Below are positions 1-64,000 of a stretch of 64,000 bases of DNA, piece by piece (the stretch's first letter is position 1; each line of letters opens with the position of its first letter). Made by a program: the position numbers and the translations under genes. This DNA comes from Phytophthora colocasiae (Eukaryota; Oomycota; Peronosporomycetes; Peronosporales; Peronosporaceae): the NCBI GenBank assembly GCA_018806915.1, contig JAGKQI010000087.1:1302001-1366000 (forward strand), written 5' to 3'. The notes below the pieces were generated by a model. That model had not been told where the DNA came from. It worked only from the letters and a program-made list of their open reading frames with translations, and did not search any database.

Positions 1-489
1 GCCTGTGTCGTGGTATTCTCTACCTACTGCGCCTAGCTCCATTGACGCGGCACGTCGATGGAGCTGTCGAATGGACGACTACCGGATCTCAGTTGCCGGT
101 TAGCGAACACGGGCGACCCGCGGTTACGATAGATATTATCTAGCCAAGTACGGAGCAACGACGCATGCGGCGCGCAAGATATTTAATCAGATCGTCACTA
201 GAGCAGAAGTTGCCCCTGCGCGCTTAAGATGGTTCCGCAGAGCTCGCTCCATTGGAAATAGCAAGAAATGGGGTATCCCAATCGCGAGTTCTAGATCTTC
301 TTCGGCCGGGAAAAGGAGAACGCGCCGCTACCGGGAAACGCTAACGCGCACACGGAACAGTTCGAGCTTATTTCAACCGACGTCGGCCCAGTTCGGTACA
401 CAGGGATGACGACAGCAATACGGTTGTGCAGTAGTCCGCATTCCCTTGCTTGTCAGTTTAAGGCTTTGGAGCTGAGGTGTCAAAGCTAG
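1..489. other. No gene recognised
   Basis: I see no convincing gene, RNA or repeat in this left-edge stretch. All frames are interrupted. Its right end may hold more upstream remnants of the TMEM184-like relic that follows, because a GNFS-like peptide just before that relic lies in a different frame. Confidence 0.4.
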
Positions 490-690
490 TCAGGGCAACT
501 TCAGTGGTACCTGTACACCAGTTTGTTGGTCAACGCCTCCATCACGTACGCGTTTTACTACTTGGTGCTCTTTTACTTGGCTCGACGAGCACAGTTGGCC
601 CCGCACAACCCCGTGCCTAAGTTCCTATCCTTCTCCGTGTGCAAACAACGTCTCCATGCCATCACGTCTCGAACTTGTAGCTACGAGTCG
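490..690 (+). pseudogene. TMEM184/DUF300-family membrane protein relic
   Basis: One frame encodes a hydrophobic stretch with residues YLYTSLLVNAS, then YAFYYLVLFYLA, then HNPVPKFL. From memory of the family, this is the order seen in one transmembrane segment and following loop of TMEM184/OST-alpha (DUF300) proteins. Only about 60 residues survive, between an in-frame stop near 487 and a stop near 690. A GNFS-like peptide just upstream in another frame suggests a frameshift. Intact family members have seven membrane segments and several hundred residues, so this is a fragment. The assignment rests on pattern memory, not on an alignment. Confidence 0.5.
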
Positions 691-1014
691 TAGGTTGGTG
701 GGTACCCGCTATGCCCGTGAGCTTCGATCGTGGTAGTGCGTGCCATGACTATATGAACATAAGATCACGACCCCATGGACCGCAAAGTGCCAGTGAACGA
801 ACGCTAAGAGTGACCCTGATACAGAGTAGAAGTCTGAGTAAAGAGGAGATTCGGCCGCCGCTCAAGCTTTCGTAAAACAGCGCAGCTTCCTCAAGGAAGA
901 ACGATCGTTGCTTGTTCAGCAGAAGGACTTGATGGCCCAGATCATTCGGCTGGAGCGCCAATTGTTTAATAGAAGTCAAAGCACGTTCAGAAAGGGTTTG
1001 CTCTACAGGGCGTC

Positions 1015-1332
1015 TGTCACGATATCATCAACTACAAGCACATGGAACGCGATAATGGGTAGCGATCTGCCAACGTTTGTGGAGATCAAGCTGCAGCAAG
1101 CAGTCTGACCCGCGTGCAACGCAGTCATCTAGGATGAAGAATGCGATGTGCTTGAATTTAGATGTTGAAGTTACAGGCACCAAGGACTGGAATTGCCTAG
1201 GAGGACAGGACGAAGGTGCTAAACTCAATCTCAGTTTCGATTTTCCAGCGTACTCAACACATCAGCTCGACCCCCGATGCTGTACTTCCTCTAGTGCTAG
1301 TGCTACCATATCACACACTTTATTTTGTGACA
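1015..1332 (+). repeat. 5' LTR of the TRIM-like element
   Basis: 318 bp, TGTCAC to GTGACA. Almost identical to the copy at 1979-2295; the visible differences are a few bases near the 3' end. Confidence 0.85.
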
Positions 1333-1449
1333 TAGTAGAAATTGCGAATCCTTCGCTGCGGTGGAGGGGGTCGAGATGCTGAACTAATGTGACATTCCCT
1401 GGTCGGCGAGGCGCTGACGGAACTCAATCAACCCGTCCAGGAGAAACAA

Positions 1450-1820
1450 CAAGTGCGGACGCCACAAGGAGAGCCCAGACGAGGCCAAGACCAAACAAGA
1501 GCGAACCGCCACACAAGGAGCCCAGATGCAAGTCGCAGAGACCAAGACCGCAGAGCCCAGAAGAGGCCAGAAACGGAGAGTCCAGACAAAAGCCACAGAG
1601 GCCAAGACCAAACGAGCACAGAAGAGCCCAGACGCAAGTCGCCGAGGCCAAGACCGAATAGAGCTGCCACGGAGAGCCCAGATGCAAGTCGCAGAGACCA
1701 AGACCGCAGAGCCCAGACGCACGACGCAGAGGCCAGAGACGGATAGTCCAGACAAAAGCCACAGAGGCCAAGACCAAACGAGCGCAGAAGAGCCCAGACA
1801 CAAGACGCAGAGGCTACAGA
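1450..1820 (+). repeat. Degenerate internal repeats of the TRIM-like element
   Basis: The interior is built from imperfect purine-rich repeats containing motifs such as GAGCCCAGA and GCAAGTCGCAGAG. One segment encoding MQVAETKTAEPRR recurs after about 156 bp. Several frames on both strands are open because the repeats lack stops, giving Arg/Lys/Gln/Pro-rich peptides with no recognisable domain. I treat these as low-complexity structure, not genes. A second copy of the polypurine tract plus LTR start lies at about 1830-1854. Confidence 0.6.
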
Positions 1821-1978
1821 AAATGACCCCCTCGCTTGGAGGAGGGAATGTCACAAGAAAAACAAAAGCGCACAACCAGGCACCAGCAGACCGACACTTC
1901 GGATCAAGACAAAATCAGCCCTGAAAGTCAACCAAGCCAACCTCAACACTACCAGAGGCCCTCGCGTGGAGGAGGGAA

Positions 1979-2295
1979 TGTCACGATATCATCAACTACA
2001 AGCACATGGAACGCGATAATGGGTAGCGATCTGCCAACGTTTGTGGAGATCAAGCTGCAGCAAGCAGTCTGACCCGCGTGCAACGCAGTCATCTAGGATG
2101 AAGAATGCGATGTGCTTGAATTTAGATGTTGAAGTTACAGGCACCAAGGACTGGAATTGCCTAGGAGGACAGGACGAAGGTGCTAAACTCAATCTCAGTT
2201 TCGATTTTCCAGCGTACTCAACACATCAGCTCGACCCCCGATGCTGTACTTCCTCTAGTGCTAGTGCTACCATATCACCTACTTATTTTGTGACA
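1979..2295 (+). repeat. 3' LTR of the TRIM-like element
   Basis: 317 bp, TGTCAC to GTGACA, preceded by a purine tract and followed by the target duplication GCGTC. Confidence 0.85.
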
Positions 2296-2445
2296 GCGTC
2301 AAAGCAAAAGGCTGATGGCATGCGAGTCTGGCAGACCAAGTTCGAGCGCCAGTTGAAAAGCTCAGACGAAATTGAGCTCACTCAATTAAGCCCACGACAA
2401 AAGAATCTTGCGATGCTGTGTTGGACGAAGATATGGCCGTCGTAG

Positions 2446-3050
2446 AGAAATTGTCGGGGGGTCTCAGGAGGAGGCAGACGGCTTCCAGTTGAGACAACGT
2501 GATTTATTGTCGTATCTGGATATTACATTGAAGTATTCGATGTAGACAACATTCGAATGGCGCGTAAATGGTGGCGAAAATGCACTCGTACAGTAGGTTG
2601 CAGGCCACATCGTGAACTAGATTTCTCGTCTTGAGGTCGAGACTTTTTCAGATTATGGGATGAATGATTCCTCTCAGGATGGGATCCCATCCCAAGGATC
2701 ATATGAATAATGCACATGCGCGTGTACTTAGTGCATTTTACGAGAGTTGTTGCAAGTTACCACAGTGTATGACGTGCAAATGTGTTGAACCATTAACTGT
2801 ATGGAAACTGTATGGACGTATATACAAGAAGTTAACACCTTGGTTCCGGACGTCGTCACTTACGACTTCCTGATTCTGCTATGTCGTCAGTTACGACATT
2901 GTCGGAAGTATATAAGAAATTGGCTTGGAATACTTTAATCAAGTGTCTTGCCAGAAATAAGGTGTGAGAGGTCCTTCGGGAAACAACACAAAACCAGGTC
3001 AGGGGAGGGGGATCAGGCTGATCGTGGACACTCATTCGAGAATCTGCTAG
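2446..3050. other. Intergenic; TATA-like box and a 40-bp repeat copy
   Basis: No gene is supported. It holds one copy of the 40-bp direct repeat (2793-2832) and a TATATAAG box at 2909-2916 about 140 bp before the ORF at 3051. Short ACGACATT motifs recur here and near 3550-3590, so it may be LTR-derived, but I could not define ends. Confidence 0.4.
2793..2832 (+). repeat. 40-bp perfect direct repeat, copy 1
   Basis: Identical to 3739-3778. It starts TTAACTGTATGG and ends ACAAGAAGT. Copy 1 is followed by TAACA and copy 2 is preceded by TG, so together they resemble the two ends of something bounded by TGTTAAC and GTTAACA. Confidence 0.8.
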
Positions 3051-3485
3051 ATGGCGAGCAAGCGGTCAAGTCGCCGCGGAAGACGCGCCGCCCCAACTGC
3101 GGTCGCACGTGATGTTGACTTTGGACACTTGTGGAGGCAGCTTAGGGCGGCGGGCTGGAAGTCAAGACGGCCTACGGGGATCCAGAATGACTGGACGTAC
3201 ATTACTCCTGACAATTCTAAAGCGCTCATCGGTGAGACCGCTGTCATTAATTATTCCTTCCGATCCGGATTGCTTGACGAAAACGAAAGCGACGCAACGT
3301 CGCTGGTTACTGATCAAGATAGCCAAGTACCCGAGGAAACACGTAAGGAAACGCAGCTCGAAAGCGCAGGGAGTGGCGACGACATTGATCTGCTATCACA
3401 AAACACAATCGCCAAACCGTTTAGTTTCGTGTTGTTGAATGCAAAACTCCTTGAGCTAATGTACTTTCTTACTTGCGTTTTCTAA
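3051..3485 (+). CDS. Hypothetical protein, possible N-terminal piece of a transposon protein
   Basis: 144 codons from an ATG preceded by a TATA-like box. The N-terminus is very basic (MASKRSSRRGRRA), followed by a compact region with LWRQLRAAGWKSRRPTG and NDWTYITP, then an acidic, Ser/Thr/Glu-rich tail. The LWRxLRAAGW pattern resembles a short domain I associate with the N-terminus of oomycete piggyBac-like proteins, but no transposase core follows. The last ~20 residues are hydrophobic and may be read-through past a lost splice site. It lies between the two 40-bp direct repeats, so it could be cargo or a remnant of a small element. Function unknown. Confidence 0.4.
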   Translation: MASKRSSRRGRRAAPTAVARDVDFGHLWRQLRAAGWKSRRPTGIQNDWTYITPDNSKALIGETAVINYSFRSGLLDENESDATSLVTDQDSQVPEETRKETQLESAGSGDDIDLLSQNTIAKPFSFVLLNAKLLELMYFLTCVF

Positions 3486-3738
3486 AATGACTGATCTGAT
3501 TGTGCATCATTTCACTGGTCGGTTGACTGTGTTCGTCGATACTGACGACATTGGACGGCGGGTGAAGATACACAATGTCGTCTAACTTACGACATTGGGC
3601 GGAAAACCTGCTGAGAAATTATACTGCCTATCCTTGAGGCAAACACATGTCATATACAAATACGAAGTATCCCATCAATGGTGTATCTTACGACTTTCGC
3701 TTACTCGTTTTGGGCGAGTACCGTTCGGACACAGGGTG

Positions 3739-3778
3739 TTAACTGTATGGAAACTGTATGGACGTATATACAAGAAGT
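3739..3778 (+). repeat. 40-bp perfect direct repeat, copy 2
   Basis: Identical to 2793-2832. It ends about 185 bp before the start codon of the RxLR gene at 3963. Confidence 0.8.
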
Positions 3779-3897
3779 GACATCTTTTTCTCACTGAAGT
3801 AATGTCGTCAAGGTTCGGCTTTGTGCCGTTTGAGTTTCCGGGTGCAAAGAGCACTGCACTGCAGGCTTCCCACCGCAGCTTTACTTTTGCTGTTTGG

Positions 3898-3920
3898 AGG
3901 ATCAGTTCGCAATTTTCACA
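3898..3920 (+). promoter_or_regulatory. Core-promoter-like element of the RxLR gene at 3963
   Basis: CAGTTCGCAATTTTCAC lies about 45-60 bp before the ATG. It aligns by position with the clearer TCACTTC-CAATTT elements of the paralogues at 14172 and 18654. The initiator half is poorer here (CAGTTCG), whereas the ATTT-type flanking block is kept. Confidence 0.45.
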
Positions 3921-3962
3921 CCAAGGCTCAAGCTTTCCCCGTCATTGCTCAAGAATCTCTAC

Positions 3963-4598
3963 ATGCGTTTGACTTTCATCGTGCTCGCGGCTGCAGCCTC
4001 CATTTTCGCTTACTGTGGCGTGGCATCCGCTATCAGTGAGTCAAAGAGTTTCGCAATTCCCCAGAGTCACGTGCAGACCGAGAGCAACGGCAACCGGTTT
4101 CTGAGAGTCCACCAACACGAAGAGGAGAGGGCCGGGGTCCAACTCGTCAAGTCGCTCTCGGAGAAGTTTGCCAAAAATGCGGAGAAACTGACGAGAAGCA
4201 AGTCGCTGAGTAAGCTCTCGAAACTGGACGACATATCGAAGTTCAAAGATATTCCTGGGAAGGAGGGCAAGCTGCTGGGCGAAGTCTTAAAACTTGACGA
4301 CGTGGCGTACCTCAAGGCGGGGAAAAAGTATCTGGGTGGGACCAAAAACCTGGAGGAAAAGCCGGGGGACAATTTGCTGCTTGAGCTCTTAAAAATGGAC
4401 GAAGAGAAGGCTCTCAAGGAGATTAACGAAAAGAACGACGAGGTATTCCAGCACATCGAGAAGCAGCTGCGTTTAAGCTCAGATGGAATGTTTGCAAAGA
4501 TGAAGGAAATGGGTAACAGCCATATCGACCTTATACTCCTGAAACATTACACGGATTACTGGATGGCTAAACACCCCACTTGGACTAGTAGTCTATAG
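3963..4598 (+). CDS. Secreted RxLR-dEER effector, intact (211 aa)
   Basis: Start chosen at the ATG that opens a signal peptide (MRLTFIVLAAAASIFAYCGVAS, cleavage predicted after about residue 23); the frame is open 23 codons upstream but that stretch is not signal-like. RFLR occupies residues 45-48 and the acidic EEER motif 53-56, the classic RxLR-dEER layout for oomycete proteins delivered into plant cells. The effector domain is Lys/Leu/Glu-rich, with short repeats around KLDD, and ends in a YWMAKHPTWTS-type motif shared with its two paralogues. It is longer than the 176-residue paralogue because of extra segments at about residues 95-150. The plant target is unknown. Classification is from motif layout and paralogy. 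Confidence 0.92.
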   Translation: MRLTFIVLAAAASIFAYCGVASAISESKSFAIPQSHVQTESNGNRFLRVHQHEEERAGVQLVKSLSEKFAKNAEKLTRSKSLSKLSKLDDISKFKDIPGKEGKLLGEVLKLDDVAYLKAGKKYLGGTKNLEEKPGDNLLLELLKMDEEKALKEINEKNDEVFQHIEKQLRLSSDGMFAKMKEMGNSHIDLILLKHYTDYWMAKHPTWTSSL

Positions 4599-5144
4599 GA
4601 TTAGTGCTTCACCTCCCAATTCTAGTGCAGGAGCAGCGAATTGTTTCAAAAAGTCCAAGTTGTTTTTCGGCTCATCCATCCGATGGATTCCATCGATTGG
4701 TTGGCAGTACTCTTTATCTCGTTGCACATGGCCCCGACTTGGTAATCAACTCCTTAACGTGATCTCGAGCTGAACGACGCACCCCACAAAGGATCTACAG
4801 CACAGGCCGGCACCAATGTCGACTTTTTAAGGTGAGGTGTCCGTAGTCGTTGTATGAGTCGCCGAGTTGATTGGCGACGCGAGGTCATTCTGACTGGGTC
4901 AGTGCGAGAAACAGCAATCAACAGGGCTATCCTGCCGATGATGAAGTCACTTGGCTTGCTTGAGTTCTTTGGTGGTATTCGAGTTCAGGGAGAACGTGGA
5001 CGGCGGTGGTTATACCTAGTGTATTACTCATTGCATATTACGGTTCACATTGCTCAGCACTAAAACCTGTGTCAACAACGACAATTTTTTTTTTTTTTAC
5101 CATTCCCGCTATGCCTTGCAGCTAATCTCCGGAATACTTATTAT
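4599..5144. other. Intergenic, no gene supported
   Basis: A 70-codon open stretch at 4854-5063 has no recognisable domain. A T-run of about 15 bases lies near 5085-5100. Confidence 0.4.
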
Positions 5145-5336
5145 ATGAATTTTTACCTATGGACCTCCAAGAGACTTCGCGAATACCTGGTCAAGTGGAA
5201 GGGGTACGACGAGACAGAGTGGCTACCCTTGTCAAAGCTGAACTGTGGCGCTTTGCTGTATGAGTTCAATCAGAGCGCACGAGCGCGAGCTCGTTTCCAG
5301 GCAATGCAAGCTGGAGACGATCACCCCAGAGTTTAA
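5145..5336 (+). pseudogene. C-terminal chromodomain fragment of a Gypsy polyprotein
   Basis: About 60 residues contain REYLVKWKGYDETEWLP followed by LNCGALLYEFNQ and a stop. LVKWKGY..TEWLP is the core of a chromodomain, which sits at the C-terminus of chromovirus-type Gypsy integrases. No integrase or reverse transcriptase precedes it, so this is a truncated end. The gag-like gene that follows is on the opposite strand, so the two may be unrelated fragments or a rearranged element. Confidence 0.75.
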
Positions 5337-5722
5337 ACTCTAAAACCTATTCTGAAAACTCTGGTGAACAGTGATGTTCACCGGGCGCTGTATTTCAGAG
5401 ATGAGGTGTCTGAGAGACATGTCTTTCGGAAATGCGATTTCGGGGATACGTGACTCCCAGAGATGGTGATTGTTATGTGAATTTGTATGGAGATGATTTT
5501 GTGGTTGTGTGTGTATGATGGAATTTTACGAAGTGGATTATGATGATGCTATGAGAAGAGGATTACTGAACGACATGTGAGGATGTTAAAGGAGAAAGGT
5601 CGTCGGGGAACTATATCTGAAATTGTTACTACGCTACGATATGCAGACGACTAAGTTGTTCTGGAAGAAGAAGTGTAGTTCCCCGGAGATGTCGTGAGGG
5701 GTACACCAGGCTTCTGGCGTAC

Positions 5723-8700
5723 TTACTTCAGAGAAACAGGATTTTCGGCGCGTTCAGCGGGCGTCAGAGCTTGTTTCCGGAGATCAGATGGCACGAATTC
5801 CATCCAGTCCTTGTCGGAAGACGCTGTGGCCCACTGCGTGCGCGCTGGTTCCGCTGCGTCGATAGCTTCAAGCTGCTTGCGTAAGCTCAGGCACTTAGGA
5901 CCTCCAATCTCCCGTGCACGTGGGTCTTGCCAGATCCATGGGCAATATTTGTCCGGGATCTTCCAGATGCCAGGCTCGAACATGAGCGTCTCCGGGAAAT
6001 CCTTGTGCTTCAGAATCTTGGACACTGCCCCTCGGTATTGGCGTAATAGAGATGCACGTCGGAGCCCACGTTCCTTGTGCTGTTCACCGGACAGCAAGTC
6101 ATCATCGGGATCCATGATCACCCAGTGAGTACGTTCCCACAGCGCTTGAGCGTGCTTGCGCATAAGAGATGCGAGTTCTTCAATGTCCGCCTGAACCAAG
6201 GGACAGAGGTCTTCACGCCGGTGAAAGTACAGCTCGGTCCGACGGTTCTGGTACATGACGTCCCAGGGCGCTGGCACTTCGTCCAGCAGAGCTTGGTATT
6301 TCTTGGAATTCCAGCGTTTCTTCAGGCGTGCCAGACTGTGTCTGTGGGGCTCGAAGTCTGGGAATCCGGGAGTCTGCCTGATGGCCGTCTTGGTGTCACT
6401 GGTCGGCTGGACCGGGATACCGTAGTACAGCCACGACGAACAATGTGTGTCCGGGGCCTCGATTGTCAGCAGCTCCTTCGGTGTCAGCGACTTGTACGAC
6501 TTGGACACCAGACTTGACTTCCGGAGTTTACCAGAAGGTCGCTTGCCCGAAGAACTCTTAGGCGACTTGGAGTCTTGAGACTTCTTGTCCTTGGAAATTG
6601 ACTTGGGCGAACCACCGGACTTCTTGCTCTTGGGACTTGACGTGGAAGTGCCACCGGACTTTTGACTGCCTGACTTGGATCGGGATGCTTCGTGCACACT
6701 ATCCCGCTTGGACTTCTTGGTGGGGATTATTGGACCCGAGTCATCCGAATCGCTGGACTCGTAGTCCCGTGGACGCTTGTTGCCGGCGTGCGAATGATCA
6801 TCAGACTCATCGTCGTCAGAGTCATCGCTGTTGCCGCTCGACTTTTCGTCGTCAGAGCCACTGTCGCTAGACGCAGATTCTTGTTCACCAGACTCCTTGA
6901 AGTCCGGGTCCTTCTGAGGGTCATCCTCTGTGGACTCAGGCTCACTGATAGGATACGGGACGTGAGCATCCAGTGTCTCCCAGACCGGTGGCTCCACATC
7001 GTTCTTCTGAAGACGGCGCAGTTCCTCCTCAGCCATCTTGTAATACGTCTCTGGGACGTACGAAGTCCACGGGGTCTGATTCAGCTTGCGCCAGTACATC
7101 ATGCTCACTAGCATTTGTACCAAGGGGCGCCCCGTGAACAGGCTGTGGGCAGGCTTGTCCGTGCGCAGCCACTTCATCGCTGTCTCGTAAGAAATGCCGG
7201 CGAGTAGAGCCAAGCGCAAGTCTGGACGAACTTCTTTCCAGACGACTCCAGGTGGTAACGTGGTGTGAACTGCGTCCTTGGACACCGGAGACTTGGCGTT
7301 CGCCGGACGCACCGAATCGATGCCAGGCGTGTAGTTCTTGGGGCGATCCTGAGGAACACGAACCCGATGTTTCCCAGAAGGTCTGGTAGGCTTGGGTGGC
7401 GGAGAACCGGAAGATTTGGCTGACCTGGTAGGCGACCCAGACTTGTTCACCGGGCGAGTGCCTGACTTCTCGGAGCTGCCAGCATGCTCACCGGAGATCG
7501 TCACACCACTGCCAGCACCCGTCAGATCCAGCACTTTGGTCGATTTCTTGGCCGCTGCTGCTTGATCGGACCGATGTTTAGCCAGACGCTTGGGGAAGTC
7601 AGGGATTTCCGCCTTGCGCTGATCCATCGCAGTCACGTTGATGATGGTGTCCCAGTCTCCAGGCGGCGCCTTTCCCTCTTGGAAGTTCACCAGAAGCTCT
7701 CGAAGACGCACCCAACTGCCGTTCAAACAGGTATTCCAGAAAACCCCAGGAGTCTGTGGCTGTGGTCGTGGGGCGAGCCTTCAGCAACCGGACCTCCGCT
7801 TGAGAGTCCTCCAGGCGTTCTTCCAAGGCCGACTTCTCGGCCTCCAGGGCATCTATCTGATCCTGATAGTGCGACGCGAGGTTCTTGGACTCCGCGTTCA
7901 CACGATCTTCGATCTCACCGGCGGTACGCCGGGCGTCCAGTACTTCGTGACGCCAATACTGGCAGTTGAAGACCCATTGACGCTTGAGATCTTCAGACTC
8001 ATTCTGCACGGCGGCAGCGTCCACCACAGATGTGTTGCCCTGGGACTCGGCTTGAAGCCGAAGCCGACGGTGAGCGCCGGCCATCTGCTTCAGATAGCCA
8101 GACGTCTTGTACACCCGCTCGGCGAGGCGCTGATGAGGGAGGTGCAGAAGGATTGACGCCAACTCCCGATGGACATCGACGGACCCCATGTGCGCTTCAA
8201 GGTTCTGGCGGTCACGGCTATCCACGTGAGGAACGAGCATCTGACTTTCAGTGAAGTCAGGGATAACACGCTCAAGTTCCGAGATGTCCGCCGACGTGAA
8301 CTCTTCAAGGCCCACCAGAACACCGGGTCCGCCATAGATGTTCGTGATGTGGTTGCCCACACGGAAGTCCTCGGCGAGCGCCGGAACACCAACCAGAAAT
8401 GGCTGTCCCTCAGGTCGTGGCTCAGGGTCCACCCAGTTGGAAGGGACGTCAGACTTCTCTTCGTCCAGCGGTTGTTGTCCAGGCCCAAATAGATCATCCA
8501 CCTCGGTAGTGGAAAGGATGTGCGGTCCTCTAGAGGGTGGAGCTGCGACGCCAGAAGAAAGACTCGCAGAAGCAGAAGCCATAGATGTGTCCGGCATGTT
8601 CACGTGCCCATCGCCGTCAGCAGCATCAACGCCCTGCTTTGGAGCGGCGGACGCGCTCGACTGTGAGGCTGGGGCGCTAGAGCTGCCTCCAGATGACGCG

Positions 8701-8996
8701 GCATTGCCGCCGTCATCACCTCGCGATGCCGTGGATGCCGAAGCGGGCCCAGTGCCTGAGGCGTTGCCACTAGTAGGAGCCAATGGAGAACCCATGGTTG
8801 CAGGATCTTCTTCTGACTTGTGTGTCAGAAAGGAAATCGGGATGTGGCCGTTTGTGGGATACGATAGTTGGCTATTTCTGAGTCTGATGGAATCAGACTG
8901 AGCGACAGGACACCAGAGATTCTGAAATCCCGGAAGTTTTGAGAGCGTCACAGCTACACTATGTTCACGGGACCTCTGACGTACTGTCCTGGCCAT
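5723..8996 (-). pseudogene. Gag-like retroelement gene, broken by one frameshift
   Basis: Two overlapping minus-strand frames (8996-7599, then about 7726-5723) would give roughly 1,080 residues if joined by one frame change near 7725-7740. The first has an Ala/Ser-rich N-terminus with alternative ATGs at 8996 and 8795, then a long coiled coil (YQDQIDALEAEKSALEERL). The second has a basic Ser/Pro-rich segment, a region with TPWTSYVPETYYKMAEEEL, a long Ser/Asp stretch with SKS/KKSKR patches, and a helical C-terminus. There is no protease, RT or zinc knuckle. The style matches first-ORF (gag-like) genes of large oomycete Gypsy elements, and Gypsy debris lies next door, but homology is inferred from memory. 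A TATATATATA stretch near 9192-9202 is a possible promoter. Confidence 0.5.
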
Positions 8997-10870
8997 GATG
9001 CTCAGTTTGGAGAAAGTTCCGCACTGACGAATTATGACCAGGAGGGGCGGTTGACACGTTGCTAATTACGATTTTTCGAGTGGATATGGACGTCACGCTG
9101 TGATGTGATTGGATGTATACTGGGTTGTGGGAGAAAGGGAGATGTGGGACGAGGTTATGTCCCGTGCGACAATGATGGATCTGTGGAAGAAATATATATA
9201 TAACCTTCACCTGTACTGCAAAGGGGCCCAAGAGATCAGAAGTGTTCCTCGGAAAAGTGCACAAAACTCCGAGAGACAATAACACTCAGTCTGATCACCG
9301 GACTTTCCCCGACGATGAGTGCCTGAAGGTTGGCAGAAAGTCTCTCAGAAGAATGTATCTCTGAGAGACCTCATCCCGTTGCCGTCCTGTGTGACGATGA
9401 TGGTTCAAGGAATACAGTTATACCCGCAAGATACCAAGTATCGCGCACCGGACGTAGCGCACCCCGCGCATATCCCAACTGGACTTCGTGCGTTGTAGCA
9501 TACGTGCTCTGCACCCTGAAAACACTCATGGATTTCTGGTATCACGCATGGAAACTTTGATATCACACCATGAAGTCTGACGTACATGAAGTCCGACGTT
9601 CATGAAGTCCGACGTACATGGAGTCTGACGTACATGAGTCTGATGAACATGATTCTGGTAAACAAGTCTGATGTGTCCGGCTTATACAAGCAATATTCCA
9701 GACATTTACCAGTTTCCGATGAACAGACTCCGACGTACAAGACTCCGATGATCAGACCTAAGTGTCACGACTCTGGTATTACGACTTGATTCCGGAGTAC
9801 ATGGTTCCGATGAACATGTCTCCGACGCACATGATTCCAGACCCTGATGAACAGGATACCAGACTCTGACATTCTGAAGTCCACCCCATACTGAAACCAA
9901 GTGTACCCAACACGACCTCACGCAATCAAGTGAAACGCAACCCGCTCATCCCTGTAATGACATCATTAAGTGTCGACTCGACAAGATCTGCAGCATCGAC
10001 TACCATAGTGAGCCCAAGTGAAAGTGCCTGAGTTATACTGAGACCAAGTGTATATGAGAATATGGAAGACAGAAGACAGAGAGATACGAGATAGATAACC
10101 AGAGTTCAATTTAATCGGTACCTGAGTTAAATTTGCGTTACAAACCCCAAGGTCTATTCGCTCGGTTCTTTGGAAAGTGTAAGGCCACGACAAAGCTTTG
10201 AGTCGTGTGATCTCTCACCTATCAAGCCCCTTTAGGTGGAGATCAGCGTAACGTAGAGACCTGAGAGGACCCACCTATTCCATTTACTAGTTGGGTCGTT
10301 TGTCTTGTCTCTAGCGGTAGCCCATTTCATATTGTACGTTTGGACAGGTTTTGGGAGCTAGACAGTCGCTCTCAAGACGCTCGTTAGACTGTTATATAAC
10401 TGATAGTGTATTGGTTTATTTTCAATCTCTATATTATAGGATGGTGCGCGAAAGTTACGGGATTACCAGACAGACCAGGTGTCTGGTGAACACTTCCCTA
10501 GTTGACCTGGAGAACTAGCCCACTGCTCAAGGGCCAGGAAAGAATAAGAGCAGCTACATATTTGTATATCGGAACTCTATATTGCGGAAGTCTAGTGACA
10601 GGACTTCCCATTGTATTAATTTCTCTTTTGCTTTCAGAAATCTCTGGTGTACACAAGTGTTCACCGGAAAACGTTCGACTCCCAAGCGCTCCTGTGAGGA
10701 TCAGAAGGACATCCGACGGTCTACGCAAGGAACCCTCACTCTCATCAACACTCTCACGACCCCGGCGAGGGTCTCATTACCAAGACAAGGAACCTACGAG
10801 GACAGCACAAGGTAACACACGCCCACCTTGCTGTGCGACTCTGGTATTACTACCGGTAGTCACACTTCCA
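8997..10870. other. Intergenic, LTR-like and repetitive, no gene supported
   Basis: Contains the TATA-like run upstream of the gag-like gene, the 16-18 bp degenerate repeat tract at 9568-9850, and a recurrence of CGACTCTGGTATTAC at about 9768 and 10835. It is probably decayed retroelement terminal and leader sequence, but I could not set LTR ends. Open frames at 10498-10900 lack ATG starts and domain features. Confidence 0.35.
9568..9850 (+). repeat. Degenerate 16-18 bp tandem repeats
   Basis: Successive units of the form CATGAAGTCCGACGTA, with substitutions at several positions. They are tight at 9568-9670 and looser to about 9850, where motifs such as ACATGGTTCCGATGA recur. Confidence 0.6.
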
Positions 10871-10879
10871 GGTTCACTG

Positions 10880-12723
10880 TACGCCCCTGCACCGCGGTAA
10901 AAGTTGCACCGACTTCGCGACATATTGAATCGATTTGCACCAACCAAGACGGTTTGTTCGAACAGTTCCAACGTGATAATGGCCCAAACACAGCAACTTC
11001 AACGAGAGAGCAACAGACGAATAAAAGTTGTCCGTAACGATCAAACGTTTAGGTGGCTGTCCTTGGAGGACCTTCGTAATATTTCGCACCACAGCAGCAG
11101 GTCCAACGTTTTTCTTAGCAACCTTTTCTTTTCCGCAATACACTTCGATCCTGTACGACAACACAAAGCTTCGTCAGACAAACACGTAGCAGAACAAAGA
11201 CATAAATAATCATATCTTACCGAGCGCAATACGCTGTCTGTGAACAGCACGCCATATAGAATTTTGTCCCCCATTTGTTGGGTTTCTCTTTGTTGTACAC
11301 TCTTAGCGGGTTGAAGCGGCTCTTGTTTGGCATCATGCCCTCATCAAAGGAAATGCATTTACCTAAACGGTATCCTCGGCGAAATGTTGTCTCGACAGTC
11401 TGCAAAATGGGGCGAATTTTCCATGCCTTATCGTGCAGCGCATTTGAAGTCTCATTGTTGTTAAAATGAATGAAGCGTGTGATCTCTTCGTACCGGGCGC
11501 GCTTCATATAACGGCCCCAGGTGCCACGCGGAAGGGAGCCATCTTCGTTGGATGACCAATGCTTTGCGACCCCATCGCGCATCGGGCAAAGTGTCCGGCT
11601 AACTAGTAAACCGATCAGACGGCAAAACTCATGAGGCTGGAAGCGCTTGTAACACTTTAGCTTGGCTGTTATAGTCTCCAAAGTCGGAACGGAAATATTA
11701 GGACCTTTTGTTGCGCACGCAGCATACGTCTTCGTTTGTCCTCTGCCATCGCTGGAATACTCTGCATACGATATCGGTTGGATTCATCAGCCACCAATAA
11801 CCACATTTGCTTCGGGAGAAAGTAGAAAAATAACCCGAGTGGTGAGTCTGCAAAGGCGACTGCAGACTGTGTTGGGCCCCATGGACCATTGTAAAAATCG
11901 TCAGCAGCATCTACTGCTAATTGACCTGCAACATATAAAAACTAGTGAGTTCACCAAACATATTAACTGCGAATGTTGCAGCAAGCATACCTGAGTGCTC
12001 CGAGTCGTACACCTCCCACCCTGAAGCGGCGATAGCTCTTAGATCATCGTCTGGGATATCAAAAGCGCTTATACTCTCATCTTCTTCTTCGCTGTCGGCC
12101 GAGTCAACGTCGTCAACATAGCTCCACTGTTCCGTCTCAGCATCTGAATCACTACCTGACTGCTCTTCTGAGCCATAGCCAACATCAATGGCCTCAGCAC
12201 TTAAATTGATATCATCGTCCGACACTGGATGCAACATCGGTACAGCACGCATCGTCTCAATGAAACTATCCTGGTCGTACGGGGCCAGCTCATCAACGCA
12301 TATTGATTTGTTTGATCCACTATGTTCTTCGGGTTCTGCAACAAGGAGTGACTGCGGAGCCGTCTTTCTTTTGCGTGTTGCCTGACTTGCCTGCGCCAGT
12401 GCGTCTCGAACTGAAGACACCTTTCTGCGTGTGGATGTCAAAACTGGTGATGACGCCGCTACAACCGTCACGGTCTTAGTCTCCTCCACCCGTGTCGTCG
12501 CATTACCCGCCTCAACGCTGCGTTTACTCGATCGTGTCACTACCGAAAGAGGCACAGTTGCTTTCGTCTGCACTGCCTTTTTTGTTGACGCCCTCGCCTG
12601 TGACGCAGCTGCAGCTGGTCGCGATGGCGGCTCCTCCGGAGTAGCTATTGCCGGGCGTTTCGCAGACGTTGGTGTCTCCTCTGCAGATCGCGCCGCTACT
12701 GCTGGCTGTGGCGCTTGCCTCAT
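10880..12723 (-). pseudogene. piggyBac-family transposase, intron-containing, frameshifted and C-truncated
   Basis: Exon 1 (12723-11991; ATG at 12723) encodes a basic/Pro-rich then acidic N-terminus. A 65-nt GT-AG intron (11926-11990) joins it to exon 2 (11925-11221), which reads FFYFLPKQMW, then ADESNRY, then QPHEFCRLIGLL, and ISFDEGMMPNKSRF with KPNKWGTKFY. A second GT-AG intron (11151-11220, 70 nt) joins it to exon 3, with RLIVTDNFYSS and GTVRTNRLGWC. These are piggyBac (DDE_Tnp_1_7) signatures, including two of the catalytic Asp blocks. Exon 2 carries a one-base frame error in an A-run (T-run 11706-11709 on plus). Coding decays at about 10880, so the third catalytic Asp and C-terminal Cys-rich domain are missing. 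Confidence 0.85.
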
Positions 12724-12928
12724 GCTTGTTAGTGGCGGAGGGGGCGCTTCCTCAAAATCCCTCGTGGTTTTTATATTTGTTTTTTTTGTTGTTGAATTGA
12801 AGCACCTAACCACAGTTTAGTATGCCGTACACTTTCTTATATGCGGTTTAAACGGCTTGATGCAAAGCTCTCGGAGCATTAATCAAGACAGAAAGGGAAA
12901 TTTTACTTATTCTGTACAATACAGAATA

Positions 12929-12946
12929 CGGGGTTGGAAGGGTTAA
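12929..12946 (-). repeat. piggyBac-type terminal sequence and TTAA target
   Basis: Read on the minus strand this is TTAACCCTTCCAACCCCG, i.e. TTAA followed by CCCTT, the form of a piggyBac end. It lies about 205 bp upstream of the transposase ATG. I found no matching end beyond the truncated 3' side near 10.9 kb. Confidence 0.6.
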
Positions 12947-14057
12947 GCGAGCGTAGCACAGCTGTCATCACAGCCCGGATGTCCACCCTTGCGTCTGTTG
13001 CCGCGCCGTTATCGCCACCATCGCTGCCACCAACGTAATCGCCGCCGTGCTGCCACATTACTGCTTGTCACTGGACGTTTTCATGGCCAAAAACCAGAGG
13101 TCGCGGCCAGGGCGCAGCTGATGCAGCCAAGAAGGCAACTGCTATCGAGACGAAGAAAAGAAGCTTGGCCCAGAATCTGGAGGTAACCACGCGGAGCTGA
13201 CGCACCTAGATGTGTTGGACGGACAAGAGCGCACGGGCCCGCTGCGAAAATGAATCGTCCACTGCCATTTACGAATTTGCTCGGTTGACGTCTTTCAAGT
13301 GGGGATTGCATGGCGGACATGACCTGCAGTGGTCCCAGCCGCCTGAAACGCGCGGCATCCAGCTGTACGGGGGAGCCGGCCGTCGAGCGGGAAGCGAGGT
13401 CGAATTCGAAGCGACGGAAGCGTATCAAACACGTCCACAGCGACGATCTTTTGGCCACATTACTGTGGCGTAGTCCACACAAAATTAAACCGACGCGCAG
13501 ATGTTGATGTGTAGATGTGTAGTCCACACCAAAATACCGGTATTCTTACAAAAACTCGGGTAGTAACGAGTGCGAATTACGAATCCGACAAATGCTACAA
13601 GAATACCAAGACTTTATAGCCCTATCGTCACAGACAACAGAACAATCGGTAAAAGAGCCCCTAGCGATTTCAGAAGTGTAACATGTGCACAGTCCTTGTC
13701 TGCCTACGATTTAAGCGTAATACATGAGGCACGTTATCCATTCGCAATGTGTACTACATGTATATGTACAGTACAATAAAAGCAGCGGTGGGAGTGTTGC
13801 CGGCTACCTACCGCATTGTACCAGACGAGTCGTCTTAGACGACGCGTCTGCTGCTGTTGCGACGGCAACGACGTGCAGAGAGCGACCTACCGACATCTAC
13901 ATGGACAGCGTCAACATCGGGCTGCATAGACAACTGTATTTGTGCCGCGTCAACAGTGGCCTTCATCAACAAGCACCAATAGTTGGTGCTGGGGGGGCTG
14001 GAGCGTACTGAGGCAAGTAGAACTAGGAGATAAGCTCGAGGAACTGCTTGCTTTAAT
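12947..14057. other. Intergenic, no gene supported
   Basis: Open frames occur on both strands around 13081-13527 but overlap each other, show no signal peptide or domain, and none is clearly favoured. I leave it unannotated. Confidence 0.35.
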
Positions 14058-14125
14058 AAACTCACTTCGCAACTTACTCTGAAGCGCGCAAACGTCATAT
14101 TTTGCAAACTCACTTCACAATTTAC
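14058..14125 (+). promoter_or_regulatory. Duplicated oomycete initiator/flanking element
   Basis: AACTCACTTCGCAACTTAC (14059-14077) is nearly repeated as AACTCACTTCACAATTTAC (14107-14125). Each contains a TCACTTC initiator-like heptamer followed by a CAAYTT block. The second is 47 bp before the ATG of the effector gene at 14172. The paralogue at 18654 has a single copy. Confidence 0.65.
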
Positions 14126-14171
14126 ACACCCAAGCACAAGCTCTCACCGTACGATTCTCCAAGGCAATACC

Positions 14172-14702
14172 ATGCGACTGATCTACATCGTGTTTGTGGC
14201 TACGACCGCTATCTTGGCATGCTGCGATGGATCTTCCGCCATGAGTGATTCCAAGCGTCTTGCAGTGCCTCAGAGTCATGTGCAGACGCAGCTCATCAAC
14301 AACCGGTCCCTTAGGGTCCACCAAGAAGCTGTCGATGAAGAAGACAGCGAGGAGAGGGCCGCACCCCAACTTACAAAGTCGCTTTCGGAGAAGTTTCTCA
14401 AAAAGGCGGCCGAAAAAGTTTCGTCGCAACTGACGAGGAGCAAGTCACTAAATGAGCTCTCGAAACTTGACGATGCCTATTACATCAAGGCTCTTAAAGG
14501 AGTCAAGAAATCCTTAGACCACCGCAACGATGACATGTATCGGCGCATTGAGAAGATGGGTTATAACCCAGATGGAATGCTGATAAGGATGAAGGAACTG
14601 GACGGTGACAAAATCAACCAGGACTTTATAGTACTTCTGGTAAAGTACAAAGACTACTGGATGGCGAAGTACCCCACCTGGACTAGCAAGCTAGCGATTT
14701 AG
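14172..14702 (+). CDS. Secreted RxLR-dEER effector, intact (176 aa)
   Basis: The ATG opens a signal peptide (MRLIYIVFVATTAILACCDG) with cleavage expected near residue 23. RSLR occupies residues 45-48, the same position as in the paralogue at 3963, and an acidic stretch ends in SEER at 59-62. The C-terminal domain contains SKSLNELSKLDDAYYIKAL and finishes in YKDYWMAKYPTWTSKL, a pattern conserved in all three family copies. It is predicted to be secreted and translocated into host plant cells; no host target can be inferred. The single uninterrupted frame, good start context and tandem core-promoter elements argue that it is expressed. Confidence 0.92.
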   Translation: MRLIYIVFVATTAILACCDGSSAMSDSKRLAVPQSHVQTQLINNRSLRVHQEAVDEEDSEERAAPQLTKSLSEKFLKKAAEKVSSQLTRSKSLNELSKLDDAYYIKALKGVKKSLDHRNDDMYRRIEKMGYNPDGMLIRMKELDGDKINQDFIVLLVKYKDYWMAKYPTWTSKLAI

Positions 14703-14804
14703 ACAATGCTATCAAGTTGCCAAAAGTAAAACGGACGAATGCAGAGGTTAGTTTTAAGCCTAAAAACTCGTTACTACCGGTACGTCTATTGAAGCACCTA
14801 ATCG

Positions 14805-15272
14805 TTAGACAAGATCCTGGACTACAGCTGCTGCTCTAATGCGGAAGTTTGTGAGGTTCGGATTGGTCGGGAACACGATACCATCCAACGGTTGTCCGTC
14901 CACCGCGTTCACGTGTTGGATGTCTCCTGCCACGACGGACACGACCTCGTCGAAGCGAGCGAGATCGTCCATGGATTGCAGAAACTCCTGCAGTTGGACA
15001 CACGTTCTCTCTCGACTGGTCCAGTCCCAGTTCCGGCGTTGTAATGGATGTGGCTCCACTGCCATCTCTGAACACCGAGGGCCTCCGAAATGAGCTTTCG
15101 ACAATTGGGTCCAGAGTGCGTCATCCTTCAGATACAGTTGCAACTCGGGTGATGCCTGGATGAACTGCAACAGAGCGTCGAATGTGGGGAGGTCCAAGTA
15201 GAAGAGAATGGAGTGCACGACACTCTCCACCGACCAGATATCCTGTCCTGCTGTCGTTTGGAGGACCATCAT
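14805..15272 (-). pseudogene. F-box-like/macro-domain gene, truncated in the macro domain
   Basis: 155 codons from an ATG pair (15272/15269). The N-terminus has SVESVVHSILFYLDLPTFDA and LKDDALWTQLSKAHFGG, an F-box-like pattern shared with the full-length paralogue at 25573-26535. It then enters the macro domain (VVAGDIQHVNAVDGQPLDGI, then FPTN) and ends after about 40 macro residues at RAAAVV, where the paralogue continues into FRRAG. The catalytic/ADP-ribose-binding remainder is absent, so either the gene has a 3' deletion or it makes only an F-box-like adaptor lacking its reader domain. Confidence 0.7.
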
Positions 15273-15411
15273 GAAGTGTTTAAGGACGAGCAAAAATGAA
15301 GTTGTTGTGAGTCGAAATGAAATTGTTGTGTAAAAGTGATTTGGGTTCACTAATCCAATACACTCTGGTGTCCTCGATAGACAAACCTCAGAGTTGGACC
15401 CTTACTGCAGC

Positions 15412-15890
15412 AGTGTAACAGCCACAACAAAGAGCATAGCAGTAAGTGATGTGACGGCCTGTGCACCGGAGGTTGTGGTCACTACGACGCTGGGGTGCCA
15501 GCATCTCCACCATCGACACTTGCACTGGTACTGGTACTAGTGTTGGACTTCGTGTCATCGTCGTTTCCGGTTGTTGGGCTTCACTTTCCGTGGTAGCGGT
15601 CGGTGCATCTGTCGTTGCGGTCTCAGTTATTGCTGTCATTCGAACTTGAAGGGGCCGCCGTAGTCGCACTTTATGACACTGGGTGCAGCTGTCGTGGTGC
15701 TCGGAGCCGTCGTGGTCTCGGAGGTTGACGTCTCCAGACGCCTCCGTTGGCGAGGTAGGTGACCCAGCTGGCACGGAGAGTTTGGACGGCAGTGGCGACC
15801 TGTAGTGCACGGTGCGGCATGAGCGCGGCCTTGGAATGCTAGAGCGGAGGAGGTTGCGAGGAGGAGGAGGGAGGAGCGAGTGTAGATCAT
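15412..15890 (-). pseudogene. Thr-rich secreted protein with GPI-type tail, frameshifted
   Basis: From the ATG at 15890 a signal peptide reads MIYTRSSLLLLATSSALAFQ, followed by a Thr/Pro-rich stretch (SETTTAPSTTTAAPS) and a stop near 15636. In a different frame the same strand continues as a Thr/Ser-rich linker and ends SLTAMLFVVAVTLLQ-stop at 15412, a typical C-terminal hydrophobic GPI-attachment signal. At least one frameshift lies between them. A second copy, with the same linker and tail, is split by the Copia element at 19827-25129. This was probably a wall-associated surface protein; I do not recognise its N-terminal domain. Confidence 0.5.
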
Positions 15891-16431
15891 ACTTGTAGTG
15901 GTGGTGGAGGTTGAGTTGAGACTACGGGGTTGATGGTAGCTAGTGCCGTTGAAGTGGTAAAATGAGTTGTGATTGAAACTTGGTTGGTACTGAAGGATAT
16001 CCTGGCGTCGGAATGTGCCATACGTTTTGATCACTTGCAGGGTGTCGGTGGTGTCCAGCGGTAGTCGAAGGCTTTAGGTACATGTACGACAAATCTTCAC
16101 ACTGGCAGATTCTTTGTTGATTCATGGCATGAATTTCATTGCAACACGAGATTGCGCTCATGAACACCGGTGCAGAGGCTCGAGATTTGCAGTGACAACG
16201 TGAGCACTTGACTTTAGAGTTGCAATGTCATTCGCACATCTTTCCGTGTTGTTGATCGGGTTCGCTCCAGTGAGATGGATACTTTATGTGCGGAGCTCGC
16301 GGACACGCATACTGTATGTGTAGTCTGGTAGAACGAGTCTCTCAACGCTTGCGAACCCCAACAGCGAACAAAGAGCGTTGGACCGGCCAAGTCATCACTG
16401 ATGACTTATCATTGCCAGGAGCTCGGAGCAA
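15891..16431. other. Intergenic, no gene supported
   Basis: No domain-bearing frame. It precedes the palindrome pair at 16432-16515. Confidence 0.4.
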
Positions 16432-16515
16432 TGTGACTTGGGCATCAACATTCCTACATAATATGTAGGAATGTTGATGCCCAAGTCACACAGATACATA
16501 TTATGTATCTGTGTG
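16432..16515. repeat. Two abutting perfect palindromes
   Basis: The first has 29-bp arms (16432-16460 and 16462-16490) around one spacer base. The second has 14-bp arms (16487-16500 and 16502-16515) around one spacer base, and its left arm overlaps the end of the first. All arms match perfectly on reading. Confidence 0.9.
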
Positions 16516-16757
16516 TGGGCCACACGAGCATCATCATCATCGAGCAATTTCTAACGAACAGGAAGGAAGGAAATTGATTAACTGGTTACTTGGCTTGACT
16601 ATTGAATTCTGAAGGTTTTGTGATTGTGAATTGTTTGAATGGGATATTGCTAATCATTTCTTACCCTCAATCATCTGGAAAGTAAGGGACTCGAATCATA
16701 GCTTCGTGCTTGGCTCATTAACTTCAACTTGTAGATTCAGCTTAGATTCGACTCGAC

Positions 16758-17767
16758 ATGATGTCTCGATCCTCGTCCTCCGCGAGAGCGGAGGACGAGT
16801 GGAAGGCGTGACTCGCTCCATCCTGTTTTATCTGGATTTGCCCAGTTTTGACGCCATTTTATTCGCGTTCCAATCGACGGATATCTGCAGGACAGTTCTC
16901 TATGTTGTTGATGCTCGAGACTTGGAGCTACAGTTCCTCACACTCCCGACTAAAGACCGAGGCTGGAACTGGACAAGCAAGGAATGCACCTGTATAGAGC
17001 TATAGGAATTCCTACAGCTGAGAGATGAGCGAATGCAGCTACAGGATTCCTAATGTTGACAGACGACCAAACCCTGCTACAGTCGAGAGACGAAAGATCG
17101 GAGCTACACTCGACAGACGAACGAACGCAGTTCGATGAGACTGTCACGATCCTGGAAGGAGACATCGGACACATCCACGACATCGATGGACACCCGTTAG
17201 ACGGCATCGCGTTCCCTAGCAACTCACATCTGACCAACCACTACTTTGGTGCAGCTCAAGCGGTGTTCCGTCGAGGAGGTCGAGGTCTGACGGATCATTG
17301 TGAATGATCCTTCGTTTCGAGGTCGTCGACCCACAGGAGCTGCGGTGGCTACACCGGCATTTGATGCGGGAGTGAGGACGTTGGTCCACTGTGTTGGCCC
17401 GAGAATTACGATGTCGAACTGCTTCGAACTGCTCGCGACGACGTATGAGAACGCGATGAGCACCATTTTGCATGAGGGGTTGACGTGTCGCTTGCATCGA
17501 TCTCAACGGGGAACATGGGAGTACCTGGGGAAGGAGCTCAAGTGGCTCTGCGTACGATTCAGAAGTTCCTACGAGCGAACCATTGGGTTGGGAGGTTGGT
17601 CATCGTGTGAGCCGGTGCTGAAAGCTTTCAAGAAACAGAAGCAACTTTTGCTGGAACATTTTAACGAGACATTGGACCTGGCTGCGATCCAAAATGGGTA
17701 CACAGATGCTCTTGATCGGAATCTTAGACGAGTGCCAGTTGAACGGACGTTCTTTCGAGAGCAATAG
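16758..17767 (+). pseudogene. F-box-like/macro-domain gene, multiply broken
   Basis: Family segments appear in order but in different frames. EGVTRSILFYLDLPSFDA and WNWTSKECTCIEL are F-box-like region remnants (to about 17005). EGDIGHIHDIDGHPLDGI, FPSN and AVFRRGGRGL are from the first half of the macro domain (17140-17307). FDAGVRTLVHCVGP and CFELLATTYENAM are from the second half (17360-17470). The expected STGNLGVP loop is lost to a frameshift, and stops occur near 16800, 17005 and 17307. A repetitive insertion around 17010-17130 replaces the inter-domain linker. It is a non-functional paralogue of the gene at 25573-26535. Confidence 0.75.
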
Positions 17768-18005
17768 CTTTGATTTGTTCTTGTCCACGGTGCAAAACGG
17801 TAAATCAAAACGTATAATACCAATTGTAATTCAGAATTCAGGAAGATATCTTGCTATGAAGGATTGGTTTCAGCTATCGCTATGCTTTTATCCTGAAATA
17901 TTCAGGTAGGCACTGCCTACCCGTGCAAAATCTTGCCGTTGTTCACAGGTAGCGACAAGAAAAATAACATAAGCAAGCTTTGTCTATGGAACTGACAATA
18001 GTGGG

Positions 18006-18178
18006 TTAACCCTTAATTACTGCATAAACACACAGTGCAGCGTAATCCATGACGTTCGACGGAGCGTAATTCACAATGAGTCGATGTATCGGCGTAGGTA
18101 GGGATACGAATCTCAAAGCCAAACGCGCGCTAGCATCGGCTTGGATCTACTGGGCATTTCAGTAGCATAAGGCCTTAA
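18006..18178. mobile_element. Possible piggyBac-type MITE with TTAA duplication
   Basis: TTAA at 18006-18009 and 18175-18178 flank 165 bp with no coding. The left end begins CCCTTAATTACTG. The right end, read in reverse complement, begins GGCCTTATGCTACTG, an imperfect match. TTAA plus a CCCTT-like end is the piggyBac form, and a related transposase relic lies at 10.9-12.9 kb. The imperfect inverted match keeps confidence moderate. Confidence 0.4.
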
Positions 18179-18594
18179 CCCCCTCCCGCCTTCCAAAAAA
18201 AAAATCGGGCTCTAAGTTAACACTGGCGGACCAGGAGTCCTCGGTGAAAGTCCTGGAGGAGGGCATCCCATCACAAGAGGAATCGTACAGAAATCAGGCA
18301 CGTACATGTATTACGCGGTTAAACGGTATTATGATTTCCTATGCCAGTACAGAACCCCCTGCCTAAAACGTGCACCTCTTTACTTGAATATCCCATCTTG
18401 CATCAGACGTTGTTTAATTCCATTATCTTCTGCATTTCACTCTAAAATTGTATATGAAATACTACCGCATTTATTCTGTACTGTATACCTATTTTACCTG
18501 GTTGCTACACACTAGGCTTAGCACGTTCCTTCATTTCGAGTCTCCGGGTTAATATAAACGATGTCAGCTTCCCACTGCGGTTTTATTTTTTGCA
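18179..18594. other. Intergenic upstream of the third RxLR copy
   Basis: No gene. The last 60 bp (GTCTCCGGGT...CTTCCCACTGCGG) resemble the region upstream of the RxLR gene at 3963, indicating promoter-region homology. Confidence 0.4.
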
Positions 18595-18613
18595 AGCTCA
18601 CTTCGCAACTTAC
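18595..18613 (+). promoter_or_regulatory. Oomycete core-promoter element of the third RxLR copy
   Basis: AGCTCACTTCGCAACTTAC, nearly identical to the upstream copy of the doubled element at 14059-14077, about 41 bp before the ATG at 18654. Confidence 0.6.
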
Positions 18614-18653
18614 ATACCAAGGCTCAAGCTACCAGATTTTCCAGCACAATATT

Positions 18654-19218
18654 ATGCGACTGACCTACATCGTGCTCATGGCTACAGCCACCATTTTGTC
18701 TTGCTGTAATGGAGTTTCTACCAAGAGTGATTCCAAGCGTCTCGCAGTGCCTCAGAGTCGTGTGCAGACCCAGGTCGTCAACAACCGGTTCTTGAGAGTC
18801 CTCCGAGAAGTTCCCGATGAAGAAGGGGGGGAGAAGAAGAAGAAGGTGGGAGGGAAGGAAGAGGAAGAAGAGAGGCGCACCTCAACTCGCTAAGTCGCTG
18901 TCGGACAAGTTTCTCGCAAAAGCGGCTGAAAAAGTCTCGTCGAAGTTGACGAGGAGCAAGTCACTGAATGAGTTCTCGAAACTTGACGATGCCTATTACA
19001 TCAAGGCTCTTAAAGGAATCAAGAAAGCTATAAACCAGCGCGGCGATGGCGCGTATCTGCACATTGAGAAAAAGATGGGTTTGGACCCAGATGGAATGTC
19101 GCTGATGATGAAAAATATGGACAACCTTACCACCTTCGAGAAAAAAGTACTCCACGATGCGTACATAAAATACTGGGTGGCAAAATACCCCGACTGGACT
19201 AGCAAATTAGCGAAGTAG
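18654..19218 (+). pseudogene. RxLR-dEER effector with frameshift after the dEER region
   Basis: The ATG opens a signal peptide (MRLTYIVLMATATILSCCNG). RFLR is at residues 45-48, as in both paralogues. A polypurine expansion at about 18820-18880 encodes Glu/Gly/Lys-rich low complexity, and the frame ends at 18893 after 79 codons. The family C-terminal domain (AKSLSDKFLAKAAEKVSS, then LDDAYYIKALKG, ending YPDWTSKLAK) is intact in another frame to 19218. The N-terminal targeting half and effector half are therefore uncoupled. A secondary ATG at 18817 opens the second frame but gives no signal peptide. A base-calling error in the G/A-run is possible. Confidence 0.85.
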
Positions 19219-19510
19219 GCATCGCTTCTACGGTAGAAGTTCTACCTAGGCGCCAACTTTGAAAGCTGCACCAAAGTAGTTTTAAGCGACGAAAAGGTAT
19301 TGCCAAATCTACTCGTTGTTACCATTCTTTTCGTGGAAGCTAAGTGTGCTTTTGTGATCTCGTTAGTGCACTACATGTGTGCTAAGACCTTTATGTACTA
19401 ATAAACTAGCATTGCAGAAGTACTCAGAAAGTTGGTGGCAGACTAGCTCCGCCTACGTGAGTACTTCTGACTGAGCACAGCCCATTTAAGATAAATTATC
19501 TCCTGTCCCC

Positions 19511-19672
19511 AGTTTAAATACTCGTTAGTCCCAATTGCCAATTATGAGACGTCAACCTCCGAGTCCACGACAGCGCCCAGTGTCACCACACAGTTTAAAT
19601 ACTCGTTAGTCCCAATTGCCAATTATGAGACGTCAACCTCCGAGTCCACGACAGGGCCCAGTGTCACCACAG
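19511..19672 (+). repeat. 81-bp tandem duplication
   Basis: 19511-19591 and 19592-19672 are near-identical, starting AGTTTAAATACTCGTTAG, with about two differences. The duplicated unit holds the start of the Thr-rich coding region of the split GPI-type gene copy. Confidence 0.85.
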
Positions 19673-19826
19673 AGACACCGAGTGCAACTACGGCGGCTCC
19701 TTCAAGTTCGAACGACAGAAATAACAGTACTGAGACTGCAACAACAGCTGACCGCTACCACGGAAAGTGAAAGCCCAACAACCAGGAACGACAATAACGC
19801 GAAGATCAACACCAGTACCAGTGCAA

Positions 19827-20141
19827 TTTGAGCCGACGGGTTCTGGAGACTTCCCGGAGGAGAACTTTCGCCTGTGTCAGGTTCCGTCACGGTTGAGTGA
19901 CAGGAAGGCCAGTGACCATTTTGATCGATGGGTCCAGCCTAAAGGAGGTTTTGTGCCCGAGGCTTTCCTCCTAATAACAATCAATATTACTTTGGAATTT
20001 ACCTTCTACACAACAAGCCTGTTCCTTTCTTACCTCTTGCAAGAGAACAAGTACACTCGACGCACCAAGGAGACGCTGGAGTACCTGCACAACAACAAGG
20101 ACAGGAAGACAAGACAAAGGACAAAGCGTGCAAAGCTGCTA
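19827..20141 (+). repeat. 5' LTR of Copia 1
   Basis: Starts TTTGAG and ends GCTGCTA, not the usual TG...CA. Contains the inverted AGGAGG/CCTCCT motif at 19943-19972. Confidence 0.9.
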
Positions 20142-20154
20142 GGTTATGAGCCCA
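20142..20154 (+). other. Primer-binding site, internal tRNA-iMet type
   Basis: GGTTATGAGCCCA is complementary to the anticodon-stem/loop part of initiator tRNA-Met, not to a tRNA 3' end. This is the half-tRNA priming known from Drosophila copia. The same 13 bases follow the LTRs at 28905 and 60833. Confidence 0.75.
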
Positions 20155-20212
20155 AACTCTACTTGGCTGTGATCGAGTAAATAAGTAACAACTACGACTG
20201 CAACGGGATAAC

Positions 20213-23200
20213 ATGGCCGCTGCTCAACCAGTGATTCGAGGTAGCTCCAAGGCCCCAAGGTTTGAGGGGACTTTCGAGCTGTACAAGGTGGAACTTCAAT
20301 TGTATCTGGAAGAACGTGAAGCGTGGTATGTCGTGACCGGAACGGGAAACCCGCCACGCCAACGATCAAGACCAACAAGCAATTTTCGATAAGAGAAACC
20401 GACTTGCCAAAGCTGCGATCCTGCGAGATTGCGCGGGTGTCAAGACGACGAAGTAAACAAGATCTGCTCGATGGATACCGCGAAGGCAATGTGGGATACC
20501 ACATAACGGCTGACAAGACGCAGAGAGACTATTCTTACGTGGCGATGCTGCGGGCACAACTCTACAATACCAAGCACGTGAAAGGCCAGCCGCTGACCGA
20601 GTACCTGACGGCAATGAACAAACTTCGGCAACAGATTGGCAGCATGGGAGAAACTCACGTAGTGGACGAGGACGAGATGTTGAGAGTGTTGACAATGGGC
20701 GTGACGCTGTCGCATCCGGAGCTCGTGGAGCAATTGATTTGCCGGCAAGGTAGGGAACGCCGCTGACGCTGCAGCAGTTTACAAATGCGTTAAGGTCAAA
20801 GGATGAGAGGATTCGAATGGCGGAAACAATGCGCGGTGAAGCTGTTGAGCCACAAGCAGCGATGTGCACTACGCCTGCTGCTGCAGAAAAGACAAAGAGG
20901 AACAAGCGGAGCGGGGAGCGTGGAAGAAACGCAAGTGTTTCCACTGTGGCAAGCCTGGACACTTTAAGCAGCAGTGCTGGTACTATTTGAAACAGTCCAA
21001 GAAGGTGGAGAGCGACGAGAAGAAGTCGACGACCGACAAGAAGGACAGGAAGAAGCAGTCGAAGAATGAAGACAAATCAGGTGTAAAGAGTAATATGCTA
21101 ATCCTGAACGAGAATGCACCAGAAACCGTACGACGATATGCAAGTAGCAGCAGCAGCGACGATGAAGAAGACGACGGAGACTTCCCCATGGTTGGAATGG
21201 TGGCGAAGGTCGATGGCGCAGGCAATCGAAACGCGTGGATGCTGGACTGCGGGAGTTCGACTCATGTGTGTGTCGACAAGAATTTGTACTCGAGCGTGAA
21301 GAAGTCGAAGGCAACATTCAAGGTCTGGACGGGTGAGATTACGAAAGGTGTAATGTGTGGAACGGTGAAGCTGAATCTGCCGGACAAGAACGGCAAGGAG
21401 GTGGAAGTGGAGCTACAGGATGTGGAATTCTCGCCTGCGGGGAGCGTCAACTTGATAAGTTTAGGTAAGCTGGAAAGTGAAGGTTGACGCCTTCGTTCAG
21501 TTCGACCGAAGTAACGCCTCGCAAGTGTTGGTTGATTCTACTGTCGGACGACTGGAGTTCGTGAAGAGTGGCTCACTACTGGTTGGAAGCTGGATTGCCG
21601 GATGAGATGGTGATGGCAACGTTAAACGCCGATGCCAGCCCGCTGATGCGGTGGCATGAGCGCTTGGGACACCTGGAATGTGGCTGTACTTAAGATTATG
21701 GTGGACCAGAAGTTGGTGAACGGCATGACATACCTAAGGAGTTGTTTAAGAAGCCGTTCCAGTGTTTGACTTGCATGTCAGCGAAGCGACGGCGCATGAG
21801 CTACAAGAAGAGCGCAAAGAACAAGAGGACGACGGTCAACCATACGAACGCCTGATGTCGGATACATGACATGGGCAAGTATATACCTGGGTCTGGAGGC
21901 ATTCGCTACTTTCAGTTGATACAGGACGAGGGCTCACGGTATAAGTGGTGCTACCCAATAGTGAATAAGAGTGATGCCAATGCAAACACGATGAAGCTGA
22001 TGAAGAAGTTAATTGCGCAAGGTCATCGGATAAAGACTTTCTCAAGCGACGGCGGTGGTGAGTTCGTGAACACGGAGCTCAAGAAGTTTCTGGAGGAGCA
22101 CGGCATTGATTTTGTGCCAACTCACGCGTACACACCCGAGGAGAACGCGCTTGTGGAGAAGCTGAACGGTGAGCTGGCGAACAAGACTCGGACAGCTATG
22201 CAGGCGGCAAACATGCCAAGCAAGCTGTGGCCTGAGGTGTTACAGCAGTACATTGTGGATATTGACAACATGAGCATGACCAAGGCACTGAACAGACTGA
22301 CCCCATCGGAGAAGTTGTACGGAAGAGTCCGGACTTGAACAATGTTCGTGTCTGTGGTGCTATTGGATTTGTGTATGTACCGAAGCGCAAGGACAAACTC
22401 AGCCCGAAGGCTGACCCGGCGTTATTGCTGGGGTTCGCGCATACTTCACCAGGTTATCGACTATTGCACTTGAGGACTGGGAGGATTGTGGAAGCGCGAG
22501 ATGTGGAGTTTCGTGAGGACGTGACCGTAAGCAGGAAGTACCTGGACGCGCTCCTAGCTGGACAGCACAAGACGTACGAGCACATTCCGTTTGTACCTGC
22601 CGGTTGAATTCGTGGCAGAAGAAGAAGTACATGAGGGAAAAGTTCGTACAGTGAAGGAGAGTTTACCAGACGATGTGAATGTGAAGTTCGTGGTCGATGA
22701 CGACAATTGCTGTGTGAAAAGTTCGTCGAGTGAGTCGGACGAAGATGAAGTTGTTGAAGAACCTGTACAAGCGAGACGTGGCCGAGCTGCTAGACGAAGA
22801 GCAGGCGACAGCGTGCTGCGAACCAGCAACAACAACCAGTGAGAAGATCCAACCGAGTGCGACGACAAAATGTAAGACTCAGTAACTACCAGTTGCTGAT
22901 GGGTGCCGAAGTAGAAGACCCGGCCAACGTCGAAGAGGCAATGGATTCGCCGCAGTGGAAGGACTGGGAAGATGCGATCAAGAAGGAGTACGAGTCTTTG
23001 ATTAAAAACCAAACCTGAAGCTGGTAAATCGCCCTAAGGACGAAGATGGACGGTGGATCAAGGTCATGACTACCAAGTGGGTCCTGAAGGTGAAACGTGA
23101 CGAGCATGGCAGAGTGCAGCGCTACAAGGCGAGACTGGTCGTACATGGATATGAGCAACGATTTGGACATGAATACTGGAAGACATACTCACCTGTAGTG

Positions 23201-24802
23201 CGATGGATGACGATGTTAATCGTGCTTTTACTGGCGCTGCTACTTGGACTAGAGGTCGACCAAGGTGACTTCGAGACAGCATTTCTGAACAGCAACATGG
23301 ATGGTGCGAAGATCTATGTGGAGCAACCTGCGGAGTTTGACGATGGGACTGGCAGGGTGTGTTTCTTGCTGAAGGGTCTGTACGGATTGAAACAAGCTGC
23401 TAGGCTATGGTATTCGACTTTGCACAAGCGCCTGGAAAAGCTTGGCATGAAGCGAAACGCGTTCGACGTGGGCCTGTACCACAAGTGGATTGACGAACGG
23501 ATCTTGATGGTGACCGTGTATGTGGACGACGTGTTAATTATTGGAACTCGCTGTGACATCGACCAGATGAAGAAGGACTTGGCGGATGAGTTTGCATTGA
23601 AGGACATGGGACGAGTGCACTACTTACTGGGTATGGAGGTGAATTATGTGCCTGGGAAGCAGCTGCGCATTTCCCAGACGGCGTACATTGACAAGATCCT
23701 GCACAAGTTCCAGATGACGGATGCGAAGATGGTGAGGTCGCCACAGCAGCACAACGAGAAAGTCCTGCCGATAGAGCGAGATGAGCATAAGATCAATGAC
23801 AATACCTTGGAATATCAGGAGTTGGTTGGTGCGCTGCAGTACCTCGTGACGTGTACCCGCCCGGATATTTCAAATGCGGTGCGGAACCTGAGTCGACATA
23901 CAGGAAGCTACACGAAGGAGAACTTTGCGGCTGCCAAGAGGGTGCTGAGATACCTAAAGGGTACACGGACGTATGGGCTGGTTTACGTGGTGAATGACTC
24001 GGACTTGAACGAGGGTTTACAAGTGAGCGCATATTGTGATGCGGACCATGCGAACTGCCCGGATACGTCACGGTCGGTTACTGGCTACGTGCTTCAGCTA
24101 AATGGCTACAGCTTTGATTCAAAAGCAAAATGCAGGCGTCCGTGACGGATGACACTTCTGCAAGTCAGAGCTGGTGGCTGCAAGTACGTGCGTGGAAGAC
24201 TTAGTTTGGGCAAGGAAGCTGCTCAAGGAGCTGAAGTTTAAACCAGAGGTTGGGAAGCTGCTGATGGACAATCAAGCGGCAATTAAAGTGTGTTCCGACG
24301 CTGGTACAATTTCGACGGTGTAAAGCGCTACGCCAAGAAGAGTCGGAAGATTGCGGAGTTGGTGATAAAGAATAAGGTGGACATTGAATACGTATCGACG
24401 GAGGATAACGTCGCTGACATGTTTACCAAAGCACTGGGCCCGCAGCGCTTCGAGAAATTACGAATGGGACTCGGGGTCAAGGATGTTGAGGGCGCCAAGG
24501 GCGGTCGGGACACAGAGGAAGGCGTGGTTGAGCGTCTGCACAATGGCAAAGGCGTGGTAAAGCGTCAAAGCGTGCGTCGGTCCAAGGGCCAAGAGAATAA
24601 AGCTGCGGTCAAGCAGTACATGGCCAAGAGCCAGGAAGCTGACACTGTGGTCAAGCAGCAGTGGCCACGAGCCAGGGTAAAGAAGCTATGGTTGAGTAGC
24701 GCAAAACGTTGGCAGGAGATCGGACGAAAGCCGAGGCCAGCGGAAGTACTGTCTAATGTGATTCGGCCAAGGGCTGATGTTGGAAGTGACACGGAGGCTT
24801 AG
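20213..24802 (+). pseudogene. Copia 1 gag-pol, many frameshifts
   Basis: ATG at 20213 (MAAAQPVIRGSSKAP). The frame soon breaks and family segments continue in changing frames. These are a gag core, a zinc knuckle (CFHCGKPGHFKQQC, near 20937), a protease with LDCGSSTHVC (near 21240), and integrase with SSDGGGEF and PEENALVEKLNG (22049-22165). RT carries YVDDVLIIG (near 23519), followed by RNase H with YCDADHANCPDTSRS. The longest intact frame is the RT/RNase H block at 23066-24145. At least six frame changes or stops make the polyprotein non-functional despite LTRs about 99% identical. Confidence 0.9.
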
Positions 24803-24813
24803 TTCCGGGGGAG

Positions 24814-25129
24814 TTTGAGCCGACGGGTTCTGGAGACTTCCCGGAGGAGAACTTTCGCCTGTGTCAGGTTCCGTCACGGTTGAGTGACAGGAAGGCCAGT
24901 GACCATCTTGATCGATGGGTCCAGCCTAAAGGAGGTTTTGTGCCCGAGGCTTTCCTCCTAATAAAAATCAATATTACTTTGGAATTTACCTTCTACACAA
25001 CAAGCCTGTTCCTTTCTTACCTCTTGCAAGAGAACAAGTACACTCGACGCACCAAGGAGACGCTGGAGTACCTGCACAACAACAAGGAGCAGGAAGACAA
25101 GACAAAGGACAAAGCGTGCAAAGCTGCTA
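24814..25129 (+). repeat. 3' LTR of Copia 1
   Basis: 316 bp; differs from the 5' LTR by two substitutions and one 1-bp indel on reading. Confidence 0.9.
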
Positions 25130-25303
25130 TGCAAGTGTTGATGCTGGAGAAGATGGCACTCCAGCGTCGGATGCGTCCACAACCTCCGGTTTAAGTGCAC
25201 AGACTGCCACATAACTCACTGCTATGCTCTTTGTTGCGGCTGTTACAGCGCAGTAGTAGCTTTAAGCCATTGTCATTTTTATTGTGATTTCATTAAACCT
25301 GCG

Positions 25304-25380
25304 AAGATCTACAAACAGCATGGAAACAGTAACACAATATACCTTACCAAACTAAAAAAAAAAAAAAGATCTACAAACAG
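25304..25380 (+). mobile_element. Tiny poly(A)-tailed insertion with 15-bp target duplication
   Basis: AAGATCTACAAACAG occurs at 25304-25318 and again at 25366-25380. Between them lie 47 bp ending in about 14 A residues. A poly(A) end flanked by a 15-bp duplication is the mark of LINE-type retroposition; the insert is too short to identify. Confidence 0.65.
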
Positions 25381-25411
25381 TAGCAACATCATTGCGTGAA
25401 GATACCAGCTA

Positions 25412-25432
25412 TTAATAATAATAATAATAATA
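25412..25432 (+). repeat. (TAA)n microsatellite
   Basis: About seven TAA units, followed by AGCTA-type near-palindromic repeats to about 25455. Confidence 0.8.
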
Positions 25433-25572
25433 GCTAATAGCTATTAACATAGCTATAGCTTGGCATCAACGTACGTGAATTGAGATGCAACGATTCGAAT
25501 TACAAAGTATTTGTTGTGTTTGTTATACTCTTGCAAATTTTGTATATTAACGAGCTTTCGTGTTGCAAGACT

Positions 25573-26535
25573 TCAAGCCAACTCGTGGTTGCCAGACCAC
25601 ATACTCACAAATTCACCAGCTGGAAGCGGCTGGATAACGTTGAAGTTTTTCAGCATAGCAGCCTTCTCGGCAGTGAACGCTTGCAGGACACTCTCTTCGT
25701 TGCACACTATAGCAACAGTACCGTCCCAGTTGCGCGTGGTAGCAAACTTCTGGAGCATTCGCATCGCCACTTTGGCGCCTTGAGCACAGGGGACTCCAAG
25801 GTTTCCCGTCGAGATAGACACCATCCCGACGCAGTGGAGATCTTCATCTACCATACAGTTGAGAGCATTCTCGTATGTCGTAGCTAACAGCTCATAGCAA
25901 TTCGCTTCGTTGACACTAGGACCAACACAGTGGATCAGTTTTTTCACGCCAGCTTCGAAGCCAGGACTGGCAAGTGCAGAACCTACTGGAAGCCACCCCG
26001 CCCAGTTACCAAGTCGCTCTCGGAAGGATTGGCCACCAATAAACTGTTCAAGAGCAGTCCCAGCTCGACGGAACACTGCACCTGCAGCTGCAACATGTGG
26101 ATTCAGCAGATATGAATTTGTTGGGAAGGCAATACCGTCCAGCGGTTTGTCGTTGAAAGAGTCGATACGTTCAATGTCACCTTTCACGACTGCCACCATC
26201 GAATCAAAGCGCTTCCAATCGTCAAATGAGCGTAAAAATTCCTCCAGTTGGACACATGTGCAGTCACGGTTGGTCCATTCCCAGTCGCCAATTGGAGAGG
26301 AACGGTGTTCAACTTGCAGCTCTGAAGGTCGTCGGCCACCGAAGTGCATCTCGGACAGTTTGATCCAGAGTTCACTGTCTTTGAGGTAGTCGTGGAGCTC
26401 CGTTGTTGCTTGAATGTAGCTGACCACATTGTCAAGACTGGTCGTGTCCAAGTAGAACAACACGGAGTGAACGACTCCCTCAACAGCCCAAACTTCCGGG
26501 TTCGTTAACGTATTGGTGTGTTTCGTTTGAGTCAT
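25573..26535 (-). CDS. F-box-like plus macro-domain protein, intact (320 aa)
   Basis: The ATG at 26535 begins MTQTKHTNTL. Residues about 18-66 (VEGVVHSVLFYLDTTSLDN through LKDSELWIKLSEMHFGG) fit an F-box-like helix pattern with its closing LW. Residues about 116-300 are a macro domain: VVKGDIERID, LDGIAFPTNSYL, AAAGAVFRRAG, KKLIHCVGP and the SISTGNLGVP loop. Macro domains bind or hydrolyse ADP-ribose and related nucleotides. An F-box would link it to an SCF ubiquitin ligase, so a role as an ADP-ribose-reading substrate adaptor is an inference. The usual Asn-Ala-Asn of hydrolytic members is replaced by FPTN, so catalysis is uncertain. There is no signal peptide, so it should be cytosolic or nuclear. 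Two broken paralogues lie at 14805 and 16758. Confidence 0.85.
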   Translation of the reverse strand: MTQTKHTNTLTNPEVWAVEGVVHSVLFYLDTTSLDNVVSYIQATTELHDYLKDSELWIKLSEMHFGGRRPSELQVEHRSSPIGDWEWTNRDCTCVQLEEFLRSFDDWKRFDSMVAVVKGDIERIDSFNDKPLDGIAFPTNSYLLNPHVAAAGAVFRRAGTALEQFIGGQSFRERLGNWAGWLPVGSALASPGFEAGVKKLIHCVGPSVNEANCYELLATTYENALNCMVDEDLHCVGMVSISTGNLGVPCAQGAKVAMRMLQKFATTRNWDGTVAIVCNEESVLQAFTAEKAAMLKNFNVIQPLPAGEFVSMWSGNHELA

Positions 26536-26641
26536 TTTGAAGCGGGTGCGGCGAAGATGCGAAATTGTCGAATGACTGAGGATTGGAGTGCAAGATAGCG
26601 TGTACCCATTTTAAGCAGAAGCACCTACGACCTTCACTCTA

Positions 26642-26881
26642 ATGAACAAAGTGCACTACCTTGTTACTAATGTCGTGGTGAAGGAGATCCAAATGGTGGA
26701 GCTACGACGATTCATGAAGGAAGTGAACACGTGGCAGAGTCTCCGTCATGCCAACGTGGTTCCGTTCTATGGTGCGAACCACCGCAAAGAACCATTTTTC
26801 ATCGTTTCCCAATATGCTGCGAATGGAGAACTGGTGGAATATCTAAAACGAAAACTGTTTTCGATCGCATTCTGTGGCTGA
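26642..26881 (+). pseudogene. Protein-kinase N-lobe fragment
   Basis: 79 codons with VVVKEIQ (likely the strand-3 Lys), FMKEVNTWQSLRHANVVPFY and FFIVSQYAANGELVEYLKR. These are typical of the region from the ATP-binding Lys through the hinge of tyrosine-kinase-like kinases abundant in oomycetes. The glycine-rich loop and whole C-lobe (HRD, DFG) are absent, so it cannot be an active kinase. Confidence 0.7.
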
Positions 26882-27047
26882 AATTTGCTGGTTCAACCCA
26901 GTTTTTCGCACCAAAGATTGTCCCTATGGAAAAAGTTGTACGTGGAAACACAGCTGCACTTCATTCCACAGAGAGTACCATACTACCAAGCGGATATCAA
27001 GAGATGAATTGATCGATTCCAAGGAACGAATGCTGTTTTTCGAACTC
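26875..27047 (+). pseudogene. CCCH-like zinc-finger remnant
   Basis: An open frame contains ICWFNPVFRTKDCPYGKSC then TWKH, i.e. Cys-x9-Cys-x5-Cys-x3-His, close to the CCCH finger spacing. It follows the kinase fragment in another frame and runs into the 3' flank of the Tyr/His-rich unit at about 27048. No ATG is evident and no second finger is seen. Confidence 0.35.
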
Positions 27048-27237
27048 AATCAAATCTTCGCATTTGCCAAATTCCGTATGCTCCAATTTTCATTGGCCAT
27101 TCTTTCTCACTTCAACATCATGATTGGATTCGCTTTCACTACAGCTACTGTTTTCTTCATCTACGCTACACACTTCCGCGAGCTATCCATACACTGCCAT
27201 TCGCTCGTCGCTTCTTCTTCCTCGTCTCCAGGTCGCT

Positions 27238-28158
27238 TCATTTGCTCTTCGACTTGTCTTTGGAGTCAGACTTGGCTTCCTCCTTCGGCTTCGCTGCTGT
27301 TGCTGCTGCTGCTGCTGCTGCCTTGCCATCCTTCTTTACCTTGGTAGCATCAGTGGAAACAGTCGCGGACTCTTGCTTCTTTTCGTCACCATCAATGCCA
27401 GCAGCACCCGACGTGGCACCCGACGTGGCACCCGACGCGGCAGACTCGTAGCCAAAGCCGCCGTAATAGGGGTAGCCATAGCTGTAGTCCTTGCCGTAGC
27501 CATGCCCGGAGTAGCTCGAGTAGCTCGGGTAACCGTAGGAGTAGTCCGGGTAGTAGCCATAGCCGTTCACATTTCCATAACCATAGCCGAAATCAACACC
27601 ATAGCCGTAGCCACCACCATACGACGAGTAGTAGTCCGGGTAGTAGTAGTCTCCCTTCTTGCCATAGCTACTGTAGTAGTCGGGGTAGTAGTTGTCGCTC
27701 TTCTTGCCATAACTGCTGTAGTAGTCCTTGCCATAGCTGTAGTAGTCCTTGTCATGGCCATAGTCGTCGCAGTCTCCGCCGTAGCTATTGTAGCCATAAC
27801 TATAGCCGACACCAAAGCCCTTGTAGTCGTAGTCGTCGTGGTCGTAGCCAAAGCCCTTGTGCTCATAGCCGTAGACGTCGTGCTTGTAGTCGTAGTTGCC
27901 ATAGTTGTAGTCGGAGGACTCCGTGTTGGCCTTGTCGTCCTTGTCTTCTAGACGGCGACGGTAGTGTGAGTGGTCATGGTCGTGTTTGTGGTCGTGTCGA
28001 TGGTGCCTCTTCTTGTGGTCGTGGTCATGGTCGTGGTCATGGTCGTGTTTATGGTGGTGGTGGCCATTGTAAGAGCCGAGTTGACGGGCGTCAGTCGGTT
28101 GGAGGACGGAGACGGCGATCAACAGGCCGAGCAGGGCGAGAAGCTTGGAGGACTGCAT
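27238..28158 (-). CDS. Tyr/His-rich secreted repeat protein, minus-strand copy (306 aa)
   Basis: The signal peptide MQSSKLLGLLGLLIAVSVLQ ends at about A24. Then come a His/Asp-rich stretch (HDHDHDHDHDHKKRHHRH), a basic site HYRRRLED, and about 150 residues rich in Tyr, Gly, Asp and Ser with repeats such as YYPDYYSSYGKKGD. The tail is an Ala/Lys-rich low-complexity segment ending DSKDKSKSK. One Cys is present. It has no enzyme domain. Predicted secreted; the His/Asp block could bind metal ions and the Tyr-rich block could be adhesive or cross-linked in a wall or cyst coat, both inferences from composition. Where plus-strand copies have PSY repeats, this one has PSYSSYSGH. Its upstream region lacks the ATTTCGC promoter block found in the other copies. 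Confidence 0.85.
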   Translation of the reverse strand: MQSSKLLALLGLLIAVSVLQPTDARQLGSYNGHHHHKHDHDHDHDHDHKKRHHRHDHKHDHDHSHYRRRLEDKDDKANTESSDYNYGNYDYKHDVYGYEHKGFGYDHDDYDYKGFGVGYSYGYNSYGGDCDDYGHDKDYYSYGKDYYSSYGKKSDNYYPDYYSSYGKKGDYYYPDYYSSYGGGYGYGVDFGYGYGNVNGYGYYPDYSYGYPSYSSYSGHGYGKDYSYGYPYYGGFGYESAASGATSGATSGAAGIDGDEKKQESATVSTDATKVKKDGKAAAAAAATAAKPKEEAKSDSKDKSKSK

Positions 28159-28567
28159 GTTGTCGCTTGGTTCTTCGGTTGGTAGTTGAATGCCGGGGAG
28201 GACGGAGTGAGGTGGGCTTCATTCGACGCAACAGTGATGCCGAAGACATCAACTTTCTGTGATGGATAAGTAGCTGTCAATCGCAAATTTGTCTCTTGTG
28301 AGCCTTCGTGACAAACGGATCATATCGTTTCCGCTGGCGAGCAAAGGCTGAAAGATCACGATGTGGCTCTGTGCTGAAAAACACCTCCTTACGTTGAGTT
28401 GCTTCCAGCCGAACGCGAGACTCGCCATCTCCTTCCACATAGCGGCTTTGACGTTTGTTGGCGAGGTAACTTCTTCAATGTGTATACTGGATTTGTTTTC
28501 TTTAACACTTGCTGCCGTCCGTGTTTTAGGCCGGCGAGTACTCTGCAGTACCTTGAGCTCTTGCTCC

Positions 28568-28905
28568 TATCAGTCGAGCGGGTCTTGCTCGGTGCAACCC
28601 GCAGAGAACTATCGCCAGTGTCAAGGCCTGTCACTCAGGTGACGGGAAGGCTGGGGACCGTTCTGATGGACGTGATCTGCCCTAGTCTAAAGGGGGTTTT
28701 GATGCCTGATGGCTTTCCTCCTCTTGCTGTAGGTAACACGCAGCAAGTAAGAACAAATACACTTTTGGATTTACTCCACAACACACACTCGTGCCTTTCC
28801 TTACCTTTCCAGTGACAAGAAGAAGACTCACGGCCCAAGGACGACGCTGAGGTTCCTGCACGACACAAGAGCGGCAGAGAACAAGACGACGCTAAAGAGC
28901 TGCTA
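28568..28905 (+). repeat. 5' LTR of Copia 2
   Basis: 338 bp, TATCAG to CTGCTA. Inverted GGGGG/CCTCCT motif at 28693-28723. Confidence 0.92.
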
Positions 28906-28918
28906 GGTTATGAGCCCA
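28906..28918 (+). other. Primer-binding site of Copia 2
   Basis: GGTTATGAGCCCA, the same internal tRNA-iMet complement as in Copia 1 and Copia 3. Confidence 0.75.
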
Positions 28919-28963
28919 AAGCTCTACGAGGCTGTGAACGACAACAACTACTACTAGGAAGAC

Positions 28964-31900
28964 ATGAGTGCTGGAGGCGGCGGTGGTGGTGCGGCTGCTG
29001 CCGCGACACAAGCTATTTGAGGGAGTTCAAAGGCTCCAAGGTTCGAAGGAACGTTCGAGCTCTACAGGGTGGAGTTGCAACTCTACCTGGAAGATCGGGA
29101 ATCGTGGGCAGTTGTGACAGGTGATGAAGTGCGAGACGCTGCGGACCGTGACCTGCAGGCCATCTTCGACAAGAAGAATAGGACGGCCAAGGGAGCGATC
29201 CTGCGTGGATTACGCGGGTGCCAAGAAGATGAAGTGAACAAGATATGTGCGATGGCTACAGCGAAAGAAATGTGGGACACCATCGTAGATGATAAGACGG
29301 AGCGAGACTACTCGTACGTGGCGCTGTTGAAGGCGCAGCTGTACAACACGAAGCATGTCAAGGGCCAGACGTTGACAGAGTATCTGGCAACCATGGTGCG
29401 GCTACGACAGCAACTAAGTAGCATGGGAACTACTCATGCAGTGGACGACGATGAGATGTTGCGCGTCCTGACTATGGGCGTGATGTTGACGCATCCTGAG
29501 ATTGTGGAACAATTCGACCTGCCGGTTCGCCAAGGAACACCATTGACCCTTCAGCAGTTCACTAATGCGCTGAGGTCGAAGGATGAACGGCTTCGGATGG
29601 CAGAAGTGATGAACGGAGGCAGTGGCATATCACAAGTGGTGATGAGTACAACCTCTGCGCCCAAGGACAAGGAGAAGAAGTTCAAGGGAAGCGGGGGAGC
29701 CTGGAAGAAGCGTAAGTGCTATCACTGTGGAAAGGCCGGGCACATTCGAGCACAGTGCTGGCACTACATAAACAAGACAAAGAAGGTGGCGAGCGATGAG
29801 CATAAGGAAGAAACTGGGAAGTCGGACAAGAAAAAGCAGAAGAAGAACAAGTCGAAGGCTGAGGACAAGCCGGGAGTTCGAGCTAACATGCTGATTCTGA
29901 ACGAGAATGCGCCAAAGATCGTGCGTAAGTACGCGAGCAGCAGCAGCAGTGACGACGAGGACGACGGTGAATTTCCCATGGTCGGTATGGTGGTTAAGTC
30001 TCAGTTGGCGGGAAAGCGAAGCTCGTGGATGCTGGACTGTGGCAGCTCCACGCATGTGTGTGTGGACAAGGATATGTGCTCAAGTGTGAAGAAGTCCAAG
30101 GCCATGTTCAAGGTCTGGACGGGTGAGATCACTAAGGGAGTTCTGTGTGGAGTCGTGAAGCTGAAGGTACCTAATGTGTATGGCGACACGACCGAGATGG
30201 AGCTTAAGGATGTGGAGTTCTCGCCTGAAGGAACTGTGAATTTAATTAGCCTGGGTAAAATGGAGAGCGAGGGATGGACCCCATCGTTCAGTGCGGCTGA
30301 CGTGACTCCACGAAGGTGCTGGCTGGATTCTGCCATTGGTCGACTGGAATTTGTAAAGAACGGATCTCACTATTGGCTAGAGACTGAGTTACCTGTTGAC
30401 ATGGTGATGGCGACGCTGGATGCCGACGCTAGCCCACTAATGCTGTGGCACGAGCGACTGGGACACCTTAATGTATCGGCCATCAGGGGCATGGTGGACC
30501 GAGATGTGGTGGACGGCATGGACATTCCGAAGGATCTGTTCAATAAGAAGTTCCAGTGCCTAACGTGCATGGCAGCAAAGCGACGTCGTATGTCGTATAA
30601 GAAGAGTGCCAAAGACAAGAGAACCAACGTCAATTATGAGCGCTTGATGTCGGACACCTGCGATATGGGCAAGTACATACCTGGATCTGGAGGAACCCGA
30701 TACTTTCAGCTGATTCAAGACGAGGGCTCCAGGTACAAGTGGTGCTACCCGGTGAAGAAGAAGAGTGACGCGAACGCAAATACCATCGCGCTGATAAAGA
30801 AGTTGATCGCCAAAGAACACAGAATCAAGACATTTTCTAGTGACGGCGGTGGTGAATTTGTGAATGCTGAACTAGAGAAGTTTCTGGAGCAGCATGGGAT
30901 TGATTTCGTACCGACGCACGCGTACACGCCGGAGGAGAATGCTCTGGTGGAGAAGTTGAATGGGGTATTGGCGAACAAAACCAGAACGACAATGCAGGCT
31001 GCGAACCTGCCGACGAAGTTGTGGCCGGAGGTGCTACGTTATATTGTGGATATTGACAATATGAGTGCGACTAAGGCGTTGAACGGGATGACACCATCAG
31101 AGAAACTGCATGGTAAGAAGCCGGACGTGGCGAAGTTACGCGTATGTGGATCAGTCGGGTTCGTGTACGTGCCAATGCCCAAGAGGAAGGACAAGCTGAG
31201 CCCCAAGGCAGACCCTGCGCTGCTACTTGGATTCGCGCATTCTGCCCCAGGGCATCGACTATTGCATCTTCGAACTGGCAGAATTGTGGAGGCGAGAGAC
31301 GTAAAGTTTCGCGAGGACGTGACAGTGAGCAAGAAGTACTTGGACGCATTATTACTTGGACATCAGAAAAACTACGACTACATACCGTTCGTGCCTCTTC
31401 CCGTTGAATTCGTTGCAGAGGAGAGCGTACATGAGCGGAAAGTGCGGTCAGTGGAGTCAAGTATGTCAAGTGACGTCCCATCTGCACGGGCTATGACTGT
31501 GGATGAGGACGCGACAGTATCGAGTGACGAGTCGGAAGATGACGAACTGGTGGACGCCAGCGCAGGATTAATTGTTGGTGGACAAGGTGCTGCTGTACAA
31601 GGTGCTGCTGTACAAGGTGCTGTTGGACACGGTGCTGGTGGACAAGCCGTACAACCTCATGGACAACAACATGGAGGGCCAGGACAAGTCGCACAGCCCC
31701 AGCAGCCACTAAGAAGATCTACCAGAGCGAGAAGGCCGAATGTACGCTTCAGTAATTACCAACTGCTGATGGGTGCTGAGGTCGGTGACCCGACGACGCT
31801 GGAGGAAGCAATGGACTCACCTCAATGGAAGGAATGGGAGGAAGCTCTAAGGAAGGAATACGAGTCGCTAGTAAAGAACGGAACATGGAAACTGGTGGAC

Positions 31901-33644
31901 AGACCCAAGGACAAGAATGGCCAGTACGTAAAAGTGGTGACTACAGGATGGGTACTGAAGGTGAAGCGCGATGCACACGGAAATGTAAAGCGTTATAAGG
32001 CAAGACTCGTTGTTCATGGTTACAAGCAACGGTTTGGCTTTGAATACTGGAAGACTTACTCGCCAGTGGTTTGTTGGATGACAATGTTGGTGGTGTTGCT
32101 ATATAGCTTTGCTGCTCGGATTGGAAGTGGACCAAGGAGATTTTGAAACGGCTTTCCTGAACAGTGACATTGACGAAGCCAAGATTTACCTGAAGCAACC
32201 GGCGGAGTTTGACGACGGGACGGGCAGAGTGTGCTTATTGCTAAAAGGACTGTACGGACTGAAGCAAGCGGCAAGGTTGTGGTATCTGACGCTGCACAAG
32301 CACTTGAAGAAGCTGGGCATGAAGCGCAGTGCTTTCGACGTTGGACTATATTACAAGTGGATCGACGGCAGACTATTACTAGTGACTGTGTACGTTGATG
32401 ACGTCCTGTTTGTTGGAGCTCGTAAAGACATTGATCAGATGAAGAAGAACCTGCAAGCGGAGTTTGCACTAAAGGACATGGGACGTATACACTATTTGCT
32501 GGGAATGGAGATAAACTATGAGCCGGGCAAGTCACTATGTATCTCTCAGACGGCGTACATTGACAAGATCTTGAAGAAGTTCCAGATGACGGACGCTAAG
32601 ACTGTGCGATCTCCTCAACAGCATAACGAGAAGGTTCTACCTATCGAGCGTGACGAGACCAAGATAAACAACAAGGAACTGGAGTACCAGGAACTGATTG
32701 GTGCGCTTCAATACTTGGTGACGTGTACTCGACCGGATATCGCTAATGCCGTGCGCAACCTAAGCAGACATGCAAGCAGTTACACTAAGGAAAATTATGC
32801 AGCGGCCAAGCGAGTACTTCGGTATCTACGGAATACCAGGACGTATGGATTAATTTATTTGCGTAGTGACGCGGAGCCGCGCAACGGATTCCAAGTGAGT
32901 GCATACTGCGACGCCGATCATGCAAACTGTCCGGATACGTCGCGATCTGTGACCGGATATGTGTTGAGGCTGAATGGATTTAGCTTCGGATTTAAGAGCA
33001 AAATGCAGGCATCGGTGACCGACGACACCTGCAAGTCGGAGCTGGTGGCGGCCAGCATGTGCGTTGAAGACTTATTGTGGGCGCAGAAGCTGTTGAAGGA
33101 GCTGAAGCTGGAACGACAAGCCGGCAAGATGCTGATTGACAATCAAAGCACTATTAAAGTGTGTACAGAGGCTGGTAACTTCGACGGAGTTCGTCGTTAC
33201 GCGAAAAAGAGCCGCAAGATTGCGGAACTGGTGGACAAAGGCAAAGTGAACGTAGAATACGTGCCGACAGAAGACAATGTGGCCGACATGTTTACGAAGG
33301 CTCTGGGACCCCAACGCTTCGAAAAGCTGAGGGAAGGGCTCGGAGTGAGAGATGTGAAGGGCGTGTATGGGCGCCTGGGCGTGGAGAAGAAACGCCAGGA
33401 AAATGAGGACGTGAAAGACCGTTTGCACGATGGTAAAGGCGCTGGATGGCGTCCAAGCGTGAAAGTGGCGAAATGCCAAAGAGGTAAAACCGCTGTGATG
33501 CGGTGCAAAACATCGGCAGAAGATCGGCATGTGTACATGACCGAAGCTGATGGAGATTGGCTTGGTGCTAATCGTGGTAAAACCGCTGCAATGCGGTGCA
33601 AAACATTAGCAGAAGATCGGCATGCATGCATTGACCGAAGCTAA
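28964..33644 (+). pseudogene. Copia 2 gag-pol, one nonsense codon and one frameshift
   Basis: The ATG at 28964 is followed by a Gly/Ala run and an in-frame TGA at 29018; Copia 1 has CGA (Arg) there, so a C-to-T change is likely. The frame is then open to 32146. It carries gag, zinc knuckle CYHCGKAGHIRAQC (29717), protease LDCGSSTHVC (near 30034), and integrase Asp (MSDTCDMG), Asp (SSDGGGEF) and Glu (PEENALVE). The start of RT follows (HGYKQRFGFEYWKTYSPVV). A one-base insertion near 32100 shifts the rest into a second frame, to 33644, with YVDDVLFVG (32391) and RNase H YCDADHANCPDTSRS and IDNQSTIK. The two lesions suggest it cannot move by itself. Confidence 0.92.
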
Positions 33645-33668
33645 TGGAGATTGGCTTGGTGCTGATCG
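33483..33668 (+). repeat. 93-bp tandem repeat at the 3' end of Copia 2 coding
   Basis: Two units (33483-33575, 33576-33668) encode RGKTAVMRCKTSAEDRH and a near copy. They extend the C-terminus beyond RNase H. Confidence 0.75.
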
Positions 33669-33698
33669 TGGTGACACGGTGGCTTAGTTCCGGGGGAG

Positions 33699-34036
33699 TA
33701 TCAGTCGAGCGGGTCTTGCTCGGTGCAACCCGCAGAGAACTATCGCCAGTGTCAAGGCCTGTCACTCAGGTGACGGGAAGGCTGGGGACCGTTCTGATGG
33801 ACGTGATCTGCCCTAGTCTAAAGGGGTTTTTGATGCCTGATGGCTTTCCTCCTCTTGCTGTAGGTAACACGCAGCAAGTAAGAACAAATACACTTTTGGA
33901 TTTACTCCACAACACACACTCGTGCCTTTCCTTACCTTTCCAGTGACAAGAAGAAGACTCACGGCCCAAGGACGACGCTGAGGTTCCTGCACGACACAAG
34001 AGCGGCAGAGAACAAGACGACGCTAAAGAGCTGCTA
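33699..34036 (+). repeat. 3' LTR of Copia 2
   Basis: 338 bp. The visible difference from the 5' LTR is a G/T change in the run near 33824. Confidence 0.92.
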
Positions 34037-34610
34037 GCTCCAGCTCCATGACCTTCTCTAGGAGGTACAGAAGCTCCTTCCGTTGCCTCGAACGCGCATG
34101 GTTGGGGTTCTAGCTTGCTGGTCTCTTGGGTCTCTTTTTAAAACTTGTTCTTTTTGTAGCTGTCCTAGCCAGAGCCGGTTCCGTTTCGACCAGTTAGTTC
34201 CATGGACGACGGGAGTCCGTCCAGTGTTGTCGGAGCTTGTAGCTTCAGACTCGACGTCGCAGCCTCGAAGGTGTCAGCGTCTTCTGTAAGATTTAGAGTC
34301 ATGGTTAAGTCAGCGATGTGTGTCGTGTTGAAGGAAAGTTGAGTTGTGAGGATGTACTCAACACAAGGTGATCAATTCGATGGAGGGATGGTAATAATCC
34401 GGTTTTAGTGCAGGTACTCAATCAAATCTTCGCATTTGCCAAATTCCGTATGCTCCAATTTTCATTGGCCATTCTTTCTCACTTCAACATCATGATTGGA
34501 TTCGCTTTCACTACAGCTACTGTTTTCTTCATCTTACGCTACACACTTCCGCGAGCTATCCATACATTGTTATTCGCTCGTCGCTTCTTCTTCCTCGTCT
34601 CCAGGTCGCT

Positions 34611-35331
34611 TCACTTGCTCTTCGACTTGTCTTTGGAGTCAGACTTGGCTTCCTCCTTCGGCTTCGCTGCTGTTGCTGCTGCTGCCTTGCCATCCTTCTC
34701 TACCTTGGTAGCATCAGTGGAAACAGTCGCGGACTCTTGCTTCTTTTCGTCACCATCAATGCCAGCAGCACCCGACGTGGCACCCGACGTGGCACCCGAC
34801 GCGGCAGACTCGTAGCCAAAGCCGCCGTAATAGGGGTAGCCATAGCTGTAGTCCTTGCCGTAGCCATGCCCGGAGTAGCTCGGGTAGCTCGGGTAGCTCG
34901 GGCAACCGTAGGAGTAGTCCGGGTAGTAGCCATAGCCATCACCATATGACGAGTAGTAGTCCGGGTAGTAGTAGTCTCCCTTCTTACCGTAGCTACTGTA
35001 GTAGTCGGGATAGTAGTTGTCGCCTTTCTTGCCGTAACTGTAGTAATCCTTGCCATAGCTGTAGTAGTCCTTGTCATGGCCATAGTCGTCGCAGTCTCCG
35101 CCGTAGCTATTGTAGCCATAACTATAGCCGACACCAAAGCCCTTGTAGTCGTAGACGTCGTGCTTGTAGTCGTAGTTGCCATAGTTGTAGTCGGAGGACT
35201 CCGTGGCCTTGGCCTTGTCGTCCTTGTCTTCTAGACGGCGACGGTAGTGTGAGTGGTCATGGTCGTGTTTGTGGTCGTGTCGATGGTGCCTCTTCTTGTT
35301 CGTGTTTATGGCATTGTAAGAGGGTATCTAC
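34611..35331 (-). pseudogene. Tyr/His-rich repeat gene, 5'-truncated minus-strand copy
   Basis: The frame reads from KKRHHRHDHKHDHDHSHY through the Tyr-rich region and three PSY/PSY/SGH units to the SKDKSKSK tail, with the stop at 34611. Upstream, homology stops at a SYN codon block near 35331, so the signal peptide and most of the His-rich run are missing. It also lacks the segment encoding GYEHKG. Without a start or secretion signal it is likely dead. Confidence 0.75.
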
Positions 35332-35439
35332 CCTCAAGTTGATGTAAGTCAGTTTTCCGTTCGATTAATTATGAACTCGCAATAGCACTTTTGCAATGAC
35401 TTCGCCTGCTTTACTATACAGAGTGATAGTATATGAATA

Positions 35440-37299
35440 CTAGAGCTGGCCCTTTGCTGGGTCGGCAACATTGACGACATCTTCAATACCATTTACCGGC
35501 TCCTCGAGTGTGCCATCAATACGCGCCGCCTCCTGCACGAAGCTCAGCAACCGCTGCTCGAGACCGGCGAACGGCAACTCTTCAATGGCCTTGACTGTGA
35601 ACGCCTTCTCGTAATAAATATCCTTGCCGTAGCAGCGTTTGAACTGTGGGAAATACCGACCACCATTAGCACCGCGAACGTCATACTCGTCCAGATCTAC
35701 TTCGTCCATGCGAAAGTCCTGGATGTGAGCCCAGACCGTCTCACGATTTGCACTCGTTAACTTTTCCTGGTTGCGATGCAAGAAGACAATTTCTCTCTCT
35801 GGGTCGTGCTGCACCATAGTAACACCGCAGAAAATGTTTTGGTCAGACAGTTTAACACCTGCAGATCCGGGTGGGGTCGCGATCATGTGGAAGGAGCTGC
35901 TTGTTTTAAGCCACGCGAATCGAAAAAGGTCTTTATCGCCCCAAGCGAGCCGCAGACGCTCGAAGATACTTGGGTTGAACGCGTAGTACATGAGGACGTT
36001 GAGCGCTTTGAGGTGCATCTTACGGTCGATCAGAACCTGTCCGGATTCCTGCTCGAACATGTCCACAGGCTGCAAATTGAAGACCTCCCAGACGAAACTT
36101 GTAGGCTGAATATTGAAGATCGTCTTCTTGGGACGCCAGAAATCAGGCCAGAAAATAGCACCTTCGTTCTGGAACTGCGTCGTATCGAAGAGATACGTCG
36201 GATCACGCACTGCAAAGTTATCAGCGTCAAGAAGCAGCACCTGATCAAAGGCACTGTAGAATACTGCGTATGTCTTCGTGTAGAATCTGGAGGCTCGTGG
36301 GTCTCTGATCTCGCGCATGAAAGCTCCATATCGTCCCGTGAGCTCCCGAAGCAGTGGGTGGGACGGATTCGTCTCCGAGCGTTTGTACCACAATTCAACT
36401 GGTAAAGTGCAGCCCATGGATCGTAGAGACCTCAACGAGGCGTACACACTCTGCAGCATCTTCTCGTACACTACAAAGACGATTCCCCGCTTAAACGACG
36501 TCGGAGGCGTGGGTATAATCTGCAGTTCCTTTCTCAGCTGCTGGACGTCAATTGGTGGAGCCATCGTACGTGTCAACTCAACTCCACGACGGATCTTGTC
36601 GACCAAGTCACCATCTGCCACTTTAGGCTTCTCGTTCACCGCTGCAGTCACTTGATCGTCCAGTAATTGTTTCCTACAACCTTCCAACGAGAATGTCTTG
36701 TCGTGCACATACTCTGTAGCTTTCCGTCCGTAGTTTAAAAAAGTGGCGAATTCCTCGCATCGGAACGCCACATCATTCCGTAGCGAATCGCAGTGCATCT
36801 TCATGACCTGGTGTAGTTCTCCCGTGGATTTATGTCGAATCTGACAAAATCCGCTCTCGCCATTGTGTACCGTCGCATTACAAGCTCTGTCATTGTCCGA
36901 GTCGGGTCCTCCGTCGGGTTTGCAGTCTCGCTGGGCCTTCCAGCCCACACACTCGAAGTTACTGAGGTCGTCTCCCAATGGATCCACCTCTGGATTGTCA
37001 TCTTCAGCCGGTTGTTGCATGAGCTCCGTCATTTGTCCCCTTAGTCCATTGCCGTCCTGTTCTCCGTTGCTATGGAGACTGTGCACTGCTAGACGTTGCA
37101 GCTGCAGGTCTCGCTGCTGGATGAGTGACGCCACACAAATGAGACCAAGTGCGCAGCTCATGACAATGAGGAAAAAGAAGGCGAACATCTTGTTGTGTTG
37201 CATGCGACCGCCACTGCACAAACCCTTGAGTTGTTTATCCTTTGGGTCCTGTACGGGCACATATTGCGCCTTGGTCGGTGGAATTTCAGCTTTTTCCAT
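35440..37299 (-). CDS. GT71-type alpha-mannosyltransferase, type II membrane protein (619 aa)
   Basis: Start set at the ATG at 37299 (MEKAEIPPTK); the frame is open further upstream but without ATG. A short basic cytosolic tail precedes one membrane anchor at about residues 38-60 (MFAFFFLIVMSCALGLICVA), then a Cys-containing stem. The catalytic domain (about 270-560) has RGIVFVVYEKMLQSVYASLRS, LPVELWY, FYTKTYAVFYSAFDQVLLLDAD (Asp358-Ala-Asp360, the DxD metal/sugar-nucleotide site), AIFWPDFW, QESGQVLIDR and WGDKDLFRFAW. This fits the MNN1/MNN2-like Mannosyl_trans3 family, which adds mannose to glycans in the Golgi. The paralogue at 39477-41345 is in the same orientation. Specificity cannot be set. 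Confidence 0.88.
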   Translation of the reverse strand: MEKAEIPPTKAQYVPVQDPKDKQLKGLCSGGRMQHNKMFAFFFLIVMSCALGLICVASLIQQRDLQLQRLAVHSLHSNGEQDGNGLRGQMTELMQQPAEDDNPEVDPLGDDLSNFECVGWKAQRDCKPDGGPDSDNDRACNATVHNGESGFCQIRHKSTGELHQVMKMHCDSLRNDVAFRCEEFATFLNYGRKATEYVHDKTFSLEGCRKQLLDDQVTAAVNEKPKVADGDLVDKIRRGVELTRTMAPPIDVQQLRKELQIIPTPPTSFKRGIVFVVYEKMLQSVYASLRSLRSMGCTLPVELWYKRSETNPSHPLLRELTGRYGAFMREIRDPRASRFYTKTYAVFYSAFDQVLLLDADNFAVRDPTYLFDTTQFQNEGAIFWPDFWRPKKTIFNIQPTSFVWEVFNLQPVDMFEQESGQVLIDRKMHLKALNVLMYYAFNPSIFERLRLAWGDKDLFRFAWLKTSSSFHMIATPPGSAGVKLSDQNIFCGVTMVQHDPEREIVFLHRNQEKLTSANRETVWAHIQDFRMDEVDLDEYDVRGANGGRYFPQFKRCYGKDIYYEKAFTVKAIEELPFAGLEQRLLSFVQEAARIDGTLEEPVNGIEDVVNVADPAKGQL

Positions 37300-37677
37300 T
37301 GACTTGGGACTCGTACGAGGCAAATTGGCGAATGGACAGTTGAGCACGAGCCAGCAGAGTGGAAATTCCACCTTGGCCTATCTATGGGCGGCGTTTCAGC
37401 TGGGTGAAGTTAAGACCGGTTTTTAGTCAATCAAAAGTGAGATGATGAAACGATTTGACCAATGACGATGGAAGTTACCAGGTGCTTCAGTTTTTCACAA
37501 CAGCTGGCAAAATGATCTGGATGTGGGCTGCTTGGTTCGAATTTACCCTACACCGATCGACAGAATGCATGAACCACTTTCCCGCAGGTGCAAAGTCTGT
37601 CCTGCGTGTGTAGACTGGTTATGTGAGAACGAATTAATAACGATTTTGGTAAAAGATAGAGAGCAGCTGTATTTGCA
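37300..37677. other. Intergenic upstream of the GT71 gene
   Basis: No gene. It must hold the promoter of the minus-strand GT71 gene; I could not pick out a clear initiator. Confidence 0.4.
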
Positions 37678-38291
37678 CTAAAAATTGGTTTTAAGTGCCT
37701 TGTTAAATGCACTAGTGACGGTATCCGCTTTAATGGATTCCCAGGCTGAAATGGCACGCTTTATCGTAGCCAAGCGCTTTTCTTTCGCCGTCGTAGCAGT
37801 AGCCTTTTCAAACAGCCATAACGCCTTCAGCTTCGCCTTGAGAGGCCCCATAATGCCAACGTCTAAGGGCTGGCAAACAGAGGTAGCGTTTTTTGGCAAT
37901 GGCTGTAGAACAGCGCCAAGTTCCTCCGAACCATAGCTTCCGATACGCCCGGAGACATGACACTCTAAGTTATCTACGAGTAGTAGAGCCGAGGGCGTAA
38001 TGTGCTGCTGCAGAAGCGAGCGTAGGTAAAGCTTCCACACGCGAGAGTCCATGCTTTTGTCTGTACAGTATACACATGACCTACATATATAAACAGTTTA
38101 AGTATAAATAAACGAAATAAATTAAAAGACTCCACCTTGGGGTATGTTGGCAATTCTTCCATCTCGATGGTTCCGTTCGGTTCCCCTCGCAAAATAAATA
38201 GCAATGGCAGCTTGACACCATCAGCACGAATTGTGCATACGGCGTTGTTTGGCTGGCGCGTACACCTCCTCAAGGAGGCCTGTGATGGCAA
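37678..38291 (-). pseudogene. pogo-like (DDE_1) transposase fragment
   Basis: Two minus-strand frames hold the C-terminal half of a DDE_1 domain. The first has RQPNNAVCTIRADGVKLPLLF, ELPTYPK and GHVYTVQTKAW; the second has MDSRVWKLYLRSLLQ, LLLVDNLECHVS (catalytic Asp) and LPKNATSVCQPLDVGIMGPL (next catalytic Asp). A frame change at about 38045-38052 separates them, and a 54-bp AT-rich in-frame insertion lies between the PTYPK and GHVY motifs. The DNA-binding N-terminus and first catalytic Asp are absent. Inert relic. Confidence 0.8.
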
Positions 38292-39476
38292 CCTCCTCTG
38301 CCTCCTGCAATACTGTCGCGGGTGGTGGGGTCTGCGAGGACTCCTCGTCCGCTGCCTCCATTTTATCGAGTGGCTGGTGGAGACCTCCGTTTTATCGAGT
38401 GGCTAGTGGAGTTTTATTTTAGCGATTGAACGCTGCGACGGGTGATTTGATTGGTTGATAACAATATGTGTACACAATTCTATATCACGGGCGCCCTTTT
38501 TATATGAACCATGCATTCTGTCGATCGGTGTAAAGGTTCATGCAGTATCCTGCCATGACATTTGGTAAGGGTGTGTCTTGCAGTCTGCCATGTATGTACG
38601 CAGAGGAGAGATAAATGATTGTCCGCAAGTATGAAAGTATCCTGGCTGGGTTGGCTCCTACATTTTTTGTCTGGTCGCACCAGAATTTAAAAGTGCAGCG
38701 AGCAATTTTGAACTGGTGGAGCACGATCAAATGAAGACAGGTGTCGGGGCTGTCACAGCCAGAAGCTCGCGATGGTACTCCGGCTTGCTCGCCAGCTGGA
38801 GCTTCTCGTATCGTGAAGCTCCCTTCGTTCCGAGCCAACACGCTGTTTGGCGGCGCAGAGCGGGGGCGGCCATCAGCGCACAAATCCCTCCAGGATTCTC
38901 TCGTTCCGTCGAAGCGTGCGTGAGCGGGGGATCTTGCCATCGTCATGGCTGACACCGTCTGGAGGTGACGATCGCTGTCAAACAGTGCCCCAACGAGCAT
39001 TTTCTCACGAAATTGGCGTCCAGAGCCATAATGTCAACGTCACTAGGCGGTTGACACAAAGCGGCGATGAATTTCACGAACATGCATGTCCCTCTACAGA
39101 TAATGGTGCAAATCAACACGCAAGGGGTCTCCACGCCCTCTATACCGGTAGTCCACTAGGAACGGCGTACAGTAGATCGTGGTCAATTACTAGCGACCGC
39201 ATTACGACAGGCTTGGAATATCCAGGAACTGTTGACCGACAACTCGACACGAATTATTTCCAAGCGCACGAATACGTGACGACAGTCTCAAGACGCTGTC
39301 AACACTTGCCTTTTCGCCGCACGACAGACGCGTTGCTGTTTCAGATATCGTTTGTAAACTTCTGGACTCGATGTAGATTTGTTTCCCTAATAAAGCGTTT
39401 ATGCTATTTGTCTGATCTCATCTACACGAGTAAGGCTGCACTACTGTAGAGGTTCCTACTCGACGGCTCAATTCTA
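38292..39476. other. Intergenic, no gene supported
   Basis: Open frames at 38500-39000 (minus) and 38847-39449 (plus) overlap each other, lack ATG starts or domains and are not called. A 15-bp motif TTTTATCGAGTGGCT occurs twice, at 38361 and 38390, within a 29-bp tandem duplication. Confidence 0.35.
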
Positions 39477-41345
39477 TCACTCCTTCTTCTCGTCGGTCTG
39501 TTCCTGCTCATCCTTCTCTTCGTAGCCAGCAAGTCGAAGCACCTCAGCTCCGGCTGCAGCGAACCGAAGAAGATCGTCCTCGAGATTCTCAAAGGGGAAG
39601 GCGCTCATGGGTTTGAGCGTAAAGAGCTTCTCGTAGTGCACATCCTTGCCGAAGCAGCGCTTGAATTGCGGGAAAACTTTACCGCCGTTGGCTCCTCGCA
39701 CATAGTAGTCTGCCAAGCTGGACGTGCGCTTGTATTGCTGGATGTGAGTCCACAGGATCCGGTTGTTGGCGTACGTGAGCTTCTCCGTGTTACGATGCAG
39801 GAAGATGACGCGGCCGCTCGGATCGTGCTGTACCATGGTGACGCCGCAGAACAGATCGTAGTCCGGATGCTTCGTTCCGGCCGAGCCTGGTGGTCGTGGC
39901 GTCATGTGGAACGAGCTCTTGGATTTGAGCCAGGCGAATCGGAACAGGTCTTTGTCTCCCCATACAAGCCGTAACTCTTCGTGTGCACGAGGAAGCGAGA
40001 AGCCGTAGTACATGAGCACGTTCAGGGCCTTGTAATGCATCCGCCGGTTAATCATCACTTGGCCGCTTTCCTGCTCGAACATGTCCACATAGTCCAGGCC
40101 GAAAAAGTCCCAGACGTAGCTGTTCTTGTGGATGTTGAAAATGGTGTTGCCCGGCTTCCAGAAGTCCGGCCAGAAGATAGCGCCCGTCTCCACAAACTCC
40201 TGCGTGTCGAATAAATAGTTGGGGTCGCGCACCGCAAAGTTATCAGCGTCCAGCAGCAAGACATTGTCGAAAGCACTGTAAAAGATCGCATACAACTTGG
40301 TGTAGAAGTGGGTGGCCAACGGATCATCAATCACACGCAGATACACGCCAAACTCCTCCACCATGAGCCGCAATAACGGATGTTCCACATTTGTTTCGGA
40401 CGTTTTGTACCACATCTCGATCGGCAGCGTACATCCAAGAGCACGAAGCGAACGCACACTCACATACGCACCCAGCAGTAGTTTTTCATAGATGACAAAC
40501 ACGATACCGCGATCAAATGACAGCTCCATCTGTCCGACACTCTCATTCTTCAATCCGTCGGCTCCAAGAGGTATCGGCGTGTCTGAGATCTTGTTCATCG
40601 CTCGGAAAACGTCTTGAGTATGTACGTACGAAAAGTTCGGGTCGTGTTCATAGTCCGTGGACAAAATGCTGTAACTCAGCAGACTTTGGAACATATCGCA
40701 CTTGAACTGCACACCAGGTCTCAACGAATCACAGTGCATGGTCAACACGCGATTCAACTCCCCCGTCCGCGTGTTGCGCACTTCACAATACCCTGAAACA
40801 CCATTGGGGATCAATTCAGTGCAGTTCTTATCATTCTCAAACTCCCGTTCTCCTGCAGGGGTGCAATTCGTAGTTTGTCTCCAGCCGACGCACTCGTAGT
40901 CCCCCAAATTGCTCAGTTCCTGCCTCGTCACTTGGTTCTTCACCTTCGTTTCATCCACCGACGTGAACATGTGTGACAGGCGCTTCAGTTTGGCCAGCAT
41001 CTGGTTCTCCTTCCACACAGCAAAGAGTCCGCGCTGGGTGCCATCTCCTCCACTGACTTCGTTGTTGGAAATGGTTCCATCCTGCACCATCCGCCCCAAC
41101 GTCACGAGACACACCATGCAGATCACGAAGGCCACAATAAACAAGGCCCAGAGCAGGTTCCACGTGCGGCGTTCCGTCAAAAGCACTTTTTTCCGGTTAG
41201 GTGATGGACCTTCTCGTTCATCCCCGCTCTTGCCGCGACTACCGCGCTTAACGAACGGCTTCTTGCGTGGTGCATGACGTCCAGTGGCTCCACCCACGAA
41301 TATGGGCAGCGGCGTGCCCTTGCGCCCCGTGGCTGGCTCGGGCAT
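39477..41345 (-). CDS. GT71-type alpha-mannosyltransferase, paralogue (622 aa)
   Basis: ATG at 41345 (MPEPATGRKG). The cytosolic tail is long and basic (about 60 residues, KKPFVKRGSRGKSG), then a membrane anchor at about 63-83 (NLLWALFIVAFVICMVCLVT). The lumenal part parallels the neighbour gene: FDRGIVFVIYEKLLLGAYVS, LPIEMWYKTSETN, FYTKLYAIFYSAFDNVLLLDAD (Asp366-Ala-Asp368), AIFWPDFW, QESGQVMINR, WGDKDLFRFAWLKS. The shared domain order and high motif identity indicate tandem duplication, with a transposase relic now between the copies. The acidic C-terminus (EEKDEQEQTDEKKE) is unique to this copy. Expected in the Golgi membrane, glycosylating secreted or wall proteins. Confidence 0.9.
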   Translation of the reverse strand: MPEPATGRKGTPLPIFVGGATGRHAPRKKPFVKRGSRGKSGDEREGPSPNRKKVLLTERRTWNLLWALFIVAFVICMVCLVTLGRMVQDGTISNNEVSGGDGTQRGLFAVWKENQMLAKLKRLSHMFTSVDETKVKNQVTRQELSNLGDYECVGWRQTTNCTPAGEREFENDKNCTELIPNGVSGYCEVRNTRTGELNRVLTMHCDSLRPGVQFKCDMFQSLLSYSILSTDYEHDPNFSYVHTQDVFRAMNKISDTPIPLGADGLKNESVGQMELSFDRGIVFVIYEKLLLGAYVSVRSLRALGCTLPIEMWYKTSETNVEHPLLRLMVEEFGVYLRVIDDPLATHFYTKLYAIFYSAFDNVLLLDADNFAVRDPNYLFDTQEFVETGAIFWPDFWKPGNTIFNIHKNSYVWDFFGLDYVDMFEQESGQVMINRRMHYKALNVLMYYGFSLPRAHEELRLVWGDKDLFRFAWLKSKSSFHMTPRPPGSAGTKHPDYDLFCGVTMVQHDPSGRVIFLHRNTEKLTYANNRILWTHIQQYKRTSSLADYYVRGANGGKVFPQFKRCFGKDVHYEKLFTLKPMSAFPFENLEDDLLRFAAAGAEVLRLAGYEEKDEQEQTDEKKE

Positions 41346-42235
41346 CGCCTAAAAGCTGAGTAACTAGTTGTAGCTGGATTCAAGCGTCGATTGCGGGCGA
41401 ACCACTGATCACTGGGAAGTGGGGCTTGCACGCACAGGTAGAAGGGAGAGAGAAGAAGCAGAAATGCCTTGGTGCACTCCGTGACGTGTTCTACAAGGTC
41501 CGGTAGAGCGCGACGTCGGCGCGTGACAATAGGCGATGGCCAAGATGGCGCTCTTTGAAGGGGGCGGGCCGCCTTTTTGTGTTGAGGATGTTAAGTTGCA
41601 CGAAGAGAAACTTACGTTGCGTGAAGCTTGAGGTCGGATAAAGATGCGGGATTGCGGATCTGGATTGGTAGAAATTCTTCTGTAAAATCGATTACCGGTA
41701 AGTTGTGTGATTCAATGTGCATCTAGATGTGAGTACAGTACACTTGTGCGAGTGTCAGGAGGAGGAAACGTCACCACCTTGCCAGATTACAAACGCAGTG
41801 TTGTGCGTTTGGGATCAGTTCTCAAACTTGAGGGAACTGGATGAAAATATCCAGAGTCGCGCATAATGTGCATATCCAGTTTACGAAAATGATCGAGGCT
41901 GCAGGCAAGGACTGTGTTTGTTGTACGTTGTCGTTTTTGTAGTGTTTAACATGACCATGCCCGTAGTCGTAGACGAACCGCGGAGCTATATAATACACGT
42001 ATCAATGCCAGTGTAATGTGTAGGACTGTTGTTAGAGTAGCCCATGTGGCGATTGTCTTCCTCCTCCATTCTCGAAATCGAGACTCGATATCGTTCGTAC
42101 AAAAATTGTTTCCAAACCTAAGCTAAACTAATTATCCGACCGAATAAGTAGAATAACAACTAGTGACAACACACTTTTGATGTGCTCGAATTGACCAAAC
42201 GATCAGACCTATTAAGTAAGCCACCTTATAGAATC
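41346..42235. other. Divergent intergenic region
   Basis: No gene. It separates the minus-strand GT71 gene from the plus-strand Tyr/His-rich array, so it should hold the GT71 promoter. Homology to the array units starts at about 42236. Confidence 0.45.
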
Positions 42236-42250
42236 TCACTCCGCATTTCG
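42236..42250 (+). promoter_or_regulatory. Oomycete core promoter of the array gene (first copy)
   Basis: TCACTCCGCATTTCG combines a TCAYTYY initiator-like heptamer with an ATTTCGC flanking block about 50-60 bp before the ATG. The same element precedes every plus-strand copy, for example at 44143-44158. Confidence 0.65.
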
Positions 42251-42296
42251 CGTCCTCCCCGGCATTCAACTACCAACCGAAGAACCAAGCGACAAA

Positions 42297-43173
42297 ATGC
42301 AGTCCTTTAAGCTTCTCGGCCTGCTCGGCCTGTTGATCGCTGTCTCCGTCCTCCAACCGACTGACGCCCGTCAACTCGGCTCTTACAATGGCTACGGACA
42401 CCACCATCATAAACACGACCATGACCACGACCATGACCATGACCACAAGAAGAGGCACCATCGACACGACCACAAACACGACCATGACCACTCACACTAC
42501 CGTCGCCGTCTAGAAGACAAGGACGACAAGGCCAAGGCCACGGAGTCCTCCGACTACAACTATGGCAACTATGACCAGCAAGCAATGACGTCTACGGCTA
42601 TGAGCACAAGGGCTAGGTGGCTCCGACCACGACGACTACGACTACAAGGGCTTTGGTGTCGGCTATAGTTATGGCTACAATAGCTACGGCGGAGACTGCG
42701 ACGACTATGGCCATGACAAGGACTACTACAGCTATGGCAAGGATTATTACAGTTACGGCAAGAAGGGCGACAACTACTATCCCGACTACTACAGTAGCTA
42801 CGGCAAGAAGGGAGACTACTACTACCCGGACTACTACTCGTCGTATGGTGGTGGCTACGGCTATGGCTACTACCCGGACTACTCCTACGGTTAACCGAGC
42901 TACCCGAGCTACCCGAGCTACCCGAGCTACGGCTACGGCAACGACTACAGCTATGGCTACCCTTATTACGGCGGTTTTGGCTACGAGTCTGCCGCGTCGG
43001 GTGCCAAGTCGGGTGCTGCTGGCATTGGTGGTGACGAAAAGAAGCAAGAGTCCGCGACTGTTTCCACTGATGCTACCAAGGTAGAGAAGGATGGCAAGGC
43101 AGCAGCAGCAACAGCAGCGAAGCCGAAGGAGGAAGCCAAGTCTGACTCCAAAGACAAGTCGAAGAGCAAGTGA
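42297..43173 (+). pseudogene. Tyr/His-rich secreted protein gene, copy 1, broken
   Basis: The signal peptide and His-rich block are intact (one change, MQSFK). A scrambled stretch at about 42570-42620 shifts frame after YGNYD and gives a stop at 42668. In the ancestral frame a TAA also occurs at 42892, in the first PSY unit, and about four PSY units remain. The tail up to SKDKSKSK is otherwise kept. Confidence 0.85.
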
Positions 43174-43525
43174 AGCGACCTGGAGACGAGGAAGAAGAGG
43201 CGACGAGCGAATGGCAATGTATGGATAGCTCGCGGAAGTGTGTAGCGTAAGATGAAGAAAACAGTAGCTGTAGTGAAAGCGAATCCAATCATGATGTTGA
43301 AGGGAGAAAGAATGGCCAATGAAAATTGGAGCATACGGAATTTGGTAAAGCCTAAGATATGTCTGACGCCGATTGATTGAGTACCTGCACTAAAATCGGA
43401 TTATTAGATCCCCCCCCTCCTCCCTCCATCGACTTGATCACCTTGTGTTGAGTACATCTTGCACTCATCCTCACAACTCAACTTTCCTTTAACACGACAC
43501 ACATCCACACATCGCTGACTTAACC

Positions 43526-44104
43526 ATGACGCTAAATCTTACAGAAGACGCTGACACCTTCGAGGCTGCGACGTCGAGTCTGAAGCTACAAGCTCCGACA
43601 ACACTGGACGGACTCCCGTCGTCCATGGAACTAACTGGTCGAAACGGAACCGGCTCTGGCTAGGACAGCTACAAAAAGAACAAGTTTTAAAAGGAGACCC
43701 AAGAGACCAGCAAGCTACAACCCAACCATGCGCGTTCGAGGCAACGGAAGGAGCTTCTGTACCTCCGAGAGAAGGTCATGGAGCTGGAGCAAGAGATCAA
43801 GGTACTGCAGTGTACTTGCCGGCCTAAAACACTGACGGCAGCAAGTGTTAAAGAAAACAAACCCAGTATACACATTGAAGAAGTTACCTCGCCAACAAAC
43901 GTCAAAACCGCTATGTGGAAGGAGATGGCGAGTCTCGCGTTCGGTTGGAAGCAACTCAACGTAAGGAGGTGTTTTTCAGCACAGAGCCACATCGTGATCT
44001 TTCAGCCTTTGCTCGCCAGCGGAAACGATATGATCCGTTTGTCACGAAGGCTCACAAGAGACAAATTCGCGATTGACAGCTACTTATCCATCACAGAAAG
44101 TTGA
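43526..44104 (+). pseudogene. bZIP-like coiled-coil pseudogene, copy 1
   Basis: Starts MTLNLTEDADTFEAATSS and reaches TAG after NGTGSG, with a TAA soon after. Downstream in the same frame lies QPNHARSRQRKELLYLREKV, followed by MELEQEIKVLQ and MWKEMAS. A basic stretch running into leucine-spaced helices followed by an MWKEMAS box resembles the large oomycete family of bZIP-like coiled-coil proteins. Frames of the basic region are split (RPKRPASYNP in one, NHARSRQRKE in another). The same lesions recur in every unit, so the gene died before amplification. Confidence 0.6.
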
Positions 44105-44203
44105 TGTCTTCGGCATCAATGTTGCGTCGCATGAAGCCCACCTCACTCCGCATTTCGCGTCCTCCCCGGCATTCAACTACCAACCGAAGAACCAAGCGAC
44201 AAA

Positions 44204-45052
44204 ATGCAGTCCTCCAAGCTTCTCGGCCTGCTCGGCCTGTTGATCGCTGTCTCCGTCCTCCAACCGACTGACGCCCGTCAACTCGGCTCTTACAATGGCT
44301 ACGGACACCATCACCATAAACACGACCATGACCACGACCATGACCACTCACACTACCGTCGCCGTCTAGAAGACAAGGACGACAAGGCCAAGGCCACGGA
44401 GTCCTCCGACTACAACTATGGCAACTATGACTACAAGCACGACGTCTACGGCTATGAGCACAAGGGCTATGGCTCCGACCACGACGACTACGACTACAAG
44501 GGCTTTGGTGTCGGCTATAGTTATGGCTACAATAGCTACGGCGGAGACTGCGACGACTATGGCCATGACAAGGACTACTACAGCTATGGCAAGGATTATT
44601 ACAGTTACGGCAAGAAGGGCGACAACTACTATCCCGACTACTACAGTAGCTACGGCAAGAAGGGAGACTACTACTACCCGGACTACTACTCGTCGTATGG
44701 TGGTGGCTACGGCTATGGCTACTACCCGGACTACTCCTACGGTTACCCGAGCTACCCGAGCTACCCGAGCTACCCGAGCTACCCGAGCTACCCGAGCTAC
44801 CCGAGCTACGGCTACGGCAACGACTACAGCTATGGCTACCCTTATTACGGCGGTTTTGGCTACGAGTCTGCCGCGTCGGGTGCCACGTCGGGTGCTGCTG
44901 GCATTGGTGGTGACGAAAAGAAGCAAGAGTCCGCGACTGTTTCCACTGATGCTACCAAGGTAGAGAAGGATGGCAAGGCAGCAGCAGCAACAGCAGCGAA
45001 GCCGAAGGAGGAAGCCAAGTCTGACTCCAAAGACAAGTCGAAGAGCAAGTGA
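44204..45052 (+). CDS. Tyr/His-rich secreted repeat protein, copy 2, intact (282 aa)
   Basis: The signal peptide (cleavage near A24) is followed by a shortened His/Asp block (HHHHKHDHDHDHDHSHY; the KKRHHRH segment is deleted). Then come the HYRRRLED basic site, a Tyr/Gly/Asp-rich middle with YYPDYYSSYGKKGD repeats, seven PSY units, GYGNDYSYGYPYYGGFGYES, and the Ala/Lys-rich SKDKSKSK tail. The full frame is open and the core promoter at 44143 is intact. Likely secreted to the wall or extracellular matrix; metal binding by the His block is possible. Not an enzyme. Confidence 0.88.
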   Translation: MQSSKLLGLLGLLIAVSVLQPTDARQLGSYNGYGHHHHKHDHDHDHDHSHYRRRLEDKDDKAKATESSDYNYGNYDYKHDVYGYEHKGYGSDHDDYDYKGFGVGYSYGYNSYGGDCDDYGHDKDYYSYGKDYYSYGKKGDNYYPDYYSSYGKKGDYYYPDYYSSYGGGYGYGYYPDYSYGYPSYPSYPSYPSYPSYPSYPSYGYGNDYSYGYPYYGGFGYESAASGATSGAAGIGGDEKKQESATVSTDATKVEKDGKAAAATAAKPKEEAKSDSKDKSKSK

Positions 45053-45399
45053 AGCGACCTGGAGACGAGGAAGAAGAGGCGACGAGCGAATGGCAATGTA
45101 TGGATAGCTCGCGGAAGTGTGTAGCGTAAGATGAAGAAAACAGTAGCTGTAGTGAAAGCGAATCCAATCATGATGTTGAAGGGAGAAAGAATGGCCAATG
45201 AAAATTGGAGCATACGGAATTTGGTAAAGCCTAAGATATGTCTGACGCCGATTGATTGAGTACCTGCACTAAAATCGGATTATTAGATCCCCTCCTCCCT
45301 CCATCGACTTGATCACCTTGTGTTGAGTACATCTTGCACTCATCCTCACAACTCAAGTTTCCTTTAACACGACACACATCCACACATCGCTGCTTAACC

Positions 45400-45977
45400 A
45401 TGACGCTAAATCTTACAGAAGACGCTGACACCTTCGAGGCTGCGACGTCGAGTCTGAAGCTACAAGCTCCGACAACACTGGACGGACTCCCGTCGTCCAT
45501 GGAACTAACTGGTCGAAACGGAACCGGCTCTGGCTAGGACAGCTACAAAAAGAACAAGTTTTAAAGGAGACCCAAGAGACCAGCAAGCTACAACCCAACC
45601 ATGCGCGTTCGAGGCAACGGAAGGAGCTTCTGTACCTCCGAGAGAAGGTCATGGAGCTGGAGCAAGAGATCAAGGTACTGCAGTGTACTTGCCGGCCTAA
45701 AACACTGACGGCAGCAAGTGTTAAAGAAAACAAACCCAGTATACACATTGAATAAGTTACCTCGCCAACAAACGTCAAAACCGCTATGTGGAAGGAGATG
45801 GCGAGTCTCGCGTTCGGTTGGAAGCAACTCAACGTAAGGAGGTGTTTTTCAGCACAGAGCCACATCGTGATCTTTCAGCCTTTGCTCGCCAGCGGAAACG
45901 ATATGATCCGTTTGTCACGAAGGCTCACAAGAGACAAATTCGCGATTGACAGCTACTTATCCATCACAGAAAGTTGA
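45400..45977 (+). pseudogene. bZIP-like pseudogene, copy 2
   Basis: Same lesions as copy 1, with two further changes: one A lost in the AAAA run near 45564, and a GAA-to-TAA stop in IEEV near 45752. Confidence 0.6.
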
Positions 45978-46076
45978 TGTCTTCGGCATCAATGTTGCGT
46001 CGCATGAAGCCCACGTCACTCCGCATTTCGCGTCCTCCCCGGCATTCAACTACCAACCGAAGAACCAAGCGGCAAA

Positions 46077-46956
46077 ATGCAGTCCTCCAAGCTTCGGCCT
46101 GCTCGGCCTGTTGATCGCTGTCTCCGTCCTCCAACCGACTGACGCCCGTCAACTCGGCTCTTACAATGGCTACGGACACCACCACCATAAACACGACCAT
46201 GACCACGACCATGACCACGACCACAAGAAGAGGCACCATCGACACGACCACAAACACGACCATGACCACTCACACTACCGTCGCCGTCTAGAAGACAAGG
46301 ACGACAAGGCCAAGGCCACGGAGTCCTCCGACTACAACTATGGCAACTACGACTACAAGCACGACGTCTACGGCTATGAGCACAAGGGCTATGGCTCCGA
46401 CCACGACGACTACGACTACAAGGGCTTTGGTGTCGGCTATAGTTATGGCTACAATAGCTACGGCGGAGACTGCGACGACTATGGCCATGACAAGGACTAC
46501 TACAGCTATGGCAAGGATTATTACAGTTACGGCAAGAAGGGCGACAACTACTATCCCGACTACTACAGTAGCTACGGCAAGAAGGGAGACTACTACTACC
46601 CGGACTACTACTCGTCGTATGGTGGTGGCTACGGCTATGGCTACTACCCGGATTACTCCTACGGTTACCCGAGCTACCCGAGCTACCCGAGCTACCCGAG
46701 CTACCCGAGCTACGGCTACGGCAACGACTACAGCTATGGCTACCCTTATTACGGCGGTTTTGGCTACGAGTCTGCCGCGTCGGGTGCCACGTCGGGTGCT
46801 GCTGGCATTGGTGGTGACGAAAAGAAGCAAGAGTCCGCGACTGTTTCCACTGATGCTACCAAGGTAGAGAAGGATGGCAAGGCAGCAGCAGCAACAGCAG
46901 CGAAGCCGAAGGAGGAAGCCAAGTCTGACTCCAAAGACAAGTCGAAGAGCAAGTGA
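46077..46956 (+). pseudogene. Tyr/His-rich gene, copy 3, frameshift in the signal peptide
   Basis: The ATG at 46077 is kept, but two bases are missing in the leucine stretch (CTTCTCGGC is CTTCGGC), so the native start runs out of frame after about six codons. The rest, from GLLGLLIAVSV through five PSY units to SKDKSKSK, is open. It is in frame with an upstream ATG at 45946 lying in the bZIP-like pseudogene, giving a 336-residue extended frame. That extension has no signal peptide at its N-terminus; the hydrophobic segment would be internal. Probably non-functional or non-secreted. Confidence 0.75.
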
Positions 46957-47308
46957 AGCGACCTGGAGACGAGGAAGAAGAGGCGACGAGCGAATGGCAA
47001 TGTATGGATAGCTCGCGGAAGTGTGTAGCGTAAGATGAAGAAAACAGTAGCTGTAGTGAAAGCGAATCCAATCATGATGTTGAAGGGAGAAAGAATGGCC
47101 AATGAAAATTGGAGCATACGGAATTTGGTAAAGCCTAAGATATGTCTGACGCCGATTGATTGAGTACCTGCACTAAAATCGGATTATTAGATCCCCCCCC
47201 TCCTCCCTCCATCGACTTGATCACCTTGTGTTGAGTACATCTTGCACTCATCCTCACAACTCAACTTTCCTTTAACACGACACACATCCACACATCGCTG
47301 ACTTAACC

Positions 47309-47887
47309 ATGACGCTAAATCTTACAGAAGACGCTGACACCTTCGAGGCTGCGACGTCGAGTCTGAAGCTACAAGCTCCGACAACACTGGACGGACTCCC
47401 GTCGTCCATGGAACTAACTGGTCGAAACGGAACCGGCTCTGGCTAGGACAGCTACAAAAAGAACAAGTTTTAAAAGGAGACCCAAGAGACCAGCAAGCTA
47501 CAACCCAACCATGCGCGTTCGAGGCAACGGAAGGAGCTTCTGTACCTCCGAGAGAAGGTCATGGAGCTGGAGCAAGAGATCAAGGTACTGCAGTGTACTT
47601 GCCGGCCTAAAACACTGACGGCAGCAAGTGTTAAAGAAAACAAACCCAGTATACACATTGAAGAAGTTACCTCGCCAACAAACGTCAAAACCGCTATGTG
47701 GAAGGAGATGGCGAGTCTCGCGTTCGGTTGGAAGCAACTCAACGTAAGGAGGTGTTTTTCAGCACAGAGCCACATCGTGATCTTTCAGCCTTTGCTCGCC
47801 AGCGGAAACGATATGATCCGTTTGTCACGAAGGCTCACAAGAGACAAATTCGCGATTGACAGCTACTTATCCATCACAGAAAGTTGA
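47309..47887 (+). pseudogene. bZIP-like pseudogene, copy 3
   Basis: As copy 1, with the same TAG/TAA lesions and the MWKEMAS box; no additional break noted. Confidence 0.6.
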
Positions 47888-47986
47888 TGTCTTCGGCATC
47901 AATGTTGCGTCGCATGAAGCCCACCTCACTCCGCATTTCGCGTCCTCCCCGGCATTCAACTACCAACCGAAGAACCAAGCGACAAA

Positions 47987-48868
47987 ATGCAGTCCTCCAA
48001 GCTTCTCGGCCTGCTCGGCCTGTTGATCGCTGTCTCCGTCCTCCAACCGACTGACGCCCGTCAACTCGGCTCTTACAATGGCTACGGACACCATCACCAT
48101 AAACACGACCATGACCACGACCATGACCACGACCACAAGAAGAGGCACCATCGACACGACCACAAACACGACCATGACCACTCACACTACCGTCGCCGTC
48201 TAGAAGACAAGGACGACAAGGCCAAGGCCACGGAGTCCTCCGACTACAACTATGGCAACTACGACTACAAGCACGACGTCTACGGCTATGAGCACAAGGG
48301 CTATGGCTCCGACCACGACGACTACGACTACAAGGGCTTTGGTGTCGGCTATAGTTATGGCTACAATAGCTACGGCGGAGACTGCGACGACTATGGCCAT
48401 GACAAGGACTACTACAGCTATGGCAAGGATTATTACAGTTACGGCAAGAAGGGCGACAACTACTATCCCGACTACTACAGTAGCTACGGCAAGAAGGGAG
48501 ACTACTACTACCCGGACTACTACTCGTCGTATGGTGGTGGCTACGGCTATGGCTACTACCCGGATTACTCCTACGGTTACCCGAGCTACCCGAGCTACCC
48601 GAGCTACCCGAGCTACCCGAGCTACGGCTACGGCAACGACTACAGCTATGGCTACCCTTATTACGGCGGTTTTGGCTACGAGTCTGCCGCGTCGGGTGCC
48701 ACGTCGGGTGCTGCTGGCATTGGTGGTGACGAAAAGAAGCAAGAGTCCGCGACTGTTTCCACTGATGCTACCAAGGTAGAGAAGGATGGCAAGGCAGCAG
48801 CAGCAACAGCAGCGAAGCCGAAGGAGGAAGCCAAGTCTGACTCCAAAGACAAGTCGAAGAGCAAGTGA
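47987..48868 (+). CDS. Tyr/His-rich secreted repeat protein, copy 4, intact (293 aa)
   Basis: Full-length form: signal peptide to about A24, His/Asp block including HDHKKRHHRHDHKHDHD, HYRRRLED basic site, Tyr/Gly/Asp-rich repeats with a single Cys in GGDCDDYG, five PSY units and the SKDKSKSK tail. Core promoter intact about 50 bp upstream. The Tyr-rich middle has almost no hydrophobic core, so it is likely disordered or fibrous. A second-frame and an antisense frame are also open through the repeats, but these follow from codon composition. Confidence 0.88.
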   Translation: MQSSKLLGLLGLLIAVSVLQPTDARQLGSYNGYGHHHHKHDHDHDHDHDHKKRHHRHDHKHDHDHSHYRRRLEDKDDKAKATESSDYNYGNYDYKHDVYGYEHKGYGSDHDDYDYKGFGVGYSYGYNSYGGDCDDYGHDKDYYSYGKDYYSYGKKGDNYYPDYYSSYGKKGDYYYPDYYSSYGGGYGYGYYPDYSYGYPSYPSYPSYPSYPSYGYGNDYSYGYPYYGGFGYESAASGATSGAAGIGGDEKKQESATVSTDATKVEKDGKAAAATAAKPKEEAKSDSKDKSKSK

Positions 48869-49219
48869 AGCGACCTGGAGACGAGGAAGAAGAGGCGACG
48901 AGCGAATGGCAATGTATGGATAGCTCGCGGAAGTGTGTAGCGTAAGATGAAGAAAACAGTAGCTGTAGTGAAAGCGAATCCAATCATGATGTTGAAGGGA
49001 GAAAGAATGGCCAATGAAAATTGGAGCATACGGAATTTGGTAAAGCCTAAGATATGTCTGACGCCGATTGATTGAGTACCTGCACTAAAATCGGATTATT
49101 AGATCCCCCCCTTCCTCCCTCCATCGACTTGATCACCTTGTGTTGAGTACATCTTGCACTCATCCTCACAACTCAAGTTTCCTTTAACACGACACACATC
49201 CACACATCGCTGCTGAACC

Positions 49220-49796
49220 ATGACGCTAAATCTTACAGAAGACGCTGACACCTTCGAGGCTGCGACGTCGAGTCTGAAGCTACAAGCTCCGACAACACTG
49301 GACGGACTCCCGTCGTCCATGGAACTAACTGGTCGAAACGGAACCGGCTCTGGCTAGGACAGCTACAAAAAGAACAAGTTTTAAAAGGAGACCCAAGAGA
49401 CCAGCAAGCTACAACCCAACCATGCGCGTTCGAGGCAACGGAAGGAGCTTCTGTACCTCCGAGAGAAGGTCATGGAGCTGGAGCAAGAGATCAAGGTACT
49501 GCAGTGTACTTGCCGGCCTAAAACACTGACGGCAGCAAGTGTTAAAGAAAACAAACAGTATACACATTGAAGAAGTTACCTCGCCAACAAACGTCAAAAC
49601 CGCTATGTGGAAGGAGATGGCGAGTCTCGCGTTCGGTTGGAAGCAACTCAACGTAAGGAGGTGTTTTTCAGCACAGAGCCACATCGTGATCTTTCAGCCT
49701 TTGCTCGCCAGCGGAAACGATATGATCCGTTTGTCACGAAGGCTCACAAGAGACAAATTCGCGATTGACAGCTACTTATCCATCACAGAAAGTTGA
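49220..49796 (+). pseudogene. bZIP-like pseudogene, copy 4
   Basis: As copy 1, with a small deletion near 49556 (AAACAGTATAC instead of AAACCCAGTATAC). Confidence 0.6.
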
Positions 49797-49895
49797 TGTC
49801 TTCGGCATCAATGTTGCGTCGCATGAAGCCCACCTCACTCCGCATTTCGCGTCCTCCCCGGCATTCAACTACCAACCGAAGAACCAAGCGGCAAA

Positions 49896-50777
49896 ATGCA
49901 GTCCTCCAAGCTTCTCGGCCTGCTCGGCCTGTTGATCGCTGTCTCCGTCCTCCAACCGACTGACGCCCGTCAACTCGGCTCTTACAATGGCTACGGACAC
50001 CACCACCATAAACACGACCATGACCACGACCATGACCACGACCACAAGAAGAGGCACCATCGACACGACCACAAACACGACCATGACCACTCACACTACC
50101 GTCGCCGTCTAGAAGACAAGGACGACAAGGCCAAGGCCACGGAGTCCTCCGACTACAACTATGGCAACTACGACTACAAGCACGACGTCTACGGCTATGA
50201 GCACAAGGGCTATGGCTCCGACCACGACGACTACGACTACAAGGGCTTTGGTGTCGGCTATAGTTATGGCTACAATAGCTACGGCGGAGACTGCGACGAC
50301 TATGGCCATGACAAGGACTACTACAGCTATGGCAAGGATTATTACAGTTACGGCAAGAAGGGCGACAACTACTATCCCGACTACTACAGTAGCTACGGCA
50401 AGAAGGGAGACTACTACTACCCGGACTACTACTCGTCGTATGGTGGTGGCTACGGCTATGGCTACTACCCGGACTACTCCTACGGTTACCCGAGCTACCC
50501 GAGCTACCCGAGCTACCCGAGCTACCCGAGCTACCCGAGCTACCCGAGCTACCCGAGCTACGGCTACGGCAACGACTACAGCTATGGCTACCCTTATTAC
50601 GGCGGTTTTGGCTACGAGTCTGCCGCGTCGGGTGCCACGTCGGGTGCTGCTGGCATTGGTGGTGACGAAAAGAAGCAAGAGTCCGCGACTGTTTCCACTG
50701 ATGCTACCAAGGTAGAGAAGGATGGCAAGGCAGCAGCAGCAAACAGCAGCGAAGCCGAAGGAGGAAGCCAAGTCTGA
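49896..50777 (+). CDS. Tyr/His-rich secreted repeat protein, copy 5, altered C-terminus (293 aa)
   Basis: Intact from signal peptide to the Ala-rich region, with eight PSY units, the most in the window. An extra A in the AGCAGCAAACAGC stretch near 50741 shifts the frame. The usual Lys-rich SKDKSKSK end is replaced by NSSEAEGGSQV and a stop 27 bp early. The protein would still be secreted; only the basic tail is lost. If that tail anchors or cross-links the protein, this copy would behave differently. Confidence 0.75.
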   Translation: MQSSKLLGLLGLLIAVSVLQPTDARQLGSYNGYGHHHHKHDHDHDHDHDHKKRHHRHDHKHDHDHSHYRRRLEDKDDKAKATESSDYNYGNYDYKHDVYGYEHKGYGSDHDDYDYKGFGVGYSYGYNSYGGDCDDYGHDKDYYSYGKDYYSYGKKGDNYYPDYYSSYGKKGDYYYPDYYSSYGGGYGYGYYPDYSYGYPSYPSYPSYPSYPSYPSYPSYPSYGYGNDYSYGYPYYGGFGYESAASGATSGAAGIGGDEKKQESATVSTDATKVEKDGKAAAANSSEAEGGSQV

Positions 50778-51144
50778 CTCCAAAGACAAGTCGAAGAGCA
50801 AGTGAAGCGACATGGAGACGAGGAAGAAGAGGCGACGAGCGAATGGCAATGTATGGATAGCTCGCGGAAGTGTGTAGCGTAAGATGAAGAAAACAGTAGC
50901 TGTAGTGAAAGCGAATCCAATCATGATGTTGAAGTGAGAAAGAATGGCCAATGAAAATTGGAGCATACGGAATTTGGCAAAGGCTAAGATTTGATTGAGT
51001 ACCTGCACTAAAATCGGATTATTAGATCCCCCCCCCTCCTCCCTCCATCGACTTGATCACCTTGTGTTGAGTACATCTTGCACTCATCCTCACAACTCAA
51101 CTTTCCTTTAACACGACACACATCCACACATCGCTGACTTAACC

Positions 51145-51723
51145 ATGACGCTAAATCTTACAGAAGACGCTGACACCTTCGAGGCTGCGACGTCGAGTCT
51201 GAAGCTACAAGCTCCGACAACACTGGACGGACTCCCGTCGTCCATGGAACTAACTGGTCGAAACGGAACCGGCTCTGGCTAGGACAGCTACAAAAAGAAC
51301 AAGTTTTAAAAGGAGACCCAAGAGACCAGCAAGCTACAACCCAACCATGCGCGTTCGAGGCAACGGAAGGAGCTTCTGTACCTCCGAGAGAAGGTCATGG
51401 AGCTGGAGCAAGAGATCAAGGTACTGCAGTGTACTTGCCGGCCTAAAACACTGACGGCAGCAAGTGTTAAAGAAAACAAACCCAGTATACACATTGAAGA
51501 AGTTACCTCGCCAACAAACGTCAAAACCGCTATGTGGAAGGAGATGGCGAGTCTCGCGTTCGGTTGGAAGCAACTCAACGTAAGGAGGTGTTTTTCAGCA
51601 CAGAGCCACATCGTGATCTTTCAGCCTTTGCTCGCCAGCGGAAACGATATGATCCGTTTGTCACGAAGGCTCACAAGAGACAAATTCGCGATTGACAGCT
51701 ACTTATCCATCACAGAAAGTTGA
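51145..51723 (+). pseudogene. bZIP-like pseudogene, copy 5
   Basis: As copy 1, same lesions. Confidence 0.6.
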
Positions 51724-51821
51724 TGTCTTCGGCATCAATGTTGCGTCGCATGAAGCCCACCTCACTCCGCATTTCGCGTCCTCCCGGCATTCAACTACCA
51801 ACCGAAGAACCAAGCGACAAA

Positions 51822-52722
51822 ATGCAGTCCTCCAAGCTTCTCGGCCTGCTCGGCCTGTTGATCGCTGCCTCCGTCCTCCAACCGACTGACGCCCGTCAAC
51901 TCGGCTCTTACAATGGCTACGGACACCACCACCATAAACACGACCATGACCACGACCATGACCACGACCACAAGAAGAGGCACCATCGACACGACCACAA
52001 ACATGACCATGACCACTCACACTACCGTCGCCGTCTAGAAGACAAGGACGACAAGGCCAAGGCCACGGAGTCCTCCGACTACAACTATGGCAACTACGAC
52101 TACAAGCACGACGTCTACGGCTATGAGCACAAGGGCTATGGCTCCGACCACGACGACTACGACTACAAGGGCTTTGGTGTCGGCTATAGTTATGGCTACA
52201 ATAGCTACGGCGGAGACTGCGACGACTATGGCCATGACAAGGACTACTACAGCTATGGCAAGGATTATTACAGTTACGGCAAGAAGGGCGACAACTACTA
52301 TCCCGACTACTACAGTAGCTACGGCAAGAAGGGAGACTACTACTACCCGGACTACTACTCGTCGTATGGTGGTGGCTACGGCTATGGCTACTACCCGGAC
52401 TACTCCTACGGTTACCCGAGCTACCCGAGCTGAGCTACCCGAGCTACCCGAGCTACCCGAGCTACCCGAGCTACCCTGAGCTACGGCTACGGGCAACGAC
52501 TACAGCTATGGCTACCCTTATTACGGCGGTTTCGGCTACGAGTCTGCCGCGTCGGGTGCCACGTCGGGTGCTGCTGGCATTGGTGGTGACGAAAGAAGCA
52601 GAGTCCGCGACTGTTTCCACTGATGCTAAGGTAGAGAAGGATGGCAAGGCAGCAGCAGCAACAGCAGCGAAGCCGAAGGAGGAAGCCAAGTCTGACTCCA
52701 AAGACAAGTCGAAGAGCAAGTG
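51822..52722 (+). pseudogene. Tyr/His-rich gene, copy 6, broken in the PSY repeats
   Basis: Signal peptide (one change, IAASV), His block and Tyr region are intact to a TGA within the PSY minisatellite at about 52431, where CCGAGCTGAGCTACC replaces a full unit. Further small indels follow (CCCTGAGC, ACGGGCAACG, GAAAGAAGCAG). The 3' end keeps the tail and stop at 52720-52722. It is the last complete unit before the LTR chimeras. Confidence 0.85.
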
Positions 52723-52980
52723 AAGCGACCTGGAGACGAGGAAGAAGAGGCGACGAGCGAATGGCAATGTATGGATAGCTCGCGGAAGTGTGTAGCGTAA
52801 GATGAAGAAAACAGTAGCTGTAGTGAAAGCGAATCCAATCATGATGTTGAAGTGAGAAAGAATGGCCAATGAAAATTGGAGCATACGGAATTTGTCAAAG
52901 GCTAAGATTTGATTGAGTACCTGCACTAAAATCGGATTATTAGACCCCCCTCCCCCTCCTCCCTTGAGTACATCTTGCAC

Positions 52981-53060
52981 TCATCCTCACAACTCAACTT
53001 TCTGTCAACACGACACACATCGCTGACTTAACCATGACTAAATCTTACAGTAGCCGCTGA
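52981..53060 (+). pseudogene. bZIP-like pseudogene, copy 6, cut at its start by an LTR
   Basis: The leader and first codons (ACCATGACTAAATCTTACAG) are followed at 53061 by the LTR instead of the DTFEAATSS codons. Compared with other units, this places the insertion just after GCTGA. Confidence 0.6.
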
Positions 53061-53314
53061 TGTCAGAGATTGCAGTGGTGTCGATCTCTCGCAGTTTTAC
53101 AGTGTCGTATGTGACCTGAAATGATGTTACCATTAGGTGGATTGACTCACGTCTATACTGAGACTAGTACTAGCATACTCTAAGCTAGAGGGGGGTTTTC
53201 CGCAAGGTTTCCTCCTCAATCCCAATCTTTCCGTGGACATCCTGTTGTTCTCGTGTCTTACTCTGCTCTACCAAGTGTGCTACAGCACTCCATTCTACTG
53301 CGTGTGTGCCCTCA
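53061..53314 (+). repeat. First LTR copy of the macrosatellite
   Basis: 254 bp, TGTCAG to CCCTCA, followed by GGTTATGAGGCCCA, a primer site with one extra G. Six further units (to the one starting 58691) carry the same extra G; the units starting 59645 and 60581 have the uninterrupted GGTTATGAGCCCA. Confidence 0.85.
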
Positions 53315-53377
53315 GGTTATGAGGCCCAAGACTGTGGGGCTTTGTAGCGAACACTTGTGAACCTCTGAAGAAGAACG

Positions 53378-53575
53378 ATGGATGGTCTGAACTCTACGAC
53401 TGCTGCAATTACGTCTGGAGTATCGTCAGTTGGACAAGTTGTGTCAAACGTTGTTATTACGGCGGTTTTGGCTACGAGTCTGCCGCGTCGGGTGCCACGT
53501 CGGGTGCTGCTGGCATTGGTGGTGACGAAAAGAAGCAAGAGTCCGCGACTGTTTCCACTGATGCTACCAAGGTAG
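53378..53575 (+). other. Chimeric 65-codon ORF (gag start plus off-frame gene tail)
   Basis: The ATG belongs to the gag leader (MDGLNSTTAAITSGVSSVGQ) and the frame continues into an alternative frame of the gene tail (SLPRRVPRRVLLALVVTK). The same ORF is open at 55254-55451, 58069-58266 and 59006-59215 (69 codons, one extra VPRR), is altered at 59958-60155 and shortened at 56192-56374. Each sits about 65 bp downstream of an LTR, but there is no evidence of translation. Confidence 0.4.
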
Positions 53576-56500
53576 AGAAGGATGGCAAGGCAGCAGCAGC
53601 AACAGCAGCGAAGCCGAAGCGGAGAGCCAAGTCTGACTCCAAAGACAAGTCGAAGAGAGCAAGTGGAAGCGACCTGGAGACGAGGAAGAAGAGGCGACGA
53701 GCGAATGGCAATGTATGGATAGCTCGCGGAAGTGTGTAGCGTAAGATGAAGAAAACAGTAGCTGTAGTGAAAGCGAATCCAATCATGATGTTGAAGTGAG
53801 AAAGAATGGCCAATGAAAATTGGAGCATACGGAATTTGTCAAAGGCTAAGATTTGATTGAGTACCTGCACTAAAATCGGATTATTAGACCCCCCTCCCCC
53901 TCCTCCCTTGAGTACATCTTGCACTCATCCTCACAACTCAACTTTCCGTCAACACGACACACATCGCTGACTTAACCATGACTAAATCTTACAGTAGCCG
54001 CTGATGTCAGAGATTGCAGTGGTGTCGATCTCCGCAGTTTTACAGTGTCAAGTGTGACCTGAAATGATGTTACCATTAGGTGGATTGACTCACGTCTATA
54101 CTGAGACTAGTACTAGCATACTCTAAGCTAGAGGGGGGTTTTCCGCAAGGTTTCCTCCTCAATCCCAATTTTTCCGTGGACATCCTGTTGTTCTCGTGTC
54201 TTACTCTGCTCTACCAAGTGTGCTACAGCACTCCATTCTACTGCGTGTGTGCCCTCAGGTTATGAGGCCCAAGACTGTGGGGCTTTGTAGCGAACACTTG
54301 TGAACTCTGAAGAAGAACGATGGATGGTCTGAACTCACGACTGCTGCAATTACGTCTGAGGTATCGTCAGTTGGACAAGTTGTGTCAAACGTTATATATG
54401 GCGGTTTTGGCTACGAGTCTGCCGCGTCGGGTGCCACGTCGGGTGCTGCTGGCATTGGTGGTGACGAAAAGAAGCAAGAGTCCGCGACTGTTTCCACTGA
54501 TGCTACCAAGGTAGAGAAGGATGGCAAGGCAGCAGCAGCAACAGCAGCGAAGCCGAAGGAGGAAGCCAAGTCTGACTCCAAAGACAAGTCGAAGAGCAAG
54601 TGAAGCGACCTGGAGACGAGGAAGAAGAGGCGACGAGCGAATGGCAATGTATGGATAGCTCGCGGAAGTGTAGCGTAAGATGAAGAAAACAGTAGCTGTA
54701 GTGAAAGCGAATCCAATCATGATGTTGAAGTGAGAAAGAATGGCCAATGAAAATTGGAGCATAACGGAATTTGTCAAAGGCTAAGATTTGATTGAGTACC
54801 TGCACTAAAATCGGATTATTAGACCCCCCTCCCCCTCCTCCCTTGAGTACATCTTGCACTCATCCTCACAACTCAACTTTCCGTCAACACGACACACATC
54901 GCTGACTTAACCATGACTAAATCTTACAGTAGCCGCTGATGTCAGAGATTGCAGTGGTGTCGATCTCCGCAGTTTTACAGTGTCAAGTGTGACCTGAAAT
55001 GATGTTACCATTAGGTGGATTGACTCACGTCTATACTGAGACTAGTACTAGCATACTCTAAGCTAGAGGGGGGTTTTCCGCAAGGTTTCCTCCTCAATCC
55101 CAATCTTTCCGTGGACATCCTGTTGTTCTCGTGTCTTACTCTGCTTTCACCAAGTGTGCTACAGCACTCCATTCTGCGTGTGTGCCCTCAGGTTATGAGG
55201 CCCAAGACTGTGGGGCTTTGTAGCGAACACTTGTGAACCTCTGAAGAAGAACGATGGATGGTCTGAACTCTACGACTGCTGCAATTACGTCTGGAGTATC
55301 GTCAGTTGGACAAGTTGTGTCAAACGTTGTTATTACGGCGGTTTTGGCTACGAGTCTGCCGCGTCGGGTGCCACGTCGGGTGCTGCTGGCATTGGTGGTG
55401 ACGAAAAGAAGCAAGAGTCCGCGACTGTTTCCACTGATGCTACCAAGGTAGAGAAGGATGGCAAGGCAGCAGCAGCAACAGCAGCGAAGCCGAAGGAGGA
55501 AGCCAAGTCTGACTCCAAAGACAAGTCGAAGAGCAAGTGAAGCGACCTGGAGACGAGGAAGAAGAGGCGACGAGCGAATGGCAATGTATGGATAGCTCGC
55601 GGAAGTGTGTAGCGTAAGATGAAGAAAACAGTAGCTGTAGTGAAAGCGAATCCAATCATGATGTTGAAGTGAGAAAGAATGGCCAATGAAAATTGGAGCA
55701 TACGGAATTTGGCAAAGGCTAAGATTTGATTGAGTACCTGCACTAAAATCGGATTATTAGACCCCCCTCCCCCTCCTCCCTTGAGTACATCTTGCACTCA
55801 TCCTTACAACTCAACTTTCCGTCAACACGACACATCGCTGACTTAACCATGACTAAATCTTACAGTAGCCGCTGATGTCAGAGATTGCAGTGGTGTCGAT
55901 CTCCGCAGTTTTACAGTGTCAAGTGTGACCTGAAATGATGTTACCATTAGGTGGATTGACTCACGTCTATACTGAGACTAGTACTAGCATACTCTAAGCT
56001 AGAGGGGGGTTTTCCGCAAGGTTTCCTCCTCAATCCCAATCTTTCCGTGGACATCCTGTTGTTCTCGTGTCTTACTCTGCTCTACCAAGTGTGCTACAGC
56101 ACTCCATTCTACTGCGTGTGTGCCCTCAGGTTATGAGGCCCAAGACTGTGGGGCTTTGTAGCGAACACTTGTGAACCTCTGAAGAAGAACGATGGATGGT
56201 CTGAACTCTACGACTGCTGCAATTACGTCTGGAGTATCGTCAGTTGGACAAGTTGTGTCAAACGTTGTTATTACGGCGGTTTTGGCTACGAGTCTGCCGC
56301 GTCGGGTGCCACGTCGGGTGCTGCTGGCATTGGTGGTGACGAAAGAAGCAAGAGTCCGCGACTGTTTCCACTGATGCTACCAAGGTAGAGAAGGATGGCG
56401 TGAAAGGCGGCAGCAGCAACAGCAGCGAAGCCGAAGGAGGAAGCCAAGTCTGACTCCAAAGACAAGTCGAAGAGCAAGTGAAGCGACCTGGAGACGAGGA

Positions 56501-57130
56501 AGAAGAGGCGACGAGCGAATGGCAATGTATGGATAGCTCGCGGAAGTGTGTAGCGTAAGATGAAGAAAACAGTAGCTGTAGTGAAAGCGAATCCAATCAT
56601 GATGTTGAAGTGAGAAAGAATGGCCAATGAAAATTGGAGCATACGGAATTTGTCAAAGGCTAAGATTTGATTGAGTACCTGCACTAAAATCGGATTATTA
56701 GACCCCCCTCCCCCTCCTCCCTTGAGTACATCTTGCACTCATCCTTACAACTCAACTTTCCGTCAACACGACACACATCGCTGACTTAACCATGACTAAA
56801 TCTTACAGTAGCTGATGTCAGAGATTGCAGTGGTGTCGATCTCCGCAGTTTTACAGTGTCAAGTGTGACCTGAAATGATGTTACCATTAGGTGGATTGAC
56901 TCACGTCTATACTGAGACTAGTACTAGCATACTCTAAGCTAGAGGGGGGTTTTCCGCAAGGTTTCCTCCTCAATCCCAATCTTTCCGTGGACATCCTGTT
57001 GTTCTCGTGTCTTACTCTGCTCTACCAAGTGTGCTACAGCACTCCATTCTACTGCGTGTGTGCCTCAGGTTATGAGGCCCAAGACTGTGGGGCTTTGTAG
57101 CGAACACTTGTGAACCTCTGAAGAAGAACG

Positions 57131-57415
57131 ATGGATGGTCTGGAACTCTGCCGACTGCTGCAATTACGTCTGAGTATCGTCAGTTGGACAAGTTGTGTCA
57201 AACGTTGTTATTACGGCGGTTTTGGCTACGAGTCTGCCGCGTCGGGTGCCACGTCGGGTGCTGCTGGCATTGGTGGTGACGAAAAGAAGCAAGAGTCCGC
57301 GACTGTTTCCACTGATGCTACCAAGGTAGAGAAGGATGGCAAGGCAGCAGCAACAGCAGCGAAGCCGAAGGAGGAAGCCAAGTCTGACTCCAAAGACAAG
57401 TCGAAGAGCAAGTGA
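57131..57415 (+). other. Chimeric ORF in frame with the Tyr/His-rich tail (94 aa)
   Basis: In this unit small indels in the gag leader place its ATG in frame with the native gene tail: MDGLELCRLLQLRL, then CYYGGFGYESAASGATSG through to SKDKSKSK. A similar in-frame fusion occurs at 59900-60244, starting from the ATG inside the primer site. No signal peptide is present. A chance product of drift is the simplest reading. Confidence 0.4.
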
Positions 57416-59899
57416 AGCGACCTGGAGACGAGGAAGAAGAGGCGACGAGCGAATGGCAATGTATGGATAGCTCGCGGAAGTGTGTAGCGTAAGATGAAGA
57501 AAACAGTAGCTGTAGTGAAAGCGAATCCAATCATGATGTTGAAGTGAGAAAGAATGGCCAATGAAAATTGGAGCATACGGAATTTGGCAAAGGCTAAGAT
57601 TTGATTGAGTACCTGCACTAAAATCGGATTATTAGACCCCCCTCCCCCTCCTCCCTTGAGTACATCTTGCACTCATCCTTACAACTCAACTTTCCGTCAA
57701 CACGACACACATCGCTGACTTAACCATGACTAAATCTTACAGTAGCCGCTGATGTCAGAGATTGCAGTGGTGTCGATCTCCGCAGTTTTACAGTGTCAAG
57801 TGTGACCTGAAATGATGTTACCATTAGGTGGATTGACTCACGTCTATACTGAGACTAGTACTAGCATACTCTAAGCTAGAGGGGGGTTTTCCGCAAGGTT
57901 TCCTCCTCAATCCCAATCTTTCCGTGGACATCCTGTTGTTCTCGTGTCTTACTCTGCTCTACCAAGTGTGCTACAGCACTCCATTCTACTGCGTGTGTGC
58001 CCTCAGGTTATGAGGCCCAAGACTGTGGGGCTTTGTAGCGAACACTTGTGAACCTCTGAAGAAGAACGATGGATGGTCTGAACTCTACGACTGCTGCAAT
58101 TACGTCTGGAGTATCGTCAGTTGGACAAGTTGTGTCAAACGTTGTTATTACGGCGGTTTTGGCTACGAGTCTGCCGCGTCGGGTGCCACGTCGGGTGCTG
58201 CTGGCATTGGTGGTGACGAAAAGAAGCAAGAGTCCGCGACTGTTTCCACTGATGCTACCAAGGTAGAGAAGGATGGCAAGGCAGCAGCAACAGCATGAAG
58301 CCGAAGGAGGAAGCCAAGTCTGACTCCAAAGACAAGTCGAAGAGCAAGTGAAGCGACCTGGAGACGAGGAAGAAGAGGCGACGAGCGAATGGCAAATGTA
58401 TGGATAGCCTCGCGGAAGTGTGTAGCGTAAGATGAAGAAAACAGTAGCTGTAGTGAAAGCGAATCCAATCATGATGTTGAAGGGAGAAAGAATGGCCAAT
58501 GAAAATTGGAGCATACGGAATTTGGCAAAGGCTAAGATTTGATTGAGTACCTGCACTAAAATCGGATTATTAGACCCCCCTCCCCCTCCTCCCTTGAGTA
58601 CATCTTGCACTCATCCTTACAACTCAACTTTCCGTCAACACGACACACATCGCTGACTTAACCATGACTAAATCTTACAGTAGCCGCTGATGTCAGAGAT
58701 TGCAGTGGTGTCGATCTCCGCAGTTTTACAGTGTCAGTGTGACCTGAAATGATGTTACCATTAGGTGGATTGACTCACGTCTATACTGAGACTAGTACTA
58801 GCATACTCTAAGCTAGAGGGGGGTTTTCCGCAAGGTTTCCTCCTCAATCCCAATCTTTCCGTGGACATCCTGTTGTTCTCGTGTCTTACTCTGCTCTACC
58901 AAGTGTGCTACAGCACTCCATTCTACTGCGTGTGTGCCCTCAGGTTATGAGGCCCAAGACTGTGGGGCTTTGTAGCGAACACTTGTGAACCTCTGAAGAA
59001 GAACGATGGATGGTCTGAACTCTACGACTGCTGCAATTACGTCTGGAGTATCGTCAGTTGGACAAGTTGTGTCAAACGTTGTTATTACGGCGGTTTTGGC
59101 TACGAGTCTGCCGCGTCGGGTGCCACGTCGGGTGCCACGTCGGGTGCTGCTGGCATTGGTGGTGACGAAAAGAAGCAAGAGTCCGCGACTGTTTCCACTG
59201 ATGCTACCAAGGTAGAGAAGGATGGCAAGGCAGCAGCAGCAACAGCAGCGAAGCCGAAGGAGGAAGCCAAGTCTGACTCCAAAGACAAGTCGAAGAGCAA
59301 GTGAAGCGACCTGGAGACGAGGAAGAAGAGGCGACGAGCGAATGGCAATGTATGGATAGCTCGCGGAAGTGTGTAGCGTAAGATGAAGAAAACAGTAGCT
59401 GTAGTGAACAAAGCGAATCCAATCATGATGTTGAAGTGAGAAAGAATGGCCAATGAAAATTGGAGCATACGGAATTTGTCAAAGGCTAAGATTTGATTGA
59501 GTACCTGCACTAAAATCGGATTATTAGACCCCCCTCCCCCTCCTCCCTTGAGTACATCTTGCACTCATCCTCACAACTCAACTTTCCGTCAACACGACAC
59601 ACATCGCTGACTTAACCATGACTAAATCTTACAGTAGCCGCTGATGTCAGAGATTGCAGTGGTGTCGATCTCCGCAGTTTTACAGTGTCAAGTGTGACCT
59701 GGAAATGATGTTACCATTAGGTGGATTGACTCACGTCTATGTCGAGACTAGTACTGGCATACTCTAAGCCAGAGGGGGTTTTCGCAAGGTTTCCTCCTCA
59801 ATCCCAATCTTTCCGTGGACATCCTGTTGTTCTCGTGTCTTTCACTCTGCTCTACCAGTGCTACAGCACTCCATTCTACTGCGTGTGTGCCCTCAGGTT

Positions 59900-60244
59900 A
59901 TGAGCCCAAGACTGTGGGGCTTTGTAGCGAACACTTGTGAACCTCTGAAGAAGAACGATGGATGGTCTGAACTCTACGACTGCTGCAATTACGTCTGGAG
60001 TATCGTCAGTTGGACAAGTTGTGTCAAACGTTGTTATTACGGCGGTTTGGCTACGAGTCTGCCGGCGTCGGGTGCCACGTCGGGTGCTGCTGGCATTGGT
60101 GGTGACGAAAAGAAGCAAGAGTCGCGATCTGTTTCCACTGATGCTACCAAGGTAGAGAAGGATGGCAAGGCAGCAGCAGCAACAGCAGCGAAGCCGAAGG
60201 AGGAAGCCAAGTCTGACTCCAAAGACAAGTCGAAGAGCAAGTGA
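59900..60244 (+). other. Chimeric ORF starting in the primer-binding site (114 aa)
   Basis: With the uninterrupted primer site the frame reads MSPRLWGFVANTCEPLKKND through the gag leader into the gene tail, with a short frame wobble around YYGGLATSLPASG, and ends at the native stop. In units with the extra G the same ATG leads to an early stop. Confidence 0.35.
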
Positions 60245-60580
60245 AGCGACCTGGAGACGAGGAAGAAGAGGCGACGAGCGAATGGCAATGTATGGATAGC
60301 TCGCGGAAGTGTGTAGCGTAAGATGAAGAAAACAGTAGCTGTAGTGAAAGCGAATCCAATCATGATGTTGAAGTGAGAAAGAATGGCCAATGAAAATTGG
60401 AGCATACGGAATTTGGCAAAGGCTAAGATTTGATTGAGTACCTGCACTAAAATCGGATTATTAGACCCCCCTCCCCCTCCTCCCTTGTGTACATCTTGCA
60501 CTCATCCTTACAACTCAACTTTCCGTCAACACGACACACATCGCTGACTTAACCATGACTAAATCTTTGGTAGCCGCTGA

Positions 60581-60833
60581 TGTCAGAGATTGCAGTGGTG
60601 TCGATCTCCGCAGTTTTACAGTGTCAAGTGTGACCTGAAATGATGTTACCATTAGGTGGATTGACTCACGTCTATACTGAGACTAGTACTAGCATACTCT
60701 AAGCTAGAGGGGGGTTTTCCGCAAGGTTTCCTCCTCAATCCCAATCTTTCCGTGGACATCCTGTTGTTCTCGTGTCTTACTCTGCTCTACCAAGTGTGCT
60801 ACAGCACTCCATTCTACTGCGTGTGTGCCCTCA
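60581..60833 (+). repeat. 5' LTR of Copia 3
   Basis: 253 bp, TGTCAG to CCCTCA. Inverted GAGGGGGG/CCTCCTC motif at 60707-60736. Confidence 0.85.
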
Positions 60834-60846
60834 GGTTATGAGCCCA
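60834..60846 (+). other. Primer-binding site of Copia 3
   Basis: GGTTATGAGCCCA, identical to the sites of Copia 1 and 2. Confidence 0.75.
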
Positions 60847-60895
60847 AGACTGTGGGGCTTTGTAGCGAACACTTGTGAACCTCTGAAGAAGAACG

Positions 60896-62071
60896 ATGGA
60901 TGGTCTGAACTCTACGACTGCTGCAATTACGTCTGGAGTATTGTCAGTTGGACAAGTTGTGTCGATTTGGTAGGATAACAGGTTGGCGGTACTAACAACA
61001 GGTGGATAGGGGCCTGGAAGTACTTAACAGGTGGGTAGTGCTAGAACAACAGATATTAATTATTTTCCGATTCAGTCGTCTGTAACCACGATTCCGTTGT
61101 CGGTGGCTCCTACATTGATTTCTACTGGAACTTCTGTGATGAATACAGCTACTAGTGTTGTTCCTGCGGGTTATGCAGCTAGTGTTGGTGGTTCAACTGG
61201 ATTACCGAGTAGTGGAGTGGCACCTGTCTTGTCAGCGTGTAGTGGAAGTGGTATTGGATCTGGAAATGCTGGTGGTGTATCAAACTCCGGGTTTTCTGTA
61301 GGTCCTAGTGTACCGAACGTGCCAAACTTTAGTGGAGCGTGCTATAATTCTGGTGGCTTCAATTTTGGTGCAAATCCAAGTGGACAATCAGGCTTTACCG
61401 GATTTGGATTTCCTCGAGCTGGATTGCCGACGACACCAATAAAAATGGATAATGTGCCTAAAAGGAAAGGAAGTTTTGATCTCTATGCTGTGCAATTGCG
61501 AGCATTTTTGATTCGTGTGGGTTGTTGGAGTGTCGTGGATGGAACATTTGATCACAGTGATCCATTGCTGGGAGCGAGTTTTTCTGTGAGGGATAACGTA
61601 GCTCGTGAGGCTATTCTGTCTGGTGTCCCTGCTCAAGATGCTGAAATGATCTGCCAGGAAGACACGGCTCAAGCAATGTGGAATCGCTTTGTTGACAAGC
61701 AAACTAAGAGAGAATATTCCAATTACATCTTTGCTCGTGCTGAGTTTTACTCCAACGTGTACACAACAGACAAAAGTATTGAACAATGGTTACGCGATAT
61801 GGAGTCATTGCGAAGACAATTGTTGCACTATGGGAAGCGTGTGTCTGATGATGACTACGCAGAGACTCTTCTGGGTCATGTTGCTCGTACTCACCGCGAT
61901 GTAGTACGTCAATGCGATGTAGTACGTCAATTCTCTAAACATTACATTGTGCGGCGTGATGGTGGTGCTGATCGCCCGGTGCCTACTGCCAATCAAGTGA
62001 TGAATGCCCTTCGCGCTGAATCGGCCCTGGATGAGAAAATTGGTGCCGAAGAACAAAAACCTAGGGGGTAA
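60896..62071 (+). pseudogene. Copia 3 gag, interrupted 5' end
   Basis: The natural ATG at 60896 (MDGLNSTTAAITSG) is in frame with the main gag frame but meets stops from about 60971 within a stretch holding three AACAGGTKG motifs. The frame reopens at about 61031, with the next ATG at 61139. A Ser/Gly/Val-rich N-terminus leads into the gag core (RKGSFDLYAVQLRAFLIRVG, EDTAQAMWNRFVDKQTKREY, LRRQLLHYGKRVSDDDYAETL), then a stop at 62069. The lesion may force initiation at 61139. Confidence 0.75.
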
Positions 62072-64000
62072 GAATAAGCGAAAGAGAGGTACTCACAACA
62101 AGAAGACTCAGAAAGAGAAGAATCAGCAACGCAATTCTGGCGGAAAGCAGAAAGGCAAGCAAGAAACTCGAACCTGCTATCACTGTGGTGAAGTTGGACA
62201 TTTGCGGCCTAACTGTCCGGACCGAAACCAAGATTCCTCGGAGGACGAAAGATCTGAGAAGGACTTTGCAACGTCAGAGCGCAAGCGATGGCAGAACAAG
62301 TCGGGCAATGATAGTAAGAAGAAGAAGGTTGATGCAGTTGGTATTATCTCTCGCGATTCTTTGACTGTGAGTTCTGTGACTGAATCACGTGGTGGTTGCG
62401 AGTGGGTATTGGATTCTGCAAGCGATGTACACGTATGCAAACGACAAAATCTGCTATCCGAACTGGAAAATGATTCAACACACGTCTTTCAAGGCTATGA
62501 TGGAGGCATATCTGGTAATGAAAAAGTTGGAAATGTGCAGCTTCAGATCAAGAACAGTAAACAGCCGCACCAAGATGTTGTCTTGAAGTTAAAGAACGTC
62601 TTGTTTAAATCTTCCGCGCCAGATAATTTACTTAGTCTTGACGTGATGGAAAAAGACGGTTGGAACTGGAAAACGGGATTCCGTGATTCTCGTCGTGTGG
62701 CATGGCTATCGAAAGGGAAAGTGCAGTTGTTATTGGTAAAGACTCACGGTAGATATCGTTTGGAGGCTACACCAAGCACTGTGTTTCACGTCCCATCGCT
62801 GCGTCAATGCAGTCAAGTTGTTTCTAATGATACTGAACGTGGTGCTACTGGTAGACCAACAAGTGCTACTGGTAACCATAACGTCGCAGTCCCTGCTGAG
62901 GCTAAGAAATGCGATGCAGACTCACTTGGACGTTGGCACCTACGCTTCGCTCACTTGAACTTTCCTGCACTGAAGAAGATGGCTCGGCAACAAGTGACTG
63001 TGGGTATGAAGAACACGTTGCATGATGATCTTGACACTCCGTGTTGGAGCTGTAGGGCGGTAAAGATGACAAGAATGTCGTACAAGAAGATGAAGACTCG
63101 TCGTGCGATTAAGCCTTACCAGAAGTTAATGTCAGACATGTGCTACATGGGAATAGTGACGTATGATGGATACTCACATCTTCAGCTCGTCCAGGATGAA
63201 GCAAGTCGGTACTTGTGGGGATTTCTGATGAGACGCAAGGAAGATGCTTCGGACGTTGTGTTAGCTCAAGGACATAAGATTGAGGTTTTCAACTCTGACC
63301 AAGGCCGTGAACTTCTTAACAACAAGATGACAGCTTATTTCACTGCTCATGGATTTGAGTATACCTGGACAAATGGGTACAGTCCGGAAGAGAATGGACT
63401 GGTGGAGAGAATGAACGGTATTGTAGCGGCTCAAGTGCGTTGTATTTTGACGACTGCAAATATGCCAAACCTCCTGTGGGGAGAAGCGTTCAATTTCGCT
63501 GTGGAAGTGAGAAACATTTCGGCTTCAAAGGCTTTGGATGGTGAAACGACGTATTTCAAGCGCTTCAGTGAGTGTCCTGACGTCTCCAAGCTACGGATTT
63601 GGGGCTGTCTTGTCTTCGTATTCACACCGAAGAAGCTTCGAAAGAACAAACTTGAGAACCCTGGTAAAGCTGGGTTATTCATGGGCTTTACCAAGCACTC
63701 TGAGAGCTTTCGTGTGTTAAGTCTCGTTACTGGTAATGTACAAGAAGTTCGGGCTGTGGATTTTCACGAGGAGTGGACTGTAGATCGCAGTTATGTGGAT
63801 CGTTTACTCGCTAATCGGTATGGTAAAGGGCGTGCTCGCTCACTACCAACTGTGATTCCTTTCGTCCGTCTTCCTGTGAGTGGTGTGATGTGTCATGATA
63901 GTGATGATAGTTCGCTGGTCTCTGATGAACATCCTTCGAAGCGCCGCCGTTGCGACGGTGATGCTACTGCTTTTCAAGCTGAAGTGGGAGCTCCGGTCTA
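62061..64000 (+). CDS. Copia 3 pol, partial: zinc knuckle, protease, integrase
   Basis: Open to the window end in the +1 frame relative to gag. In order: a basic stretch, zinc knuckle CYHCGEVGHLRPNC (near 62175), and protease motif WVLDSASDVHVC (near 62405), with DSA in place of the common DSG. Then the integrase zinc-binding HHCC (WHLRFAH...CWSC, 62936-63052) and catalytic Asp (MSDMCYMG, 63131), Asp (NSDQGREL, 63292) and Glu (PEENGLVERMNG, 63386). The integrase C-terminus is followed by an acidic linker. RT is expected next, beyond the window. The gag-pol junction reads CCT AGG GGG TAA. Confidence 0.88.

Follow-up and report, generated by a model that had tools for sequence, protein, structure and literature searches.

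Two adjoining tandem arrays

The window analysed here is a 64,000-nucleotide stretch of DNA, bases 1302001-1366000 of contig C6 in an assembly of 92.5 Mb and 105 contigs. Self-comparison of the window reveals two tandem arrays that adjoin each other. The first consists of 1.9-kb units and reaches up to position 53,060, while the second consists of 0.93-kb copies and occupies positions 52,518-60,963 (Table 1). Similarity among the 1.9-kb units starts further left than the five units listed, near 42235. The product of the gene in these units is about 290 aa long, is rich in His, Tyr and Gly and has no Pfam match, and the reading frames of the spacer are interrupted by stops. The number of CTACCCGAG repeats also differs from unit to unit; this repeat lies about 50 bp upstream of the gene-side break of the second array.

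Fifteen relatives of the tandem gene are found on contig C83 (1441333-1475911), mostly at a spacing of about 2 kb and with 63-68% DNA identity in the main matches. These relatives make up another tandem array of the family, with greater divergence. Within the window, a minus-strand relative of the gene unit, located within 27044-35162, seems to be split into two parts (27044-28567 and 34037-35162). The sequence that splits it is bounded by a 339-bp direct repeat of 99.7% identity (28568-28906 and 33699-34037). The repeats look like the LTRs of a further Copia-type element, whose ORFs lie at 29252-33644, so that here a unit of the tandem-gene family would have received a second Copia insertion. 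The window also encodes two RXLR-type secreted proteins (Pfam PF16810) at 3963-4598 and 14172-14702. On the strength of these two matches, we take the source to be an oomycete and probably a pathogen of plants.

Table 1. Features of the two arrays and of the element at their right end. Positions refer to the window unless a contig is named.
Feature	Position	Strand	Remarks
Five 1.9-kb tandem gene units	43550..53060	+	Spacer with broken frames, and gene
Copy c0	52518..53445	+	Gene-unit tail (from the last unit left of the element), LTR and leader/gag start
First array LTR, 254 bp, TG...CA	53061..53314	+	
8-nt filler AAACGTTG	53446..53453	+	Joint 1
Copy c1	53454..54386	+	
Copy c2	54395..55321	+	
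Copy c3	55330..56259	+	
Copy c4	56268..57199	+	Derived at both informative substitutions
Copy c5	57208..58136	+	
Copy c6	58145..59073	+	
Copy c7	59082..60025	+	12-bp gain, most private changes
Copy c8	60034..60963	+	Runs on into the element
GCTGA, left copy of target duplication	60576..60580	+	Right copy beyond the window, at C6:1368356-1368360
5' LTR, 253 bp	60581..60833	+	3' LTR at C6:1368102-1368355, 254 bp
Primer site GGTTATGAGCCC	60834..60845	+	Directly after the LTR
Right end of Mutator-like (MULE) DNA transposon, 104 bp	60965..61068	+	Left part lost
Nine bases after the remnant, GATTCAGTC	61069-61077	+	
gag frame	61139..62071	+	Pfam Retrotran_gag_2, copia-type, E 7.9e-13
pol frame, start	62004..64000	+	Continues past the window

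Anatomy of the composite copies

In this assembly, the second array contains nine head-to-tail copies of 927-944 bp within 8.4 kb at one locus. Each copy joins the 3' tail of the tandem gene to the 5' LTR, primer site and gag start of a Copia element and ends at GTGTC. The gene tail accounts for about 543 of the roughly 930 bp and comprises the end of the coding region, the 3' flank and the beginning of the spacer as far as GCTGA. The LTR is 251-254 bp long across the copies and has the orientation of the gene tail. LTRs start at 53061, 54005, 54940, 55876, 56816, 57753, 58691, 59645 and 60581. An earlier note on this DNA had described a tandem array of LTR, primer site, leader and gene tail in eight units of about 940 bp. 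Self-comparison and unit alignment confirm this array, and the number holds when units are counted from LTR start to GCTGA (53061-60580), in which case they measure 935-954 bp. Counted as duplicated segments there are nine, with the gene fused to the first and the element to the last. The "gag leader" of that description is correct as to the leader, but the first codons of the ATG frame MDGLNSTT... are repeated as well. The term macrosatellite, which denotes a large array of many long units, does not suit an array of this copy number and extent and is not retained.

The joint between copies reads GTGTC/AAACGTTG/TTATTACGG, in which AAACGTTG is an 8-nt filler, and its gene-side breakpoint is the first base of c0 (CCC/TTATTACGG). 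All eight joints are of this one kind. Seven are identical and one (54379) is altered; beyond joint 1, the identical filler is found at 55322, 56260, 57200, 58137, 59074 and 60026, and the altered one at 54387. After every LTR but the ninth comes a GTTGTGTC-AAACGTT joint. A search of the whole genome for the joint pattern with at most 3 mismatches returned seven forward and no reverse matches, all in the array, and none for the control. The altered eighth joint was found separately. A template for the filler was sought, without a shuffle control, by taking short words from 19 bases that span the joint and matching them to the last gene unit plus c0, the part of the element within the window, the leading 1,400 bases of locus L009 and two MULE loci. 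This search gave no 10-base match, one match of 9 bases, a few of 8 and more of 7, none of them convincing.

A 21-base stretch is present in gene units 1-4 and absent from unit 5 and from all eight array units. Unit 5 and the array units also share a GTAGC...GCTGA ending, which is shortened in one of the eight. This common loss and common ending identify unit 5 as the source of the repeated tail. Elsewhere in the genome, the Copia matches found are single or paired and none is in tandem; four pairs are about 5.2-5.3 kb apart and one pair (C33) 19.6 kb apart, these counts being lower bounds.

A chimeric protein encoded by the array units was considered and rejected, because the gene's own frame is entered only once, via private indels. 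In four of the eight units, the ATG in the leader opens a frame of 65 aa that enters the gene tail out of the native frame (53378, 55254, 58069 and 59958, the last with altered residues). The other four units have frames of 64, 60, 94 and 69 aa, and the 94-aa frame alone enters the gene's own frame.

The Copia element at the right end

The earlier note placed the full element at the right end of the array, where a long Copia element with gag and pol frames indeed lies. It spans 60,581 to C6:1368355 and thus runs past the window. Its LTRs are paired, run from TG to CA and are flanked by GCTGA on both sides, as a Copia insertion should be. On the right it is followed by GCTGACACCTTCG, with which the spacer continues in intact 1.9-kb units, and a further gene unit lies beyond the element, which places the Copia insertion inside the 1.9-kb array. 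This matching right half also upholds the earlier claim of an insertion just after GCTGA. The claim that the junction of element and host was amplified is supported by unit 5 as the source of the tail, by GCTGA on both sides and by the single kind of joint; what was duplicated is the left boundary of one insertion. In the gene unit to the right of the element, the middle is replaced by about 230 non-matching bp (L009, C6:1369288-1369514).

The putative primer site, which may match half of the initiator tRNA, contains an extra G (GAGGCCC) in c0-c6 that is absent from c7, c8 and six other aligned Copia copies. The genome contains the complement of this site 657 times and the reversed control 9 times, and AGGGCTCATAACCC was not found. 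The pol frame encodes, in order, a zinc knuckle, Pol_BBD, gag_pre-integrs, rve and SH3_retrovirus, with rve at 30.6 bits, just below the cut-off of 32.6. RVT_2 (E 5.3e-18) lies further downstream in L009, and the stretches read lie about 1 kb apart. The position of the integrase before the reverse transcriptase and the copia-type gag mark the element as copia-type. One clear substitution and an altered G/T run separate the 5' LTR from the 3' LTR, so that the insertion looks young. LTRs of the same Copia without adjoining element sequence were seen in L025 (C86) and L026 (C22); the near-identical flanks of the two, with GCGCT on both sides, suggest that one locus is present on two contigs.

A Mutator-like remnant and its target site

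The insert of about 104 bp that follows GTGTCG at the gag start is absent from all seven other Copia 5' ends that were fetched. These are all the ends that matched LTR plus leader in the genome search, which is a lower bound. Each of the seven has GATTCAGTC or GATTAAGTC at the corresponding site, and GTGTC or TTGTC precedes it in six. In five ends GATTCAGTC directly follows GTGTC, the sixth reads TTGTC/GATTAAGTC, and in the remaining one (L024) GATTCAGTC comes after a fold-back insertion. The undisturbed site in other copies implies that the MULE cut just after GTGTC. The insertion in L024 (C21:1762900-1764200) is an inverted repeat with 15-bp arms and a folding z of -6.52. It lies immediately beside the base of the array joint and MULE target and lacks this MULE end.

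The 104-bp end occurs near-whole at 22 or more places in the genome, this one included, among at least 40 scored matches of any length. The family comprises short copies of about 650 bp and long copies of about 3.5 kb, with inverted ends of about 85 bp and about 85% identity. Both long copies scanned contain an 886-aa frame with a SWIM finger above the cut-off, and one of the two has a MULE domain at 21.2 bits, below the cut-off of 27.6. At 16 distinct right ends, the 9-bp target duplication of the family is exact in 11 and matches at 8 of 9 bases in one, and the other four have no matching left flank in hand. The insert at the gag start appears, from its sequence, to have made such a 9-bp duplication too, the right copy of its target being complete and the left one reduced to GATT. 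Its left join reads GTGTCGATT followed by TGGTAGG and lies up to four bases past the GTGTC cut, where an ATT microhomology could have assisted joining. The remnant is found in the last copy only and its left end is missing; no intact intermediate was seen.

The array breakpoint coincides with the edge of this target. The last element base in the repeated copies is the C of GTGTC, the base before the 9-bp MULE target, and this breakpoint is unambiguous because the next base differs (A versus G). With the array joint at the cut and the remnant join at most four bases on, two abnormal joins start within four bases of one cut. If breakpoints were uniform over the element of about 5.8 kb, the probability of an exact match to either edge of the target would be about 2/5,800. 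The earlier note included neither the 8-nt filler nor the MULE remnant at the breakpoint, and these change the likely mechanism.

A proposed origin of the first duplication

In our judgement, the odds are slightly better than even (about 0.55) that misrepair at the MULE site seeded the duplication and that unequal exchange then expanded it. A Copia element would first have inserted in the spacer of the 1.9-kb tandem gene array with a 5-bp target duplication. Later, a Mutator-like transposon would have entered the first gag codons of this element at GTGTC^GATTCAGTC, and a break or unfinished gap repair may have followed at the left side of this second insertion. The broken end would have been mis-joined to, or extended on, the 3' end of the gene about 930 bp upstream in a sister copy, with the 8-nt filler at the joint. 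Such a repair would yield a head-to-tail duplication of tail, LTR and leader, which unequal exchange between copies may have raised to nine. If this explanation holds, GTGTCAAACGTTGTTATTACGG is expected in reads. Nested transposition as a mechanism of satellite birth is a more tentative idea; here, a DNA transposon would have hit a recently inserted retrotransposon, and the 3' end at its target cut would not have been filled in but extended into the upstream copy. The boundary of retrotransposon and host would thereby become a tandem repeat, with the scar of the aborted transposon left in the last copy.

The fold-back insertion in L024 suggests that the site itself is fragile and weakens the case for the MULE as the cause. 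If the gag start is fragile in itself, ordinary replication slippage or end joining could have duplicated the junction, with the MULE landing there independently before or after. This would account for three rearrangements within about 10 bp (the array joint, the MULE remnant and the fold-back) and fits a gene-side break about 50 bp downstream of the number-variable CTACCCGAG repeat. Yet the array breakpoint agrees with the MULE target edge to the base, and the strong hairpin occurs only in the rearranged L024, whereas the site in L018 and L020 (two of the six uninterrupted copies) folds no better than shuffles (z -0.35). We therefore regard site fragility as a doubtful source of the first duplication and retain misrepair at the MULE site as the preferred reading.

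Variation among copies and the way of expansion

A comparison of the nine copies gives 50 difference events; 43 occur in a single copy only, and gaps are part of 34. Many are small swaps such as poor polishing would leave behind. Of the seven events that are not private, four are alignment neighbours or differing letters and not common states. Private events amount to about 5.1/kb in the array versus about 1.8/kb in gene units 1-4 together and about 9/kb in unit 5. Differences of this private and often indel kind are also produced by assembly errors, so that copy number and age are uncertain. Dating by raw identity was rejected, because private and often gapped events dominate.

Two substitutions are informative. 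At tail column 407, which is column 1737 in the alignment of units, gene units 1-4 have G (pattern-confirmed in unit 4 only) and c0, c1, c2, c4 and c7 have T. At column 500 the gene units have C, and c3-c6 and c8 have T. Copy c4 has T at both columns, and the two ancestral states occur together in the other gene units. The presence of two haplotypes and a recombinant, c4, supports unequal exchange to the extent that two substitutions can.

The star-like pattern of mostly single-copy differences would also be expected if a circle of about 936 bp, closed from tail to leader, had been copied as a concatemer in one burst and returned to the locus by homologous recombination, and such a rolling circle would give all units one kind of joint. 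It is nevertheless improbable, since the two haplotypes with their recombinant and the restriction of the extra primer-site G to c0-c6 look stepwise, and the private changes may be errors. Errors could go further, in that one or a few true copies may have been multiplied or degraded by the assembler or polisher; private rates of this height, with most events confined to one copy and most gapped, resemble those of badly polished repeats. A real joint, however, requires at least two copies, and three variants common to several copies tell sets of copies apart. An artefact is thus very improbable as an account of the whole array, while a wrong copy number is still possible. Stepwise growth by unequal exchange, from a duplication seeded at the MULE site, remains the reading that we favour.

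Comparison with known systems

To our knowledge, the origin of the first duplication that seeds a satellite is seldom visible, as old arrays are without flanks. At this locus one can still see the gene and the element that served as sources, the two ends of the insertion, the founding joint and, at the breakpoint, the scar of a second transposon. With this full set of parts, the proposal can be tested by comparison of isolates.

Three kinds of system are similar to this locus. Satellites and tandem repeats derived from LTR retrotransposons likewise contain a piece of an LTR element in a head-to-tail unit and have probably grown by unequal exchange. In contrast to them, over half of the unit described here is the tail of a host gene, a single insertion boundary is involved, and the array is low-copy and confined to one locus. 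Segmental tandem duplications with a novel joint resemble it in having one non-homologous joint with a short filler, followed by homologous expansion; here, however, no complete gene is amplified and the joint sits at the target of a nested transposon. MULEs and their aberrant repair offer the third comparison, with 9-bp target duplications, inverted ends and a SWIM finger in long copies as shared features. What sets this locus apart from them is the one-ended 104-bp remnant and the proposed outcome, a tandem duplication of the flank.
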